This document shows positions 1-54,234 of a DNA stretch of 54,234 nucleotides, one piece after another (positions within the stretch are counted from its first letter, which is position 1; each line of letters begins with the position of its first letter). Position numbers and translations under genes: made by a program. Origin of the DNA: a virus; the IMG/VR virus record IMGVR_UViG_3300006916_000059, positions 1 to 54,234 of that record. The stretch is one strand, 5' to 3'. The notes below the pieces were generated by a model that made no database searches, had not been told where the DNA came from, and was given only the letters and a program-made list of their open reading frames with translations.

Positions 1-288
1 CCATCCATACTCCGAATCGCAAACAAATACATTATATCACATAGTTATAGAAAATGTTCCATTTTCGTTATAATCTATGTAGATAGAATGTAAAAAGTAA
101 ACTATCGAAACCAACATACTTGCCCCTGCACATGTAGGCTCGCACCTGCCCTCGCTTGCTTGCTGGCTTGCTTGTGGGGAAAAGAAAATCGCAAAATCAG
201 CAAATCGCTTTACTGCGGAAGGTTTTTCCTTTAGGGAAAACCGCCCTTTAGGGGGTCTTAGACCCTACGAGCCTGTATGAGCCTACGG

Positions 289-305
289 CTTCCTTTTAAA
301 GGAAG
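289..305. repeat. Palindrome CTTCCTTT-T-AAAGGAAG
   Basis: Arms of 8 bp around a single base, perfect match. Part of the chain of inverted repeats in the left non-coding region, next to the imperfect palindrome GGGTCTTAGACCC at 253-265. Confidence 0.8.
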
Positions 306-330
306 TTGCTTATAGATTTTTGCGAATTAC

Positions 331-346
331 CACCCCTAAAGGGGTG
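331..346. repeat. Hairpin CACCCC-TAAA-GGGGTG
   Basis: A 6-bp perfect stem with a TAAA loop. It is followed directly by a second small hairpin with a TTC loop (351-361) and a third (362-381, arms ACATATG/CATATGT). Confidence 0.8.
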
Positions 347-390
347 AAAGAGCCTTCGGCTACATATGTGTGAGCATATGTATGTAGGCA

Positions 391-429
391 ATTCTAAGAA
401 TAAGATGCTCTCATTCTTATTCTTAGAAT
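391..429. repeat. 15-bp perfect inverted repeat
   Basis: The arms 391-405 (ATTCTAAGAATAAGA) and 415-429 are exact reverse complements, separated by a 9-nt loop. This is the longest stem in the left non-coding region. It is not followed by a T-tract, so it is not an obvious intrinsic terminator. Confidence 0.85.
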
Positions 430-619
430 CTGATTTTAGTAATCGAAGATTACTACTGCACTATACTAAGAGTCAGTATAATTCTCCCATCTCCGATGAG
501 GAGAATATATACATGACTAATAGTATTAGAGCATATAGAAAAGCCGACAGAGGGATTTCCAAAGTCCTTATATGTGGAAGCCTACTCGGAGGGTTAAGTC
601 CGACCAAATAGGAGTGATA

Positions 620-1999
620 ATGATGAGCCGACAAAAACAATCGCCAAGAGCCACCCTACTTCGAGAAGTAGGCATTAAGACCAAGAACGCCAATTTTGAT
701 AGCACTTGTAAAGTGTGTTCAGCACCAATCAGAGGCACTTCTCCGAAGTGTTCTGTTGCTCAAGTCAAGATTCCTAAAGAATCTCGCAAAGCATCTTGGG
801 TTCACACTGATTGTGTAGACATCCACTATCACCTAAATGTTGAATCTCACTACCCCATCGCTAAAGCGATGACAATGACACAACAAAAGCGATTCATCGG
901 AGATGACTTCAAAGAAGACGCACCAAAAGAAGATACTCCAAAGGAGACACCAAAAATGCCAACACCAAAACCAACACCTACACCTAAGCCTATACCTACA
1001 AGCGTAAAGGGTGGAGACCCTGCCGGTGAAGCACTTGCTTCAATGGTAATGCCTCACCTTATGGCCGGTTTCACCGACCATGTTGATACCGTAATGAACG
1101 ACAAGATTAATGCTTTAGCATTACCTCGAACAACAATTGTCAAGCCTCTTGGTGACTTCGAAGAAGTCAAAGTTGGTCTAACTCACCCTTGCTTCGATGA
1201 AGCACTTGACTTAGGTCGCATCCGTGCTAATTGCTTGGCTTCCGGTCCTGCTGGGTCTGGTAAGACCCATGCCGCAAAACAGATATTCGACACTCTAAAG
1301 AGTCTACCGGAATCAGCCGGTGGATTCGCAAAACCCGACACTGTAAGATTTACAGTGATTTCTTGTCACAATGAAATGATGCCTTCCGACATAGTCGGCC
1401 CAATGGTTCCTAATATCTCCACAGGAGATGAAAAGCATCGCATTACTGAAATTGTAAACACTTTCAGAGATGGTGGAGTCCTCGTCTTTGACGAGTTTGA
1501 TAGACTCATGGGTGGTACAGCCGTAGCCGCAAACATGGCTTTAGCCAACGATAGTTGGACTATGCCGGATGGTTCAGTAATATACAAGTCTCCCGACTTG
1601 TTTATTCTTGCTACTGCAAATACACTTGGTCAAGGTAAAGGTCGCTCTGCTTATGTTTCTGCTGAAACATTAGACGGTGCTACTCTAAATCGCTTCGCTG
1701 GAGGAGTAATTCGCTGGGGCTATGACAGAGCATTCGAGAGAATGCTTATCGGTGACGATGAAATCGTCTCCTTCTTCCATGATTTGAGAGACCGTGCTGA
1801 CAAGGCTGGCCTTGTCTCCCGTATTATCTCTCCTCGCCACATGCTTACTGCTAAGAAGCAGAAGCATATCTTAGGCTACGATATGGAAAGAATCCGAAGG
1901 ATAGCAGTTAGAGATTGGAATCGCAAAGACCTCAAAACCATTGGTTTTGATAACGAATTTATTGACGGTGCTTTAGCAACTAACGGAGGTGCGGCTTGA
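620..1999 (+). CDS. MoxR/CobS-type AAA+ ATPase with N-terminal zinc-binding region
   Basis: About 459 residues. The N-terminus has a C-x2-C...C...H-x2-C cluster (about residues 30-70), likely a zinc site, followed by a Lys/Pro/Thr-rich linker. The AAA+ core has Walker A GPAGSGKT near residue 208, Walker B VLVFDEFD near 288 and a sensor-1-like ILATAN. This arrangement is that of MoxR/CobS/NorQ ATPases, which remodel protein complexes together with a von Willebrand A partner; the next gene looks like that partner. Start chosen at 620 (or 623) because AGGAG at 611-615 is well placed; the longer frame from 572 has no SD. The substrate in this virus is unknown. Confidence 0.85.
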   Translation: MMSRQKQSPRATLLREVGIKTKNANFDSTCKVCSAPIRGTSPKCSVAQVKIPKESRKASWVHTDCVDIHYHLNVESHYPIAKAMTMTQQKRFIGDDFKEDAPKEDTPKETPKMPTPKPTPTPKPIPTSVKGGDPAGEALASMVMPHLMAGFTDHVDTVMNDKINALALPRTTIVKPLGDFEEVKVGLTHPCFDEALDLGRIRANCLASGPAGSGKTHAAKQIFDTLKSLPESAGGFAKPDTVRFTVISCHNEMMPSDIVGPMVPNISTGDEKHRITEIVNTFRDGGVLVFDEFDRLMGGTAVAANMALANDSWTMPDGSVIYKSPDLFILATANTLGQGKGRSAYVSAETLDGATLNRFAGGVIRWGYDRAFERMLIGDDEIVSFFHDLRDRADKAGLVSRIISPRHMLTAKKQKHILGYDMERIRRIAVRDWNRKDLKTIGFDNEFIDGALATNGGAA

Positions 2000-2015
2000 G
2001 ACCCCTTCGGGGGTC
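2000..2015. promoter_or_regulatory. UUCG hairpin between ATPase and VWA-like genes
   Basis: GACCCC-TTCG-GGGGTC, a 6-bp GC stem capped by the very stable UUCG tetraloop, starts right after the stop codon of the ATPase gene and ends 22 nt before the next start. Only a short TTTT follows. It could act as an attenuator, an mRNA processing or stability element, or a weak terminator. Confidence 0.6.
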
Positions 2016-2037
2016 TCGGCCTTTTGGAGGTTTTCAC

Positions 2038-3000
2038 ATGTCAGATACACAAGTAATCCGCTATGAACATGGCACAAGAGTAGGTTTCCACAAGTCTAAA
2101 GACTTGTCCTGTAATTTCACTATTAGTGATACCCCTGCTGATGCAGGTCATTTTCTTGACTCCTTGACCGACTCTGATTTCAAAGGGTATGACCCTTTGA
2201 GCAGAAAGCCCGACCTATCATGGATAGGTCGAGAAGACTTGAAAGGTGATAAAAGCATCAGAACTCGCAGAGATATAGCATCCAAGTTAGGCGAGTATGT
2301 AGATAATGACCACAAGCAAATCGCATCTTGTCGAAACAAGATGTCCGACCTTGTAGATTCAATTGACTTGTCGCAACTTAAGCGTATGCTTAAGTGGTCT
2401 GATAGCAGAGGTAAAGTAAACGCTACTCGTTTACTAAACGGCGACTCAATGTTCCGTAGGACAATTCGCAGAGGTTCAGCACCTGTTGAAGCCGTAGCAC
2501 TTGTAGTGCCAACCGGCGCAAATTGTAACATCAATGCTGATGTTATCTTCGCAAGAACGGCAGTCGCCCTCGCCGCCGCCGACCTGCTTAGTCAAGCAGG
2601 TTTCGCAGTAGAGGTCTGGGCTTATGCCTACACAAAAAATTGTCTTGACGATTCACCTAACGGTACAAGTAATGCCTTAGCCGGTGTCAAAATCAAGGAT
2701 GCAGACGAAGGTCTGAATGAGGCAATCGCCGCATCAGCCGGTAGTGCATGGTTCTTTAGAACCGGCATGTTTGGAATGTGGTCTCATATGGGTGACGCTA
2801 ATAGTTGGCTTGGTAATTCAATAGACTTGACTGTTAGTCAAGGTAAACAAGTCGCAAATATCATCGGCCTTGAAAAGGCTCATGTTATGAGAACAGGTAC
2901 AGGTCAACATAGCGTAGAGGATGCTATCAAGGCTGGCATCGAAGATGTAAAACAGGCACTAATCAAGTGGGTTAGTGGTGATGAAGAAATGGAGGAATGA
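2038..3000 (+). CDS. VWA-like partner of the MoxR-type ATPase
   Basis: 320 residues. GGAGG at 2025-2029 fixes the start at 2038 rather than an upstream in-frame TTG. The central part (from about residue 150) reads VALVVPTGANCN followed by a helix rich in Ala and then FAVEVWAYA, a pattern like the first strand, helix and second strand of a VWA fold. The metal-binding DxSxS motif of true VWA domains is replaced by PTGANCN. Known MoxR ATPases are encoded next to VWA proteins and act with them, so this is the probable partner. The fold assignment rests on pattern and context, not on a profile match. Confidence 0.6.
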   Translation: MSDTQVIRYEHGTRVGFHKSKDLSCNFTISDTPADAGHFLDSLTDSDFKGYDPLSRKPDLSWIGREDLKGDKSIRTRRDIASKLGEYVDNDHKQIASCRNKMSDLVDSIDLSQLKRMLKWSDSRGKVNATRLLNGDSMFRRTIRRGSAPVEAVALVVPTGANCNINADVIFARTAVALAAADLLSQAGFAVEVWAYAYTKNCLDDSPNGTSNALAGVKIKDADEGLNEAIAASAGSAWFFRTGMFGMWSHMGDANSWLGNSIDLTVSQGKQVANIIGLEKAHVMRTGTGQHSVEDAIKAGIEDVKQALIKWVSGDEEMEE

Positions 3001-3002
3001 AA

Positions 3003-3338
3003 ATGGAATTGAAAATACCAATAGAGGATATTGCAGAAGCAATAGCAAAAAATGAAGAAGCCCGCAGGTATGTAGTAACATACTCTCAATTAGCAAACGA
3101 TGTAGGTCTCTTAGGAGACCATGTGAAAGTTGAGGTCGAAGTCGAAACCTTCGGCGAAGCCATGTATAATTACATGCAATCAGATTGTTTCAAGCAGGGT
3201 CTAATAGACCCTCAAGACTACAAGTCTGCATCAGTAGCAATACTGACGCTGATTGAGAATATTGTAAAATCTAACGAAGAAATAGAAAGTATCTCTATCG
3301 AGATACCAAGCATGTCATTCATGGGGGTGGAAGCATGA
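3003..3338 (+). CDS. Unknown acidic small protein
   Basis: 111 residues, not recognised. It is acidic, with a predicted helical N-terminus (IEDIAEAIAKNEEAR) and no cysteine cluster or membrane segment. GGAGG in the last codons of the preceding gene favours ATG 3003 over ATG 2997, which sits only 1-2 nt after the SD. It overlaps the next start by an ATGA-type junction, so the two are likely translated together. Confidence 0.7.
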   Translation: MELKIPIEDIAEAIAKNEEARRYVVTYSQLANDVGLLGDHVKVEVEVETFGEAMYNYMQSDCFKQGLIDPQDYKSASVAILTLIENIVKSNEEIESISIEIPSMSFMGVEA

Positions 3339-3646
3339 GGGATAGACATGATGAGGCACTTATGGATAAGATGTGCAACCATGTCACACCCGAAGGTATG
3401 ACGAGGGTTCTCAAGTTGGATGCTATGTCTGCCGTAGGTTTCATAGAAACCTTCCAACAAGAATACGCAACTCCTCCGAGGGATGCGTTTGACTTCCTCA
3501 TGTCTCTTCAAGGCACAGACCTATGGGAGACCTACATGGGCATAGACCAATTTTTGACTACCGAAGGTAAAAGAATCGCAAACATGTTTCCTACGGAGAC
3601 TTTCAGACACATGTTAGAGGTGTTCGCAGATGACCTATGTCAGTGA
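3335..3646 (+). CDS. Unknown small protein
   Basis: 103 residues, not recognised. Predicted mostly helical, no cysteine pairs beyond C14 and the C-terminal C102, no membrane segment. GGGGGTGG lies 5-12 nt ahead of ATG 3335, and the start overlaps the stop of the previous gene. It closes the first operon, which starts with the ATPase gene; a gap with a promoter-like element follows. Confidence 0.7.
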   Translation: MRDRHDEALMDKMCNHVTPEGMTRVLKLDAMSAVGFIETFQQEYATPPRDAFDFLMSLQGTDLWETYMGIDQFLTTEGKRIANMFPTETFRHMLEVFADDLCQ

Positions 3647-3686
3647 GCCTGTGCGAGAGAAAAATCGCTACTCGACAAACATTGAA

Positions 3687-3717
3687 TTTAAATACAGGAA
3701 ACCCCCCTATAAGGAGT
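3687..3717 (+). promoter_or_regulatory. Archaeal-type promoter and CCCCTATAAGG leader
   Basis: TTTAAATA at 3687-3694 is a good archaeal TATA box, centred about 35 nt before ATG 3725. It is followed by CCCCCCTATAAGGAGTGA at 3702-3719, whose end provides the SD. Related CCCCTATA leaders occur at about 7220 and 8860. The preceding gap (3647-3686) contains no gene. Confidence 0.6.
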
Positions 3718-3724
3718 GAAAAGC

Positions 3725-4180
3725 ATGACGGAAAAATACGACTATGACGACAAAGAGCGATTTGAACACATTGGCATAGCCAAAGTTAGGTTCAATGGAC
3801 AAGGAAGAACGACAGTGGCGGTCTATAAAGACCACCAAGACAGGTGTATGCACTTGAGACCCGTACCATTCGGTACACCTTCACTTGCATGGATTCCTCA
3901 TTATGATGAGGATGACAATAACAATCTGTGGAAAGAAATCAATCAACACAAGGAAGAATCCCGAAAGAGTATTTTCTCCCTTAGCAGATACAGAGGTGCA
4001 GGTAAGCGAAAGCCTACCAAATCCGCAAAGAGATTCACGACAAGGGCAGTCAGACCTACAGGCTTACCCGAAATAGAGCCTCGCTCTCCTTCGGAGAGAA
4101 ACACTAAGAAAGTCTCCATAGCAGAAGTATCTGCTATGATTGCTAAAGAAATGGAAGACATATTCGGGGGTGATGAATGA
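3725..4180 (+). CDS. Unknown basic protein
   Basis: 151 residues, not recognised. The first half has a beta-rich segment (HIGIAKVRFNGQGRTTVAVY); the middle (about 80-120) is very basic and Ser/Arg/Lys-rich, suggesting nucleic-acid contact, and the end is an acidic helix. ATG 3725 is preferred over GTG 3716 because AAGGAG lies 8 nt upstream of it. First gene of the second early operon. Confidence 0.7.
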   Translation: MTEKYDYDDKERFEHIGIAKVRFNGQGRTTVAVYKDHQDRCMHLRPVPFGTPSLAWIPHYDEDDNNNLWKEINQHKEESRKSIFSLSRYRGAGKRKPTKSAKRFTTRAVRPTGLPEIEPRSPSERNTKKVSIAEVSAMIAKEMEDIFGGDE

Positions 4181-4443
4181 TGAGTCCAATCTTAGATTGT
4201 CTTGAGATGATTGCTAAAGACTCACTCTTCGAGTTTACGGCTTCGCAGACTCGTCATGGTGAGTTTATAATAAGGGCTACGAGAGTAGATTCACGCCAAG
4301 AATTTTCCATAATAAATTATGGCTACGGTAAAGATGAAAATCTGCTTGAAGTTTTAGCACTTGGTCATGGTCATGACCCTATTGGATGGGCTACGCCTAA
4401 AGCCGTAATGACATACATGAGAATGGGAGATTGGGAGGAGTGA
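4177..4443 (+). CDS. Unknown small protein
   Basis: 88 residues, not recognised. Starts with ATGATG overlapping the previous stop; GGGGGTGATG supplies the SD. No cysteine cluster; one short beta-rich stretch (GEFIIRATRVDSRQEFSIINYGYG). Ends in WEE because the SD of the next gene (GGGAGGAG) is written into its last codons. Confidence 0.65.
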   Translation: MMSPILDCLEMIAKDSLFEFTASQTRHGEFIIRATRVDSRQEFSIINYGYGKDENLLEVLALGHGHDPIGWATPKAVMTYMRMGDWEE

Positions 4444-4445
4444 AT

Positions 4446-4643
4446 ATGGAAAAATGGGTGACTTGCGAAAATTGTGATGCCGAAGTCTGCATAGACTTCT
4501 ATGTGGATAGTATGACCGTAATGGAAGGTGATGAGCATATAGAAGCGTATGACGACTTCGACTGCTCGGAGTGCGGGCATGAAATACACCTAACTGCTTA
4601 CTTCAAAATTGTAGGTTTTGCGATTGGAGGTGCTTCAGAATGA
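4446..4643 (+). CDS. Zinc-ribbon protein
   Basis: 65 residues. Two cysteine pairs, CENC near residue 7 and CSEC near residue 45, separated by about 35 residues, are the layout of a four-cysteine zinc ribbon; a further Cys follows the first pair. Start at 4446 with GGAGG 9 nt upstream. Likely a small nucleic-acid or protein-binding adaptor; target unknown. One of about 17 CxxC proteins in the plus arm. Confidence 0.7.
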   Translation: MEKWVTCENCDAEVCIDFYVDSMTVMEGDEHIEAYDDFDCSECGHEIHLTAYFKIVGFAIGGASE

Positions 4644-4825
4644 AGCAAAGAGGTGAGGCAGGTATCAGAATTACACTACATGACGGAGTCATGTATGTTC
4701 ATCACGAAGATGGCACACTCCTACATCAGAGAGACGCATGGGATGGTGAGTGGGATGAATTGTGGCAATTCATTCGCAGACCATTCCCTAATACCTTGCG
4801 TGGTATCACGGGGGGAGAGGAATGA
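4640..4825 (+). CDS. Unknown small protein
   Basis: 61 residues, not recognised. Contains a beta-hairpin-like stretch (IRITLHDGVMYVHHEDGTLL) and a Trp-rich helix (WDGEWDELWQFIRR). GGAGG upstream and a 4-nt overlap with the previous gene support the start. A longer overlapping frame (4653-4871) looks like a shadow. Confidence 0.65.
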   Translation: MKQRGEAGIRITLHDGVMYVHHEDGTLLHQRDAWDGEWDELWQFIRRPFPNTLRGITGGEE

Positions 4826-5076
4826 CACTAAGCGACCATCAAGATTCAGAGTCTTTCATGGGTGTGCGTAGCGAAGATGAGTTGCTACATATGCTTGACT
4901 TAGCCGAGCGTAAGCAGAACCACCACTTTACTGCCCTACAAAGTGTATTTACCGAAAGCGACTTTGATAAGAAACTGCGTAATTATCACATGAGAAACTA
5001 CAAAGCCCTACAGGGCGTTGTAAAATCTTTGCGATGGGTTCTCGGAGATAAGGATGTGAAACATCCTCTGGAGTGA
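4822..5076 (+). CDS. Unknown helical protein
   Basis: 84 residues, not recognised, predicted helical with a basic centre (FDKKLRNYHMRNYKALQGVVKSLRW). The start overlaps the previous stop (ATGA) with GGGGGGAGAGG directly ahead. No membrane segment or zinc motif. Confidence 0.65.
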   Translation: MTLSDHQDSESFMGVRSEDELLHMLDLAERKQNHHFTALQSVFTESDFDKKLRNYHMRNYKALQGVVKSLRWVLGDKDVKHPLE

Positions 5077-5083
5077 TTCGCAA

Positions 5084-5296
5084 ATGTTAGTAGATATGAT
5101 TGAGACTAAAGAAGGAGTATGGGTTCCCATACTCGAATCGCATCTCGTCAGACATGACGGGCGTATAGGCATACATATGCGTCTGCAATACAAGCATGAC
5201 GCTATACATATGCGTGACACAGACGAAGTGGTTTGGGTTAAGAAGAAGTTAAATACTGACGACCCCTATTTAGAATTAACACACGAGGAAGAGTGA
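5084..5296 (+). CDS. Unknown small protein
   Basis: 70 residues, not recognised. Mixed alpha/beta with several His residues (HLVRHDGRIGIHMRL). The SD of the start is weak (CTGGAGTGA, about 14 nt upstream). The C-terminus THEEE is formed by codons that double as the SD of the following gene. Confidence 0.6.
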   Translation: MLVDMIETKEGVWVPILESHLVRHDGRIGIHMRLQYKHDAIHMRDTDEVVWVKKKLNTDDPYLELTHEEE

Positions 5297-5541
5297 TGAG
5301 AATGGAATATAACCGAGAAATCTATGACGCTTACGATGATATGTTAGACAGTTGCTACGAAGATGTTGCTATCTTTGGTGTGCCTCGCGCACCATCTGTA
5401 GTATTCAAAATCGTAGACCCAATTATGTATGAAATTGGTCTACACGAGTATTTAGATGATTTGATGGAAGACGGTCTTTTCTGCCCTGTATGTGAGTATG
5501 TAGGCGAAAAGGACTGCTATTGCGAAGAAGAGGAGGAATGA
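5296..5541 (+). CDS. Small acidic protein with C-terminal cysteine cluster
   Basis: 81 residues if started at ATG 5296 (5302 also possible). The C-terminus has CPVC...CYC, enough for a small metal site, followed by five glutamates. The Glu tail contains the GAGGAGG SD of the next gene. Function not recognised; possibly a zinc-dependent protein-protein adaptor. Confidence 0.65.
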   Translation: MRMEYNREIYDAYDDMLDSCYEDVAIFGVPRAPSVVFKIVDPIMYEIGLHEYLDDLMEDGLFCPVCEYVGEKDCYCEEEEE

Positions 5542-5546
5542 GCAAA

Positions 5547-5762
5547 ATGAGTTTAGAACACTACGAAGAAATCATGTCACAGATTTGTGACATATTAGAG
5601 AACGGCGATATAGTCGAAGACTTTATCGAAGAACCTAACCGAGCGACAACATTGGGTATCATACACACTATTGTTCGCAGGGAAATGAAAAACATAAAAG
5701 CGCAGAGAGAAGTCCTGTCACTTTTGCGAATGAGAAGCAGAGAAAGAAGAGAGGAGGAATGA
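5547..5762 (+). CDS. Unknown helical protein
   Basis: 71 residues. ATG 5547 is preferred over ATG 5538 because the GGAGG SD lies 10 nt upstream of it and only 1 nt ahead of 5538. Helical throughout, with a basic C-terminal half (MKNIKAQREVLSLLRMRSRERR) and an EEE tail carrying the next SD. Not recognised. Confidence 0.65.
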   Translation: MSLEHYEEIMSQICDILENGDIVEDFIEEPNRATTLGIIHTIVRREMKNIKAQREVLSLLRMRSRERREEE

Positions 5763-5765
5763 AAA

Positions 5766-6056
5766 ATGAGAATGACAAAAGAAAACAAAGAATGGATGAG
5801 ACACGCCATATACTTAGGCGAAGATAACATGGAGATATTTGATTCAAGGTGGGAATGGATTTCCGAGGCTTGGATAAATACACCACTGAACCAACAATGT
5901 ATTTTCTATCAGAAATATGTAGAGTTCGGAGGCGAAGATAATTTGTCCTATGATAATAGAGAAGCATTAGAGAAGGCTTACAACTATGCTTACGACAAGA
6001 TACTGGATTGTCACAGAGAATTAGACAGGCGACTTAACTTAACACAGGAGGAATAA
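5766..6056 (+). CDS. Unknown aromatic-rich helical protein
   Basis: 96 residues, not recognised. Rich in Trp and Tyr (SRWEWISEAWINTPLNQQCIFYQKYVEF), predicted helical. GAGGAGGAATGAAAA before ATG 5766 gives a clear SD. Ends in TQEE, again overlapping the next SD. Confidence 0.65.
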   Translation: MRMTKENKEWMRHAIYLGEDNMEIFDSRWEWISEAWINTPLNQQCIFYQKYVEFGGEDNLSYDNREALEKAYNYAYDKILDCHRELDRRLNLTQEE

Positions 6057-6058
6057 AC

Positions 6059-6268
6059 ATGAATGAAAAAGAATTGATGAATATAGCAAATGAAATGAAA
6101 GATGCTTCGATTGAATTGGTTAGGGGTGTAAGAGACGCACTTCACGATATAGTCGCAGACCTAATAGGCGGTAGTGCGGTTCACGCATTTACAAAATTGT
6201 GCGTACTGTTAGAAACAGTAGAAGCAGGTTATGAGAGTTTGACCGAAGAAGGAGGTGAAGAAGAATGA
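6059..6268 (+). CDS. Unknown small helical protein
   Basis: 69 residues, not recognised. Predicted four-helix content, no membrane segment; ends GGEEE with the downstream SD GGAGG inside it. Start at ATG 6059 two bases after the previous stop, SD GGAGGA 7 nt upstream. Confidence 0.65.
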   Translation: MNEKELMNIANEMKDASIELVRGVRDALHDIVADLIGGSAVHAFTKLCVLLETVEAGYESLTEEGGEEE

Positions 6269-6636
6269 TTGGGGTAGAAGATTATGTCGCTCTTAGGTTC
6301 AACACTATAGCAGGTGACTCAAAGATTAATGTAATCATGCGTAGACCGGATGGCTATGTATCTGATGTAGTGGTTGACTTGCACAAACCTGTGATACATG
6401 GGATTTGTGCGATTTGTTCGGAGGATATGCAACAAACAGAGTTTGGTTATATATGCAAGCAACACAATGTTCCTGTTGTGATGGCGAAAAGTGTAACTAC
6501 TAAAGTAGTAGCAACAAGAAAGCAATTCGCAAAAACAAATATTGGCTCTAATCATGTTGGTATGATTAGAGACAATAAAGTAGACATGGCAGATGTGAAG
6601 CAACAAGTCGCAGATGCTCTGGAGGATTTGCTATGA
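6265..6636 (+). CDS. Zinc-finger-containing unknown protein
   Basis: 123 residues. The middle has CAIC...C...H (about residues 48-71), a probable single zinc site; the flanks are a beta-rich N-terminus and a helical, basic C-terminus (VATRKQFAKTNIGSNH). Overlaps its neighbours by ATGA junctions on both sides. Not recognised; the composition suits nucleic-acid binding. Confidence 0.65.
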   Translation: MIGVEDYVALRFNTIAGDSKINVIMRRPDGYVSDVVVDLHKPVIHGICAICSEDMQQTEFGYICKQHNVPVVMAKSVTTKVVATRKQFAKTNIGSNHVGMIRDNKVDMADVKQQVADALEDLL

Positions 6637-6686
6637 TATTCGACATGTGGCTGGAATGGCCTAAGTTGAGGTGGTGGAAGAAATGA
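6633..6686 (+). CDS. Possible 17-residue peptide
   Basis: ATG at 6633 overlaps the preceding stop, and its own stop (6684-6686) overlaps the next ATG at 6683. The peptide is MIFDMWLEWPKLRWWKK. The exact fit between two genes and the ATGA junctions at both ends suggest translation, either as a real micropeptide or as a coupling element that delivers ribosomes to the HNH gene. No other evidence. Confidence 0.4.
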   Translation: MIFDMWLEWPKLRWWKK

Positions 6687-7210
6687 AAGGCATTCCTCTT
6701 ACCTGCGAGTTGGTTCCTACAGGAACATGGGGTTCAAACCTGCGTAGTCTCATGCCCCCTTCGGGATGGAATAGACTGCGTAAGTTTGTCTACGAAAGAG
6801 CAGATAACAAATGTGAATTGTGTGGGCAAGATGGTTTTTCGCAAAATCGCAAATGGGCAGTAGAGGCTCATGAGATTTGGTTGTATGACGATGTAAAAAA
6901 TGAGCAAAGTCTGATAGCGGTTCAGTCGCTTTGCCCTCGTTGCCACCTATGTAAGCACTTAGGCAGGTCTCTAAAGGTGGGTGCGGCTGAACAAGTGCGA
7001 AAACATATGAGAGAAATCAATGGTTGGGATGAAGAAACCCAACAGATGTACGAACAGTTTGTGTTTGCTATTCACAAACATAGGTCTCGTTTCCGGTGGA
7101 CTGTGAACATAGATATGCTTGAGGATTATGTTCATGCAGGTGCTATCAAACAAATTGACTTTGATAAATCAAAGGCAAAACTAAAGGGCGGTGCTACGGA
7201 AAATGATTAA
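6683..7210 (+). CDS. HNH-type endonuclease-like protein
   Basis: 175 residues. Zinc pair CELC near residue 49 and CPRCH near residue 89 bracket an AHE motif; the downstream KHLG completes the usual C-x2-C...HE...C-x2-C-H...KH layout of HNH/McrA-like nucleases. In HNH enzymes the AHE histidine acts as the general base, and a histidine in the last element binds metal. The role could be homing, DNA packaging nicking or host-DNA attack; being in an early operon rather than near terminase makes packaging less likely. Start 6683 chosen over GTG 6671 on SD spacing (GGTGG). Confidence 0.7.
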   Translation: MKGIPLTCELVPTGTWGSNLRSLMPPSGWNRLRKFVYERADNKCELCGQDGFSQNRKWAVEAHEIWLYDDVKNEQSLIAVQSLCPRCHLCKHLGRSLKVGAAEQVRKHMREINGWDEETQQMYEQFVFAIHKHRSRFRWTVNIDMLEDYVHAGAIKQIDFDKSKAKLKGGATEND

Positions 7211-7230
7211 TAGGAGAAGCCCCCTATAAG
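7205..7230 (+). promoter_or_regulatory. Promoter-like leader with GGAGAAGCCCCCTATA
   Basis: GATTAATAGGAGAAGCCCCC followed by TATAAG starts inside the stop codon of the HNH gene. A nearly identical block, AGGAGAAGCCCCTATA, occurs at 8855-8870. TTAATAGG resembles the TATA-like half of the other intergenic elements. Position and repetition argue for a promoter or operator. Confidence 0.5.
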
Positions 7231-7252
7231 AGGCTGAACAGGAGTGAAAAAA

Positions 7253-7936
7253 ATGTTTAGAGACGAAGAATTTAGAGCAGATATGATTGAGACGGAAAGT
7301 GACGCAGTTACCTTCTACTACGCTTGCGTAGTAGGTAATGGTATAGTGTGGCAGACAGACAGAGGCCTATACAAGACAGACGGAACGCCAGCCGTAGATT
7401 TACCCGATGGTAAAGAATTGGAGATGTTAAATGAAGGTAATAAAATCGCAAGAAAAGTCCTTGCAGATGCACAAGTTGATGCACAAGAAGTTATGGATAT
7501 GTGTGAAAGTATATTGGTATGTAATCTTGTTTTACAAACAAGTGCTGACCTTGAAGGTCTTCCTTCAAGGAGAATTAAGAATTATGCGAATGAAGGAGAT
7601 GAACAGAAGAAGTTGAGAAGAAACTCTCACCTGTGGCAGATTATGGAAAGCACATTACAAATCTGTGTGCCAGACTTCGTCTCCACAAACGGAGGTTTAG
7701 CCGTACCTAAAGGGTTCCACCCCGTCATAGACACTTATGTTGCTTCTTGTATAAGAAGAATCCCCGTAGAAACTGTAACTACTGAATATACAGAAGACCA
7801 AGATACCGTACTTTCAACTATATTTGAAGAGGGTAAGAGGTTAGCAGATGAAGGTAAAATCCAACCTCGTGATTGGATAGACCCCGACAGTGATGACAAC
7901 GATGACGACCCGTTTTCTTCGGGAATGTGGGCGTGA
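7253..7936 (+). CDS. Unknown acidic protein
   Basis: 227 residues, not recognised. The N-terminal half has a beta-rich segment (FYYACVVGNGIVWQTDRGLYKTDG), the middle is helical, and the C-terminus is a very acidic tail (DPDSDDNDDD). Such tails are common in proteins that mimic or compete with nucleic acid, but that is only a possibility here. ATG 7253 preferred over GTG 7244 because AGGAG lies 8 nt upstream of it. Confidence 0.7.
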   Translation: MFRDEEFRADMIETESDAVTFYYACVVGNGIVWQTDRGLYKTDGTPAVDLPDGKELEMLNEGNKIARKVLADAQVDAQEVMDMCESILVCNLVLQTSADLEGLPSRRIKNYANEGDEQKKLRRNSHLWQIMESTLQICVPDFVSTNGGLAVPKGFHPVIDTYVASCIRRIPVETVTTEYTEDQDTVLSTIFEEGKRLADEGKIQPRDWIDPDSDDNDDDPFSSGMWA

Positions 7937-8150
7937 TAACTTGTATCAACATGCAAATACCATACAGGCTCTACAAGAAGCCGTTGTTATGCTTGAGCAT
8001 ATGACTCAAGCGTATACTATGCTCGTTCCAGAGCAGACACATAATATGCTCACACGACTTAGAGTTTGGCGTAATATTTGCGACAAGGCTCTATTGGAAA
8101 TAGAGGCTAATGTTAGGAAAGACAAAATGAGAGGAGGAGTAACAAGATGA
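7890..8150 (+). CDS. Unknown helical protein, start uncertain
   Basis: Up to 86 residues, overlapping the preceding gene by 47 nt if the first ATG is used. A TTG at 7941 just after the previous stop is an alternative that would remove the overlap. The body is a long amphipathic helix (NTIQALQEAVVMLEHMTQAYTML). Not recognised. Confidence 0.5.
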   Translation: MMTTMTTRFLRECGRDNLYQHANTIQALQEAVVMLEHMTQAYTMLVPEQTHNMLTRLRVWRNICDKALLEIEANVRKDKMRGGVTR

Positions 8151-8599
8151 ATAGAGACACATATATGTTTATCAATGCTGACGGTGGCGTTGCTAAATTA
8201 ACAGAAGAAGAACCGACCTTAGAAGAGATGCAAGCCCATGTAGGAGGACTTATCGAATACGCAGTAGTCACCTCACAGAAGAAATTCGCAGTACCGAAAA
8301 AAGGAAAGGGTAAATGCCTTCTGACGAATGTCAAAGATGTTATTGTGAATGAAGAGGGGCTTTTGTTAGGTATGTCTCCTAACGCAGTAGCCACATTCGC
8401 CGCATGGGGATATGATATTACCAGCGAGCAACAGTTAGTAGGCCCCTGTATAATAGTTTGCGAAACTCCAAGTGAAGATTCAGAGGAAGTAGGTCTTGAG
8501 TGGATTGTTGAAAATATGATTCCTCAAAACATGCGTGATTTATTAGTACCACGAAACAACTATCACTATATGTCAGCAAACTACAGAGGTGATGAGTAG
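8147..8599 (+). CDS. DUF3846-like phage protein
   Basis: 150 residues. The stretch TLEEMQAHVGGLIEYAVV, then VIVNEEGLLLGMSPNAVAT and finally LVGPCIIV follows the order of conserved blocks in the DUF3846 family of small phage proteins, whose function is unknown. Clear GAGGAGG SD; the start overlaps the previous stop by ATGA. Family call is from memory of the pattern. Confidence 0.65.
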   Translation: MNRDTYMFINADGGVAKLTEEEPTLEEMQAHVGGLIEYAVVTSQKKFAVPKKGKGKCLLTNVKDVIVNEEGLLLGMSPNAVATFAAWGYDITSEQQLVGPCIIVCETPSEDSEEVGLEWIVENMIPQNMRDLLVPRNNYHYMSANYRGDE

Positions 8600-8871
8600 T
8601 GACTTCAATAGTGTGTATGGTATGTGGGGAGATTGCTCAAAACAAGTCCTCGAAGTATAGTAGGTATAACCTGCGGGATATTGTATGCGTTAAATGTTCT
8701 TATGCGGAGAAGATGCTCGACATTCGTAGTTATTGTGTGAATGCCGAAGGCAAGACTCCCGAACAGTGTAATATAGAAGAAACAGATTGGCGAAGTAAAG
8801 TTTTAGCAACGAGACAGAACACTGATAAATTTCTTATAAAGCAAGATATTAAAAAGGAGAAGCCCCTATAG
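8599..8871 (+). CDS. Zinc-ribbon protein with GTG start
   Basis: 90 residues. CMVC near residue 6 and CVKC near residue 30 form a compact four-cysteine site. The GTG start overlaps the TAG of the preceding gene and has only a weak SD. The last codons run into the GGAGAAGCCCCTATA element that precedes the next gene. Confidence 0.6.
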   Translation: MTSIVCMVCGEIAQNKSSKYSRYNLRDIVCVKCSYAEKMLDIRSYCVNAEGKTPEQCNIEETDWRSKVLATRQNTDKFLIKQDIKKEKPL

Positions 8872-8872
8872 G
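8847..8872 (+). promoter_or_regulatory. Promoter-like element AGGAGAAGCCCCTATA
   Basis: TATTAAAAAGGAGAAGCCCC followed by TATAGG lies across the end of the preceding zinc-ribbon gene. It shares 15-16 bases with the element at 7211-7227 and the CCCCTATAAGG part with the one at 3703. Its end gives the SD of the gene at 8884. Confidence 0.5.
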
Positions 8873-8883
8873 AAGTGAGAAAC

Positions 8884-9075
8884 ATGGAATGCAGTATATG
8901 TAATGGAGAGATTGAGAAGAAATACACGACTAACCTTGAGGGTGAGCGTGTAATGTATTGGGATGGCGGTCATAACGCACAGCCCATAAATGACGGAAGG
9001 TGTTGTGATGCCTGTAACGAAGTAGTCGTAGCAGTAAGAATCGCAAAAATGTTTGGTAGGAGGAAAGCAGAATGA
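8884..9075 (+). CDS. Zinc-finger protein
   Basis: 63 residues. CSIC near residue 3 and CCDAC near residue 40 with a histidine between them; an N-terminal MECSICNGEIEKKY is typical of small phage zinc proteins. ATG 8884 is chosen over GTG 8875 because GGAAGTGA lies ahead of it. Function unknown. Confidence 0.65.
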   Translation: MECSICNGEIEKKYTTNLEGERVMYWDGGHNAQPINDGRCCDACNEVVVAVRIAKMFGRRKAE

Positions 9076-9281
9076 CAGAAGTAAAACAGAAGTTAGAAGA
9101 ATTAGCAGAAGAATATAACGACTTAGAGCAATTGCTTAGAGACGCAGAGGTGGCGGAAACACTTGTTGACGCTCTCACAAGCGAGTTAGGAGACAGACAC
9201 GGTTGGTTAAGTGAAATCGTGTATTATCTGCGTATGGAAATCGAAGAGAAGATGCAAGAGATAGAGGGTAGATTAGAATGA
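9072..9281 (+). CDS. Coiled-coil protein
   Basis: 69 residues, essentially one or two long helices with heptad-like Leu spacing (VKQKLEELAEEYNDLEQLLRDAEVAETLVDAL...). No zinc or membrane motif. Overlaps neighbours by 4 nt at both ends. Likely an oligomerising small early protein; not recognised. Confidence 0.65.
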   Translation: MTEVKQKLEELAEEYNDLEQLLRDAEVAETLVDALTSELGDRHGWLSEIVYYLRMEIEEKMQEIEGRLE

Positions 9282-9814
9282 ACATATTCGTATTAGACGA
9301 GAACCCCTTCCATGCGGCTATCATGTATTGCGACAAGCATCTGCCTAAGATGGTAGTCGAATTGTACCAACAATTAGGCTCAAGTGTACGCAGACATGGT
9401 GCTACAGACGACATGATGCCAATAGCAAAAACATCCGGCAAGCCTCTGAAAGGCGGTTATCACAACCACCCTGCGACTCGCTGGGTGGGCGAAAGTCGTG
9501 ACAATTTCATATGGGCTTGCTATCATGCCTCTGCTTTAGCACAAGAGTATGCCAAAAGATTTGGTAAAACCCACGCTTGCGCTGATGGTATAGAGCATCT
9601 ATGGTCTCTGTCTTCTCTTATTCCCGAAGGGAAAATGACTCCCTTCGTTCAATGTATGCCGGATGAGTTTAAACACGAAGACGCAGTTGTGGCATACAGA
9701 GCATACTATCACAGCAAACATTTCGCAAAATGGCAAAAGGGTCGCCATGCGCCCTATTGGTGGAACGATGAGCAATACCTGTATGGTGTTAAGTATGAAG
9801 TGGGAGGTGCATAA
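9278..9814 (+). CDS. MNIFVLD-family phage protein (DNA-glycosylase-like annotation elsewhere)
   Basis: 178 residues. The opening MNIFVLDENPFHAA, then YCDKHLPKMVVELYQ, HNHPATRW, NFIWACYHASALAQEY, TPFVQCMPDEF and VAYRAYYHSK are the conserved blocks of a family widespread in marine phages, sometimes annotated as pyrimidine-dimer DNA glycosylase. The conserved His/Arg/Asp residues suggest an enzyme, but the repair activity is not established to my knowledge. Start overlaps the previous stop by ATGA. Confidence 0.7.
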   Translation: MNIFVLDENPFHAAIMYCDKHLPKMVVELYQQLGSSVRRHGATDDMMPIAKTSGKPLKGGYHNHPATRWVGESRDNFIWACYHASALAQEYAKRFGKTHACADGIEHLWSLSSLIPEGKMTPFVQCMPDEFKHEDAVVAYRAYYHSKHFAKWQKGRHAPYWWNDEQYLYGVKYEVGGA

Positions 9815-9846
9815 ATACAATATACTCATTAGAGTATGTTGTTAGT

Positions 9847-10623
9847 ATGCAGACAATAAGACTTCATGGCGAATGGTTGATATGTCCTCTCGAAGAAATC
9901 AAAGTCATAGACTTTCAGTGTTGGAGAAAGAATGGTCGCAACAAGCGAAAATTCTCACCCTACCTGCATCTGCAAGTAGGTTCACACCATGTAGTGTTTG
10001 ATGGCTATGATTCCGTATGGTCGTTTTTAGATACGATACAACCTAATATGTATCGCACTATCGTAAACTCGGCTATGAAGGGGGATATTAAAGAAATTCC
10101 TTTCTTTAAATATGAATTAGACGCTCTGATAGAAGAATCGCATTTGGAGTTGATTACGATTACAATCGCCTCTGATAGGATTCTAATCCCAAATTCTACT
10201 AAATCTCTTGAATGCTATCTTGTTAAGGATATTGTTGCGAATGAAATAATCGAAAATGATATTTCAAAACACAACTTTGTTGTAAAGACCTATACTCCTT
10301 ACAGGTCTAAACATGGTCTTGAGTATGTGCCTACGGAGATATACGGTTCTCACCCACAATATGCTATGCTTATCCATGCGGATAATACATACATCACACA
10401 GAGCCTCGTATACAATCCAGATGGCGCAGACTTCAGACCCGTTAGGACACACGCTTCAGACGACATAAGTTTTGCTAAAGAGATTTTAAACGATATGATA
10501 TTCAGAATGACTGAATACGAATATCCGCAAAACGATTTAGATAACAAAGACTCTATCGGTATGCGTTACATAGAAAGGGATTCTATCGAACATGAAAGAT
10601 TTATTTTTGCTCTGCAAAATTAA
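9847..10623 (+). CDS. Unknown 258-residue protein
   Basis: Not recognised. Alpha/beta protein without cysteine clusters or membrane segments. A short gap (9815-9846) ahead of it has ATAAATACAATATA, a possible TATA box, and a small hairpin ATACTC-ATTA-GAGTAT; there is no SD, so the message may be leaderless. Last gene before the 235-bp intergenic region. Confidence 0.7.
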   Translation: MQTIRLHGEWLICPLEEIKVIDFQCWRKNGRNKRKFSPYLHLQVGSHHVVFDGYDSVWSFLDTIQPNMYRTIVNSAMKGDIKEIPFFKYELDALIEESHLELITITIASDRILIPNSTKSLECYLVKDIVANEIIENDISKHNFVVKTYTPYRSKHGLEYVPTEIYGSHPQYAMLIHADNTYITQSLVYNPDGADFRPVRTHASDDISFAKEILNDMIFRMTEYEYPQNDLDNKDSIGMRYIERDSIEHERFIFALQN

Positions 10624-10858
10624 TTCAGAAAGAATTAATCGCATTCAGTGATGCGTTTTCGGTTTATTTTTTATTTTTTCTTAGATATATTTCTAAAAAG
10701 GGTTTTCTTTATTATTAGTAAATAATAAGGTTTTAACTCTTAGGAAATAAAAAAGAATAATCTGATTAGGCTCTAAGTGTTGCGTTTTATTTTTTCTGAA
10801 TTATTTCAGAGATTCCAAAACATTAGATTGATAAGGTCATAAGGGGGTATGTAGCAAC
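10617..10858. other. AT-rich intergenic region: terminator, hairpins, possible origin
   Basis: The largest gap between genes after the left end. It holds the stem TTAATTC-AGAAA-GAATTAA (10620-10638), then CGCAT-TCAGTG-ATGCG (10639-10654), T-tracts (10656-10680), a 7-bp AT stem around 10713-10732 and TCTGAA-TTAT-TTCAGA (10795-10810). The first hairpins plus T-tract fit a terminator; the composition and clustered stems could also suit a replication origin. A promoter-like element at 10828 follows. Confidence 0.5.
10828..10844 (+). promoter_or_regulatory. Promoter-like element TTGATAAGGTCATAAGG
   Basis: Same layout as the elements at 17930, 19891, 22321 and 26771: a TTRATAAGG core, then A/T-CAT and G-run. 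It begins 31 nt before ATG 10859, which would put transcription start at or next to the start codon if the core acts as the TATA box. Confidence 0.6.
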
Positions 10859-11665
10859 ATGGGAGAAATAGTAACAGTAAATGAAACGGACTTTATTTGG
10901 AGTAATGGTATACCTAAAGGTATCAAGCGAGCGATTCTATTCGATGCGGTAGGGTCAGACCACATACCCGCAGTAGTGGGTTCTTCGCTTGTAAAGAAGG
11001 TAGAACCTGTAGGTTACATGACTTCAAAACATATACCTTCATCCCCGCATACGATGTTAAGTTTCGGTTTTACAGGCTGGCCTATATATTACGGAAACGA
11101 TGAAGAGACTTTAGTAATTGAGATTCTAACACCCGCACACATAAGTACGGATAGTGGCGCACAGAAAAATGCGTGGCTTTTCAATTACCCACCGGCAAGA
11201 GATGTAGCAGTTATGCTTGATAACATAGGTTGCGAAACATTTTGCTTGCTGACTTCTGACGCTTTCGATGTAAGGAATGGAGAAGGTCTTGAGAAACCTG
11301 CGCTTGTAAAGGGTGAAGATATTGGTAACAAAGAGATTAGTAGAGACAGTCTCCAGACTCTATGGGGTTGGCTACCAGCATTCGTCTTCTCGCAAATAAA
11401 AGGTAAAGGTGCTTCGGTTCTGATTATACCTTCTCACGGACAGAAAATGGAGGTCACTCCATTCCAAGAAACTCATATCAATGCTACTATTGACATTCTC
11501 AAAAACTTAGGTTTCAAGATAGAAGGTTGTAAGAAAAGGGCGAAAGACATATATGCTAAGGCTTCTTCCGATACCGTAGAGGCGGCGAAAATGGCAGATG
11601 AGGTGATAACGAAAATGCTAAACAAAACGAGAGCGAGTAAGTATGAGGGGGGTATGTTCGGGTGA
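10859..11665 (+). CDS. Unknown alpha/beta protein
   Basis: 268 residues, not recognised. Alternating hydrophobic strands and helices (ILFDAVGSDHIPAVVGSS, SVLIIPSHGQKMEVTP), a Gly-rich segment HTMLSFGFTGWPIYYG and a basic helical C-terminus. No P-loop, zinc or membrane motif. Starts the operon that encodes the MCM-like ATPase, with a GTGA overlap, so it may work with it. Confidence 0.7.
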   Translation: MGEIVTVNETDFIWSNGIPKGIKRAILFDAVGSDHIPAVVGSSLVKKVEPVGYMTSKHIPSSPHTMLSFGFTGWPIYYGNDEETLVIEILTPAHISTDSGAQKNAWLFNYPPARDVAVMLDNIGCETFCLLTSDAFDVRNGEGLEKPALVKGEDIGNKEISRDSLQTLWGWLPAFVFSQIKGKGASVLIIPSHGQKMEVTPFQETHINATIDILKNLGFKIEGCKKRAKDIYAKASSDTVEAAKMADEVITKMLNKTRASKYEGGMFG

Positions 11666-12978
11666 ATATATTCGACAGGATGCTTGATTTCTGTAAAAGA
11701 AATCACATCATTGATGTAGATGACAAAGTACCAATCTTCCTATGTAGTATAGGCGGTCATTTGTTTAATACTGTAAACAAATGTAGTATGTGTGATTTCG
11801 CACCGAGAGAAGGAGACGGAGAAGATTCTCGGAGATTCGTTATTGAAGACTGTCCTCTTCGCCATACCAACTATCCTATCTACACACCCCGTTCTTCAAT
11901 AGCAGATACAAGAATCAACATTCTCATGCGTGGCGCAAAGGGTTCCGGTAAGAATGTTCTGATTGACTTATTCTGCGCTGAACATACAGGTGTGTTATGG
12001 AATCCCGAAGGATTCAGAGGTATTGGTTTTCGCACTATGATTGGCCCAAACTCTATCACAGAGGCGGGTATGTTCGGCTCTGTAAATGATGATGGTCAAA
12101 TCGTAGGGAGACCTCTCGCAAGAGAGACTTGCGGTGGTTTTCTCTGCTTTGAAGAGTTTTCATCTGTATCAGATGCAAACAAGAAAGACCATAGTATTGA
12201 CATGAAGAATCAATTGCTAACTTCGTTAGACTCTGGTCGTGTGAACAAAGGTATGCGTGATGGATGGGTGCGATACAATACTCGCTACACCGTATGGGGC
12301 GGAACACAACATGGTCGTATGGATTTGGAGTCTGGACTTGACCGTAGGTTTTTCATCATTGATATTAACATGGATGCTGAAAAGGAGGCTCTATACAAAG
12401 AAGCACAGAATAAACAAGCGAGTATGACGAGAGAAGAACGAGCGTATCTTGCAGGTGAGATTCTTGATTTACGGGCGTGGTTTATTGACAGGCAGTTATC
12501 AGTGACCCTCAATCCCCCTACGGGAGTTATGTTTAGCAAAGAGTTTGAAGATTGGGTTATGAAAGAATCGGTTCGTTCTTTCGAGTCTGATTTGTTTCGC
12601 AGATTAGCAATAGGTTATCACATGATGCGTGATGAAGAATGGAAAGGTGGTATCTTGCAGGTAGAGATGGATGATGCTCTACTCGAATTGTTAGAATCAT
12701 CTTTAAAGATGAGGCGAGATGTTATGGATGAAGACATTCGTCTTATCAAGACTACCTTCTGGGATAAAGATGTGCCACGAAGCACTTTAATAAAAGATGT
12801 TGCTAAACTAATCACAGACCATGATTACCAATCCGCTAAGAGGTGGATTGATGATACCTTGAAAGGTCAAGCATGGTTTACAGAATTTAGTCCTCGTACA
12901 GAGGGTAGGGGTAGAAGAGGCATTGTGTGTAGGTTTGGTCTGCCAGACGAGGGCGAGAATATGAAATGGGGTGTATGA
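11662..12978 (+). CDS. MCM-like AAA+ ATPase, candidate replicative helicase
   Basis: 438 residues. The N-terminal part has C-x2-C...C-x3-H (about residues 40-70), like the zinc site of MCM N-domains. The ATPase has Walker A GAKGSGKN near residue 91, Walker B FLCFEEF near 159 and an arginine-finger-like LDRRFF near 226; the C-terminal ~120 residues look like a winged helix. These follow the MCM order (GxxGxxKS, CIDEF, SRFD), with a divergent E-E Walker B. It is shorter than cellular MCMs (about 650). The GTG start overlaps the previous stop. A MoxR-like remodeller is the alternative. Confidence 0.65.
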   Translation: MNIFDRMLDFCKRNHIIDVDDKVPIFLCSIGGHLFNTVNKCSMCDFAPREGDGEDSRRFVIEDCPLRHTNYPIYTPRSSIADTRINILMRGAKGSGKNVLIDLFCAEHTGVLWNPEGFRGIGFRTMIGPNSITEAGMFGSVNDDGQIVGRPLARETCGGFLCFEEFSSVSDANKKDHSIDMKNQLLTSLDSGRVNKGMRDGWVRYNTRYTVWGGTQHGRMDLESGLDRRFFIIDINMDAEKEALYKEAQNKQASMTREERAYLAGEILDLRAWFIDRQLSVTLNPPTGVMFSKEFEDWVMKESVRSFESDLFRRLAIGYHMMRDEEWKGGILQVEMDDALLELLESSLKMRRDVMDEDIRLIKTTFWDKDVPRSTLIKDVAKLITDHDYQSAKRWIDDTLKGQAWFTEFSPRTEGRGRRGIVCRFGLPDEGENMKWGV

Positions 12979-12979
12979 T

Positions 12980-13270
12980 ATGGGAAAAAGAAAACCGAGA
13001 AGAGAAGCGAGATTTGCGAATTGGAGAGATGCTTGTTACAAGTTTCTGCTTGAAGATGAAGGCGAGTATAATACAAACGAATTGACGCAGAGGGTTCTGA
13101 CGGCAGATGGTAGGGTGTGGAAAAACTCACCTTCTGTGCGAGAAATCTGCCAAGTCCTCAAATACGACAGTAGGTTCGAGTATGTCGGCAATACGCAGAG
13201 TAAAAGCGTATTAGGCGGTAAATACATGAGTGCTACATTCAGAGCAAGGAGGTCGAAAGATGGTCTTTGA
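12980..13270 (+). CDS. Winged-helix-like small protein
   Basis: 96 residues, basic. The order helix (WRDACYKFLLEDEGEYNTNELTQRV), recognition-like helix (SPSVREICQVLKYDSRF) and hairpin (FEYVGNTQSK) fits a winged helix-turn-helix. It resembles the next gene in size, layout and motif order (DACYKFL/NACFDYI, QVLKYDSRF/QVLKRDKRF), so the two are probably tandem paralogues. ATG 12980 chosen because GTG 12971 overlaps the previous gene. Confidence 0.65.
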   Translation: MGKRKPRREARFANWRDACYKFLLEDEGEYNTNELTQRVLTADGRVWKNSPSVREICQVLKYDSRFEYVGNTQSKSVLGGKYMSATFRARRSKDGL

Positions 13271-13523
13271 AGCGAAAAAATATAAGGTGTTTAGAAACGC
13301 TTGCTTTGATTATATATCTCAAAGTGGCCCCTCTACCACACAAGAGTTGATGTATAATCTTACAGGTAAAGTCAACCCAAGACATATGCCACAGAGTAAT
13401 AACTCTGCGGGGCAGGTTCTGAAAAGAGATAAGAGGTTTTCAAAAATTGAAGGTAAGTCGTACTATCTTACTTCCGGACAAAATGCTAATGCTTTGTATT
13501 GGGGGATAGCAGATGAAAAGTAA
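13260..13523 (+). CDS. Winged-helix-like small protein, paralogue of the preceding
   Basis: 87 residues. FRNACFDYISQSGPSTTQELMYNL and then SAGQVLKRDKRFSKIEGKSYYL follow the same helix-helix-hairpin order as the gene before it. AAGGAGG ten nt before ATG 13260 gives a strong SD; the upstream in-frame ATG 13230 is not used. Likely a DNA-binding regulator or initiator accessory protein. Confidence 0.65.
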   Translation: MVFEAKKYKVFRNACFDYISQSGPSTTQELMYNLTGKVNPRHMPQSNNSAGQVLKRDKRFSKIEGKSYYLTSGQNANALYWGIADEK

Positions 13524-14136
13524 GTGGTTAATAGAAAATAGAATCGCAGATTCTGACGACCATAAAGAAATTGAGGTTCTTAGGTGGGTTCTCGAATCCC
13601 CCGAATGTCCTTTATGCAATCACCCGCAAGTGAAGGATTTAGAGATTCAGATACACAATGGCAACATGACTACTTCTTATTTAGAAGTGAAGAATGGTTG
13701 GGAGACAGGTATTGTTGAAGAACATATGAAAGAACATATGACCTTTGACCCTTCGGAAGCGAAGGAGGTAGAGGAGACTCGCAAAGAAGCAATCACTACT
13801 TTGGATATGGCGGAAGATGTATTCGGTAGAATAAATTCTTGGCTTGATGAATGGGAGGCGAAGAAAGATGAAGAGGGTATAGACGGTGAGTGGCTTGCTA
13901 ATGCTACTCGACTTATCGGACAGGCTAACTCTTCCCTTAAGTTGATTGGCACTTTGAAAAAGGAGATAGGGGTTGATTCGCAGTTATTACTTGCCAGCCA
14001 GCAAGTCAACGGTGTCATGGGCATACTCGTTGATGTTCTGCGAGCAGAGCCTCATTTGCTAAATCAGATTGAATTGCGTGTTGCGGCTCTTAAGACTCCG
14101 ACATACATACAAGAAGGAGAATGGGAGGAAGTCTGA
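13513..14136 (+). CDS. Zinc/helical protein, possible small terminase-like DNA binder
   Basis: 207 residues. An N-terminal CPLC motif (about residue 33) followed by HPQVKDLEIQIHNG...EEHMKEHM resembles the helix-turn-helix region of phage proteins that recognise DNA, including some small terminase subunits. The rest is long helices able to oligomerise. No terminase large subunit or portal is near, so the packaging role is only one possibility. Confidence 0.5.
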   Translation: MKSKWLIENRIADSDDHKEIEVLRWVLESPECPLCNHPQVKDLEIQIHNGNMTTSYLEVKNGWETGIVEEHMKEHMTFDPSEAKEVEETRKEAITTLDMAEDVFGRINSWLDEWEAKKDEEGIDGEWLANATRLIGQANSSLKLIGTLKKEIGVDSQLLLASQQVNGVMGILVDVLRAEPHLLNQIELRVAALKTPTYIQEGEWEEV

Positions 14137-14306
14137 TGGGTATATCATACAATGGTGGTAGGGGTTCTTTGGGCTACAGTATCAGACCCAGAGGTGTGCG
14201 AAAGTGCAATACATGTGGTTTTACTACAGAGGCGAGATACAATACCCACCATAAGTATATATGTGGTCGCAAGGTGTATTGTGGATATATGAGGTTGGTG
14301 AGATGA
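14136..14306 (+). CDS. Small zinc-finger protein
   Basis: 56 residues, basic, with CNTCG near residue 24, then HH and a C...C (CGRKVYC) later, a probable C2-H/C-type zinc finger. Start 14136 overlaps the previous stop (TGATG). Lies directly ahead of the methyltransferase and overlaps it by 4 nt; it may be a partner, but nothing shows that. Confidence 0.6.
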   Translation: MGISYNGGRGSLGYSIRPRGVRKCNTCGFTTEARYNTHHKYICGRKVYCGYMRLVR

Positions 14307-15448
14307 AGATTAGAAATGTATTAGCGTTATTTGACGGCATTTCATGTGGCCGTGTTGCTCTGGAAAGAGCAGGTATAGAGTTTGATACCTACTACGCATC
14401 CGAAATAGACAAGTATGCGATTAAGATAGCACAGAAGAATTATCCCGATACTGTTCAACTCGGTGATGTTAAGAATTGGGGTGAGTGGGATTTAGAGGAT
14501 ATTGATTTGGTTATTGGTGGTTCGCCGTGTCAAGGATTTTCCTTTGCTGGCAGACAACTCAATTTTGATGACCCTCGAAGTAAACTATTCTTTGAGTTTG
14601 TAGATGTTATTAATCACTTCAAACCGAAGTATTTCTTACTTGAAAATGTGATGATGAAACAAGAGTTTCAAGATATTATATCGCAACACTTAGATGTTTT
14701 ACCAATCGAAATCAATAGTAACCTCGTATCGGCACAGAATCGCAGAAGGTTATATTGGACTAACATACCTAACATTAAAAAGCCCCAAGACAAAGGTATT
14801 CTGCTAAAGGACATTCTCGAAGATGGTTGGGTTGACAGAGATAAATCTCATTGTGTAGATGCTAATTACTTTAAGGGAGGGAATCTTAAATCTTACTTCG
14901 AGAAACATAGAAGGCAACTCGTGTTTAGTAGTGATGGTCTGTGTCATGTAGGAGATGCTGATTTGAAAGGTCATGATTCGATTAAGAGAGTTTATCATCC
15001 CGAAGGAAAAGCACCTTCTCTAACTACTATGCAGGGAGGACATAGAGAACCGAAAGTCCTGATTGCTAATCCCGCAAAGATAGTGGGAAGGAAGATTAAC
15101 GCACAAGGAGTGAGAGAAGATTACAATAAAGACATTGAGACTGTTCAATATTTAGAGGTCACGACCTCCGAAAAAAGTAATTGTCTGACTACGCTATCGA
15201 AGGATTCTTTAATTTCTTCTTTGGAGGAGGGTAAATACCCAGAGGCTTACAAAACTTTGCGAGAGACAATAGATTGGAGAAAATTAACTCCCATAGAATG
15301 TGAGAGATTGCAGACATTACCGGATAACTACACCGAATGTGTTAGTAATACGCAGAGATACAAGACTCTTGGTAATGGTTGGACTGTTGATGTTATCTCG
15401 CATATATTTGCTAATATAGGACAGGGAAATAAGGAGGAATGGTTATGA
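14303..15448 (+). CDS. C5-cytosine DNA methyltransferase
   Basis: 381 residues if started at 14303 (the upstream start at 14261 would run through the previous gene). Motif I is LFDGISCGRVALERAG, motif IV GGSPCQGFSFAG (catalytic Cys near residue 75), motif VI FLLENV near 113, motif VIII RRRLYWTNI near 152 and motif X LGNGWTVDV near the end. All catalytic motifs are intact, so it should methylate cytosine at C5 in a specific target. The target-recognition region (about 180-310) gives no hint of specificity. No restriction enzyme is adjacent, so it is an orphan, probably self-protecting viral DNA. Confidence 0.93.
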   Translation: MKIRNVLALFDGISCGRVALERAGIEFDTYYASEIDKYAIKIAQKNYPDTVQLGDVKNWGEWDLEDIDLVIGGSPCQGFSFAGRQLNFDDPRSKLFFEFVDVINHFKPKYFLLENVMMKQEFQDIISQHLDVLPIEINSNLVSAQNRRRLYWTNIPNIKKPQDKGILLKDILEDGWVDRDKSHCVDANYFKGGNLKSYFEKHRRQLVFSSDGLCHVGDADLKGHDSIKRVYHPEGKAPSLTTMQGGHREPKVLIANPAKIVGRKINAQGVREDYNKDIETVQYLEVTTSEKSNCLTTLSKDSLISSLEEGKYPEAYKTLRETIDWRKLTPIECERLQTLPDNYTECVSNTQRYKTLGNGWTVDVISHIFANIGQGNKEEWL

Positions 15449-15621
15449 AATACGGACAGAAATATATTGGGAGTAGAAACTTCCATAGTGCTAAGTTGAC
15501 AAGATATTGTAAGAAATGCAATCGCCATGTATGTCTGTCTAAATTTACAGTTAAATCCAATAAAAAGCAATTGCACTGTGATTACTGTCTGGGGGTAGCC
15601 GTATGGCAAGAAGATGTTTGA
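15445..15621 (+). CDS. Small zinc-ribbon protein
   Basis: 58 residues. CKKC near residue 23 and CDYC near residue 46 define a four-cysteine ribbon in a strongly basic chain, which suits nucleic-acid binding. The ATG overlaps the methyltransferase stop (ATGA) with GGAGGA upstream. Confidence 0.65.
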   Translation: MKYGQKYIGSRNFHSAKLTRYCKKCNRHVCLSKFTVKSNKKQLHCDYCLGVAVWQEDV

Positions 15622-15746
15622 CGATAGGATGCAAAGCGGAGAAGACGAATAGAGAGAAGAGGTTTTGTTCTGTCTGCGAAATAAAGAATGACAAGTTGAA
15701 TGCTTTGGTTTGGAGGTTATATTATGAAAGCCGGAGAGAAAGTTAA
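15603..15746 (+). CDS. Small zinc-finger protein
   Basis: 47 residues, MARRCLTIGCKAEKTNREKR then FCSVCEIKND, giving C-x4-C...C-x2-C in a basic protein. Overlaps both neighbours in other frames (starts within the previous gene and ends 22 nt into the next). Supported by the cysteine pattern and by the same pattern in neighbouring micro-genes. Confidence 0.5.
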   Translation: MARRCLTIGCKAEKTNREKRFCSVCEIKNDKLNALVWRLYYESRRES

Positions 15747-16008
15747 GTGGCGAAACAAAAGTCTGATGGTTCTTATCTCTCGCACTATACCTAAAGAAGA
15801 TTATCCAGATATTGCTAAACAGATGTGTGATGATGGTCTGATTGCTCTGCTTACCCAAGACGGTCTCAAGTGGTATGCTGGTCGTTATCCCGTTCCTAAA
15901 ACATCTGTGCGTGAGATTTGGGGTCTTAGCAGGTCTCAATTGGATTCTTTTGAACGATGGGTTTATATGAACGACCCGTTTATGGTTTTGTTAGCGGAGG
16001 AAGAATGA
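15724..16008 (+). CDS. Unknown protein
   Basis: 94 residues, not recognised. GGAGG ten nt before ATG 15724 sets the start. Two helical parts, MKAGEKVKWRNKSLMVLISR and SVREIWGLSRSQLDSFERWVYM; the second looks like a small helix-turn-helix. Ends in AEEE because of the next gene's SD. Confidence 0.6.
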   Translation: MKAGEKVKWRNKSLMVLISRTIPKEDYPDIAKQMCDDGLIALLTQDGLKWYAGRYPVPKTSVREIWGLSRSQLDSFERWVYMNDPFMVLLAEEE

Positions 16009-16118
16009 TGCCGGAATGTAAAGAGTGCGGAGAGCATTGTGAAGCAGAAGACATGAAATGGAAAGACGATGAACCAATATGTGAAGACTGTTGGTTATGG
16101 GATAAGGGGGTATATTGA
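16005..16118 (+). CDS. 37-residue zinc-finger protein
   Basis: MMPECKECGEHCEAEDMKWK continues to CEDCWLWDKGVY, with two CxxC pairs (residues 5-8 and 28-31) and little else. It fills exactly the space between two genes with ATGA-type overlap upstream and the next ATG at 16119. GGAGGA provides the SD. Too short for usual gene callers but well supported by pattern and fit. Confidence 0.6.
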   Translation: MMPECKECGEHCEAEDMKWKDDEPICEDCWLWDKGVY

Positions 16119-16418
16119 ATGAGTAGAATAGGTATGATTAGATTTGATGAGAAGTGGTATACACCACAAGTAGAGGAATTATGTGAAGAAGTATCGCAGA
16201 TATGTTGGGGTAATGTCAAGTTAGATGAACGAGAGCCTTACACTTACGAAGAAACAATAGATGTTCTTCGTGAGTATGAGCGCAAAGCATTAGCCTTCGA
16301 TAGGTTCAGAGAATTATTGGAGAGACATGCAGATGAAGATATTATGTGTATGGAGATGTTAGATTTATTAGACATAGTCCACCGTGAAGTAGACACAGAA
16401 TGGGAGGTTCCACAATGA
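16119..16418 (+). CDS. Unknown helical protein
   Basis: 99 residues, acidic and helical (YTYEETIDVLREYERKALAFDRFRELLERHADED...), no zinc or membrane motif. SD GGGGG about 10 nt upstream. Overlaps the next gene by ATGA. Not recognised. Confidence 0.6.
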   Translation: MSRIGMIRFDEKWYTPQVEELCEEVSQICWGNVKLDEREPYTYEETIDVLREYERKALAFDRFRELLERHADEDIMCMEMLDLLDIVHREVDTEWEVPQ

Positions 16419-16681
16419 GTAAGAAGTATCGTGGTTCAGCAGTCGAAGCCGCAGTCCAAGAGTGGGAGTTATCCGATTGGTTTACGGCAGACCAACTTCT
16501 GCCAAAGGCTATCGAGACGCTACCGCAGAGGTCGTGTAGTATAACTGTCTATTCTGTATCAAGGCATCTGCGAATTATGGCAAGTAGAGGACTTCTAATC
16601 AGTCGCATAAATTCTAACGGTGTTAAAGAATTTACAAAGTTGATAGGTGAGTATGATGGGGATGCTCATTTTTACGCTTGA
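16415..16681 (+). CDS. Winged-helix-like protein
   Basis: 88 residues. WFTADQLLPKAIETL, then SITVYSVSRHLRIMASRGLLISRINSNGV gives helix, recognition helix and wing of a winged HTH. ATG 16415 (GGAGG 9 nt ahead) is chosen over the upstream frame start. Probably a small DNA-binding regulator, one of several in this arm. Confidence 0.65.
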   Translation: MSKKYRGSAVEAAVQEWELSDWFTADQLLPKAIETLPQRSCSITVYSVSRHLRIMASRGLLISRINSNGVKEFTKLIGEYDGDAHFYA

Positions 16682-17312
16682 TGCTGAACCTTACCGTGTA
16701 GGCGAATACATAGAGGGTGATGGTTTTTTCACATCTCCCTCTATTGATACTACGGTTATCTGTCACATCAAAAGACCAGACGCAGAGGATTGTGTAGGTT
16801 GGCTCGATTACATAAAATACAGAATGATAATAGTCTGCGATAAAGCACCTAAGATTGACGATGATAGAGTTATCTACGATAGAAGTTTAAAGAAAGGCAA
16901 TAGAGATTACATATCTGCGATTCAAGCGACACTTCGTTGGCAAGATAGGAATAGGGTCTGGAATAATACACAGAGGGTTCCTGTTCCTCTTATGCTTTCC
17001 TTTCTACGAGAGAATGTCAGAGACATTGAGATATACAGACTTTTAGCAAAGTCTTTCCGTTGGTGTTCAGAGGATATGCAACAAGCCACTATTTGTTTTG
17101 GTATAAGTCCTGTAAAACACAGACCAGCATTCCCCAAAAAGAAAAAGAAAGTAGAGGATTGCGAATTGCATATGTTCAGAGAAAGCGATAAGTATAGAGA
17201 TATGATAATAAAAGACGGTGAAGTTGCTAATCTTATTAGAGCGCAAATCCCCAGAGATAAGTTACCTAAGAAAATGAAGAAGACTAAGGAGAATGTTGTT
17301 TCATGGCTCTGA
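16653..17312 (+). CDS. Unknown protein in the clamp-loader-side operon
   Basis: 219 residues with start at 16653 (ATG 16656 or 16662 also possible). Order: beta-rich N-domain, segment RMIIVCDKAPKIDDDRVI, helical region (PLMLSFLRENVRDIEIYRLLAKSFRWCSEDMQQA) and a Lys-rich C-terminal part. The middle helices recall clamp-loader accessory domains, but no P-loop is present and I do not recognise it. Overlaps both neighbours. Confidence 0.6.
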   Translation: MMGMLIFTLDAEPYRVGEYIEGDGFFTSPSIDTTVICHIKRPDAEDCVGWLDYIKYRMIIVCDKAPKIDDDRVIYDRSLKKGNRDYISAIQATLRWQDRNRVWNNTQRVPVPLMLSFLRENVRDIEIYRLLAKSFRWCSEDMQQATICFGISPVKHRPAFPKKKKKVEDCELHMFRESDKYRDMIIKDGEVANLIRAQIPRDKLPKKMKKTKENVVSWL

Positions 17313-17491
17313 CATTCGAGGGTTGTATGATATTGATGTGGCTCTTTTTGCTAATGCCTATGAAAGGCGAAGTCCTTGACAGGTTGTTTAGAATACTTTT
17401 TAATCGAAAAAGTAGATACTTTTCCGATGATAAATATGTAGAGGGTTCTGGGGATTTGTCGGTGGCTTACATAGGTATGTTAGACGAGTAG
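17303..17491 (+). CDS. Small membrane protein
   Basis: 62 residues. Residues about 8-19 (CMILMWLFLLMP) are hydrophobic enough for one membrane segment; the rest is basic then acidic and cytosolic-looking. Start overlaps the previous stop by 10 nt. Function unknown. Confidence 0.5.
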   Translation: MALTFEGCMILMWLFLLMPMKGEVLDRLFRILFNRKSRYFSDDKYVEGSGDLSVAYIGMLDE

Positions 17492-17519
17492 TTAAATATC
17501 GCAAAGTCAAGGACAGTAT

Positions 17520-17933
17520 GTGGCTAAAAATAACGCAAACGCCAGAATAAGAAGAAGGATTGCAGAAATCCTCTTCGAGAGGGGTGAAATGACCCGTTCT
17601 GCCGTTGCGAGTATTCTTTTAGAAGAAGGTAATTTTAGAGTAATGCCTTCTGACGCAAGCCTCTCTGCTATGCTTGCTAAAAATATACAGATAATACAGA
17701 CAGGAACAGATAAGGTTGATGTTGGGGATGGTACAATGACTATCAATTCTGTCTATGCGATTGATGATTCGATTATCAAAGACGAAGAAGACTTAGTATT
17801 TACAAGACCTTATTCGAGTATGACTGTTGCAGAAAAAAAGAATGCCATTAGATGTTTAGGTTGTAAACAAATGAGGCTGATACAAGAGGATTGGTCTGAA
17901 TGTCTGATATGTCAGAGAAGACCGTCTGATTAA
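17520..17933 (+). CDS. Winged-helix protein with C-terminal zinc ribbon
   Basis: 137 residues, GTG start. RIRRRIAEILFERGEMTRSAVASILLEEG looks like the first two helices of a winged HTH; the C-terminus CLGCKQM...CLICQRR is a four-cysteine ribbon. This DNA-binding-plus-zinc layout suits a transcription factor. It closes an operon; a TTAATAAGGACATGGG element lies right over its stop codon. Confidence 0.65.
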   Translation: MAKNNANARIRRRIAEILFERGEMTRSAVASILLEEGNFRVMPSDASLSAMLAKNIQIIQTGTDKVDVGDGTMTINSVYAIDDSIIKDEEDLVFTRPYSSMTVAEKKNAIRCLGCKQMRLIQEDWSECLICQRRPSD

Positions 17934-17946
17934 TAAGGACATGGGG
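17930..17946 (+). promoter_or_regulatory. Promoter-like element TTAATAAGGACATGGGG
   Basis: Overlaps the stop codon of the preceding gene and begins 30 nt before ATG 17960. The first 16 bases are identical to 19891-19906. The gene that follows lacks a clear SD, which fits a leaderless message starting near the ATG. Confidence 0.65.
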
Positions 17947-17959
17947 TTTACTCACTAAT

Positions 17960-18229
17960 ATGGTGAGAATCAAAGCGGAATGGAGACTCCACAGGACTAA
18001 CAACGAATCGCACCTTACTTCCAAAGGAGGTAAGTATTACTGCGGTGCGCCTATACACGATATGGGCGAGATTACAGACAAACAAGCACTTTCACTTCCT
18101 CTCTGTACCGACTGCTTCCCAGAAGGTATACAGGGATATGGGAAAGATACCTCCGCAGGGGGTGAAGAGGCGGTGAAGCAGAGCGCAAAGCGTTCCGTCT
18201 CTCACTCCCGCAAGGGGGTGTGGTTATGA
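17960..18229 (+). CDS. Small zinc-binding protein
   Basis: 89 residues. WRLHRTNNESHLTSKGGKYYCG then CTDCFPEG places His residues, one Cys and a CxxC in the order seen in small phage zinc proteins. It shares size and the C...CxxC layout with the gene at 22103. No SD; preceded by a promoter-like element. Confidence 0.6.
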   Translation: MVRIKAEWRLHRTNNESHLTSKGGKYYCGAPIHDMGEITDKQALSLPLCTDCFPEGIQGYGKDTSAGGEEAVKQSAKRSVSHSRKGVWL

Positions 18230-18825
18230 CATTATACATAGGTATATGCGGAAATATGAAATCCGGTAAATCTACTCTTGCTGGTCTGCTTGCACAGAAA
18301 TTCGACTTACCCATACTATCTTTCGCAGAAAGTCTTAGAGAAGAAGTAGCACAGGCATTTTTCCATAAGCAACAGAAGCGTGAGGCTCGTTACTTATGGG
18401 ATTTATTAGAAGCACAAGATAAGACTCGCACAAGACCTCTTCTTCAAGCATGGGGTCAAGGTCGTAGGGCATTAGTTGACCCCGACTATTGGGTTGAGAG
18501 ACTACAGAAATATGCTGACAAACAAGGTTACGGCGTTGCTATTATTGATGATGTTAGACATACCAACGAAGCCTTGCATATACTTAACATGGGTGGGATG
18601 GTAATACGCTTAGACGCAAACCAACAGACTCTAATTAATCGTGGTGCTACAGGCTTTGCACATATAAGCGAGCAGTTGGAACCCGTTGATGAAGTATTAT
18701 CGGAAACGCAATATGCCCATCAGAGCATATTCTTTGATACTACGGGTATGTCTCCTCTCGGTATGTATAGAAGACTCGTTCCTTTAGTTGACGACTTCCT
18801 AAAGACATGGGGTGAAGAGGAATGA
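18226..18825 (+). CDS. Deoxynucleoside monophosphate kinase-like P-loop enzyme
   Basis: 199 residues. P-loop GNMKSGKST at residues 8-16, then LPILSFAESLREEV, WDLLEAQDKTRTRPLLQAWGQ and VAIIDDVRHTNEA follow the order of phage dNMP kinases/adenylate-kinase-like proteins: nucleotide loop, NMP-binding helices, and a DDVR strand. It probably phosphorylates dNMPs to feed viral DNA synthesis. Start 18226 has GGGGGTG ahead; the upstream GTG at 18220 is less likely. Ends in WGEEE over the next SD. Confidence 0.75.
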   Translation: MTLYIGICGNMKSGKSTLAGLLAQKFDLPILSFAESLREEVAQAFFHKQQKREARYLWDLLEAQDKTRTRPLLQAWGQGRRALVDPDYWVERLQKYADKQGYGVAIIDDVRHTNEALHILNMGGMVIRLDANQQTLINRGATGFAHISEQLEPVDEVLSETQYAHQSIFFDTTGMSPLGMYRRLVPLVDDFLKTWGEEE

Positions 18826-19004
18826 AGAGAGTAAGTAGATTTCTTGTAAAGAGGATTCTCAAAAAAGAAGGAATACCTCTCTGCGAAATATGTAAAGATA
18901 GTATAGCAAAGACTTCTATGACTTTGTGTCTTGAGTGCCAACAGATTTATGATGAAGATATGTATGCCCTACACATGAGAGATATGAGGGAGATGATGAG
19001 ATGA
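18822..19004 (+). CDS. Small zinc-finger protein
   Basis: 60 residues. CEIC near residue 21 and CLEC near residue 36 form a compact zinc ribbon; the ends are basic and Met-rich. Overlaps the kinase and the RFC gene by 4 nt each, so it is translated with them. Possible clamp-loader or replication accessory, by position only. Confidence 0.6.
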   Translation: MKRVSRFLVKRILKKEGIPLCEICKDSIAKTSMTLCLECQQIYDEDMYALHMRDMREMMR

Positions 19005-19894
19005 TTTGGTGCGAGAAGTATAGACCTAAGACATTTGAAGAAGTCGTAGGTCAAGATATAATAGTATCAGAGATGATGAATATTACATCAGAAAATATGA
19101 ATCATTTCCTCCTCCATAGTGTCGGTGCTGGAACAGGCAAGACCTCAATAGCATATCTATTAGCAAGGCATCTTAATTTCAATTTGCATATCTACAATGC
19201 GAGTAGCAAAAGAACCAGAGGTATAGAGTTTATCGAAGAAGAAATCATCCCTATGTCGCAGAGTGGTATGTGGGAGACTATCATCTTATTAGATGAAGCA
19301 GATAGACTTACTTTACAGGCTCAAGACGCACTTAAAGGTGTTATCGAAAACGCAACTTGTTATTTTGTTCTGACTTGTAATGATATTAGCAAAGTCACTC
19401 CTTTCCTACAGTCGAGGTGTCAACTTCGTCATTTCAAAGAGATAGAGATAGATGCTATTATCGAGAAACTAATCTACATATCCAACAAAGAAAACTGTTA
19501 TGTTCCCGATGAACATATCAGAGCAATAGCACACGCTCACAGAGGCGATTTGAGAAATGCTATTAATTGTCTTCAAGCATACAATACAGTAACACACCAA
19601 GATAGAGACTCCTTTGTTCTAAGTCTTGATGTATCAGATTTTAATCCTAAGACTTTCCTTCGCATATGTGCAAAGGAAAGAAGTGTAGACATGGCGGTAG
19701 GTCTGACTAAGGATATGCCTATGAGGGTAGTTATCCGAAAGGTCTTCGATTATGCCGTCAATTCAGACGCATCAGCAGAAGCAAAGATGCGAGTTATAGA
19801 GTCCTCTATTATCAGCGAAAGAGACATACTGCAAGGTTGTGATGAGACAATAGTCCGTTGGGATTTCTGTCGTATGTTGGCATCGAGGGATTAA
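19001..19894 (+). CDS. Clamp loader small subunit (RFC small subunit-like)
   Basis: 297 residues, slightly short of cellular RFC-S (about 320-330). MIWCEKYRPKTFEEVVGQ is the RFC box I/II start; Walker A VGAGTGKTS at 41-49, Walker B LLDEAD at 96-101 and the arginine-finger box QSRC at 137-140 are intact, followed by a helical collar domain. In archaea RFC-S with RFC-L loads PCNA onto primer ends; a PCNA-like gene lies 2.4 kb downstream. No large subunit was recognised, so it may act as a homo-oligomer or with host RFC-L. Confidence 0.95.
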   Translation: MIWCEKYRPKTFEEVVGQDIIVSEMMNITSENMNHFLLHSVGAGTGKTSIAYLLARHLNFNLHIYNASSKRTRGIEFIEEEIIPMSQSGMWETIILLDEADRLTLQAQDALKGVIENATCYFVLTCNDISKVTPFLQSRCQLRHFKEIEIDAIIEKLIYISNKENCYVPDEHIRAIAHAHRGDLRNAINCLQAYNTVTHQDRDSFVLSLDVSDFNPKTFLRICAKERSVDMAVGLTKDMPMRVVIRKVFDYAVNSDASAEAKMRVIESSIISERDILQGCDETIVRWDFCRMLASRD

Positions 19895-19906
19895 TAAGGA
19901 CATGGG
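19891..19906 (+). promoter_or_regulatory. Promoter-like element TTAATAAGGACATGGG
   Basis: Covers the stop codon of the RFC gene and is identical to the element at 17930 over 16 bases. It starts 47 nt before ATG 19938, allowing a short leader that carries an SD (GCAGGTGA). It would separate the RFC operon from the RPA-like operon. Confidence 0.65.
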
Positions 19907-19937
19907 TATAACGGAAATATGAAGCAGGTGAAAACTG

Positions 19938-21161
19938 ATGATAAGTAGCGAGATGTATGAAAGAGTAGCAAAGAATGTGGGTTGTTCATTGAATGAATTA
20001 CTCGCACGACACAAGAAGGCTAAGGACACACATGCCGTGTCACTCGTAGCGGCGGGTGTATCAGAAGCAGAGGTTGAAAACAAGACCTTGCGAATGGCAG
20101 CGGCTGAAATGAGAGCAGAGAAAGCAAGACTATCCCGTAGTGGATGCACTATGTTAGAAGGTATGTTCTTGAGTAGTCCAAGATACAAAGATTGGGGTAA
20201 AGTGTTTTACACAAAGTATCAGAATATGTTGAAGACATTAGACGAAGAAGGCAGAAAGAACCTTGTAGCACAAGGTCTTATCACTCTGTATCTACATGAT
20301 GATTCGCAAGGCGGATATAGGATTGTTCACAATCCTACACTTACAAACAAGACTCCTTTTGCAGTTGAATTGGGAGAAATGTCCGGTGACAAGTTGCCTA
20401 AACAAGCGACAGATATTGGAGACGGCACAGGTTACTTCGTATGTATCGAGAACAAAACCTCGCCTACATATCCTTCGGGTTCTCCTAACTACGCATATGG
20501 AAAGGCAAGAGCGACTTCTGATTTAGAAAGAACCTGCCTTTTCTTAGGTAGAGAACAGGGTAGTGAGGATGCGCCGAAACTGATTCCTATGAAATTCAGA
20601 GGAGATTTAGCAAAGGTAAATTATCCTACCTTCTCTCCTCTACAAATACCTGCCAATCTATCTAAGAATGGCGTAGCGTATACAAAGGCTGGAGTTTCGC
20701 AATATACTCTTGATTCAAACCTTGCGAGTATTTTCCCTAAAGCCCCTCTTATGTCTGATGGTTCTGGTCTAATCCCAGACCACATTACTATGCTTGACGG
20801 TCTTGACTTTATCGAAGACCATGTAAATACTCTCTCTGATAAAGAGAAGTGGGATGCTCTTGTATGTATAGTGATGGAAGTCGCACACATTGACCCAAGA
20901 GAAAGTGGTGGTTATATTCTAACTCTATCTGATTTAGATTTGACCTCTCTATCAGCCCCTCTCGACTTGTATGTATCGCAAGAAGAGGATTCTAAAGTTT
21001 CATTCGGTGTTGGTTCAGTTGTAGCCGTAGTCGGTTCTCCTTATGTGAATCGAGACGGAGACGGAAAATTAGCAACGACAGGTTGGTTCTGTGTTGAAGA
21101 AGTCGGTGTCCTTACGGACACTGACTCTTCTTCCCAGACTGAAATAGACGATTGGGAGTGA
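19938..21161 (+). CDS. RPA-like single-stranded DNA-binding protein (putative)
   Basis: 407 residues. N-terminal helical, Lys/Arg/Ala-rich part; middle with alternating beta stretches; near the C-terminus FGVGSVVAVVGSPYVNRDG...WFCVEEVGV looks like an OB-fold barrel, followed by a very acidic tail (about residues 395-407). Acidic C-termini are typical of ssDNA-binding proteins that dock partners. Its position between RFC and a RecA-type ATPase supports a replication/recombination role. Assignment to RPA is tentative. Confidence 0.5.
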   Translation: MISSEMYERVAKNVGCSLNELLARHKKAKDTHAVSLVAAGVSEAEVENKTLRMAAAEMRAEKARLSRSGCTMLEGMFLSSPRYKDWGKVFYTKYQNMLKTLDEEGRKNLVAQGLITLYLHDDSQGGYRIVHNPTLTNKTPFAVELGEMSGDKLPKQATDIGDGTGYFVCIENKTSPTYPSGSPNYAYGKARATSDLERTCLFLGREQGSEDAPKLIPMKFRGDLAKVNYPTFSPLQIPANLSKNGVAYTKAGVSQYTLDSNLASIFPKAPLMSDGSGLIPDHITMLDGLDFIEDHVNTLSDKEKWDALVCIVMEVAHIDPRESGGYILTLSDLDLTSLSAPLDLYVSQEEDSKVSFGVGSVVAVVGSPYVNRDGDGKLATTGWFCVEEVGVLTDTDSSSQTEIDDWE

Positions 21162-21165
21162 TACA

Positions 21166-22113
21166 ATGAGTTGGGGAACAAAAGAGGAGAGTAAACAAGA
21201 GCAAGAAGGCGCAAAGTATGGTATAGAGCATTTCAGAGAATTGTTCTCAAGACCAAGAGTCTCTGATAATCCTATCAGAATGGCTCTTGTCGCAAAGGAA
21301 AACTGTGCTAAGACGGGTCTGGCGGTTGATATTGCCAGAGGGAGAACGGACAAAGAGATTATCATCATAGATGTTGATAATTCTGCGATTCAGACAGTTA
21401 CATGTAACTATCCACATGACAAAAATATAAAGGTTGTTCCTTTGTTTGACGAAACCGATTCTTTTATCTTCAACGAAGATAATTCTACTAATTGGACTGC
21501 TCTGATTGACAAGATGGGTTACTTCATTAAGTTAATCGGAGAGGAAGCGAGGAAAGGAGAGATAGGTGCGGTCATCATTGATGGAGGCTCTACTTTCTTG
21601 AAGTGGTGCGAATTGGCTATGACTGATGTTCTGATGAATAGGTCTAAGAATCCTATCAATGTTGAAGATGGAGATAAATTCAATCAAGCAGAATGGCGCA
21701 TTCGCAACCAATTATTCCGTGATGTAATGAATAGAGCGCATCAACTACCCGTTGACGCAGTATTCTTTACTTACCATCTAAAAGATGTTAAGCAGTTCGC
21801 AGACATAGGAAACGGGCAGAAAGGTCTAATGAAAGTAGGCGAACAACCGGATTGGGAAAAGGGAACAATGAGATTGTTCTCGCAACAGATTTTCTTAGCA
21901 AGATACACCAAGAAAGGTGATGTTGCGGCTGGCGTTAAGTCTGACCCACAGATGAATGAAAACGAGTGGGAAATTCGAGCAACCATAGAAGAAATGAAAG
22001 GGTGGAACCAAGAACATTTAGGCACTACGCATACTGTTTTGCGAGTATCTGATGGTAATGTTGAATGGTTCGGTCTGCCGTTCTTGAAATGGAGTGCTGA
22101 CAATGAAGGTTAG
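21166..22113 (+). CDS. RecA-core ATPase, Sak4-like (putative)
   Basis: 315 residues. ALVAKENCAKTGLAVDIARG sits where a P-loop is expected but keeps only the KT of GxxxxGKT; it is followed by IIIIDVDNS (strand 2) and AVIIDGGSTFLKW, a RecA-type Walker B. QQIFLARYTKKGD resembles the C-terminal core of phage Sak4 proteins, single-domain RecA relatives that help strand annealing. The degenerate P-loop makes ATP use uncertain. Starts 4 nt after the RPA-like gene, so they are co-translated. Confidence 0.55.
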   Translation: MSWGTKEESKQEQEGAKYGIEHFRELFSRPRVSDNPIRMALVAKENCAKTGLAVDIARGRTDKEIIIIDVDNSAIQTVTCNYPHDKNIKVVPLFDETDSFIFNEDNSTNWTALIDKMGYFIKLIGEEARKGEIGAVIIDGGSTFLKWCELAMTDVLMNRSKNPINVEDGDKFNQAEWRIRNQLFRDVMNRAHQLPVDAVFFTYHLKDVKQFADIGNGQKGLMKVGEQPDWEKGTMRLFSQQIFLARYTKKGDVAAGVKSDPQMNENEWEIRATIEEMKGWNQEHLGTTHTVLRVSDGNVEWFGLPFLKWSADNEG

Positions 22114-22324
22114 GCAGGTATTCCCGTCTCGCAAAAGACAGTGGCATTACGCAGTTGACATAGGGGTGACGGGTAAATCGTATTTACTGTGTAGAGGTGT
22201 AGACACTTTTGGTATCTACACATCAGAACAACCTACTGATAAAAACGGTGATTTGAAAGAGCGAGAGCCGTGTAAGATGTGTGCAAGAATGGCAGAAAAG
22301 CATCCTTATATCACGGTGGTTTAA
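22103..22324 (+). CDS. Small zinc-binding protein
   Basis: 73 residues, basic. C34 and C62-x2-C65 with an adjacent His give the same order as the gene at 17960 (H...Y-x-C...CxxC). GGAG lies 8 nt ahead of ATG 22103, inside the end of the previous gene. Function unknown. Confidence 0.6.
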   Translation: MKVRQVFPSRKRQWHYAVDIGVTGKSYLLCRGVDTFGIYTSEQPTDKNGDLKEREPCKMCARMAEKHPYITVV

Positions 22325-22336
22325 TAAGGACATAGG
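22321..22336 (+). promoter_or_regulatory. Promoter-like element TTAATAAGGACATAGG
   Basis: One base different from 17930 and 19891. It again covers the stop codon of the preceding gene and begins exactly 30 nt before ATG 22351 of the PCNA-like gene. Confidence 0.65.
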
Positions 22337-22350
22337 AAGGTGTGTAGTAT

Positions 22351-23163
22351 ATGCTTAAGGTAAGTAAGGCAGAATTAGAGAAGTTGTTGAGTAGAACACA
22401 GAGAGTATGTAATATCAATGGAAAACCCATACCTCAAGTAAAGGGGTGTGTGATTAGTGGGTCTGATGATAATCTATTATCCACTACTAACATAGTTAGG
22501 GATGGAATATCAAGTGTTGCTACTTTTTCATGTTTAGCAAACGAAGTAGACGAACAAGAATATGTTATACCGGACATTGAGAAGATGTTGGGTGTCTTAA
22601 AACCTCATCGTGGAGTTATCACTTTAGAATCTAAAGAAGACAAGATAGTTATTAAATCGAGTGGCAGACAGACTACCTTATCGGCTGATTCAAGGGCTTT
22701 AGCATTCCCCCATACAAAGAAAACAGTTAGTGAATGGTATGCAGAATCAAAAGGTAGAATAGCCTCTATCAACCCACTTACAGGTTCCTACAAAATGCGA
22801 GACGGCAGTATTAGAGAGCCTTTTATTGAGTTGCAGATAATGGGTTCTGAATTTAAAAATGCTATTGATGCTGGTAATGTAAACGGGCAAAAAGTAAACA
22901 GGTGTTTGCTAAAGTGGGATTCTATGAAGCGTCTATATATTGAGTCTGGTAATATTTTATTGGGTAAAACCGAGACTTGTTTAGCAAGCACAGAAGATGA
23001 TGTAGCACCTTTTGAGTTTGAGTTTGAAGGCGGTTTAGAGAAATGTCTTACTGACGGTCTGGTAAACCTTTACTTCTTAGATTTCACAGAAGAATCGCAA
23101 GGTTATTCTATAGTCTTAGTAGACATGGAAAACAATGTTATATTTCAAAGAGGAGTAGTATGA
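22351..23163 (+). CDS. PCNA-like sliding clamp (divergent)
   Basis: 270 residues, near the usual 245-265 of PCNA. LKVSKAELEKLLSRTQ at the start and YVIPDIEKMLGVLKPHRGVITLESKEDKIVIKSSGRQTTLSAD match the strand-helix-strand layout and the LSKALK/DKL-like turn of sliding clamps. With RFC small subunit and PolB nearby it most likely forms the processivity ring. A PIP-box pocket cannot be judged from sequence. The C-terminal half is very divergent. Confidence 0.7.
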   Translation: MLKVSKAELEKLLSRTQRVCNINGKPIPQVKGCVISGSDDNLLSTTNIVRDGISSVATFSCLANEVDEQEYVIPDIEKMLGVLKPHRGVITLESKEDKIVIKSSGRQTTLSADSRALAFPHTKKTVSEWYAESKGRIASINPLTGSYKMRDGSIREPFIELQIMGSEFKNAIDAGNVNGQKVNRCLLKWDSMKRLYIESGNILLGKTETCLASTEDDVAPFEFEFEGGLEKCLTDGLVNLYFLDFTEESQGYSIVLVDMENNVIFQRGVV

Positions 23164-23525
23164 GCATAAATTTAGCAGATTGGGCAGAAGAACAACCTCT
23201 TCATAGGATTCAGAATATAGCAAGTAGGGGGATAAAACTCCCTGCTTCTGAAATAGAATGGACTATGAAGCATATGGGTTCTGTTATGTCTATCACTAAA
23301 TTACACAGAAAAATAGTAGTTATGTATGCGGTTCTTAGAGATATGGAAGTAGGACAGATTCTTACGGCAGAATATATTGCTAATCTTGCTAACGAATATT
23401 GTAGACCTAATGCGATAATACATACTCGTATGGTGTCAAGAATCTTAATGCTTCTCGCAAAATGGGGCTACATACAGAGAATACCAATCAATTCAAATAT
23501 CTATGAGTATAAGAGGATTAAATGA
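23160..23525 (+). CDS. Winged-helix-like protein
   Basis: 121 residues. VMYAVLRDMEVGQILTAEYIANLANEY, then IIHTRMVSRILMLLAKWGYIQRI and a short hairpin are the helices and wing of a winged HTH. It lies between the clamp and a methyltransferase and overlaps both by 4 nt. The pattern recalls C-terminal winged helices of replication proteins, but a regulator is equally possible. Confidence 0.6.
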   Translation: MSINLADWAEEQPLHRIQNIASRGIKLPASEIEWTMKHMGSVMSITKLHRKIVVMYAVLRDMEVGQILTAEYIANLANEYCRPNAIIHTRMVSRILMLLAKWGYIQRIPINSNIYEYKRIK

Positions 23526-24319
23526 TGCAACACGACATAATATGTTCCGATTTCCTCAAAGCAGATTTGGGAGATAGAAAATTTAGGTCGTGTATAACTT
23601 CTCCCCCATACTACGGGATGAGAACCTATGGTGATGACTCTGATGAGATAGGTAAAGGACAAACTCTCGATGAATATATAGGGAGTATGGTTGAAGTTTG
23701 TCGCAAAGTACGGGAACATCTAACTGACGATGGTACTTTATGGTTGAATGTGGGGGATTCATACAATGGTTCTGGCGGGGCTGGTTCTGATTACAAAGAA
23801 GGTGGTATCAAAGATTCTAAGAATAAATGGGGTGCGAGGAATGTTGGGGGTCTTGCTAAAAAGAATCTAATAGGTGTAGGTTGGAGGTTGGCTCTGGCTC
23901 TACAGGCTGACGGATGGATTCTGCGAAGTGAGATAATATGGAATAAAAGCAAATCATATCCTCAACCGGAGGCTTATATCAAAAGACCTATACCTAAACA
24001 CGAACAGATATTCATGCTAACAAAATCCCCAGACTATCACTATAATGCGAATAATCTTTTCACCGTCTGGGATATGACCCCTGCTAACAACGGACACGAA
24101 GCACCCTTCCCACTTGAATTACCGATTAAATGTATTTTAGCAAGCACCGATGAGGATGATTGGGTCTTAGACCCCTTTGGTGGGTCTGGAACAACGGCAG
24201 TCGCTTGCGAATTATTAGGAAGAAACTCTACTATGGTAGAGTTATATGCCGAATCTTGCGAGCGAATAAGAGCGAAACTTAAAGATATTCCAAACACAAA
24301 TGCGCTGGAATGGGTATGA
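23522..24319 (+). CDS. N4-cytosine/N6-adenine DNA methyltransferase, beta class
   Basis: 265 residues. TSPPYYG at residues 26-32 (motif IV) comes before DPFGGSGTT near 217 (motif I), the beta-class order. TSPPY is usual for N4-cytosine enzymes, although N6-adenine enzymes with this motif exist. RSEIIWNKSKSYPQP and RPIPKHEQIFMLTKS are typical of the family. No restriction partner is nearby. With the C5 enzyme at 14303 the virus can put two kinds of base methylation on its DNA. Confidence 0.9.
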   Translation: MMQHDIICSDFLKADLGDRKFRSCITSPPYYGMRTYGDDSDEIGKGQTLDEYIGSMVEVCRKVREHLTDDGTLWLNVGDSYNGSGGAGSDYKEGGIKDSKNKWGARNVGGLAKKNLIGVGWRLALALQADGWILRSEIIWNKSKSYPQPEAYIKRPIPKHEQIFMLTKSPDYHYNANNLFTVWDMTPANNGHEAPFPLELPIKCILASTDEDDWVLDPFGGSGTTAVACELLGRNSTMVELYAESCERIRAKLKDIPNTNALEWV

Positions 24320-24349
24320 TTAAAGGTCACAAAGAACATCGTAAAATCT

Positions 24350-24523
24350 ATGGTAATAGATGATAAATTAACACGATTTAGAGATAAAAAATGGCTTGAA
24401 GAACAGTATGTTAAAAGCACTATTTCGTTAATAGCAAAGAGGTATTCAGTTTCCCCTATGTTTGTTATGGATTGCCTTGAGTCTCATGGTATAGGCATCA
24501 GAGGATTTATATTGACTCGGTAA
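24350..24523 (+). CDS. Small helix-turn-helix protein
   Basis: 57 residues: MVIDDKLTRFRDKKWLEEQ, then STISLIAKRYSVSPMFVMD and CLESHGIGIRGF. The middle is a HTH of the IAKRYSVSPMFV type followed by a short third helix. It stops 12 nt before the PolB start. No strong SD. Could regulate the polymerase; no direct evidence. Confidence 0.55.
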   Translation: MVIDDKLTRFRDKKWLEEQYVKSTISLIAKRYSVSPMFVMDCLESHGIGIRGFILTR

Positions 24524-24526
24524 GTA

Positions 24527-24550
24527 CCTCTCTATATGATAGTAGAGAGA
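24527..24550. promoter_or_regulatory. Hairpin enclosing the PolB start codon
   Basis: CCTCTCTA (24527-24534) pairs perfectly with TAGAGAGG (24543-24550); the 8-nt loop contains ATG 24536-24538. There is no SD in front of the ATG. Such a structure can control initiation, as the T4 polymerase operator does for its own messenger, though nothing here shows that the polymerase binds it. Confidence 0.65.
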
Positions 24551-26764
24551 GGTAGAGGAAACTCCGTAAATGTATTTTACAGAGATGGAGAAGGCAATAG
24601 AAAAAAAGCCGTTCTCGGTAAGAATATGTTGCCTTACCTATACACTAAAGAAGGCGATAAGGATATAGGTATAGCGTGTAAGAAAGAAGGTGGTTACACA
24701 GGTCTCTATGGAGAAAAATTAATCAAACAGACCTTTTACGGTACGGAGGATATGAGACAGATAGCAGATAGTATGCAGACATGGGAAAATAATATCAAAT
24801 GGGAAAACAAGGTTCTTGCTGATAGCAATCAATTCTTTGATAATTATGAGCATAGAGTCTGGTACATTGATATGGAATGGAAAATAGAATCTGGGGAGAT
24901 TACAATAGTAGTGGTAAGAGATTCGCAGAAAGGTGAGTTTGTATGGTTCACACATGCAGATTATGAGGCAGGGTATTACGATAGTATACCCTGCAAAGAC
25001 CATCCATACGGAAACACTTCTTGCGACAAAGGGGATAGGAAATTCAAATGTTGCTCAAATGAAAGAGAGATGTTGTTAGATGTTGCTAATCTTATGAAGG
25101 CTCATGACCCAGACATAATCACAGGTTGGAATGTAACTAACGCTGACTGTAAACAACTTCTGACTCGTATGAGACATAATAATATCAAAGCCGGTATACT
25201 ATCCCCTATGAACAGAGTTAGGTGGCGTTTTGGTGATTGGGAACAACCTATTGTAGGCAGAAATGTCATAGATTTAATGGTAGGTTTCAAGAAGTTATGG
25301 ACTTTGAAGAACGGACAACTACCGGCTATGTCTCTTGACGCAGTTTCTAATCACTGTCTTGGCGAAGAAAAAGTACCTCTAAAAGACGGACACGATACTT
25401 ATTATACTGATTTTGGTACTTATCTTGATTATGCGAGACAAGATGTGGCGTTACTGCCAAAGTTAAATGATTTGGTAGATGTTCTCGGCTACTTTACTGC
25501 CCTCCAGCATATCGTTCAGTGCGATATTCGTTCAACCCCATTCATCACTAAGATGTTTGCTATTCTCTGTATGAGAGATGAAGAGTTTGATTTGAAGATA
25601 CCAAGCAAAGCGCAATTTGACAAAGTAGAATACGAAGGTGCGGATATTATGACTCCTGTTGCTGGCGTGTATAACAACATAGGCATCTTTGATGTTAAGG
25701 CTATGTATCATAGTAATGTCAAAAAATACAATATCTGCTGGACTACCCTAAGCGATAAAGGTAGTGATTGTGGCAACGGTACTCGTTTTGATATGTCTAA
25801 AAGCGGTCTTCTTGGTAGACAGATGGACTACATGACTAACTTGCGAAATGAATACAAAGCGAGAAAGGCGCAAGCCAAGACAGAAGAAGAGGCTAAGAGA
25901 TATGACGCTCTGCAATACGCAACTAAGTCTTTGGTTGCCTCTATGTATGGTGTAGCCGGTGACGCTAAGTTTGGTATGTACCACCCTAAAATCGCAGACG
26001 CAATTACATACACTTCGAGAAAGACTTTGGGTGAATTAAGAGACCACGCAGAGGATTTAGGTTTCAAGGTCAGATACGGACATACCGACTCTATTATGTG
26101 CGAAGTACCTACGCCAGAAAAGGGTATAGAGGCTCTTAAGGTTATCAACGAAAGAATGTCTCCTATAGTAACAGAGTTTGAAAAATGGTCTGAATCATTC
26201 CTTGTTATGGCTAAAAACCGCTACGCAGGTCTTGTTTCTTGGACTGATGGGGAATATCATAAAGCAGAGAGGTATGTCAAAGGTATTGAGATGAAGCAAA
26301 GTAGGCTTCCAAAGGCTATGAAAAACGCTATGGGGATAGTCATTGATAATATCTTGAAAGGCGTGAGTGAGAGGGAAACTACCGACTCTCTTGCTAATTT
26401 AATCGAAGATGTTGTTGCCGAGAAAATCCCCGTTGCAGATTTAACTATCAAAGCAAAACTTAGCAACGATTTACATAAATATGCCGTATTATCTGAAGCC
26501 AGAGCAGGTGCTAAATGGGCTAATGATAATTTGGGTAAAGGTTATCGCAAAGATGACTACTTCCTCTGCACTTTAGACGAGTATGGCGAATACATAGCCT
26601 TTGATGACCCATCTGAAATACAAGGTATTGCTAAAGTTGGATTCAAAGAATTAGCAAGAAAATTTGTATTGGAAAAAGTAATTCCCTATTACGAAGTTAT
26701 GAATTGGGATTATATGCCTCTACAAAATTCCCTAAATGGTCTATCTGATGTAGTTTGGTTGTGA
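24536..26764 (+). CDS. polB: DNA polymerase family B
   Basis: 742 residues, similar to archaeal PolB. Exonuclease motifs: Exo I YIDMEW (about 109-114), Exo II GWNVTNAD (about 196), Exo III YLDYARQD (about 296-303). Polymerase motif A FDVKAMYHS (about 385), motif B KSLVASMYG (about 463) and motif C YGHTDS (514-519). The metal-binding aspartates of motifs A and C are D of DVKAM and D518. The usual first Asp of motif C is His516. In family B enzymes whose structures are known (RB69) the second Asp is the main metal ligand, so activity may be retained. It should copy the viral genome with proofreading. Confidence 0.96.
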   Translation: MIVERGRGNSVNVFYRDGEGNRKKAVLGKNMLPYLYTKEGDKDIGIACKKEGGYTGLYGEKLIKQTFYGTEDMRQIADSMQTWENNIKWENKVLADSNQFFDNYEHRVWYIDMEWKIESGEITIVVVRDSQKGEFVWFTHADYEAGYYDSIPCKDHPYGNTSCDKGDRKFKCCSNEREMLLDVANLMKAHDPDIITGWNVTNADCKQLLTRMRHNNIKAGILSPMNRVRWRFGDWEQPIVGRNVIDLMVGFKKLWTLKNGQLPAMSLDAVSNHCLGEEKVPLKDGHDTYYTDFGTYLDYARQDVALLPKLNDLVDVLGYFTALQHIVQCDIRSTPFITKMFAILCMRDEEFDLKIPSKAQFDKVEYEGADIMTPVAGVYNNIGIFDVKAMYHSNVKKYNICWTTLSDKGSDCGNGTRFDMSKSGLLGRQMDYMTNLRNEYKARKAQAKTEEEAKRYDALQYATKSLVASMYGVAGDAKFGMYHPKIADAITYTSRKTLGELRDHAEDLGFKVRYGHTDSIMCEVPTPEKGIEALKVINERMSPIVTEFEKWSESFLVMAKNRYAGLVSWTDGEYHKAERYVKGIEMKQSRLPKAMKNAMGIVIDNILKGVSERETTDSLANLIEDVVAEKIPVADLTIKAKLSNDLHKYAVLSEARAGAKWANDNLGKGYRKDDYFLCTLDEYGEYIAFDDPSEIQGIAKVGFKELARKFVLEKVIPYYEVMNWDYMPLQNSLNGLSDVVWL

Positions 26765-26770
26765 GATAGG

Positions 26771-26788
26771 TTTATTAGGTCATAGGAG
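26771..26788 (+). promoter_or_regulatory. Promoter-like element TTTATTAGGTCATAGGAG
   Basis: Starts 9 nt after the PolB stop and 30 nt before ATG 26801, the same spacing as the elements at 10828, 17930 and 22321. TTTATTAGG replaces TTAATAAGG; the CATAGG part is shared with 22321. Confidence 0.6.
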
Positions 26789-26800
26789 TGTGGGGATAAT

Positions 26801-27097
26801 ATGGGCAGGGAAAGTAAGAAACCTACGATAAAACAGATTGACGAAAAGATGAGTATTATGGCTGGGAGGATTGACGGCTTCCTACATATGATTATGCAAG
26901 AATTGGAGAAGCATAACACTCTGATACTAAGAACACTACAACATCTTGATTTGATTTCAGAAGATAAATGTCCTTCATGCTCTGGGTCAATCAGAGTACC
27001 ACAATTTGAAGGTATTGAAAGACCAGACATATGTCCTTACTGCGAAGCCTCTCTTGATGATACAGAGCAGACTACTCTACCTTTAGAAGAGGAATGA
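26801..27097 (+). CDS. Helical protein with C-terminal zinc ribbon
   Basis: 98 residues. N-terminal helices (MSIMAGRIDGFLHMIMQELEKHNTL), then CPSC (about residue 59) and CPYC (about 79), a standard zinc ribbon, and an EEE tail that holds the SD of the nuclease gene. It overlaps that gene by ATGA, so a role as nuclease or replication accessory is plausible. Confidence 0.65.
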   Translation: MGRESKKPTIKQIDEKMSIMAGRIDGFLHMIMQELEKHNTLILRTLQHLDLISEDKCPSCSGSIRVPQFEGIERPDICPYCEASLDDTEQTTLPLEEE

Positions 27098-28038
27098 TTA
27101 TGAAAGACCCAGCAGAAATGTCTGTTGAGGAGTTAGATGCTAATAGCAGTTATGACCCTAACGACACCGACAAACTCCTAAGAATGTCGAAGTCTTCTTT
27201 CATAGGTTATGATGGTTGTCCTCGTAAATATTGGTGGTCGAGAGTCCAACTCAAGGACAGGAGATTGCCGGAGACAGAGGCTATGGCTCGTGGTAAGTAT
27301 GTTCATACTAACTTAGAGACTCTATATGATAATTGGGAAGGACAGTCTGTTCTTGGCCCACTAATCCCCGAAGACAGAGAAGACCCTGCTAATGAGGTAA
27401 TCGCATTCTTAGAAGAATGTCGGATAGAAAGATGGGGTCTTGAAAAATTCAAACCCGTAGAATATGAGGTTAAGAGAGTAGTATGGGATGCTGAAAATGA
27501 AGTAGTGCTTGTAGGTCTAATTGATGGTATTCTTGAACACCCAGACGGCGGTCTATGTATATATGAATTGAAGACAGGTAATATGGCTAAAACTAAGTTT
27601 GACAAGACTCGCAAAGAGATGTGTTACTACACTCATATGCTAAAACTTATGGGGGAGACCAGACCTATAACCCACTTTGCCTATTTATCCCCAGACGCAT
27701 TCAATCCAAAGTTTGTAGCAGAATTATGCAATTGGAAAAACGATTGGGATGAGTGGGATGAAGACAGGGTTCTCTGTTGCGAAAAGGGTTGGCTCGATTC
27801 TAATTCCAAGAGAGAAGTAGCAATAGCAGAAGGGGCTAAAGGTTTCTTAGTAGTAGAGAAGGTTCACGGCGCAAGCCTCTCTTCTTTTAGCAAATCACTT
27901 AAAAAATGCGTAGGCGGTATCAAGGAACATCAGTGGGATATGAAATGGAATGATTATTTTTGTCCTCTGTGGTGTGATTTCTCAATGTCTTGCGAAAGTG
28001 AAAAGAATGGGCTTGAAAATTTATGGGAGGATTTGTAA
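27094..28038 (+). CDS. Cas4/RecB-like PD-(D/E)XK nuclease with Fe-S cysteines
   Basis: 314 residues. RGKYVHTNLE at about 67-76, GLIDG at 142-146, YELKTG at 156-161 and a following CYYTHMLKL match motifs I, II, III and QxxxY of Cas4/AddB-type nucleases (H, D, E-x-K active site). C42 near the N-terminus and CPLWC...SMSC at about 288-300 provide four cysteines, the layout of the 4Fe-4S cluster in this family. Likely a 5' or ssDNA-end processing exonuclease for viral recombination and replication. No cas genes or CRISPR array are near, so it is not an adaptation protein here. Confidence 0.9.
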   Translation: MIMKDPAEMSVEELDANSSYDPNDTDKLLRMSKSSFIGYDGCPRKYWWSRVQLKDRRLPETEAMARGKYVHTNLETLYDNWEGQSVLGPLIPEDREDPANEVIAFLEECRIERWGLEKFKPVEYEVKRVVWDAENEVVLVGLIDGILEHPDGGLCIYELKTGNMAKTKFDKTRKEMCYYTHMLKLMGETRPITHFAYLSPDAFNPKFVAELCNWKNDWDEWDEDRVLCCEKGWLDSNSKREVAIAEGAKGFLVVEKVHGASLSSFSKSLKKCVGGIKEHQWDMKWNDYFCPLWCDFSMSCESEKNGLENLWEDL

Positions 28039-28184
28039 TGATATGTGATATGTGTGATGCTTTTATAGCAACAGATGGAGATTGGGCTACACCCGTAATG
28101 ATGATTACCGGAGATATAGATACTGCTTCTGAAAGGTATCATATCTGCAAGATGTGTGGTCATAGGCAGATTATTAAAGACTAA
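28038..28184 (+). CDS. 48-residue zinc-ribbon protein
   Basis: MICDMCDAFIATDGDWATPV continues to a second pair CKMC near residue 37. Two CxxC pairs about 30 residues apart. The ATG overlaps the nuclease stop (TAATG) with GGGAGGA ahead. Sits between nuclease and primase; possibly a replication accessory. Confidence 0.6.
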   Translation: MICDMCDAFIATDGDWATPVMMITGDIDTASERYHICKMCGHRQIIKD

Positions 28185-28200
28185 AGTAGGGGGGAATATT

Positions 28201-29193
28201 ATGAGAGTTAAACTATCATTTCCCAGACAGATAGGTTTGAAGAGACAGAAATGCCCCGACTACGAGACCTTTACTTCCTATCTATCTAAACTAAATGGTA
28301 TGAGTAATATCTACACGAGTCTGTATTCTTTCGATGATTTAGGTGATTATGATAGCGTAGTTATTGATAGAGCGTGGTGGGATTTTGATACTAACGAAGA
28401 CTATGACATGGAGACAGTAAAAAACGATGTTGCTACTCTTCTTTCAAGACTCGAAGGCGAAGTTAGATTAGTAGCAACGGGTAGAGGCTTTCATATTCAT
28501 CAGTTTTTCAAAAGACCTGTTAGAGGTAGACAGTGGGCTTTGCATCTTGATAGATATGAGCGTAAGATGGCAGAAGGTCTTTCTTCGCTTGATGGGGTAG
28601 GTTATCCCGAAAAACTTACTCGTGTCTCTAATACTTACAATGTTACAAGGGGTCGCTGGTGTGTTGTAGTTGACCATAGAGGCTTCTCTAACGACCCTAT
28701 GGGCTACGAAATACCAAATAGACCCCAACCTACCTTAGAGCATTTAGACCCCTTTACAGGTCATTTTAACGCTGATTCTTGTTTTGATTTAGTAATGTGG
28801 AATAATGAGAATCCTTTTGTTGATAGAATACCAAGCACCCAGAGAGCAACTGTAAGAGTGGGGAACCATAACGGACAAGTGGCTTTGCCTACTTGTCTTG
28901 ATAGAGCCATCAGAGTATCTAACCCACCCCATCATGTCCGTGTCGCTTTGGTTCAAGAGATGAGTAGACAATTAAGGTGGTATGCTGACCCAAGAGATTT
29001 ATCGCAAGAAGAGAAGAATGAGATAGCAGAGAATATCTGTGATTTTATTGAGGCTCTTGATTGGATTGACTACCATCCTAATATCACAAAAAAATATGTG
29101 GTTGGTATGCAAAACTACAGAAACGCCCCTTCACCATTTTGGTATCGCAAACATAATCTCTGTGATGGAGTAGACTGCTGGTACTGTAGTTAA
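28201..29193 (+). CDS. Archaeo-eukaryotic primase, small-subunit-like
   Basis: 330 residues. WWDFDTN with Asp61 and Asp63 is the metal-binding DxD; ATGRGFHIHQFF (about 92-103) is the (S/T)GxGxHxH box; RVSNTYNVTRGRWCVVV provides the third conserved region. This is the order in PriS and viral AEP primases. It would prime synthesis for PolB. Start at 28201, not 28156, because GGGGGG lies 6-12 nt ahead and the longer frame overlaps the previous gene. Confidence 0.9.
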   Translation: MRVKLSFPRQIGLKRQKCPDYETFTSYLSKLNGMSNIYTSLYSFDDLGDYDSVVIDRAWWDFDTNEDYDMETVKNDVATLLSRLEGEVRLVATGRGFHIHQFFKRPVRGRQWALHLDRYERKMAEGLSSLDGVGYPEKLTRVSNTYNVTRGRWCVVVDHRGFSNDPMGYEIPNRPQPTLEHLDPFTGHFNADSCFDLVMWNNENPFVDRIPSTQRATVRVGNHNGQVALPTCLDRAIRVSNPPHHVRVALVQEMSRQLRWYADPRDLSQEEKNEIAENICDFIEALDWIDYHPNITKKYVVGMQNYRNAPSPFWYRKHNLCDGVDCWYCS

Positions 29194-29218
29194 GTATGAC
29201 AAAGTTTTGTCTTATAAC

Positions 29219-29926
29219 ATGATATACGCAGACGATAGGGAAAACGAAAAACTTCTGCATAAATTGTTTCTTGCTTGCGGTAATCGCAAAATAGACCCAA
29301 AGGGGGAGGTGATGGTAAAAAGACTACCTCATGGAGACTATATCTTAGGTGAATGGGTGATAGAGGCTAAAGAGATAAATGATTTGTATCGTAGTATCTT
29401 GGGTATAGGTAGGAATGGTAGGACAATCAATCATCAACTCCACGAATTATCTGAATCTTGCGATACTCCTTTCCTCGCTATTTATGGAACACAACTAAAA
29501 CCGTATTTTAAAGGAAGGAAGGCTAAAGCCCATGAAATATCAAGGGAAATAGCAAAGATGAATAGAGTAATCAAATCTTTCAAAATGACAGTGTATTCAC
29601 ACTTTCCTAAAATAAGGGTTATTCAATTCACTACTATGGATGAATTTGTTGAATGGCTTGCTATTTCGCATCTCAAAAAACAAATGACTTCGAGTCTGAA
29701 ATTAAATAAGAAAATTAAGAGTTTGCCTACCGACCCAAGACTTCTGGCTCTGATGGGAATACAAGGAATCAGTCAAGATATAGCAGAAAGACTATTGGAA
29801 CAATACGGTTCTATTCCTAATTTGCTAAAGACAAAGGTTAGACAGAAAGACCTTATGAAAATAAAGGGAGTCGGTAGAGTCTTAGCAAAGAGAATAAAGG
29901 ATTTAAGAAAGGAATGGAAACCTTAA
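29219..29926 (+). CDS. XPF/ERCC4-type structure-specific nuclease with HhH
   Basis: 235 residues. IYADDRENEK near the start, LPHGDYILGEWVIEAKEINDL at 36-56 is the GD-x(n)-ERK-x3-D active-site region, but the Arg of ERK is Ala (E49-A50-K51). The C-terminus has two helix-hairpin-helix units (LMGIQGISQDIAERLL and LMKIKGVGRVLAKRI), for DNA-junction binding. Archaeal XPF/Hef cut flaps and fork structures. The start was placed at ATG 29219; TTG 29207 is the alternative. There is no SD, and a small GACAAA-GT-TTTGTC palindrome (29199-29212) precedes it. Confidence 0.85.
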   Translation: MIYADDRENEKLLHKLFLACGNRKIDPKGEVMVKRLPHGDYILGEWVIEAKEINDLYRSILGIGRNGRTINHQLHELSESCDTPFLAIYGTQLKPYFKGRKAKAHEISREIAKMNRVIKSFKMTVYSHFPKIRVIQFTTMDEFVEWLAISHLKKQMTSSLKLNKKIKSLPTDPRLLALMGIQGISQDIAERLLEQYGSIPNLLKTKVRQKDLMKIKGVGRVLAKRIKDLRKEWKP

Positions 29927-29950
29927 TAATTCTTAAGATTAATGTCAGTC

Positions 29951-30030
29951 TGGGTCGGGAGTTCCCTCACTTCCATGATGTGTTGGTTCTTCCTTTGGTT
30001 TTTGGCTCTCTCACCTCTACTCCCGACCCA
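29951..30030. terminator. 12-bp inverted repeat at the convergent junction
   Basis: TGGGTCGGGAGT (29951-29962) and its exact reverse complement (30019-30030) flank a 56-nt pyrimidine-rich middle with TTTGGTTTTTGG. It lies between the last early gene and the end of the late operon, where the two arms meet. It may terminate both transcripts or be a small structured RNA; the large loop is unusual for an ordinary terminator. Confidence 0.55.
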
Positions 30031-30035
30031 CCACT

Positions 30036-33000
30036 TCAATATCCTCTAAAGGTATCGCTTTGCGCTATTGTCGGGTTGTTGTACCTTCTTACATTAACTG
30101 ATACATTGTGTATAACAAGTGATTGATACCCTGCATTATCATTACCCTGCGCCGGTTTTCTTTCAAAGGTTACTGTGAGAGTATTGTTAGCAGTAGAAGC
30201 ACCATCTAAGAATGTAGTTGGGAGAAGTATTACATTTGAGTTGTTTGAGCCTTGCGATATTATCTTTGTATTAGATATAGAAGAACCCGTTTCGCTACAA
30301 GTTACGGTAGTTGTCAATTCTGCATTTCCGCCACCTGAGACGCTTTCCAGAGATACACTCGCAAGGACAGATACATATCCTGTGCTTGCATCATTCGGAA
30401 CCCTTACATTCATGCTATGCGAATGTGTTTCTCCCTGCGCCCCTGCTTCTGGGTCGGAGATACCGGCTAATGTGAAACCTTCTGATGTTGCTATTGCAGA
30501 ACCAGACGAAGACATGGCACTATCAAGACCATCAATCGCCCTATCGAAAGACGATGCTTTACCTGTAGTTTTACTACCTAATACTCCCCATGTTGCGTTT
30601 GACGATGCTCTATCGGATGCAAAGTCAGCACGACCTTTCAGACCTCTACTTAGACTCTTTGCCATACTATTAGATGATAGACCTGCAAATTGTGATTGTT
30701 CATCTCTTACATTAGAAGAAGTTGATAACTGTTGTAAACCGCCTACACTACTACCCAAACCTCCTCCGAAAGGCGGTCTTGCTGGGCCAACGGGAGAAGG
30801 TGGGTTTCCGGGTCTTGGGGTGTTTTGTGGGTTATTGCGTTTAAACGCTCTTGTGAAATCGTAGTTGTAGTGACTCTCAACCTTTTCTAACTTTAGATTT
30901 ACCTTTTCATGTGAGTTTCCACTTTGTTGCCATATAATATCTCTTATTACCATAGTCTCACTGTCTAAATCAATATAATCGTCAGTGTATGTCAAAGTTG
31001 TTGCTGGGATGTAATTCAAATCGTCAACTATATGCAGTCTCGGTGCGTAAAATGCGGCTCTTTCATCTCCATGTGCGCCCATAATATCGAATCTTCTCAT
31101 ACCGAGAGGAAAGCAACTGTCATCATCAAAGGTGGAATAGGTTGTATCTCCATCTACATTGTGAGCGTTTTTCATTTTATTATTACCTCTAAATCGCAAA
31201 ACATCCCGAAGATAATCAATATCTACTGAAAATAATACTTTATGTGTTCCAGAAGTGTAAGACGCAGGTAGAGTTATTTCAAAATAACCATTACCGTCAA
31301 TCTCCACGCTTGCAGAGCCTTGTAAAGTAGAAGTTAATAGGGGAGGTCGTTCATTACCGACACCACCGCTTGTATCAACTACTTCATCGAAAGAGTAATC
31401 TAATGCGAATAATCTAAAGTTTGCTACATCAAAAGTAGCCCCAGAATCATAAGCAATAGCAAGTCTTATCTCATTACCCGTTGATTCACTAACTTTAGGT
31501 GTGTTTTTATCAATGTGGACTACTTGTACGGCATTTGTTAAACTGTTTGTACCATACCAAAAATAAGCAGAATCGGTTCTCCTGTGCGCTCTATTGTAAT
31601 AAGTAAAGGCATTTACAGTGCCAGCAACTGTTCCATCTATTTTGTAAACCGATAGACTGTAAGTAGTGCCACCTATGGTATGTGTTAAAGTATACCATGT
31701 ATTATTGCTATTCATAACAACCTGTGGGCCATATGTTCCACTATTATCGTAAGACCATTCATAGGTAGGGGGAGAAGAGGTAACTATTCTAATCAGACCC
31801 CCAGAGGCTAAACTTGCGCCAGCCGTAATACTACCTAAACCTGTATCATCGTCAGATACAATACCTAATCTCAATTGGTTATCCGTAGCCCAATCTTCCG
31901 CCGATGAACCATTATGAGTTGTAGCATACACTATACCTGTTGAAATATCTGTATCAGAAGTATAAGCATCAGTGTCTAAAGCATTTTGTATACCAAAGAA
32001 AGGTTGACCTCCTAAGTTATTACTCCACCAAGATAAACTGAATCTATTATCATAAGTTAGGTTTCTTGATACATCTGATACATAACCAAACCTACCACCA
32101 CTTGTCATTAAGTTTGATTCACCTGTATCTCTAATTACTTCTGCATCTACGCTAATTCTTGATGTGTTTTCTCTAAGATATTCTTGTTTTGCGATACTTA
32201 GTGCTTCTTCTCTATTGAATATATCTGGATAATTTAAAACTCTCCACCTTAAATCACTACCAGAAGGAGTTGGGTAGTCTGCGAAAGCAGAGTTTCCATT
32301 GTAGTAAACTCTTACATTTGTAATTTTACCTCCGGTTTGTGTTGCTAAGTTTGATGATTTTAAATTATTTCTTGTGAAAGAGTGATTGCTTGAGTAAGAC
32401 TCTCTGAAATCTAATCTGTTATCTCTTCCTATCAACCAAGAAAATGTCTTTAGATTTCCAGATAAACCATTACCTTCTTTTTCTTTCATATCATTTAGAA
32501 GATTCATAATAGTCTGCCCTCTTGCATCGTGAACAGAACCAAAGTTGTCAGAGTCTAACTCATTGGTTTTAGGGATGTTTGCTATATCTGAAATACACGG
32601 TAAAGAAGAATTTGAAGACCAATTATCTGTGAGAATCATTGATTGCATATATCTCATTTTATCAGACGCAAAGTATGTTCCAGAGTTAGGTGCTTTTACC
32701 AGACCTGTTAAATTTAACACAAGTCTAAAAGAAAACAAAGCGGCTGGAGAGTTAAATACTCTAACTTTATCAAAATTACCTTCAACATTTTCAGTTAAAA
32801 ACTCATTACTACCTATTTTTACATCACTTCCAGACGACCCAGCAGTTTCATCAACTTTCAATTGGTCTATAACATTCTTAGGCCCCGTAACTATTTCATA
32901 TTCTGTTATGAAGACACCTTCTAAAGAATCACCTACCCTACCTGCCGAATCGGTGCGGGTACTTTTGCTACCCCAAAAGAAGTAATAGTTTTTAGTTTCA

Positions 33001-36000
33001 GAGTCTCTACTTGCGCCACCTATGCACTGTATGACCCCATAACCACTTGATTCAAATTGGGATGCGTCTTGGACTACAATGTAATCTTCCCCAATATCTA
33101 TTTGTTGTAAAAGGACAGTACCATCATTAATGAATAAATTAGAGTTTGGGTGAGTGTTCATAAAGAAGGAACTATTAGTATTCTTATAATTCGCAGTAGC
33201 GTGTAAATAATAATTATCAATTAGATATGGGAAACCTTGAGTTGTTGTTTCGTAATCCCCAAAGTCTACAAGCCCACCACTTTCATATCCCGGTCTTCCA
33301 CCACAAGCATTAGTATTTAGATTCCAAAATCTTGATACATCAATAAGGCAGACTGCACCTCCTTTATCTTGCCAATTATGATATTGGTCAAAAGGTTCCT
33401 CGTTAGAACCACCTTCTAAATCAGCCCATGTAGAAGCAGAAAACGGTTCCGCCGTTGGGTCAAGAGACCATATATCCAAATCTTCTCCTATTTTCAAATC
33501 TGTAAATACATCAGCATCTCCGTTTTCATCAAATTGGTCTGCGAAACTCAAGGACACTTCATAATTCTGGGGAGTAGGTTGAATAAGACCAAAGTCTTGT
33601 TTGCGATAACCACCGTCTGCGTCTGCATTTCCGTCATTTCTCATATCAGCCCAAAGAGCAAAACAATGCTTGTAGCCATTACTTTCATCAACCTTTCTTA
33701 AACTATAAATGGTGTGTTCTCTAAGCCATTCTCTTTTAATGCCTTTAACTCCAGATATAGTTGAAGTGCCATATCGGACTTTTGCTACAGTGCTTGTGCT
33801 TGAATCTGGGTCAAAGTCGGTAGAACCTACTCGTAGTAGAGTAGCACTGATTCCATCTGGGTCTTCATAATGTCTACTAATTCCTTGATTCCAATTTGAC
33901 TCCCCTCTACTCTTTGCCTTTAGATACGCAAAAGAATTGTTTGTGTTGGGGAAATCAGAAACTTTCCATGCTTTATATTTAGTGCTTGATGCTTGGACTG
34001 CTACCATAAACACACCATTTAACTCTTCTTGATAAAAACCTGTATGGACTACTATTTGACCATCATCGAGACTATGAGCAGAAGATGTTGTAAACTCTTC
34101 ACTTGTTTTACTGTAGGTAACAGTGTGGTTGCTATTAGGTTCTGTTATTGTATCTGCAATAATATACTGATGGTCTCCTGTCTCTTTATCAACTAAATCA
34201 ATAATAAACTCTCTAAGCCTATTTGCTTTGATATGATACCACATAGCGGGGTCTGTAACACCAAAGTTAGTAGTTGATGTAGTCAAATCATTTTGCAGAG
34301 TGTCAACACTTACAGTGCCGTCACTATTCCAACCATAAAGACTATTTAGCACCGAACCTTGAGTAGAGTTAAAAGGTCTATCTAAGAATGAGCCTTTACC
34401 ATGTCTCCAATAAGGTTTAGCCGCTATAACACCAAACTGTGCTTTGAACCAAATAGATGTAGGTAAGTCTCTCATCCATCTTGCGTGTAGATTGCGATAT
34501 TTCGACCTTATCTGTGGTAATTGAAGATTTATTGTATTTTGTTTGTAAAGAACGGCTGGAGTTTTAGGATATGATTTTGAATCGTAGCCGTTAATTACGC
34601 TTAAGTCATAAGCCATAGCATCACTACCAGACACACTCTGATTGTTATTGACTGCATAAGGCCACCTTTCTACTAATACATGTAAAGTAGTAGATGTTGG
34701 AACTGCTATAACCTTTAGAGGTCTTGCGGTAAAATGCTGAAATACGCTTGCACCTATGCTAATTCCAACGGGGAAACAAAACTCGTCACCTAAAGAAAGA
34801 TTATGGGCGGAAGAAGTTGTGATTTCAATCAATGTTTTTCCTTCATAATCAGAGTTTAAAGACTTTAGATTTGAGGCTTCAAACATCTGGTCGTCTGTAT
34901 CTGCGCCGGTAGTATCTGTGGTTCTTATTCTAACAAACCATGTATCTTCTTCGGTAGAGTTATCTTTAATCAAATACATCTGATTTACTGTATAGGTTCC
35001 GTCAACAGTAGTGCCTTTGACAACAATCGTATCTCCATCCTGTATATTACCATAAGTGTCAATGTGCAACATAGGGGATGGTGTGCCTGTATATATTCTA
35101 TCATCAAACTTTAAAATAAACTCTCTATCAACTTGTTTAGGATGATGCCCCATAATGTGCAACACATCGTCACCTTCCCATTCGTCTTCAACATTGTTTG
35201 GCCCATCTTCGTCTTCGTTGATATATATCTGAATCGCAGAACCAGAATACAAAGAACATCTTCCGTTTGCTATTGGACTCATACCCACTGAATAGGTATC
35301 TGTATCATACCTACTGAAACCTAACTCCGTTCCCTTTGCCCCCATATTTCCGCTACCCATCAATAAAGAATCGGAAATAGCAGTAGTTTCATCTATTCTC
35401 TTCTCAACAAGAGAAGCCATAGAAAGGTGATTACTTAGGCTTATGAAAGCATTTTGACCTAACTCCCATATAGGCAAGGTTCTATCTAATATGCTAAGTG
35501 AATCTCTTGCAGTTATACTTGTTTTTAGTGTCTGTGTTTTAGTGTCTTGTCTATGGTCTACTGATTCAATAGTGCCTTGCCAAATAGGTCTATCTTCATT
35601 GTTTAAAAACATAAATAGTTTCCATTCTGTTGTAGCGACTCCTGTTGTTAGAGGGGCTAATGTGTAAGAATTGTCATCGTCTAAAACATCTATTTTCAAT
35701 ATGCTAATTTTGTTTGCGCCGGTTGACATATTGAAGGAAGTTACGGGGTTGGGGATTGTTCCATCAAACTTGTTTGTAAGAGGGATTGCTACTGCGGCTC
35801 TATCTATCATTGTCACTATATTAGCATAGTAGGTAGAATTAAAACTCCAATTAGCATCTAAAGACCACCCGTAAGAAGTAGTCTTATCTACTGCTACATT
35901 GATAGTGCCATTAGCAAAAGATGTAGTGCTTCCATTTGAATATGCTCTCCAAGTATTAGCAACAAAGTCTGGAACTACTTCAATATCGCACCACGCCTCT

Positions 36001-37097
36001 ACTTCCGGTTGCTCATCTGGAAAACCATTAGCAAATCGAGTAAATGCAGTATCTACTCCTAAATCTGCTAATGTTATTGGAACTGTCATCAAAGCAGTAG
36101 TATCATCAAAATCATCATTAGATTTATTGTATGTTGTTGTAGATTTGTAACCTATTTTAAGTGTATAATCCCAATCAGTATCTGTTATTACTTTGTGAAC
36201 AGCAATTCGCAAATGAAAACTTTCTCCTATTCCTTTGAATCTAAGTGGCCCATCGTAAGTTATTACTCTCTCTGTTCCAGATGTAACCGTAGGAGTAGGA
36301 TTACCAGAACCCTTTGCCACATACATATTATTGATAAAAAATACATTTTTAGAAGGACTTTTTATTTCATGGCTGATAAAGGTAGGTCTGTTATCAGTAG
36401 AGTCTGTGTTAGGGCTTTCAGCAACATAAACACTTGCGAAAGAAATAGTATTTAGATTACCATCTGCCGAATCGTGGGATGGGTAGCCAGAGGTCTGCCT
36501 ACCTGTCTGTAAAAAGGATATTGGGGAACCAGCATACTTATCTAAAACATTTGCTGATATTTCGATGTCTGGGTTTGAAATAGGTGAAACACCCCAACTA
36601 AAATCCATTTCACCAAGAGGACAGTAGTATTTCCCGTTAGAATCATGGCCGTTAAAAAAAGCAAGATATGAATCTCCGGCAGAACCTTTAAGCCTCTGCC
36701 TATTTCCTAAAACAGAGTTAGGCACTTTAGGTTTTGCTTGCGAAAATGTTCTTGTGGTATTATCTCTTGTTTCATCATATTTTAACCATTGAGATATACT
36801 ACCATTATGAGTAAGTTTATCATCGTCACTACCACCTAATTGTTGATATTCAGTAGTGTAATCGTAAGTAGGTTCGCCCGATAGGTAAATGCCTGTTCTT
36901 TTTCTTTCTGGGAATGAATATTTAAATTTTGGATTTAGTCTTGCGTTTTCTCCAATTGCAGAACCAAAGTGGGTTTTAGTATGGTCTAATGTTCTTACAT
37001 TAGCATCATTTAAATCATCTGCTACTGCTCTTGAAGATGAAAAATCATCATAGTAGCCACCTACCCAGAAATTGTATAATGTATTTACCTGCTTCAT
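30036..37097 (-). CDS. Giant tail hub/baseplate protein
   Basis: 2353 residues, the largest gene, last in the late operon. It follows the tape measure gene by an ATGA overlap, the usual place for distal-tail and hub proteins. The part around residue 1550 (FSWLIGRDNRLDFRESYSS, then EEALSIAKQEYL) resembles the gp27/late-control-D hub fold. Residues about 1690-1850 look like a LamG/concanavalin-like beta sandwich, and a Pro/Gly hinge near 2100 leads to a C-terminal beta domain. I infer that it forms the baseplate and carries carbohydrate- or receptor-binding domains. No enzymatic motif was seen. Confidence 0.7.
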   Translation of the reverse strand: MKQVNTLYNFWVGGYYDDFSSSRAVADDLNDANVRTLDHTKTHFGSAIGENARLNPKFKYSFPERKRTGIYLSGEPTYDYTTEYQQLGGSDDDKLTHNGSISQWLKYDETRDNTTRTFSQAKPKVPNSVLGNRQRLKGSAGDSYLAFFNGHDSNGKYYCPLGEMDFSWGVSPISNPDIEISANVLDKYAGSPISFLQTGRQTSGYPSHDSADGNLNTISFASVYVAESPNTDSTDNRPTFISHEIKSPSKNVFFINNMYVAKGSGNPTPTVTSGTERVITYDGPLRFKGIGESFHLRIAVHKVITDTDWDYTLKIGYKSTTTYNKSNDDFDDTTALMTVPITLADLGVDTAFTRFANGFPDEQPEVEAWCDIEVVPDFVANTWRAYSNGSTTSFANGTINVAVDKTTSYGWSLDANWSFNSTYYANIVTMIDRAAVAIPLTNKFDGTIPNPVTSFNMSTGANKISILKIDVLDDDNSYTLAPLTTGVATTEWKLFMFLNNEDRPIWQGTIESVDHRQDTKTQTLKTSITARDSLSILDRTLPIWELGQNAFISLSNHLSMASLVEKRIDETTAISDSLLMGSGNMGAKGTELGFSRYDTDTYSVGMSPIANGRCSLYSGSAIQIYINEDEDGPNNVEDEWEGDDVLHIMGHHPKQVDREFILKFDDRIYTGTPSPMLHIDTYGNIQDGDTIVVKGTTVDGTYTVNQMYLIKDNSTEEDTWFVRIRTTDTTGADTDDQMFEASNLKSLNSDYEGKTLIEITTSSAHNLSLGDEFCFPVGISIGASVFQHFTARPLKVIAVPTSTTLHVLVERWPYAVNNNQSVSGSDAMAYDLSVINGYDSKSYPKTPAVLYKQNTINLQLPQIRSKYRNLHARWMRDLPTSIWFKAQFGVIAAKPYWRHGKGSFLDRPFNSTQGSVLNSLYGWNSDGTVSVDTLQNDLTTSTTNFGVTDPAMWYHIKANRLREFIIDLVDKETGDHQYIIADTITEPNSNHTVTYSKTSEEFTTSSAHSLDDGQIVVHTGFYQEELNGVFMVAVQASSTKYKAWKVSDFPNTNNSFAYLKAKSRGESNWNQGISRHYEDPDGISATLLRVGSTDFDPDSSTSTVAKVRYGTSTISGVKGIKREWLREHTIYSLRKVDESNGYKHCFALWADMRNDGNADADGGYRKQDFGLIQPTPQNYEVSLSFADQFDENGDADVFTDLKIGEDLDIWSLDPTAEPFSASTWADLEGGSNEEPFDQYHNWQDKGGAVCLIDVSRFWNLNTNACGGRPGYESGGLVDFGDYETTTQGFPYLIDNYYLHATANYKNTNSSFFMNTHPNSNLFINDGTVLLQQIDIGEDYIVVQDASQFESSGYGVIQCIGGASRDSETKNYYFFWGSKSTRTDSAGRVGDSLEGVFITEYEIVTGPKNVIDQLKVDETAGSSGSDVKIGSNEFLTENVEGNFDKVRVFNSPAALFSFRLVLNLTGLVKAPNSGTYFASDKMRYMQSMILTDNWSSNSSLPCISDIANIPKTNELDSDNFGSVHDARGQTIMNLLNDMKEKEGNGLSGNLKTFSWLIGRDNRLDFRESYSSNHSFTRNNLKSSNLATQTGGKITNVRVYYNGNSAFADYPTPSGSDLRWRVLNYPDIFNREEALSIAKQEYLRENTSRISVDAEVIRDTGESNLMTSGGRFGYVSDVSRNLTYDNRFSLSWWSNNLGGQPFFGIQNALDTDAYTSDTDISTGIVYATTHNGSSAEDWATDNQLRLGIVSDDDTGLGSITAGASLASGGLIRIVTSSPPTYEWSYDNSGTYGPQVVMNSNNTWYTLTHTIGGTTYSLSVYKIDGTVAGTVNAFTYYNRAHRRTDSAYFWYGTNSLTNAVQVVHIDKNTPKVSESTGNEIRLAIAYDSGATFDVANFRLFALDYSFDEVVDTSGGVGNERPPLLTSTLQGSASVEIDGNGYFEITLPASYTSGTHKVLFSVDIDYLRDVLRFRGNNKMKNAHNVDGDTTYSTFDDDSCFPLGMRRFDIMGAHGDERAAFYAPRLHIVDDLNYIPATTLTYTDDYIDLDSETMVIRDIIWQQSGNSHEKVNLKLEKVESHYNYDFTRAFKRNNPQNTPRPGNPPSPVGPARPPFGGGLGSSVGGLQQLSTSSNVRDEQSQFAGLSSNSMAKSLSRGLKGRADFASDRASSNATWGVLGSKTTGKASSFDRAIDGLDSAMSSSGSAIATSEGFTLAGISDPEAGAQGETHSHSMNVRVPNDASTGYVSVLASVSLESVSGGGNAELTTTVTCSETGSSISNTKIISQGSNNSNVILLPTTFLDGASTANNTLTVTFERKPAQGNDNAGYQSLVIHNVSVNVRRYNNPTIAQSDTFRGY

Positions 37098-40000
37098 ATT
37101 GGAACACCTTGCGCTCTTAACTCTGCTGTCACTCCTTGTGTCACTTGCTCAACCATCTCTGGTAGCGTCATTCCATTAAAGTTGTTAGTCTGTATCAACT
37201 CTACTTTATGCAAAAGGCTTTCTACTCCGCCTTGTGTGATTTGTTTGTAAATAGCACCTGTGAAGTTTGACCTCTCTCCAAAGAATAATTCTTCTCTTGC
37301 ATTCGCAAACTCATTCTGTTGTTGAGTTAAAGTATCATAAAATTGCTTATGAGAATCTGCTAAATCGTCTTGACCATCTTTTTCAACTTTCAAAAGACTT
37401 TCATAATATTCTTTTGTAAACTCATCTCCGTCTGCAAAGTAAGCGTTTCTAATGCTTGCCAACTCTTTATTGTAAACCTTTTGAGCCTCATTAAGTGCTT
37501 CATTTCCATCAGCAAACTCGCTGAAAATATCTTCATAATATCCTTCAAAAGAAGCAACTTCTTTTAAGGCCCCTTCTGGTGTAACATAACCTACTGTATA
37601 TACTTCTCCATACTTAACTTCCATACCTGCAATTCTTTTTGTAAGTTCTTTTTCTGTAAGAACCAAACTATCTAACATTTGTTGACCCATATCAAAATCT
37701 GCATTACTAAGAAAATCTTGCGCTTCGGTAATAGCACTCACTTGTTGTTCGACAACTGACAACTTTGATATTTGGTCTTCGTAAGCGTTAGCAGTAGCAA
37801 CATCTCCTCTTTTTACTGCTGCTTCATGAGCCTGTTCAAATCGTAATCTTCTTGTATGAATATCGTCTAAAGTCTGTTGTGCTAATTCAGCATTTTGCTT
37901 TAAGTCGTTGAAAGACATATCAAAGACTCCTGTCAACACCGCTTCTTGCCCTGCCGTACCAGATAATTCTGCTAAAATCGCAGAAGTCCTATTTAATTCA
38001 TCATTAAGACCTCCTAAATTATCAAGGTCGCTATTGAAATTGTCACCAAAAATACTGTCAAATAATTCAAAACCAAGATAAGCACCTAATGTTACAAGTG
38101 CGCCTGTTATGGCAGTAAGACCACCCGTAGACATATGTAGAGCCATTCCCATACTCTTTATACCCTTAGTCATTTTGATAATAGCGGGAATTGCTTGACT
38201 TAACATCATTAAACTCATAGTATACATAGTAGCACTCATTTGTTTACTACCGTCTACAATCATAGGGAAGAGTAAAGAGAATCCCATCAAAGTCTTTTGT
38301 GTGGTTTTTAAATACATATTTCCTTCTATCATAGCAGCATGAGAAGCCTTCATGCTCTGCGTAAAGGACATTGTAGAAGCACCTGCCTTTTTCTGTGCTA
38401 CTGCTAATTGCTCATCTGCCGTAATGACTTGAGTTATTGCTATTCTTTCTTGATTTAAAGTCATTATATTTTCTCTTGTTTTTGCTATTTTTTCATCAAT
38501 AGCAACTGTTGTCTTTCCTTTTGATAATAACTCTGCCCTTTCTGTTTGAAGAACCATTAGACGATGCCTTGCTTCTTCTTGAAGAGATAATAAATCTGCT
38601 TGTCTGGTAGTTAATCTCTTAAGTGTCTTAGAGTCTAATTGTTCTGATAACACCACTTCATTTGCCATAGCATTTGCGTGTGCAGTAAGAGATTGGTTTA
38701 TTTTTTCTTGTAGACCAAGACTTTGAAACATTGTTGTTATGCTTCTTTTGTCTATTACTTCTCTTGTGGCTTTAGTAGCAATAAGTTGCTGACTTATTTG
38801 TTTTTCAAATATAAGGTCGTTATTAGCGATTCTTTGATTTGTCATAGATTGACCTCTCAAAGCAATATTCTTCTGTAGTTGATTTCCTTGACTTCTTAAA
38901 GCACCAGAAAGTTTTCTTAATGCTTTTTCTGCTTCTCCAGCCGACTGTGCTTCCTGTAAAGCAAGGAGAGCATCTTCCTTCTTTGCTCTTATATTCCTTA
39001 TTTTTTCTTCCAAAGCCCCTCTTTCTGCCTGTCTTTTTCTAACTAAAGCATTCGCAGATGATAAAACAGATTGTTGTTCTCTGTTAAGAGCAGTAGCACT
39101 TCTGAAAGTAGTCAATATACCTTTTTCATTCGCAAGATTTTCTAATGTTCTTGCGTCATACAATTTCTTGTATTCCATAGCCTCTATTCTTGTTTTATTG
39201 ATTGCATCCGGTCTTGATGCTTGGTATGCTTTGAATGCAACTGTAATACCTACAACTCTAAGGGCTAATTCTGCCAGAGGTTGAATTAATTGTTGATAAG
39301 CGTTTGAGGCTGCTATTACATTACCTGCTACCTTATCCATACCGGGAATTTCAAGAACCGTTTTTGCACCCTTTAAGAATGTCTCTTGCGCTCTATATGA
39401 AGTCATATATGCTTCTGCTAAATCCTCCCCTATCGCTACCTTCATGTCATTTATCTTTGCTTCCATTTGCGTTGCTTGGAAAACGGCAGATTTTGTTTTA
39501 TTTTCAAACTCTTCAATAGCGGGATAAAGTGTGTTGAAAGCATCAGTTTGCATCTGTGTTAGACGATGTTGATTTTCCATTATCTTTAGGAATTTGATAT
39601 AGTGACGGGAACCAGCAATACTTACTGCTAATGCTCTTTTTTCCTCTGCCGACATAGCATTATAGGCTGGAGTTATTCTTTCTATTACATCAGTTAATTT
39701 TAATTGCGCTACTCCTTGAGCATCAAGACCCGGAATTAATTCAGCAATAGCCTTTGTTGCTTCGTTATTTGCATTTCCGAGACGCTGATAAATCATACGC
39801 AGACCTGTTCCCGCCCTGCTTACTTCTTCACCTGTTTCAAGTAGCAAAGCAGACATAGCGGCCATATCACCAATTGACTCACCTGCAATATCCGCTTGAC
39901 TTGCGAATTGGTTAAGAACGAATGTAATATCTTCCATTGTAGCAACAGAAGTATTTTCAATTGTGTTAAGTTGGTTTAGGGCGTGTATTGATGCTTCTCT

Positions 40001-40552
40001 TACAAGATTAGCCTGTTGCTCTGCCGTTAAGTTATCATATTGGGCTTGAGTAAGACCGCCCATAAGGAATTGAGTTTGTTGTGCTAAAGCAATAAAACGA
40101 TTCATACCTAATTCGGTTTCCATTTCACCGACTTGAGCCATCAATAGACCCTGTCTTGTAGCCTCAATAACTGCAAGTTGGGAACCCAATACTGCCTTTA
40201 ACTGCGCCGTTCTTGCTGCAGCGGCTAAAGATTCAGCACCTGTAAATGCGAAAGCGTGACCCATTTCTTGTGCTGCTTCTGCGAATGCTCTAACTTCGCC
40301 TTCTCCGGCGTTATAGAATTTACGAACCCTTACAAATTGTTCTTCAAATTCAAAAAATGCCGCCGTAACACTATTTACGGCATCAATTATGTAAGATGTG
40401 CTTTCTGAAAAAGTGTCAGCGATACTACTTATTGTATCAAGAACAATCGCTTCTTGGACTACCATAGCGGCACGAGTATCACCAAGTAACTTCTCCGACT
40501 GTAATTGTCCTATTACATCGAAAAATACTCGTGCTGCACCTGCTTTTGCCAT
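37094..40552 (-). CDS. Tail tape measure protein
   Basis: 1152 residues. Long helical protein with an Ala/Gln-rich N-terminal third, coiled-coil middle and a hydrophobic stretch at about 755-835 (TLMGFSLLFPMIV, TMSLMMLSQAIPAI, GALVTLGAYLGF). This is the layout of TP901-type tape measures, which set tail length and help DNA entry. If about 1.5 Angstrom per residue holds, the tail would be near 170 nm, but that is a rule of thumb. Placed after the tail-assembly chaperones, as in siphoviruses. Confidence 0.9.
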   Translation of the reverse strand: MAKAGAARVFFDVIGQLQSEKLLGDTRAAMVVQEAIVLDTISSIADTFSESTSYIIDAVNSVTAAFFEFEEQFVRVRKFYNAGEGEVRAFAEAAQEMGHAFAFTGAESLAAAARTAQLKAVLGSQLAVIEATRQGLLMAQVGEMETELGMNRFIALAQQTQFLMGGLTQAQYDNLTAEQQANLVREASIHALNQLNTIENTSVATMEDITFVLNQFASQADIAGESIGDMAAMSALLLETGEEVSRAGTGLRMIYQRLGNANNEATKAIAELIPGLDAQGVAQLKLTDVIERITPAYNAMSAEEKRALAVSIAGSRHYIKFLKIMENQHRLTQMQTDAFNTLYPAIEEFENKTKSAVFQATQMEAKINDMKVAIGEDLAEAYMTSYRAQETFLKGAKTVLEIPGMDKVAGNVIAASNAYQQLIQPLAELALRVVGITVAFKAYQASRPDAINKTRIEAMEYKKLYDARTLENLANEKGILTTFRSATALNREQQSVLSSANALVRKRQAERGALEEKIRNIRAKKEDALLALQEAQSAGEAEKALRKLSGALRSQGNQLQKNIALRGQSMTNQRIANNDLIFEKQISQQLIATKATREVIDKRSITTMFQSLGLQEKINQSLTAHANAMANEVVLSEQLDSKTLKRLTTRQADLLSLQEEARHRLMVLQTERAELLSKGKTTVAIDEKIAKTRENIMTLNQERIAITQVITADEQLAVAQKKAGASTMSFTQSMKASHAAMIEGNMYLKTTQKTLMGFSLLFPMIVDGSKQMSATMYTMSLMMLSQAIPAIIKMTKGIKSMGMALHMSTGGLTAITGALVTLGAYLGFELFDSIFGDNFNSDLDNLGGLNDELNRTSAILAELSGTAGQEAVLTGVFDMSFNDLKQNAELAQQTLDDIHTRRLRFEQAHEAAVKRGDVATANAYEDQISKLSVVEQQVSAITEAQDFLSNADFDMGQQMLDSLVLTEKELTKRIAGMEVKYGEVYTVGYVTPEGALKEVASFEGYYEDIFSEFADGNEALNEAQKVYNKELASIRNAYFADGDEFTKEYYESLLKVEKDGQDDLADSHKQFYDTLTQQQNEFANAREELFFGERSNFTGAIYKQITQGGVESLLHKVELIQTNNFNGMTLPEMVEQVTQGVTAELRAQGVPI

Positions 40553-40831
40553 CTAATCACCAGCCCATTCTTTTAACATATTACCCATATCTTTTGGTTT
40601 TACTGTGGCTGAATCTGCTCTCCTTTGATTTCTTCTTGCTACTGCTTTTTTAGCATCTATCTTATTATCTTTTTCATCGTATTGTTCTTTTATTCTACTG
40701 CTAATTTCGAGTGCTATTTCTAAATCATAATCTAATTTTATCCATCCACCCTTACAATCGTATTTTTCAAACAAATCACTTGGTAAGACCCCTTTAAATG
40801 TTGAGCATAACATCGGCGCAACAGAGGTCAA
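40553..40831 (-). CDS. Tail assembly chaperone, downstream frame
   Basis: 92 codons from a TTG at 40831, which overlaps the stop of the upstream chaperone and has no SD. It is more likely read as the C-terminal part of a -1 frameshift product, like lambda G-T. The sequence has a helical part (LDYDLEIALEISSRIKEQYDEKDNK) and a Lys/Arg-rich tail. It would bind the tape measure during tail assembly. Confidence 0.75.
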   Translation of the reverse strand: MTSVAPMLCSTFKGVLPSDLFEKYDCKGGWIKLDYDLEIALEISSRIKEQYDEKDNKIDAKKAVARRNQRRADSATVKPKDMGNMLKEWAGD

Positions 40832-41187
40832 GAATCCAAAGGGACCGCACCCTCTAAGTCGTCTCCTCTGACGAAGTTTAGTATGTCTCTAACTTCTTCG
40901 GAAGTAAGAGTATTAATATCAAAATTTTCTTCAATTACACATCTTGGAACCCATGCTTGAATTTGCGAATCAATACCTGCACCTGCTTCTGACAGAGCAT
41001 CATTAAATTCTTCATGTTGCTCTGGAGTCCACTCTGCGGGGTTTGTTCCAAAATGTCTAAATTTTCTAAAGGTCTGGGCTTGGATTTTTTCAATAGCAAG
41101 TTTATCCATACCGGAGGCTTGTCTTACCCAAATCTTCTTTCCGTCATTCAATTCTATCTCTTTCTTTAATACAGGCACTTTTATCAC
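40828..41187 (-). CDS. Tail assembly chaperone, upstream frame
   Basis: 119 residues with a GTG start and AAAGGAAA upstream. Short beta-rich start (KVPVLKKEIELNDGKKIWVRQ) and helical body, typical of gpG-like chaperones found between tail tube and tape measure. It carries the heptamer CCCTTTG shortly before its stop, the probable site of a -1 frameshift into the next frame. Confidence 0.75.
   Translation of the reverse strand: MIKVPVLKKEIELNDGKKIWVRQASGMDKLAIEKIQAQTFRKFRHFGTNPAEWTPEQHEEFNDALSEAGAGIDSQIQAWVPRCVIEENFDINTLTSEEVRDILNFVRGDDLEGAVPLDS
40839..40845 (-). promoter_or_regulatory. Probable -1 frameshift site CCCTTTG
   Basis: On the minus strand the 0 frame reads ...GTC CCT TTG GAT TCT TGA. 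C-CCT-TTG fits the X-XXY-YYZ slippery pattern; slipping back by one gives CCC TTT GGA TTC TTG ACC and runs into the 92-codon downstream frame, which has no stop before it and no SD-led start. Position between tail tube and tape measure is where lambda-like phages place this signal. Confidence 0.7.
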
Positions 41188-41265
41188 TTTCCTTTACTTT
41201 TATACGAGTCATTGACTCGTTCCATTTAGCAATTATACTACTGTTGCTAATCATGGAATATCACT

Positions 41266-41454
41266 TCATGGTGGGCTTTCATATGCAATAGTAGCAGTAA
41301 AGTTATTCCCTACTGCTTGTTTAACTACTGATATTGAAAATATTTCTGTTCCGGCGGTAAGACTTTGTAGAAATGTTTCAATTAAACCACCTAATGTTAG
41401 GTGAGTGCCGTGTATCGTTTCTACGGCTATGTTTGCTGGGGTTGCGACAGGCAC
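41266..41454 (-). CDS. Small tail-region protein
   Basis: 62 residues with a GTG start and GGGGGT ahead. Hydrophobic/beta-rich, MPVATPANIAVETIHGTHLT then GGLIETFLQSL; no cysteine. It follows the tail tube gene by a 13-nt gap. Not recognised; it may be a tail tube partner. The 78 bases after it (41188-41265) contain no gene. Confidence 0.5.
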   Translation of the reverse strand: MPVATPANIAVETIHGTHLTLGGLIETFLQSLTAGTEIFSISVVKQAVGNNFTATIAYESPP

Positions 41455-41467
41455 TTAACTACCCCCA

Positions 41468-42520
41468 TCACGCATCCAAGTCAAGTGTAGATAAAGCAGA
41501 GTCTGTGCTTTCAAAAGCAACTTTTACGGTGGAAGTAGCAGTTAAATCATACAGAGCATGGAACTTTACAGTCATTGTCTGTGAATCTCTACCGCTTACT
41601 GATGTTTCTGGCATTTCATAATGTAAATTAAAGAAATCAAATCTAATAAAGTTTGTAGCACTGTCTTCAAACAAAACAGATAGCGCAGGTGTGCTACTGC
41701 CCGGATAGACTTCTGCCGCACCATTAGCAGATGTAGCACCCATCATTTCAGCGTAAGTTATAGCATCGTCAAGACCTGTGTCTCCACTTTCTGTCATTTT
41801 GTGGAAAGTAATCGAACCGCTTACTTCACGAGTAGTCACAGGTGGCTTTCTTGCTACACTGTTTGAACCAAGAGCGTAAGTATTGTCTATATCGTGGTTA
41901 TTTTTAATTTCAAAATCAATACTCTGAACCATTGAAGAAAATGCAGATGATGTTGCTGCTTCTTCAAAGTTTACATAAGTCTTTGCGAAATGCAAAGCAT
42001 CTCCTGTATAAGTTGGAACATCGGTTCCTAAACTACCAGCCTCTGCGGTCTGGGTTGAACCAATAGTAGCAAATGAAATCATAGCGTATTCTCCGACAGA
42101 AGCAGATACTGACATTGATTCCATAACTTGACCCGGAAATAGTGCCTCTCCATCGTCACGACCAATGCGGAATGTGTAAGAAGGTAATTCAGTAACACTT
42201 GTAATTGCTGGTTCTGCGATTATACCTGTTGTTGGCCCTGCTGATTCAAAGACAGTAGGGTTGTCTCCAAATAGACCGTGAATACACATCATTGTGAAGT
42301 GGCAAGGTTGAAGGACTTGTGACCAACCTCCAGAGGAGGAGATTTTGCCCATAACTGCTTGTCTACTATTCCAATAATTCATGTCGCTTCTTTTGTTTAC
42401 ATCAAAAGTCTGACCAAAGGTTTCTGATTCAACTTCGCCTACTGCGTCTGTAGGAACCGCAGTAGCATATGTGGTTTCTTTACCAATGGCTAAATACCTA
42501 TGAACATTACTTAATGCCAT
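41468..42520 (-). CDS. Major tail tube protein
   Basis: 350 residues. The start VHRYLAIGKETTYATAVP is the familiar opening of siphovirus tail tube proteins (strand, then KETTYGT). The body is beta-rich with repeated Ser/Thr loops. Length is above the usual 150-250, suggesting an added surface domain, and the C-terminal part SVLFEDSATNFIRF...SGRDSQTMTVKFHA repeats a tube-like strand pattern. Position before the chaperones and tape measure supports the call. Confidence 0.85.
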   Translation of the reverse strand: MALSNVHRYLAIGKETTYATAVPTDAVGEVESETFGQTFDVNKRSDMNYWNSRQAVMGKISSSGGWSQVLQPCHFTMMCIHGLFGDNPTVFESAGPTTGIIAEPAITSVTELPSYTFRIGRDDGEALFPGQVMESMSVSASVGEYAMISFATIGSTQTAEAGSLGTDVPTYTGDALHFAKTYVNFEEAATSSAFSSMVQSIDFEIKNNHDIDNTYALGSNSVARKPPVTTREVSGSITFHKMTESGDTGLDDAITYAEMMGATSANGAAEVYPGSSTPALSVLFEDSATNFIRFDFFNLHYEMPETSVSGRDSQTMTVKFHALYDLTATSTVKVAFESTDSALSTLDLDA

Positions 42521-42556
42521 ATATCAGACACTGTATGTTTGTCTAATAAAGACTTC

Positions 42557-43645
42557 TTATACTTCTCTTTGGAACAACCGAATCTTTTTCATATAAGTTA
42601 GTGTTAGAGTATGAACACAAACAACTTCATCATCATCTATCTTACTATCAAGGACTGCATCATAAGATATTAGAGAATCAATTCCATCTTCAAGTCCTGT
42701 TTTAGTATACAATTCATCAAAAACTTCTCCCATAATTGATAGACCAAGACGGTATGCGTTTTTGTAATCTGTTCCACGAGTTGTAACATAGATAATTACA
42801 TTATATCTCTGGTCTGTCCTACGACCTCCCAGAACTAAAAACTCTGGGGATTCTAATTTCTGTGTAAGGACATGGATTGTGGGAGGTCTGAATCTATTTA
42901 TCATGGCTTGCGAAGATAAGTCGTAACCATACAAAATACTTGATTCTGTGACATGAGTCTTGATTAAGAATCTATTGCTTGCTTTAAGAACATTAACAAT
43001 ATTCAGACCTGTGCGAATAAGAGAGTTAGTAGTCCAATCGGACATATCCATTTCGTCTGGGGAATAAGCACCATATGGAGTATAATATGCTACATACCAA
43101 TCAACTGTTCCTGTTGTATTACCAAAAGACGCAGTCTGTGATACAGAAGATGTTGCCGTAACTTCAAGATAATGTTGTTGTGCATCGTCATCTTCTATAA
43201 TTTCTCGCATATACAATCTTGCCGTTCCGTCATTCGCAAGAGTAAGTCGCAAAAGACTTGGAACTGCATCATCTTCTGCCATACTTAAATCTAAATCAGA
43301 AGAAGTAGCAGTAGTAGCACCAACTAACTTTACTTTATTATTTGAACCATTTGCTTTTACTTCTACTCTGTAAGAACCATTATCAAGAGTCATTAAAACT
43401 TCATCGTTATCTGGATTAGATACATACTTCATAGCACAAATTATAGTTAAATCGTTTTCGCTATCTGCAACTGTCTGACTCCATATCTGACCAGAACCTT
43501 CTATTCTCCAAGCGTCACCATTTACAGAACCATCTCCAGATAGACCTGTAAGACTCCAAGCGTTATTGTATTCTCCTATTGGGTTTGATGGGTCTGTACC
43601 ACCTACTCTTGCAGACCAATAATGACTATTTTTTGCTATTCCCAT
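42557..43645 (-). CDS. Tail terminator/completion protein with LamG-like N-domain
   Basis: 362 residues from ATG 43645 (TGGAG ahead; the upstream TTG lies in the previous gene). The first ~200 residues are beta-rich with WSLTGLSGDGSVNGDAWRI, LTIICAMKYVSNP and TARLYMREI, like a LamG/concanavalin sandwich. The last ~140 (RRTDQRYNVIIYVTTRG..., YRLGLSIMGEVFDEL) match tail-terminator proteins. The fusion would place a sugar-binding-like domain near the head-tail joint. Confidence 0.6.
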   Translation of the reverse strand: MGIAKNSHYWSARVGGTDPSNPIGEYNNAWSLTGLSGDGSVNGDAWRIEGSGQIWSQTVADSENDLTIICAMKYVSNPDNDEVLMTLDNGSYRVEVKANGSNNKVKLVGATTATSSDLDLSMAEDDAVPSLLRLTLANDGTARLYMREIIEDDDAQQHYLEVTATSSVSQTASFGNTTGTVDWYVAYYTPYGAYSPDEMDMSDWTTNSLIRTGLNIVNVLKASNRFLIKTHVTESSILYGYDLSSQAMINRFRPPTIHVLTQKLESPEFLVLGGRRTDQRYNVIIYVTTRGTDYKNAYRLGLSIMGEVFDELYTKTGLEDGIDSLISYDAVLDSKIDDDEVVCVHTLTLTYMKKIRLFQREV

Positions 43646-43646
43646 A

Positions 43647-44330
43647 TTACTCAACTCCAAAACCTGCTTTTAATCCAGCCGCTTCTGCGACTTGTTTACT
43701 CCATTTAGGAAAGTCTTTTCTTACAAAAGTTTCAATATAAAGTATGTAATCAAATGTTCTTGTAAATCCGGGGTGTGTGCCTGTTTTTCGCATAGCACGA
43801 CTGTTATCTCTTGCGTTTCCAGAAAACTTATACCAACCTGCGCTTGATTGTACCACCTGTGGTAAAAATCGGGAATATTTAAAAGGTTTAATTCCTTGAA
43901 CCAACATCTTTGATATATTTAGACCACGAGAACCTTTTATTCCTTTATCAGCGTGTGAAGGGTCAGAAGCAGTATGCACTCGAATAAAAGAAGAACCGGG
44001 AATATCATCTTGAGTCAGAGCATCACCTATTGTTGTATGAATTGACTTAGATGGTTTATTTGGAACTTTAATATTGTAAAGTGGTCCAGCCATTTTCTTT
44101 AGTTGTTTGCGAGTATCTGTAATAGCCATTTCAATAACACCTCTAAGAGTATTTTTCATTATTTTATCGCCATCATAACCTAATCTATCAAGAGCCTGTA
44201 CCAAATCTCTTTCATCCCAATCAAGACGAAATTGCATTTGAATAGAGTTATTAGATGAACCACGCATACCTGTAAAAGGTATGTTGCCTCTTGGCCCACC
44301 TTTGCCGACTCTTAATGTTGAACGAACCAT
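43647..44330 (-). CDS. HK97 gp10-like neck/tail completion protein
   Basis: 227 residues from ATG 44330 (GTG 44339 overlaps the previous gene). MQFRLDWDERDLVQALDRLGYDGDKIMKNTLRGVIEMAITDTRKQLKKMAG is the helix pattern of gp10/neck-1-type proteins. Located between the head connector and the tail terminator, as expected. The C-terminus is basic with KW and AGLKAG. Confidence 0.7.
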   Translation of the reverse strand: MVRSTLRVGKGGPRGNIPFTGMRGSSNNSIQMQFRLDWDERDLVQALDRLGYDGDKIMKNTLRGVIEMAITDTRKQLKKMAGPLYNIKVPNKPSKSIHTTIGDALTQDDIPGSSFIRVHTASDPSHADKGIKGSRGLNISKMLVQGIKPFKYSRFLPQVVQSSAGWYKFSGNARDNSRAMRKTGTHPGFTRTFDYILYIETFVRKDFPKWSKQVAEAAGLKAGFGVE

Positions 44331-44331
44331 A

Positions 44332-44877
44332 TTAAGCACTACCTAAATGGGCTAACCTCTGCAAAGCCATATATCCTCTTTCACGCATATTATAGCCTCT
44401 CATATCATCAGACTTCTGATGAGTAGCCTCATCTTCAAGATAAATACCTGTTGCTATATCAGCACATATTTCTCTAACAACATGAGCCATTTCACCGTAT
44501 TGAACGGTCTCACCGCTTTCGTGGTCGAAAGAAAGACCCGTAACGCCTTGAATGTAGTGTGAACCTCCGACATTTTGCAGACTCGTATATGTAAAGGTAT
44601 CTCCGTTAATGTTTCCCTTTCCACCGCTTGAGTCAAAGCCGATAAAAGAAGCCACACGAAATTGCGTAGAATCCGTAGAAAGGTCAAATGCCGCACTAAG
44701 CGTTGTCTCTTGGATAACACCGCTTGGTTCATCTCTACCATAATCTAAAAAGCATTGGTCTATTTTAATTGACGCTCTGCGAATACAAGAAGTAATTCTA
44801 TTGGTTGCTCGGCTACGCTGCGCGCTATCAAGACCGAGTCTTAAACCAACATCTGCAACCGAACAATAGTATGTCAT
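44332..44877 (-). CDS. Head-tail connector (adaptor) protein
   Basis: 181 residues. MTYYCSVADVGLRLGLDS followed by RITSCIRRASIKIDQCFLDYGR is the helical start of gp6/gp15-like adaptors; the middle is a beta-rich insertion (TYTSLQNVGGSHYIQGVTGLSFD) and the end helical. It should form the ring under the portal. Confidence 0.7.
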   Translation of the reverse strand: MTYYCSVADVGLRLGLDSAQRSRATNRITSCIRRASIKIDQCFLDYGRDEPSGVIQETTLSAAFDLSTDSTQFRVASFIGFDSSGGKGNINGDTFTYTSLQNVGGSHYIQGVTGLSFDHESGETVQYGEMAHVVREICADIATGIYLEDEATHQKSDDMRGYNMRERGYMALQRLAHLGSA

Positions 44878-45161
44878 TACTTCAACTCCGATAGTCTGTT
44901 AATTAATTCAGCCTTTACACCTTTAGCATCAATATTATACTTTTCGCAAAGTGCTACTAATTCAGCCTTTTTCATTTTCTTTAATTCTGCTAAAGATGGA
45001 TAAGCATCAGTTAAATCATCTACAATGTCTTCAACATCTTCAACAATATCCATAACTTCATCTAATGTTAGTTTTCCATCTTTTAGATATTTCATGTAGA
45101 TGCCGTATAGACCTGCACCTACAATCGCTAATCCTGTTCCATAATACATAATTTCTTCCAT
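44877..45161 (-). CDS. Membrane protein with SAP domain
   Basis: 94 residues from ATG 45161; the upstream GTG/ATG positions overlap the previous gene. Residues 5-22 (MYYGTGLAIVGAGLYGIY) form one membrane segment; the C-terminus MKKAELVALCEKYNIDAKG...ELINRLSEL is a SAP motif, normally DNA-binding. A membrane-anchored SAP protein in the virion operon could aid DNA ejection or lysis. The function is unknown. Confidence 0.6.
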   Translation of the reverse strand: MEEIMYYGTGLAIVGAGLYGIYMKYLKDGKLTLDEVMDIVEDVEDIVDDLTDAYPSLAELKKMKKAELVALCEKYNIDAKGVKAELINRLSELK

Positions 45162-45165
45162 ATTA

Positions 45166-45333
45166 TCACGCTTCCTTGTATTCAACTGCTTTTACACAAC
45201 TAAAGGGTAATGACATAAAAGGTTTGCTTTCGCCATCCCTGTATATCTTATACCCATGTGGTGTTTCTTCAATGTTTACATTGGAATAACATCTTTCTGG
45301 GGGAATATAAATAATTTTACCTAATCTTTTCAT
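45166..45333 (-). CDS. Small unknown protein
   Basis: 55 residues beginning MKRLGKIIYIPPERCYSNVN. The ATG overlaps the stop of the preceding 34-codon frame. Contains two cysteines and a beta-rich pattern (GYKIYRDGESKPFM). Not recognised; supported by tight packing. Confidence 0.45.
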   Translation of the reverse strand: MKRLGKIIYIPPERCYSNVNIEETPHGYKIYRDGESKPFMSLPFSCVKAVEYKEA

Positions 45334-45437
45334 TTCTTAACCCCCGTAATCAAATCTTTCTTTTGTTCCTTTTCTGCTTTATCTAACTCTTTTGACTTTA
45401 CATCAAACCATTCATCTAACATTTTACATCTTGTCAT
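45330..45437 (-). CDS. Short 35-codon frame
   Basis: 35 codons, MTRCKMLDEWFDVKSKELDK with a Lys/Glu-rich end. It has an ATGA junction to the next frame and starts just after the TAA of the holin-like gene. Possibly a translated peptide; evidence is only packing. Confidence 0.3.
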   Translation of the reverse strand: MTRCKMLDEWFDVKSKELDKAEKEQKKDLITGVKK

Positions 45438-45438
45438 T

Positions 45439-45675
45439 TTACATCACCTGTGTTCCACCAATTACGACTGAAAGCACACCAATAATTGCGGCGGCTAACT
45501 TTTTCATCAGTTCAAACCCGTTGTTCAACACTTGATTCTGCACTTCCAATGCACCTGTCAGCGATGACATCTGCCTGTCTCGCTCGGCCTGTGCGTCAGC
45601 CATTTTCGTGAAGGCTTCTTCCAGCCTATCAAGCCTGTGATTTTGTAGTGGGTCTTGTTCGCTCATTTTACTCAT
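45439..45675 (-). CDS. Holin-like/XhlA-like small membrane protein
   Basis: 78 residues. ATG 45675 is chosen because AAGGAG lies 8 nt ahead; GTG 45684 and ATG 45666 are alternatives. N-terminal coiled coil (NHRLDRLEEAFTKMADAQAERDRQMSSL) and one C-terminal membrane helix (AAAIIGVLSVVIGG), the layout of haemolysin XhlA/holin-accessory proteins. Probably involved in lysis or membrane anchoring. Confidence 0.55.
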   Translation of the reverse strand: MSKMSEQDPLQNHRLDRLEEAFTKMADAQAERDRQMSSLTGALEVQNQVLNNGFELMKKLAAAIIGVLSVVIGGTQVM

Positions 45676-45676
45676 T

Positions 45677-45844
45677 TTACTCACTCCTTAAAGATTCTAT
45701 GTGTTCAGCCGTAGGACAAGGGCATATATCCGTAGGCCATAAATCTAAAATTAAATACATTCCGTTACCGTCATCGTGTAAGACATTTCCTTCTTTTAAC
45801 ACTTGATAATAGTGTTGTTCCAATACTTCATAATAAGTTTTCAT
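45677..45844 (-). CDS. Small unknown protein
   Basis: 55 residues: MKTYYEVLEQHYYQVLKEGN and a C-terminal CPCP motif. ATG overlaps the stop of the fibre gene by ATGA, and its end holds the AAGGAG SD of the holin-like gene. Not recognised. Confidence 0.5.
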   Translation of the reverse strand: MKTYYEVLEQHYYQVLKEGNVLHDDGNGMYLILDLWPTDICPCPTAEHIESLRSE

Positions 45845-48800
45845 GCTATTTTCACCATTTCCATTATTGTTGCGGGGTTATTACTTGCACCACCGGACTT
45901 TAATTTAAATTGAGTGCCGCTTGCATTATGGTCAACTATCTTATACTTATTTTCTAAAGTATCTCCATTTGCTAAAGTTACAATATAACTACTATAAAAA
46001 TGAGTATCAGCCCAAAAACCGTTTATCTGCGCCCTACCAAAACCTACCATAGTTGAAGTATTTTTATACGCTAATAACTGTAAAGTATATTTATTACCAC
46101 TTACTTCACCTATGGGATTAGTTGAGGCAGGGCCAAATTGATACTGAACTCTAACCATATATGTTCCAGCAGTTGAAGCAGTAGCAGTAAATACTCCACT
46201 TGAAAAACCTGTTAATGTTCCTGTTCTTGTAAAGTTTGTTGTGTCATCTGTAAGAAACAAATGGTTTGTTGCTTCAACTTTATTATCATAATCAGTAGTG
46301 GATTTCCATACTCCGTAAGTGCCGGTAGCATCTGTTTCAACATAATCAACATTAGGAGTTGCGCCTACTAAATCTCCATTAGAGTCTGATTTAATTAAAG
46401 AGGAAACAACACCTTGTCTAAGTGTGCCGGATATTCTTGCTGAACCATCAACTGCCAAACCGCCTGTTGTAGCAAGTCCTCCGCCATCATTAGCATCAAC
46501 AAAACCTGTTTCTTCTATGTCTAAAGTTTTACCAACGGCCATACTTGTAGCAAAGTCAACATATCCTCCACTAACATATCCAAGAAGTGCGTCATGACCC
46601 GAAGTATCAGAATCAGCAAGCATTGTTCCAAGCAAAGTCCAACCATTACCTGTTCCTAAATTAAACATCATGTGTAAATCAATATCATTTGACGCATTAG
46701 AAATGTAAATCTGCAACGCCGCCCCATCATAAGTAGCACCTTCTTTAATTCTAAAGTCTGTGAAAGCAATCGCATTTCCATATCCCGATACACCTAACAA
46801 ATTAATAAAGTTTGAACCATTAGCCCCAAACTGATGTCCTACCTCTATCCTACAAGTTCTATGCCTCGATGACCTTTTATCTTGAATGTAAAATTGAGCC
46901 TGTCCTCTTTGACCACTACTGCCGACTAAATCTCTTCCTTTAATTACTGCAAAAGTCCACCAGCCCGTAGCATAATCTAAAGATAAACTTTCTCTTTGTA
47001 ATATAGTTGTGTTACTTGTATAACTACCGCTACCTGTTCTTTCCATTAAACCATTAGCAGAAAAATCAGAATCCATAATTGCACCTGCGGAAGCAACATT
47101 AGTAGCATCGGTTACATCTGCACCATCTTCAACATTAATATGACTTCTAAGAGTCGGTGCATCCACGCCAAGAGCGATAGTGCCACTTGTTGTAATAGGA
47201 GAACCGGAGTCAACTTCAATACCATCTGAACCCGATACTGCTACGCTTGTGACTGTTCCGCTACCGCCACCGCCACCGCTACTTATGTCTGTTGTTCCAA
47301 TTTTTAATTTGTTTGAATCTGTGCTATCAAGCCAAAGAGTATTAGCAGTCACATTACCGGGATTAGCAGAAACAGGAGTTAATTCAAGACCTGTTGGGTC
47401 AATAAGACCCCCTACTGTTAATTTACCTGTAATATCAAAATCGCCTGTAAAATTACCATCAACCGCATTAATTGTATTAGGAACATCATTTGTTCTACCA
47501 ATATTACTTACAATGATTTTTACATTTGAACCAGAAATGTCTGCTATATGACCTACATTTTGAATAAGATGTGTTGCACTTGTAGGTCTTGTAATTGTTA
47601 AATTACCTGCCGTTGTTGGAGACACATAAAGAGTTTTACCTACATCTGTAGGGTCGGTAAGAGTATCATCAATAATACTACTACTTACTGTAATTAAACC
47701 ATTAACACAAGCATATCCAGAAGCACTTCCGGCTATTTGTTCAAGAACAAGACCTATAGAAGCCATAGTGCTTTCAGAATCGGCTTGCGCTGGTGATACG
47801 GCAGGATGAGTACCTTCTCCAGAAACATATACTGCTTGTCCTTTAGAAATAGTTGATGCCGTATCATTTTCTATTTGTATTATAATATGTGACTTTAATT
47901 TACCAACCTCAAGTAATTCATTCGCAGAATCATAATTAAAATTAACACTACTTGATAATTGATTTGGTTGAGAACCAAATAAAACATTACCTTCTGCTAC
48001 TGATTTAATTCCTGTTCCACCATCTGCTACCCCAAGAGTTTCACCTGTTTTAGGATATACATAGATACCGTCAGCAACGGGAATAAAGCCCCATGTGCCT
48101 CTTATAGTAGGTCTATTGATTAAAAGAATAGCACATCCTATTGAATCACTACCTCCCTTCAAAGAAGCCCCTGTATTGATAGTTAAATCGTTTAATTGTA
48201 ATCTTGTTGCTTGTGTTATTTTAGCCCAAGCACCAGCACCATCAACAGAAGCATCTAAAACTATTTTATGAAAAGTAAATACACATCCATTGAATGTAGG
48301 ACTGCCGGAAGTAGGCATAGTAAAACCAGAAGTCATGGCTTGAAAAGTCCATTCTGCATACCCACCATTAAAATTTGTATTATTTGTCGCAAATTGAGTT
48401 TGACCTGCAAAATCAGAAATCCATTTTTTATTTCTATCATTAGTAGTTGGAGTAGTAGATGCTGGTTGAAATGTCACTCCACTATTAACTGTAAGAGATA
48501 AAAACTTAACTTGGTCTTTTTTAGTATTAGATGTTGCGATATAATCTGGAGTATGAGACCCATTTGCTAAAATAATCTGTGGGTAGATACCAGAATCATA
48601 AGTTATTTGCGAAGAACCATTCATTGTGTAAGTAATATATGTTCTTGCCGAAGCAGTTCTAAAAGGACTATTATCACTATCATAATTCATTACTATATGC
48701 GATTTATTGCTATTATATGGAGGAGTGCCACTGAATGTAAGTATGTAAGGATTAGTAGCATCTATTTGTCCTGTAACTCCTATACTAAGACCTCTAAGCG

Positions 48801-49005
48801 CAACATTTGATGCTATTTCTAATATAAATAAAAAATCACTATCTATTTGTATAATATCAACTGCTGATATATTCCACACACAAGCGGCAGTTGCTTTGCT
48901 ATTAAAAATAGCAGTATCAACAGAAGTGGGAACAGTTGCTGGACTCCAATTAGAAGCAGTCGAAGCATCTGTTGATGTTCCACCAATCCATTCGTAACTT
49001 GCCAT
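45841..49005 (-). CDS. Tail fibre/receptor-binding-like protein
   Basis: 1054 residues, beta-rich. MASYEWIGGTSTDASTASNWSP is an autotransporter/adhesin-like opening found in marine phage fibres. GTVTSVAVSGSDGIEVDSGSPITTSGTIALG (about residues 580-610) is the well-known repeat of phage fibre and collagen-like proteins. A Gly-rich hinge GGGGGSG precedes it. The C-terminal part has Trp and Gly loops and may bind the host surface. Lying among head-tail genes rather than at the operon end is unusual. Confidence 0.7.
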   Translation of the reverse strand: MASYEWIGGTSTDASTASNWSPATVPTSVDTAIFNSKATAACVWNISAVDIIQIDSDFLFILEIASNVALRGLSIGVTGQIDATNPYILTFSGTPPYNSNKSHIVMNYDSDNSPFRTASARTYITYTMNGSSQITYDSGIYPQIILANGSHTPDYIATSNTKKDQVKFLSLTVNSGVTFQPASTTPTTNDRNKKWISDFAGQTQFATNNTNFNGGYAEWTFQAMTSGFTMPTSGSPTFNGCVFTFHKIVLDASVDGAGAWAKITQATRLQLNDLTINTGASLKGGSDSIGCAILLINRPTIRGTWGFIPVADGIYVYPKTGETLGVADGGTGIKSVAEGNVLFGSQPNQLSSSVNFNYDSANELLEVGKLKSHIIIQIENDTASTISKGQAVYVSGEGTHPAVSPAQADSESTMASIGLVLEQIAGSASGYACVNGLITVSSSIIDDTLTDPTDVGKTLYVSPTTAGNLTITRPTSATHLIQNVGHIADISGSNVKIIVSNIGRTNDVPNTINAVDGNFTGDFDITGKLTVGGLIDPTGLELTPVSANPGNVTANTLWLDSTDSNKLKIGTTDISSGGGGGSGTVTSVAVSGSDGIEVDSGSPITTSGTIALGVDAPTLRSHINVEDGADVTDATNVASAGAIMDSDFSANGLMERTGSGSYTSNTTILQRESLSLDYATGWWTFAVIKGRDLVGSSGQRGQAQFYIQDKRSSRHRTCRIEVGHQFGANGSNFINLLGVSGYGNAIAFTDFRIKEGATYDGAALQIYISNASNDIDLHMMFNLGTGNGWTLLGTMLADSDTSGHDALLGYVSGGYVDFATSMAVGKTLDIEETGFVDANDGGGLATTGGLAVDGSARISGTLRQGVVSSLIKSDSNGDLVGATPNVDYVETDATGTYGVWKSTTDYDNKVEATNHLFLTDDTTNFTRTGTLTGFSSGVFTATASTAGTYMVRVQYQFGPASTNPIGEVSGNKYTLQLLAYKNTSTMVGFGRAQINGFWADTHFYSSYIVTLANGDTLENKYKIVDHNASGTQFKLKSGGASNNPATIMEMVKIA

Positions 49006-49007
49006 AT

Positions 49008-49400
49008 CTATACCGCCTGTCTGCTATCTGATGATTCAGAATAATATGCAGAGCCAGCCGCTTCACTTATTTGTGCAAGAAGTCTATTTGCTTGATTTTC
49101 AAATGACCTTAATTGTGCTTGTAATCTTATGTCTTGCTGTCTCTGCTCGTTCTCTGGAACATAAGATGGGATTGTGTCAATCATAACTCTTAGACAATCA
49201 ACACAAACTAAAAATTTAATCGCAGATTCTTTTGAAGTATCATCTACTCCAACTAACTCTGAAAGTCCGTATAAAGTATCATCTCTTGATACTTTATTTA
49301 CTTCATTAGTCCTAATAGTAATATATTCATTAATAGTGGCTTCATTAAGACCTCGTGGCCTATTTAGCAAATCACGAATCTGACTTGTTGTTATCGCCAT
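49008..49400 (-). CDS. Head-tail connector-like protein
   Basis: 130 residues, helical. SQIRDLLNRPRGLNEATINEYITIRTNEVNKVS and KFLVCVDCLRVMIDTIPSYV recall gp6-like connectors, though the match is weak. It follows the capsid region and overlaps the previous gene by 29 nt. Confidence 0.5.
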   Translation of the reverse strand: MAITTSQIRDLLNRPRGLNEATINEYITIRTNEVNKVSRDDTLYGLSELVGVDDTSKESAIKFLVCVDCLRVMIDTIPSYVPENEQRQQDIRLQAQLRSFENQANRLLAQISEAAGSAYYSESSDSRQAV

Positions 49401-49800
49401 CTGCCTTCACCTTCTTACTACTTTTCTTCTTAGGTGTAGTTGTTTTTTTAGGTTTTGCTTTTGGCTTTTCTTCAACAGGTTCTGTATAAGTTTCTGTTTT
49501 AGGAACATCAATTACAGTAAACCTTTCTTCGTAAGGCGCACGACCTAAAAACCACATAGCCTTTGATTTAAATACATCTCTTGCGAAATCGCTATTTGGA
49601 ATCCATACGGCTACCCCCATTGGTATTTCGGCAGGTAGTTGCTTTTTAGCATACCATCTACTCTTTACCCTTCTGAATAAATAGCCATGACCTTCTTGCC
49701 ATGTATTTAGTCTGTGCATCATAGCATCATAAGAATCCTCTTTAGGAAGAGGAATATTCTTATCCTTCAATGCTTTTGCTATCGCTGCTTTCGACTTCAT
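49372..49800 (-). CDS. SAP-like/Lys-rich virion protein
   Basis: 142 residues. The N-terminus KAAIAKALKDKNIPLPKEDSYDAMMHRLNTW looks like a SAP/HeH-type helix-extension-helix, followed by a beta-rich part (VAVWIPNSDFARDVF) and a very basic Lys/Pro/Thr tail able to bind DNA. Function not recognised; the head context suggests a head or DNA-contact role. Confidence 0.55.
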   Translation of the reverse strand: MKSKAAIAKALKDKNIPLPKEDSYDAMMHRLNTWQEGHGYLFRRVKSRWYAKKQLPAEIPMGVAVWIPNSDFARDVFKSKAMWFLGRAPYEERFTVIDVPKTETYTEPVEEKPKAKPKKTTTPKKKSSKKVKADGDNNKSDS

Positions 49801-50017
49801 CTATTACCATCTCCAATTCTTTTTCGGGAGAAACCCATGAGGATTTCTTTTTCTTAGAAGGGCTTTTCTTAGGCTTTGCTTCCTCAAATGTAGAGCATAC
49901 TGCTCTAACTTGCTTGCGACTCTCCTGTTCCGAGACCAATTTGGCCTCATCATCACTAAGAGGTCTGCCAAGTATTCTTTCAGCGTAGCCTAAGAAAAAC
50001 TCTGTCAAATCGCTCAA
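49760..50017 (-). CDS. Small virion-region protein, TTG start
   Basis: 85 residues. No ATG or GTG is near the N-terminus; the TTG at 50017 has AGGTGGTG ahead. MSDLTEFFLGYAERILGRPLSDDEAKL followed by a Lys/Ser-rich linker and acidic tail. Overlaps the next gene by 41 nt. Not recognised. Confidence 0.5.
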   Translation of the reverse strand: MSDLTEFFLGYAERILGRPLSDDEAKLVSEQESRKQVRAVCSTFEEAKPKKSPSKKKKSSWVSPEKELEMVIDEVESSDSKSIEG

Positions 50018-50029
50018 TCAAACACCACC

Positions 50030-50926
50030 TTAAGCGGAGATGTTTGTTATTGTGCATATACGACTGTTTTTACCTGCGGTTCCACCATCTTCGTGAACGA
50101 CACAACCCATGTAGCCTGTGAGCATCCAATCGTAACCGACACCCGGAATACGAGTCAATTCGGTCTCTTGGAATCCGTCACCGTTGTATTGGAAGAACTC
50201 TGCGGTCTCGCTACCCGGAATAAGTAGTAGTGCAGTATCAGCAAGTCTTGAGTTTCTACTGTAGTAGATAGTCAAGTTACCCATTCTCTTCAAATGGTCA
50301 GCCAAAGATTCTACAACATTTCCGTAAAGTGTAGTCTGCAACAAAACATTTCGGTGCTTGGTAGGAACAATTAGAGCCATTGGTTCGTTACCAGAGACTC
50401 TACCATTCTCGAAAATCTTATCCATAGCGTTTAGAATGTTTGCTTCTGCGTCTCCGCTTGCTGAATCCCATTCGCTACCACCCGAAACTGTTACAGTTTG
50501 GTCTGCACCGTCAATTAGTGATTCAAGGATTAGGTCGTCAATAACATCAGCCATGTTTCTTACGATAGCCAATTGTTGTCTGTCAATGTTTTCCCATGTC
50601 TCGCCACGAAGTAGAGTGGAGTCAAGGAAGATACATCGGCCTTGTCCTTTCTTTAGGTGAACAGAGTAGTTGCTTGTTCCAATCTTTGTTGGGTCTGCAA
50701 CGGCGTTGTCAGCAAGTGGGTAGGAGAAGGTTCCATCAGTACCTGTGTACCATGTGAACTCTAACCATCCGACTCTTCGGACACCTACGACTTGTGTACC
50801 AACTGCAATCAAAGTAGATTGTAGTTGAATGAAATCTCTTAGGGTTTGTTCTAATACAGCGTCTGCTTGGCTAAATGGCCCAGCAGCGGCTTCAACAGTC
50901 AAAATTTGTTCTAATGTGTTATTCAT
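50030..50926 (-). CDS. Major capsid protein, HK97-fold
   Basis: 298 residues from ATG 50926; ATG 50935 falls inside the AAGGAGATG leader and is too close to the SD. The sequence shows an N-terminal helical arm, LEFTWYTGTDGTFSYPL, a long helix (ENIDRQQLAIVRNMADVIDDLILESLI), then MALIVPTKHRNVLL and a C-terminal strand VGYDWMLTGYMGCVVHE, the order found in phage capsids of the HK97 family. Position between decoration and connector genes and after the protease-scaffold supports it. It has no long delta domain because scaffold is separate. Confidence 0.85.
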   Translation of the reverse strand: MNNTLEQILTVEAAAGPFSQADAVLEQTLRDFIQLQSTLIAVGTQVVGVRRVGWLEFTWYTGTDGTFSYPLADNAVADPTKIGTSNYSVHLKKGQGRCIFLDSTLLRGETWENIDRQQLAIVRNMADVIDDLILESLIDGADQTVTVSGGSEWDSASGDAEANILNAMDKIFENGRVSGNEPMALIVPTKHRNVLLQTTLYGNVVESLADHLKRMGNLTIYYSRNSRLADTALLLIPGSETAEFFQYNGDGFQETELTRIPGVGYDWMLTGYMGCVVHEDGGTAGKNSRICTITNISA

Positions 50927-50953
50927 ATTTTTCATCTCCTTAATTTATCCACC

Positions 50954-51376
50954 TTAATTAGCGGTTCCAACTCCTGTCATAACCGGAATCAAATCTCCAG
51001 CAGTAGCAGAAGTAGTAACTCCTTCTCCGATGTAAAGACCGATGATTTTTCCAGCAGGGGAAGCACCGGAATCATCTCCGTCTGCTACAAGTCCACCATT
51101 ATCAGCGTAGACAGGTAGTCCTGTAGTGTAAGTTTGGGAAGCCTTTGAAGCAACCATTAGGACTCCGCCCAAAGGTCTGAAAGATACCAATCCGCCAGAA
51201 ACAAGTCCGGAGGAATCTCTTTCTGATTCATCAGCAGAGACACCGAGTACGGTCTCTCCCCATGTCACCAAATCAAGTGTATTGCTGGTGCTGTCGTTTG
51301 TTAGCAAGTAACCTGCGCCGGTAACAGTTGTACCAGACTTTAGGGTTGCATTTCGTGGTGCGCTATTATCTGTCAT
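50954..51376 (-). CDS. Capsid decoration/stabilisation protein
   Basis: 140 residues from ATG 51376 (ATG 51385 sits in the SD). Beta-rich, Gly/Ser/Thr-rich with no cysteine: ATLKSGTTVTGAGYLLTND, VLGVSADES, GLVSFRPLGGVLMVAS, GKIIGLYIGEG. This is like DUF2190/gpD-type capsid cement proteins. It shares its 18-nt leader with the capsid gene. Confidence 0.7.
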   Translation of the reverse strand: MTDNSAPRNATLKSGTTVTGAGYLLTNDSTSNTLDLVTWGETVLGVSADESERDSSGLVSGGLVSFRPLGGVLMVASKASQTYTTGLPVYADNGGLVADGDDSGASPAGKIIGLYIGEGVTTSATAGDLIPVMTGVGTAN

Positions 51377-51389
51377 ATTTTTCATCTCC

Positions 51390-53855
51390 TTAAATTAAGT
51401 GCTTCTCCTTCGCTTCCACATATGTAGGTGCTTTCATATCAAACTCTGGGTGAGTCTTGTTCCAAGCGGAAGCCCAGACATTGAAAGCCTTTTCATAAAT
51501 TGCTTCGGGAGTATTTAGTTTGCGACCATTTAGGAAGTTAGCAACTACATCTTCTGATACAGGCTTGCTAACTTGTGTGGTCTCTGTTGATGCTTTGATA
51601 GGCTTCATTTCAACGGCAGGTTTGCTTGCTTCCCATGAAGCGATTAGGCTTTCAAGGGATTCAGAAGGTAGGTCTTCGTGACCGGACATACCGAGAGAAG
51701 TTGCCTTCTCTACAAGTGATGCACGAACTTCTTCTGCTTTTGCTTCTTCTGCGGCTTTGATTTCAGCCAATTCATTTTCACGCTCTGCAAGTGAAGCCTT
51801 TAGAGCCTCAATTTCAGAAGCGTAGTCTGGGGTTTCAATAACCTCTTCTGCTACATTTTCGACAACCTCTTCGGATGCCTCGATACTGATTTTATCTTCG
51901 TCAGTCATGATATTCACCTTTTCGGTATTCAGAGCATTATCGTCTTGACTAATAAAGGATTCGTCTTGAGCAACCTCCATCATAACTTTTTCAACTGTAT
52001 TAATTACTGCTCTTTTGTATGCTGGTCTGTGGACAATAGCCAGATGGTCAAACTTAAAGTCGCTTTCAAATGTCATAACTGTTGAACCGTCTTTGTGTTG
52101 TGTGACCATGTCTGGTATACCTGTTCCACCAATACTTACACCATAACCTTCTCTTAGCCAAAGTCCAGACTCAAGAGCCTCGAACAATTCTGGCCTGTGG
52201 ACTTCTGCTTTGAAGCCCACTTCCCAGCCTTGTTCGCTATCAATGATAAATGCTTCGGTAACAATACCTACAACTGCATCTTCGACTCCACCATTCATGT
52301 TTCTTTTGAAACGACCATTTTCAGAAGGTGGGTGGTTTAAAGTTAGGTCAGCACCATACATTTGAGATACTGCTAATTCAGCACCTGCTCTTGTTATCTG
52401 CCAACCATTTTTGTTTATACCATCATGGAATGCTATACCTGTAATTCTAACTACTTGTCTTCCTGTTGATGCTTCGACTATAATTTCGTCAACCTTTACA
52501 TCAACATCTAATTCAAATGCTACTTTTACACACATACCATTTCTCTTTTCATATCCATTTTGGCATTCGCCGTCTGTATGATAAGATGCTTCTTCCATAA
52601 ATTCATGGTCTTGATGAGCATCCATACATTCTTGTGTAGAGAAGCCCATTTCTTCACATCTTGACATAAATTCATCATGTGACTCATCATTCTTTGGGGA
52701 TGGCATAGAATGTTCATCTGCTTCGTAAGAACCGCATCCACCGCAACCACAATCGCAACCCATGTCATTATATGACGCATAAGGTGTTTTATTAAACTCA
52801 CTACCTTCGACTTTTGAACCACTTCTCCATTGATAACAAGACCAATAGCGGGCTTTCCATTTAGGACCGGGATTATCGCAATTATGACGACTTCGGAAGT
52901 TTTTGCGTCTTTGAGGGTCATCACGCTTGATTTCCATATTAGGGTCGCCAAATCTTACAATTACAACTGTTCCCTTTTCATTCTTAGTATATACTGCAAA
53001 CTTCTTAGGGCCATCTGGTGTTCTGAAAGGTTTGTTTAATTTAACTTTTCTGCCTTGATATTCTGCGGCACTAAAAATTTCATCATCCCAATCTTCGTAA
53101 TCTTCTTCGCTACTACCTCTTGGGTGTGATTTAGGCAGTAAGTCGTTGTCTTGCTTGTAATTTGGATTGGAAGGTCTTCCATTTCGCAGAAGGTAAAGGA
53201 ATGCTTTGACTCTTGCGATACCCCAGCCTCCTCTTGACATATTGGGTGCGTGAGTGCGACTAAAAGCACCAGCACCCCTACGAAAGACTGTCTTTAGCAT
53301 TCCCATGCTTGCTCTGCTTCCTTTACCTTTGTCTGCCACTTTTGCATTGTGTTCTGCCATCATCTTTCGCAGACGAGACTCTGTCTCTTTGCTAATCTGA
53401 ATGCTATTGTTTGGTTTTTTCGCAGAACCCGGAGGATTCTTTTTTGAACCTTTACGCCTTTCAGATGGTTTTGCAGGTGTCTTTCGTGGGTCGTTTTTGC
53501 CCGGTCTGCCATACTGCAAAGCACTTAATTCTTCTCTTGCGTCTGGGTCGTTTTTGCGATACCATTCGATAAATTCTTCTTCCGTCTTGCCCGGAAAATA
53601 CATAGGTGTGCCATCAGCCATACGAGATTCATGTATTTCGCCATCCATTCCTATTTCTTCAGATTTCTTTCTTGCGCCTTCTGGGTCAGAGAAGATATAA
53701 TCTTCCATCTTAGCAGTAGCGTCTTTTCTTTCATAATAGGAATTACATACTGCTGCTCTCTGTTGCGGGTTGCCAAATTCGTCAACCATCTTATCATCTC
53801 CCATACATCGAGACATGAAATCTTCTTTACTCTCTCCTTCTTGCGGGTCTGGCAT
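51390..53855 (-). CDS. Prohead protease-scaffold fusion with Cys-rich N-terminal domains
   Basis: 821 residues, modular. Residues about 8-43 and 388-425 each carry a DFMSRC/EFMSRC block of a small Cys-containing phage motif. About 160-230 is basic (RKMMAEHNAKVADKG...RVKAFLYLLRNG). 460-620 looks like a prohead serine protease: LTLNHP (His near 507) and GYGVSIGG (Ser near 576) are the expected catalytic positions. 650-745 is a coiled-coil scaffold (EIEALKASLAERENELAEIKAA) and the rest a capsid-binding tail. Protease and scaffold fusions are known; the long Cys-rich N-terminal half is unusual. Confidence 0.75.
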   Translation of the reverse strand: MPDPQEGESKEDFMSRCMGDDKMVDEFGNPQQRAAVCNSYYERKDATAKMEDYIFSDPEGARKKSEEIGMDGEIHESRMADGTPMYFPGKTEEEFIEWYRKNDPDAREELSALQYGRPGKNDPRKTPAKPSERRKGSKKNPPGSAKKPNNSIQISKETESRLRKMMAEHNAKVADKGKGSRASMGMLKTVFRRGAGAFSRTHAPNMSRGGWGIARVKAFLYLLRNGRPSNPNYKQDNDLLPKSHPRGSSEEDYEDWDDEIFSAAEYQGRKVKLNKPFRTPDGPKKFAVYTKNEKGTVVIVRFGDPNMEIKRDDPQRRKNFRSRHNCDNPGPKWKARYWSCYQWRSGSKVEGSEFNKTPYASYNDMGCDCGCGGCGSYEADEHSMPSPKNDESHDEFMSRCEEMGFSTQECMDAHQDHEFMEEASYHTDGECQNGYEKRNGMCVKVAFELDVDVKVDEIIVEASTGRQVVRITGIAFHDGINKNGWQITRAGAELAVSQMYGADLTLNHPPSENGRFKRNMNGGVEDAVVGIVTEAFIIDSEQGWEVGFKAEVHRPELFEALESGLWLREGYGVSIGGTGIPDMVTQHKDGSTVMTFESDFKFDHLAIVHRPAYKRAVINTVEKVMMEVAQDESFISQDDNALNTEKVNIMTDEDKISIEASEEVVENVAEEVIETPDYASEIEALKASLAERENELAEIKAAEEAKAEEVRASLVEKATSLGMSGHEDLPSESLESLIASWEASKPAVEMKPIKASTETTQVSKPVSEDVVANFLNGRKLNTPEAIYEKAFNVWASAWNKTHPEFDMKAPTYVEAKEKHLI

Positions 53856-53859
53856 AATA

Positions 53860-54213
53860 TCACTTCTTCTTAGGTTCTAATGTCCTTATGTCTAAAGTTC
53901 CACGCAGTTTATCCATCTCTTGTGAGTGGTCTTGTGCTGATTTAGCCATCTGATGTTCGTGTGCTTGCGCTAACTTCTCAATTTCAAGATTATGTTCTTG
54001 TTTTGTTTCGCATAACATTCTTTCGTGGTCTAATTCTGTTGGCATACTATCAACTTCAACAGTCTGTTCTGTTTCCCACATTCTTAGTAGTGTCTGTAAA
54101 GCAGGGGCGGCGGTTCCACCAATGATAGCGATAAGTGCTATGAAACCATCAAGATTCATTAATACAACATCTGGTTTCCAGATACCCATGCCTACAACTG
54201 CACCGCAAGCCAT
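53860..54213 (-). CDS. Membrane/coiled-coil protein, possibly cut by the window edge
   Basis: 117 residues from ATG 54213; the frame stays open to the window end, so the true start may lie outside. One or two hydrophobic segments (GFIALIAIIGGTAAPALQTLL) and a C-terminal coiled coil (HNLEIEKLAQAHEHQMAKSAQDH). Next to the protease-scaffold gene; possibly a holin-like or portal-adjacent membrane protein. Not recognised. Confidence 0.5.
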   Translation of the reverse strand: MACGAVVGMGIWKPDVVLMNLDGFIALIAIIGGTAAPALQTLLRMWETEQTVEVDSMPTELDHERMLCETKQEHNLEIEKLAQAHEHQMAKSAQDHSQEMDKLRGTLDIRTLEPKKK

Positions 54214-54234
54214 AAGCCATAGATAAATAACAGG

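Follow-up and report, generated by a model that had tools for sequence, protein, structure and literature searches.

The closest analogue of the array described here appears to be the palindromes in coding sequence of hairworm (Nematomorpha) mitochondria. Those palindromes lie in functional protein genes, reach up to 284 bp, and have been both gained and lost; their perfection is "binary," imperfect repeats not being in excess, and arm conversion or template switching has been proposed by the authors (PMC6649704). Template switching homogenizes repeat arms and inverts spacers (PMC8604942) and can create a hairpin in one event (PMC8794818). Genome-wide surveys have described inverted repeats that are mainly intergenic and near terminators (PMC13155455). 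The virus locus studied here resembles the nematomorph case in having perfect inverted repeats inside intact genes, binary perfection, and gains and losses (PMC6649704), and it resembles the surveyed repeats in that its repeats are perfect, their arms being relatively conserved while the spacers vary more (PMC13155455). It differs from the long mitochondrial repeats in comprising hundreds of stems of 6 to 9 bp with loops of 3 to 4 nt, in showing a gradient from a fixed landmark and a non-coding array, and in belonging to a dsDNA tailed virus, and from the surveyed repeats in that coding genes of one arm are filled. In the open-access literature searched, no such arrays were found reported in phages or archaeal viruses. 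To our knowledge, no virus with a covarying DNA-level hairpin array has been described.

The window analyzed was the whole 54,234-nt stretch of IMG/VR virus record IMGVR_UViG_3300006916_000059, which represents part of a genome. Encoded in the genome are PolB, a clamp loader, an ERCC4/XPF-type nuclease with a helix-hairpin-helix, a PD-(D/E)XK exonuclease, two DNA methyltransferases, and tailed-virus structural genes. The distant matches of PolB were to haloarchaeal tailed viruses and T4-like phages, and the host is likely archaeal. A tRNA scan found none, and neither megablast nor searches with the DUF7192 and ERCC4 proteins gave a match among phage records. A terminase profile run against bacterial and archaeal genome contigs retrieved no relative and provided no host or provirus lead.

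An earlier note on this sequence had pointed to very dense perfect stems in coding sequence of the left arm, at 750-5050, and had proposed that codons were chosen to keep the pairing. With a hairpin finder accepting perfect stems and loops of 3 to 8 nt, all 15 of the stems it listed were present, a few of them 1 or 2 bp longer (e.g., 1998-2017, 2180-2200, and 1932-1950), and the density proved to have been understated. As the null for coding DNA, synonymous codons were shuffled within each gene, keeping the protein and the codon usage (100 shuffles per gene). The gene at 572-1999 contained 18 stems of at least 6 bp where 1.75 were expected and 9 of at least 7 bp where 0.51 were expected, while the gene at 1996-3000 contained 10 stems of at least 7 bp (0.30 expected) and 8 of at least 8 bp (0.08 expected). 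For both genes the observed counts were reached in none of the 100 shuffles. The shuffled sequences thus fell far short of the observed density. Codons, and some amino acids too, are arranged to keep pairing, and no gene call accounts for the hairpins, as the note had also said. At 3-13 kb of the window the excess was weaker and varied gene by gene, and by about 14-30 kb it was gone. The late arm was mostly at the null, the sole late gene with a mild excess being the tape-measure gene at 37094-40552 (12 vs 6.5). The lower density that had been noticed past about 10 kb and in the late arm is therefore real, the excess being confined to the early arm.

The usual hairpin had a stem of 6 to 9 bp and a loop of 3 to 4 nt, and within the array one occurred every 45 to 100 letters. 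Coding stems were common up to 8 bp and then dropped about 4-fold per bp, which is the chance-extension rate, ending at about 8 to 10 bp; stems in the non-coding part reached about 16 bp. The perfect inverted repeats sit within intact protein genes. The features are collected in Table 1.

Table 1. Features of the hairpin array and associated genes, in window coordinates
Feature	Position	Strand	Basis or remark
Right end of the non-coding hairpin array	1..570		7 stems of 6-8 bp in 1-480; join via L021
CobS-like AAA ATPase gene with 18 hairpins	572..1999	+	PF07728, 5.9e-11; synonymous shuffles
DUF7192 gene with 10 stems of at least 7 bp, including 8 of at least 8 bp	1996..3000	+	PF23822, 3.8e-13; shuffles
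Example hairpin, 9-bp stem, 3-nt loop	2180..2200		8/9 pairs kept in relative G004
Hairpin gained in the window lineage, 9-bp stem; changed arm is the 5' arm	2211..2231		Absent from sister and outgroups
Hairpin with both stem sides changed in G004 (CTTGACTGTTAGTCAAG to CTTGAGCGTTGCTCAAG), amino acids altered, pairing kept	2826..2842		
Two small early genes with hairpins	2997..3646	+	Shuffles, alignment
Gene for 154-aa basic protein, only in hairpin-bearing relatives	3716..4180	+	Gene-content comparison
Hairpin, 9-bp stem, 4-nt loop	4117..4138		Hairpin finder
Fading tail of the array across early genes	4177..13000	+	Finder, shuffles, density profile
N4/N6 DNA methyltransferase gene, only in hairpin-bearing relatives (correlate)	23522..24319	+	PF01555, 7.5e-40

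The region to the left of the window was recovered from contig L021 (also G002), which is near-identical to the window virus. L021 matches window 49631-54234, runs on for 7.2 kb, and then matches the window from position 1 onward at 99.8%. This bridge carries the portal, metallophosphoesterase, and terminase genes and then the non-coding hairpin array, which measures about 2.3 kb in full, its left 1.7 kb (L021:10062-11789) extending beyond the window up to the terminase gene. The longest stems occur in this non-coding DNA behind the terminase, and the densest part of the array falls here, outside the window to its left. The 750-5050 extent given earlier was correct as to the array's presence there and too narrow as to its limits, since the array reaches window base 1 and continues about 1.7 kb further left while fading past 5 kb. 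At the same place in a relative (G005), about 20 hairpins/kb run through reading frames of 318 and 191 aa. When genomes were rotated so that the 3' end of the terminase gene came first, the density of stems of 7 bp or more rose abruptly to 10-21/kb, faded over 10-15 kb, and was about 0.5-0.7/kb at 30-50 kb. The start of the trait beside the terminase suggests that a genome end, a replication start, or an early promoter lies there. From the L021 join and from relatives with end repeats, the genome was estimated at about 61-65 kb. The Magrovirales, whose hosts are marine group II archaea, have a PolB replisome and genomes of 90-110 kb (PMC12999244), a size that this genome does not reach.

Among terminase relatives, 18 loci had 8-17 stems/kb downstream and 16 loci had 0-2 stems/kb. 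On the maximum-likelihood terminase tree the hairpin label switches once (support 100/98), and the PolB and DUF7192 trees likewise separated the two sets, the DUF7192 tree having very long branches. The CobS-like and DUF7192 genes at the array site are common to bearing and sister viruses. In CobS, bearing viruses had 109 stems against 16.3 expected, and sister viruses 13 against 11.5; in DUF7192 the corresponding figures were 52 against 9.3 and 8 against 5.6. In HRTV-25, AG-345-P14, and S-WAM2 (first 50 kb of each), no single kb held more than 2-4 such stems. The hairpin array is an all-or-none trait of a single lineage among uncultured tailed DNA viruses, as seen in sequences that are all metagenomic, with few deep lineages and with near-identical contigs that do not count as independent. 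That all the data are metagenome contigs might invite the explanation that the array is an artefact of assembly or amplification, which we regard as scarcely credible: the same hairpins were present in independent samples (IMG/VR 3300006869, 3300007234, and 3300025889) at 99.8-99.9% identity, the reading frames are intact, the pairing covaries across species (see below), and sister viruses of the same collection do not have them. When the gene contents of 6 bearing and 4 sister genomes were compared, only two families, which are correlates of the trait, were found in all bearing genomes and in no sister: the N4/N6 DNA methyltransferase and the 154-aa basic protein, for which the AlphaFold model was of low confidence (pLDDT 66). 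The word TCGCARA is also over-represented. The replication genes are common to the sister viruses, which have no hairpin trait, a point against the template-switching account given below.

Conservation of pairing in relatives, the second check that the earlier note had proposed, was examined in pairwise BLAST alignments, and the pairing was found to be both conserved and covarying. Over five genome pairs, both partners had changed in 35.4% of changed stem cells, compared with 9-15% when partners were slid by 1-4 bases, and 81 of the 99 cells changed on both sides still formed Watson-Crick pairs in the relative. Across the aligned non-coding arrays, stems differed on both sides with pairing kept while loops drifted. 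Because defining hairpins in one of two compared genomes biases stem/flank divergence, a three-taxon test was used in which hairpins were defined in a third genome; divergence in the non-coding array was then 0.061 for stems, 0.200 for loops, and 0.129 for flanks. Between relatives at 1-2% divergence, two-sided stem changes were seen and one-sided changes were not. Two-sided multi-base changes were found between close relatives (L028/L029 and L057/L058). In L028/L029, which are 98.7% identical, the middle stem of one hairpin differs on both sides while the loop and the outer stem are the same; recombination import could explain such changes as an alternative to template switching.

In coding genes, about half of the hairpins were common to close relatives and the rest had been gained or lost, the density remaining alike. 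In the first small early gene (2997-3338), for example, most hairpins were missing from G004 or placed differently. Stem sequences and many positions are replaced between relatives while the density stays. Most hairpins lie within aligned, length-conserved genes, and they arise by substitution and not insertion, the alignments of gained hairpins being largely gap-free. This mode of gain makes it very improbable that a mobile or recombining palindromic element gave rise to the hairpins by inserting copies of itself, in the manner of Rickettsia palindromic elements and mitochondrial hairpin elements. The loop cores ATCGAAGAT, CTTCGG, and CTAAAG/CTTTAG do recur in the non-coding arrays, and a whole stem can differ between close genomes, as such copies might; however, the stems are unrelated in sequence. 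An array of sequence-specific nuclease- or protein-binding sites, one of the roles the note had offered, is likewise unlikely because the stems have no common sequence and are swapped wholesale between relatives.

Covariation by itself does not separate RNA pairing from DNA pairing. RNA viruses have genome-scale ordered RNA structure, formed at the RNA level and containing G-U pairs. A transcript-level target would make G·U the most frequent exception to perfect pairing. The array is like such ordered structure in having many stems across coding sequence and unlike it in that G·T is not favored and the loops are strand-symmetric. Single mismatches in otherwise perfect stems were G·T in 14 cases, A·C in 22, and other in 61, the same proportions as in shuffled sequences (25:35:98), and among one-sided changes between relatives in the three-taxon test G·T was about as frequent as A·C. 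For two-step compensations, 78.5% have been reported to involve G-U (PMC8794818). Loops were about as common as their own reverse complements (GAA 14 vs TTC 11; TTCG 4 vs CGAA 2), and compositions by loop position were strand-symmetric, whereas in rRNA the stable loop classes outnumber their reverse complements 8-66 times (PMC8794818). An Rfam scan of the window and L021 gave no match. We therefore consider it quite unlikely that the hairpins serve to fold early transcripts, whether against RNases, for translation control, or to escape RNA-targeting immunity, even though the affected genes are all early and on one strand, the stems are compatible with coding, and some non-coding hairpins are followed by terminator-like T runs. 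The role in mRNA stability or processing that had been proposed is accordingly disfavored, and the hairpins are apparently kept at the DNA rather than the RNA level. A DNA-level cause fits, be it cruciform, single-stranded DNA, or a replication process, and to this extent the cruciform and ssDNA elements of the earlier suggestion fit. The loop-closing pair was C-G in 110 cases and G-C in 39; together with the preferred loops of 3-4 nt, this suggests that a real fold-back is involved, beyond a duplex palindrome.

The property that is enriched is perfection. Perfect 7-bp stems numbered 577 against 9.2 expected from shuffles (62-fold), and one-mismatch 7-bp stems 176 against 72 (2.4-fold). Stem GC content differed little or not at all from background in most arrays, and likewise at third codon positions, which means that stems have not been enriched for thermodynamic stability. 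The binary perfection, the near-background stem GC, and the stem exchange in L028/L029 together favor template switching between arms. Our preferred reading, to which we give a probability of a little under one half (roughly 0.47), is that the array consists of short DNA hairpins maintained at the DNA level, with arms whose formation and perfection would be due to template switching, selection helping. A polymerase on fold-back DNA would copy one arm from the other, thereby creating the arms and keeping them perfect; the region would often be single-stranded, being near a replication start, a genome end, or a strongly transcribed early promoter; and stems damaged in only one arm would be selected against, which would help to retain the hairpins.

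Perfect arms, multi-base two-sided changes, and the lack of strand preference are shared with template-switch homogenization and quasipalindromes (PMC8604942, PMC8794818). Known events of this kind are scattered and rare, whereas here they would dominate about 10 kb in one clade. Template-switch homogenization also predicts free or inverted spacers (PMC8604942, PMC8794818), and neither arm polarity nor a clear excess of spacer inversion was found. In new hairpins the changes were spread over both arms (55 vs 57, noisy at 12% divergence), with no donor/recipient polarity, which counts against a purely mutational account. Loop inversions were few (4 among changed loops, not clearly above the shuffled expectations of 2.4 for 2-nt cores and 0.3 for 4-nt cores) and may count against it as well. 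So does the fall of coding stems at the chance rate past 8 bp, as though a stem of that length were already sufficient. Since stems in the non-coding array change more slowly than loops and flanks, selection probably acts too, and pure homogenization is not obviously sufficient.

Several of these observations lend weight to a selected DNA device, the main alternative though a tentative one, in which cruciforms or single-strand fold-backs in first-entering or origin-proximal DNA would have been built by point mutations and selection alone. The slow change of stems in the three-taxon test, the lack of one-sided stem changes at 1-2% divergence, the characteristic size of coding stems, the even split of gains between arms, and the constant density while positions turn over are all in its favor, as is the presence inside the array of one gene, that for the 154-aa protein, found only in bearing viruses. 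The device might protect against nucleases, block recombinase or SSB loading, take up supercoils, or serve as a docking site for a viral protein such as the 154-aa basic protein. Against it are the little or no GC enrichment of stems, the multi-base stem exchange between near-identical genomes, and the bare enrichment of one-mismatch stems, which a stable hairpin should tolerate. Should it hold, which we think possible but doubtful, the clade would carry a graded field of at least 100 hairpins or cruciforms that starts from the end of the genome with the packaging gene and serves entry, end protection, replication start, or evasion of a host defense directed at DNA. The proteins encoded by the early genes would then, with the same reservation, have been bent to preserve the hairpin field.

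If template switching drives the array, as we prefer, it would be a natural extreme case of a process usually seen event by event, with the sister clade as a built-in control, and it would allow one to ask which feature of the replisome, the genome end, or transcription triggers that process. If the array is instead a selected DNA structure, it would be a new viral genome feature, one that works through folded-back DNA and makes demands on the sequence that compete with those of the encoded proteins. The comparison of G·T with A·C and the strand symmetry of loops provide simple tests that separate RNA hairpins from DNA hairpins. Either way, dense covarying stem-loops in coding sequence need not imply RNA structure.

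About 7.2 kb of the virus genome is missing from the window and was supplied by contig G002, whose near-identical locus L021 joins window position 54234 to position 1; this portion (L021:4605-11789) was found to contain the portal, metallophosphoesterase and terminase genes and the hairpin array. The contigs of two relatives carry terminal direct repeats of 105 bp (G006) and 123 bp (G014), suggesting that these genomes, at 61-64 kb, are circular or circularly permuted. Within the non-coding hairpin array lies a small zinc-ribbon-like frame with counterparts in loci L016 and L041 of related viruses, and when judged by eye from the sequences it seems to be conserved across distant members.

Two of the encoded proteins, the ERCC4/XPF-type nuclease and the SbcD-like metallophosphoesterase, belong to enzyme types for which hairpins or cruciforms could be substrates. 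A sister virus (a related virus without the array) was also found to carry the ERCC4 gene. The N4/N6 DNA methyltransferase was present in all 6 hairpin-bearing genomes compared and in 0 of the 4 sister genomes.

The word TCGCARA was observed at 85 sites in the whole window versus 10.6 expected, and its density was 11-18 per 10 kb in hairpin-bearing relatives versus 4-8 per 10 kb in sister viruses. The word could mark sites of methylation, resemble Chi in function or have a regulatory role.

Coordinates of the features discussed
Feature	Location	Remark
Structure-specific ERCC4/XPF-type nuclease gene	window 29207-29926	
SbcD-like metallophosphoesterase gene	L021:7158-8387	
N4/N6 DNA methyltransferase gene	window 23522-24319	
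CxxC...CxxC zinc-ribbon-like small frame, ~40 aa	L021, about 10580-10710 (outside window)	by-eye reading
TCGCARA, example sites	window 17-23, 189-195, 784-790	spread genome-wide
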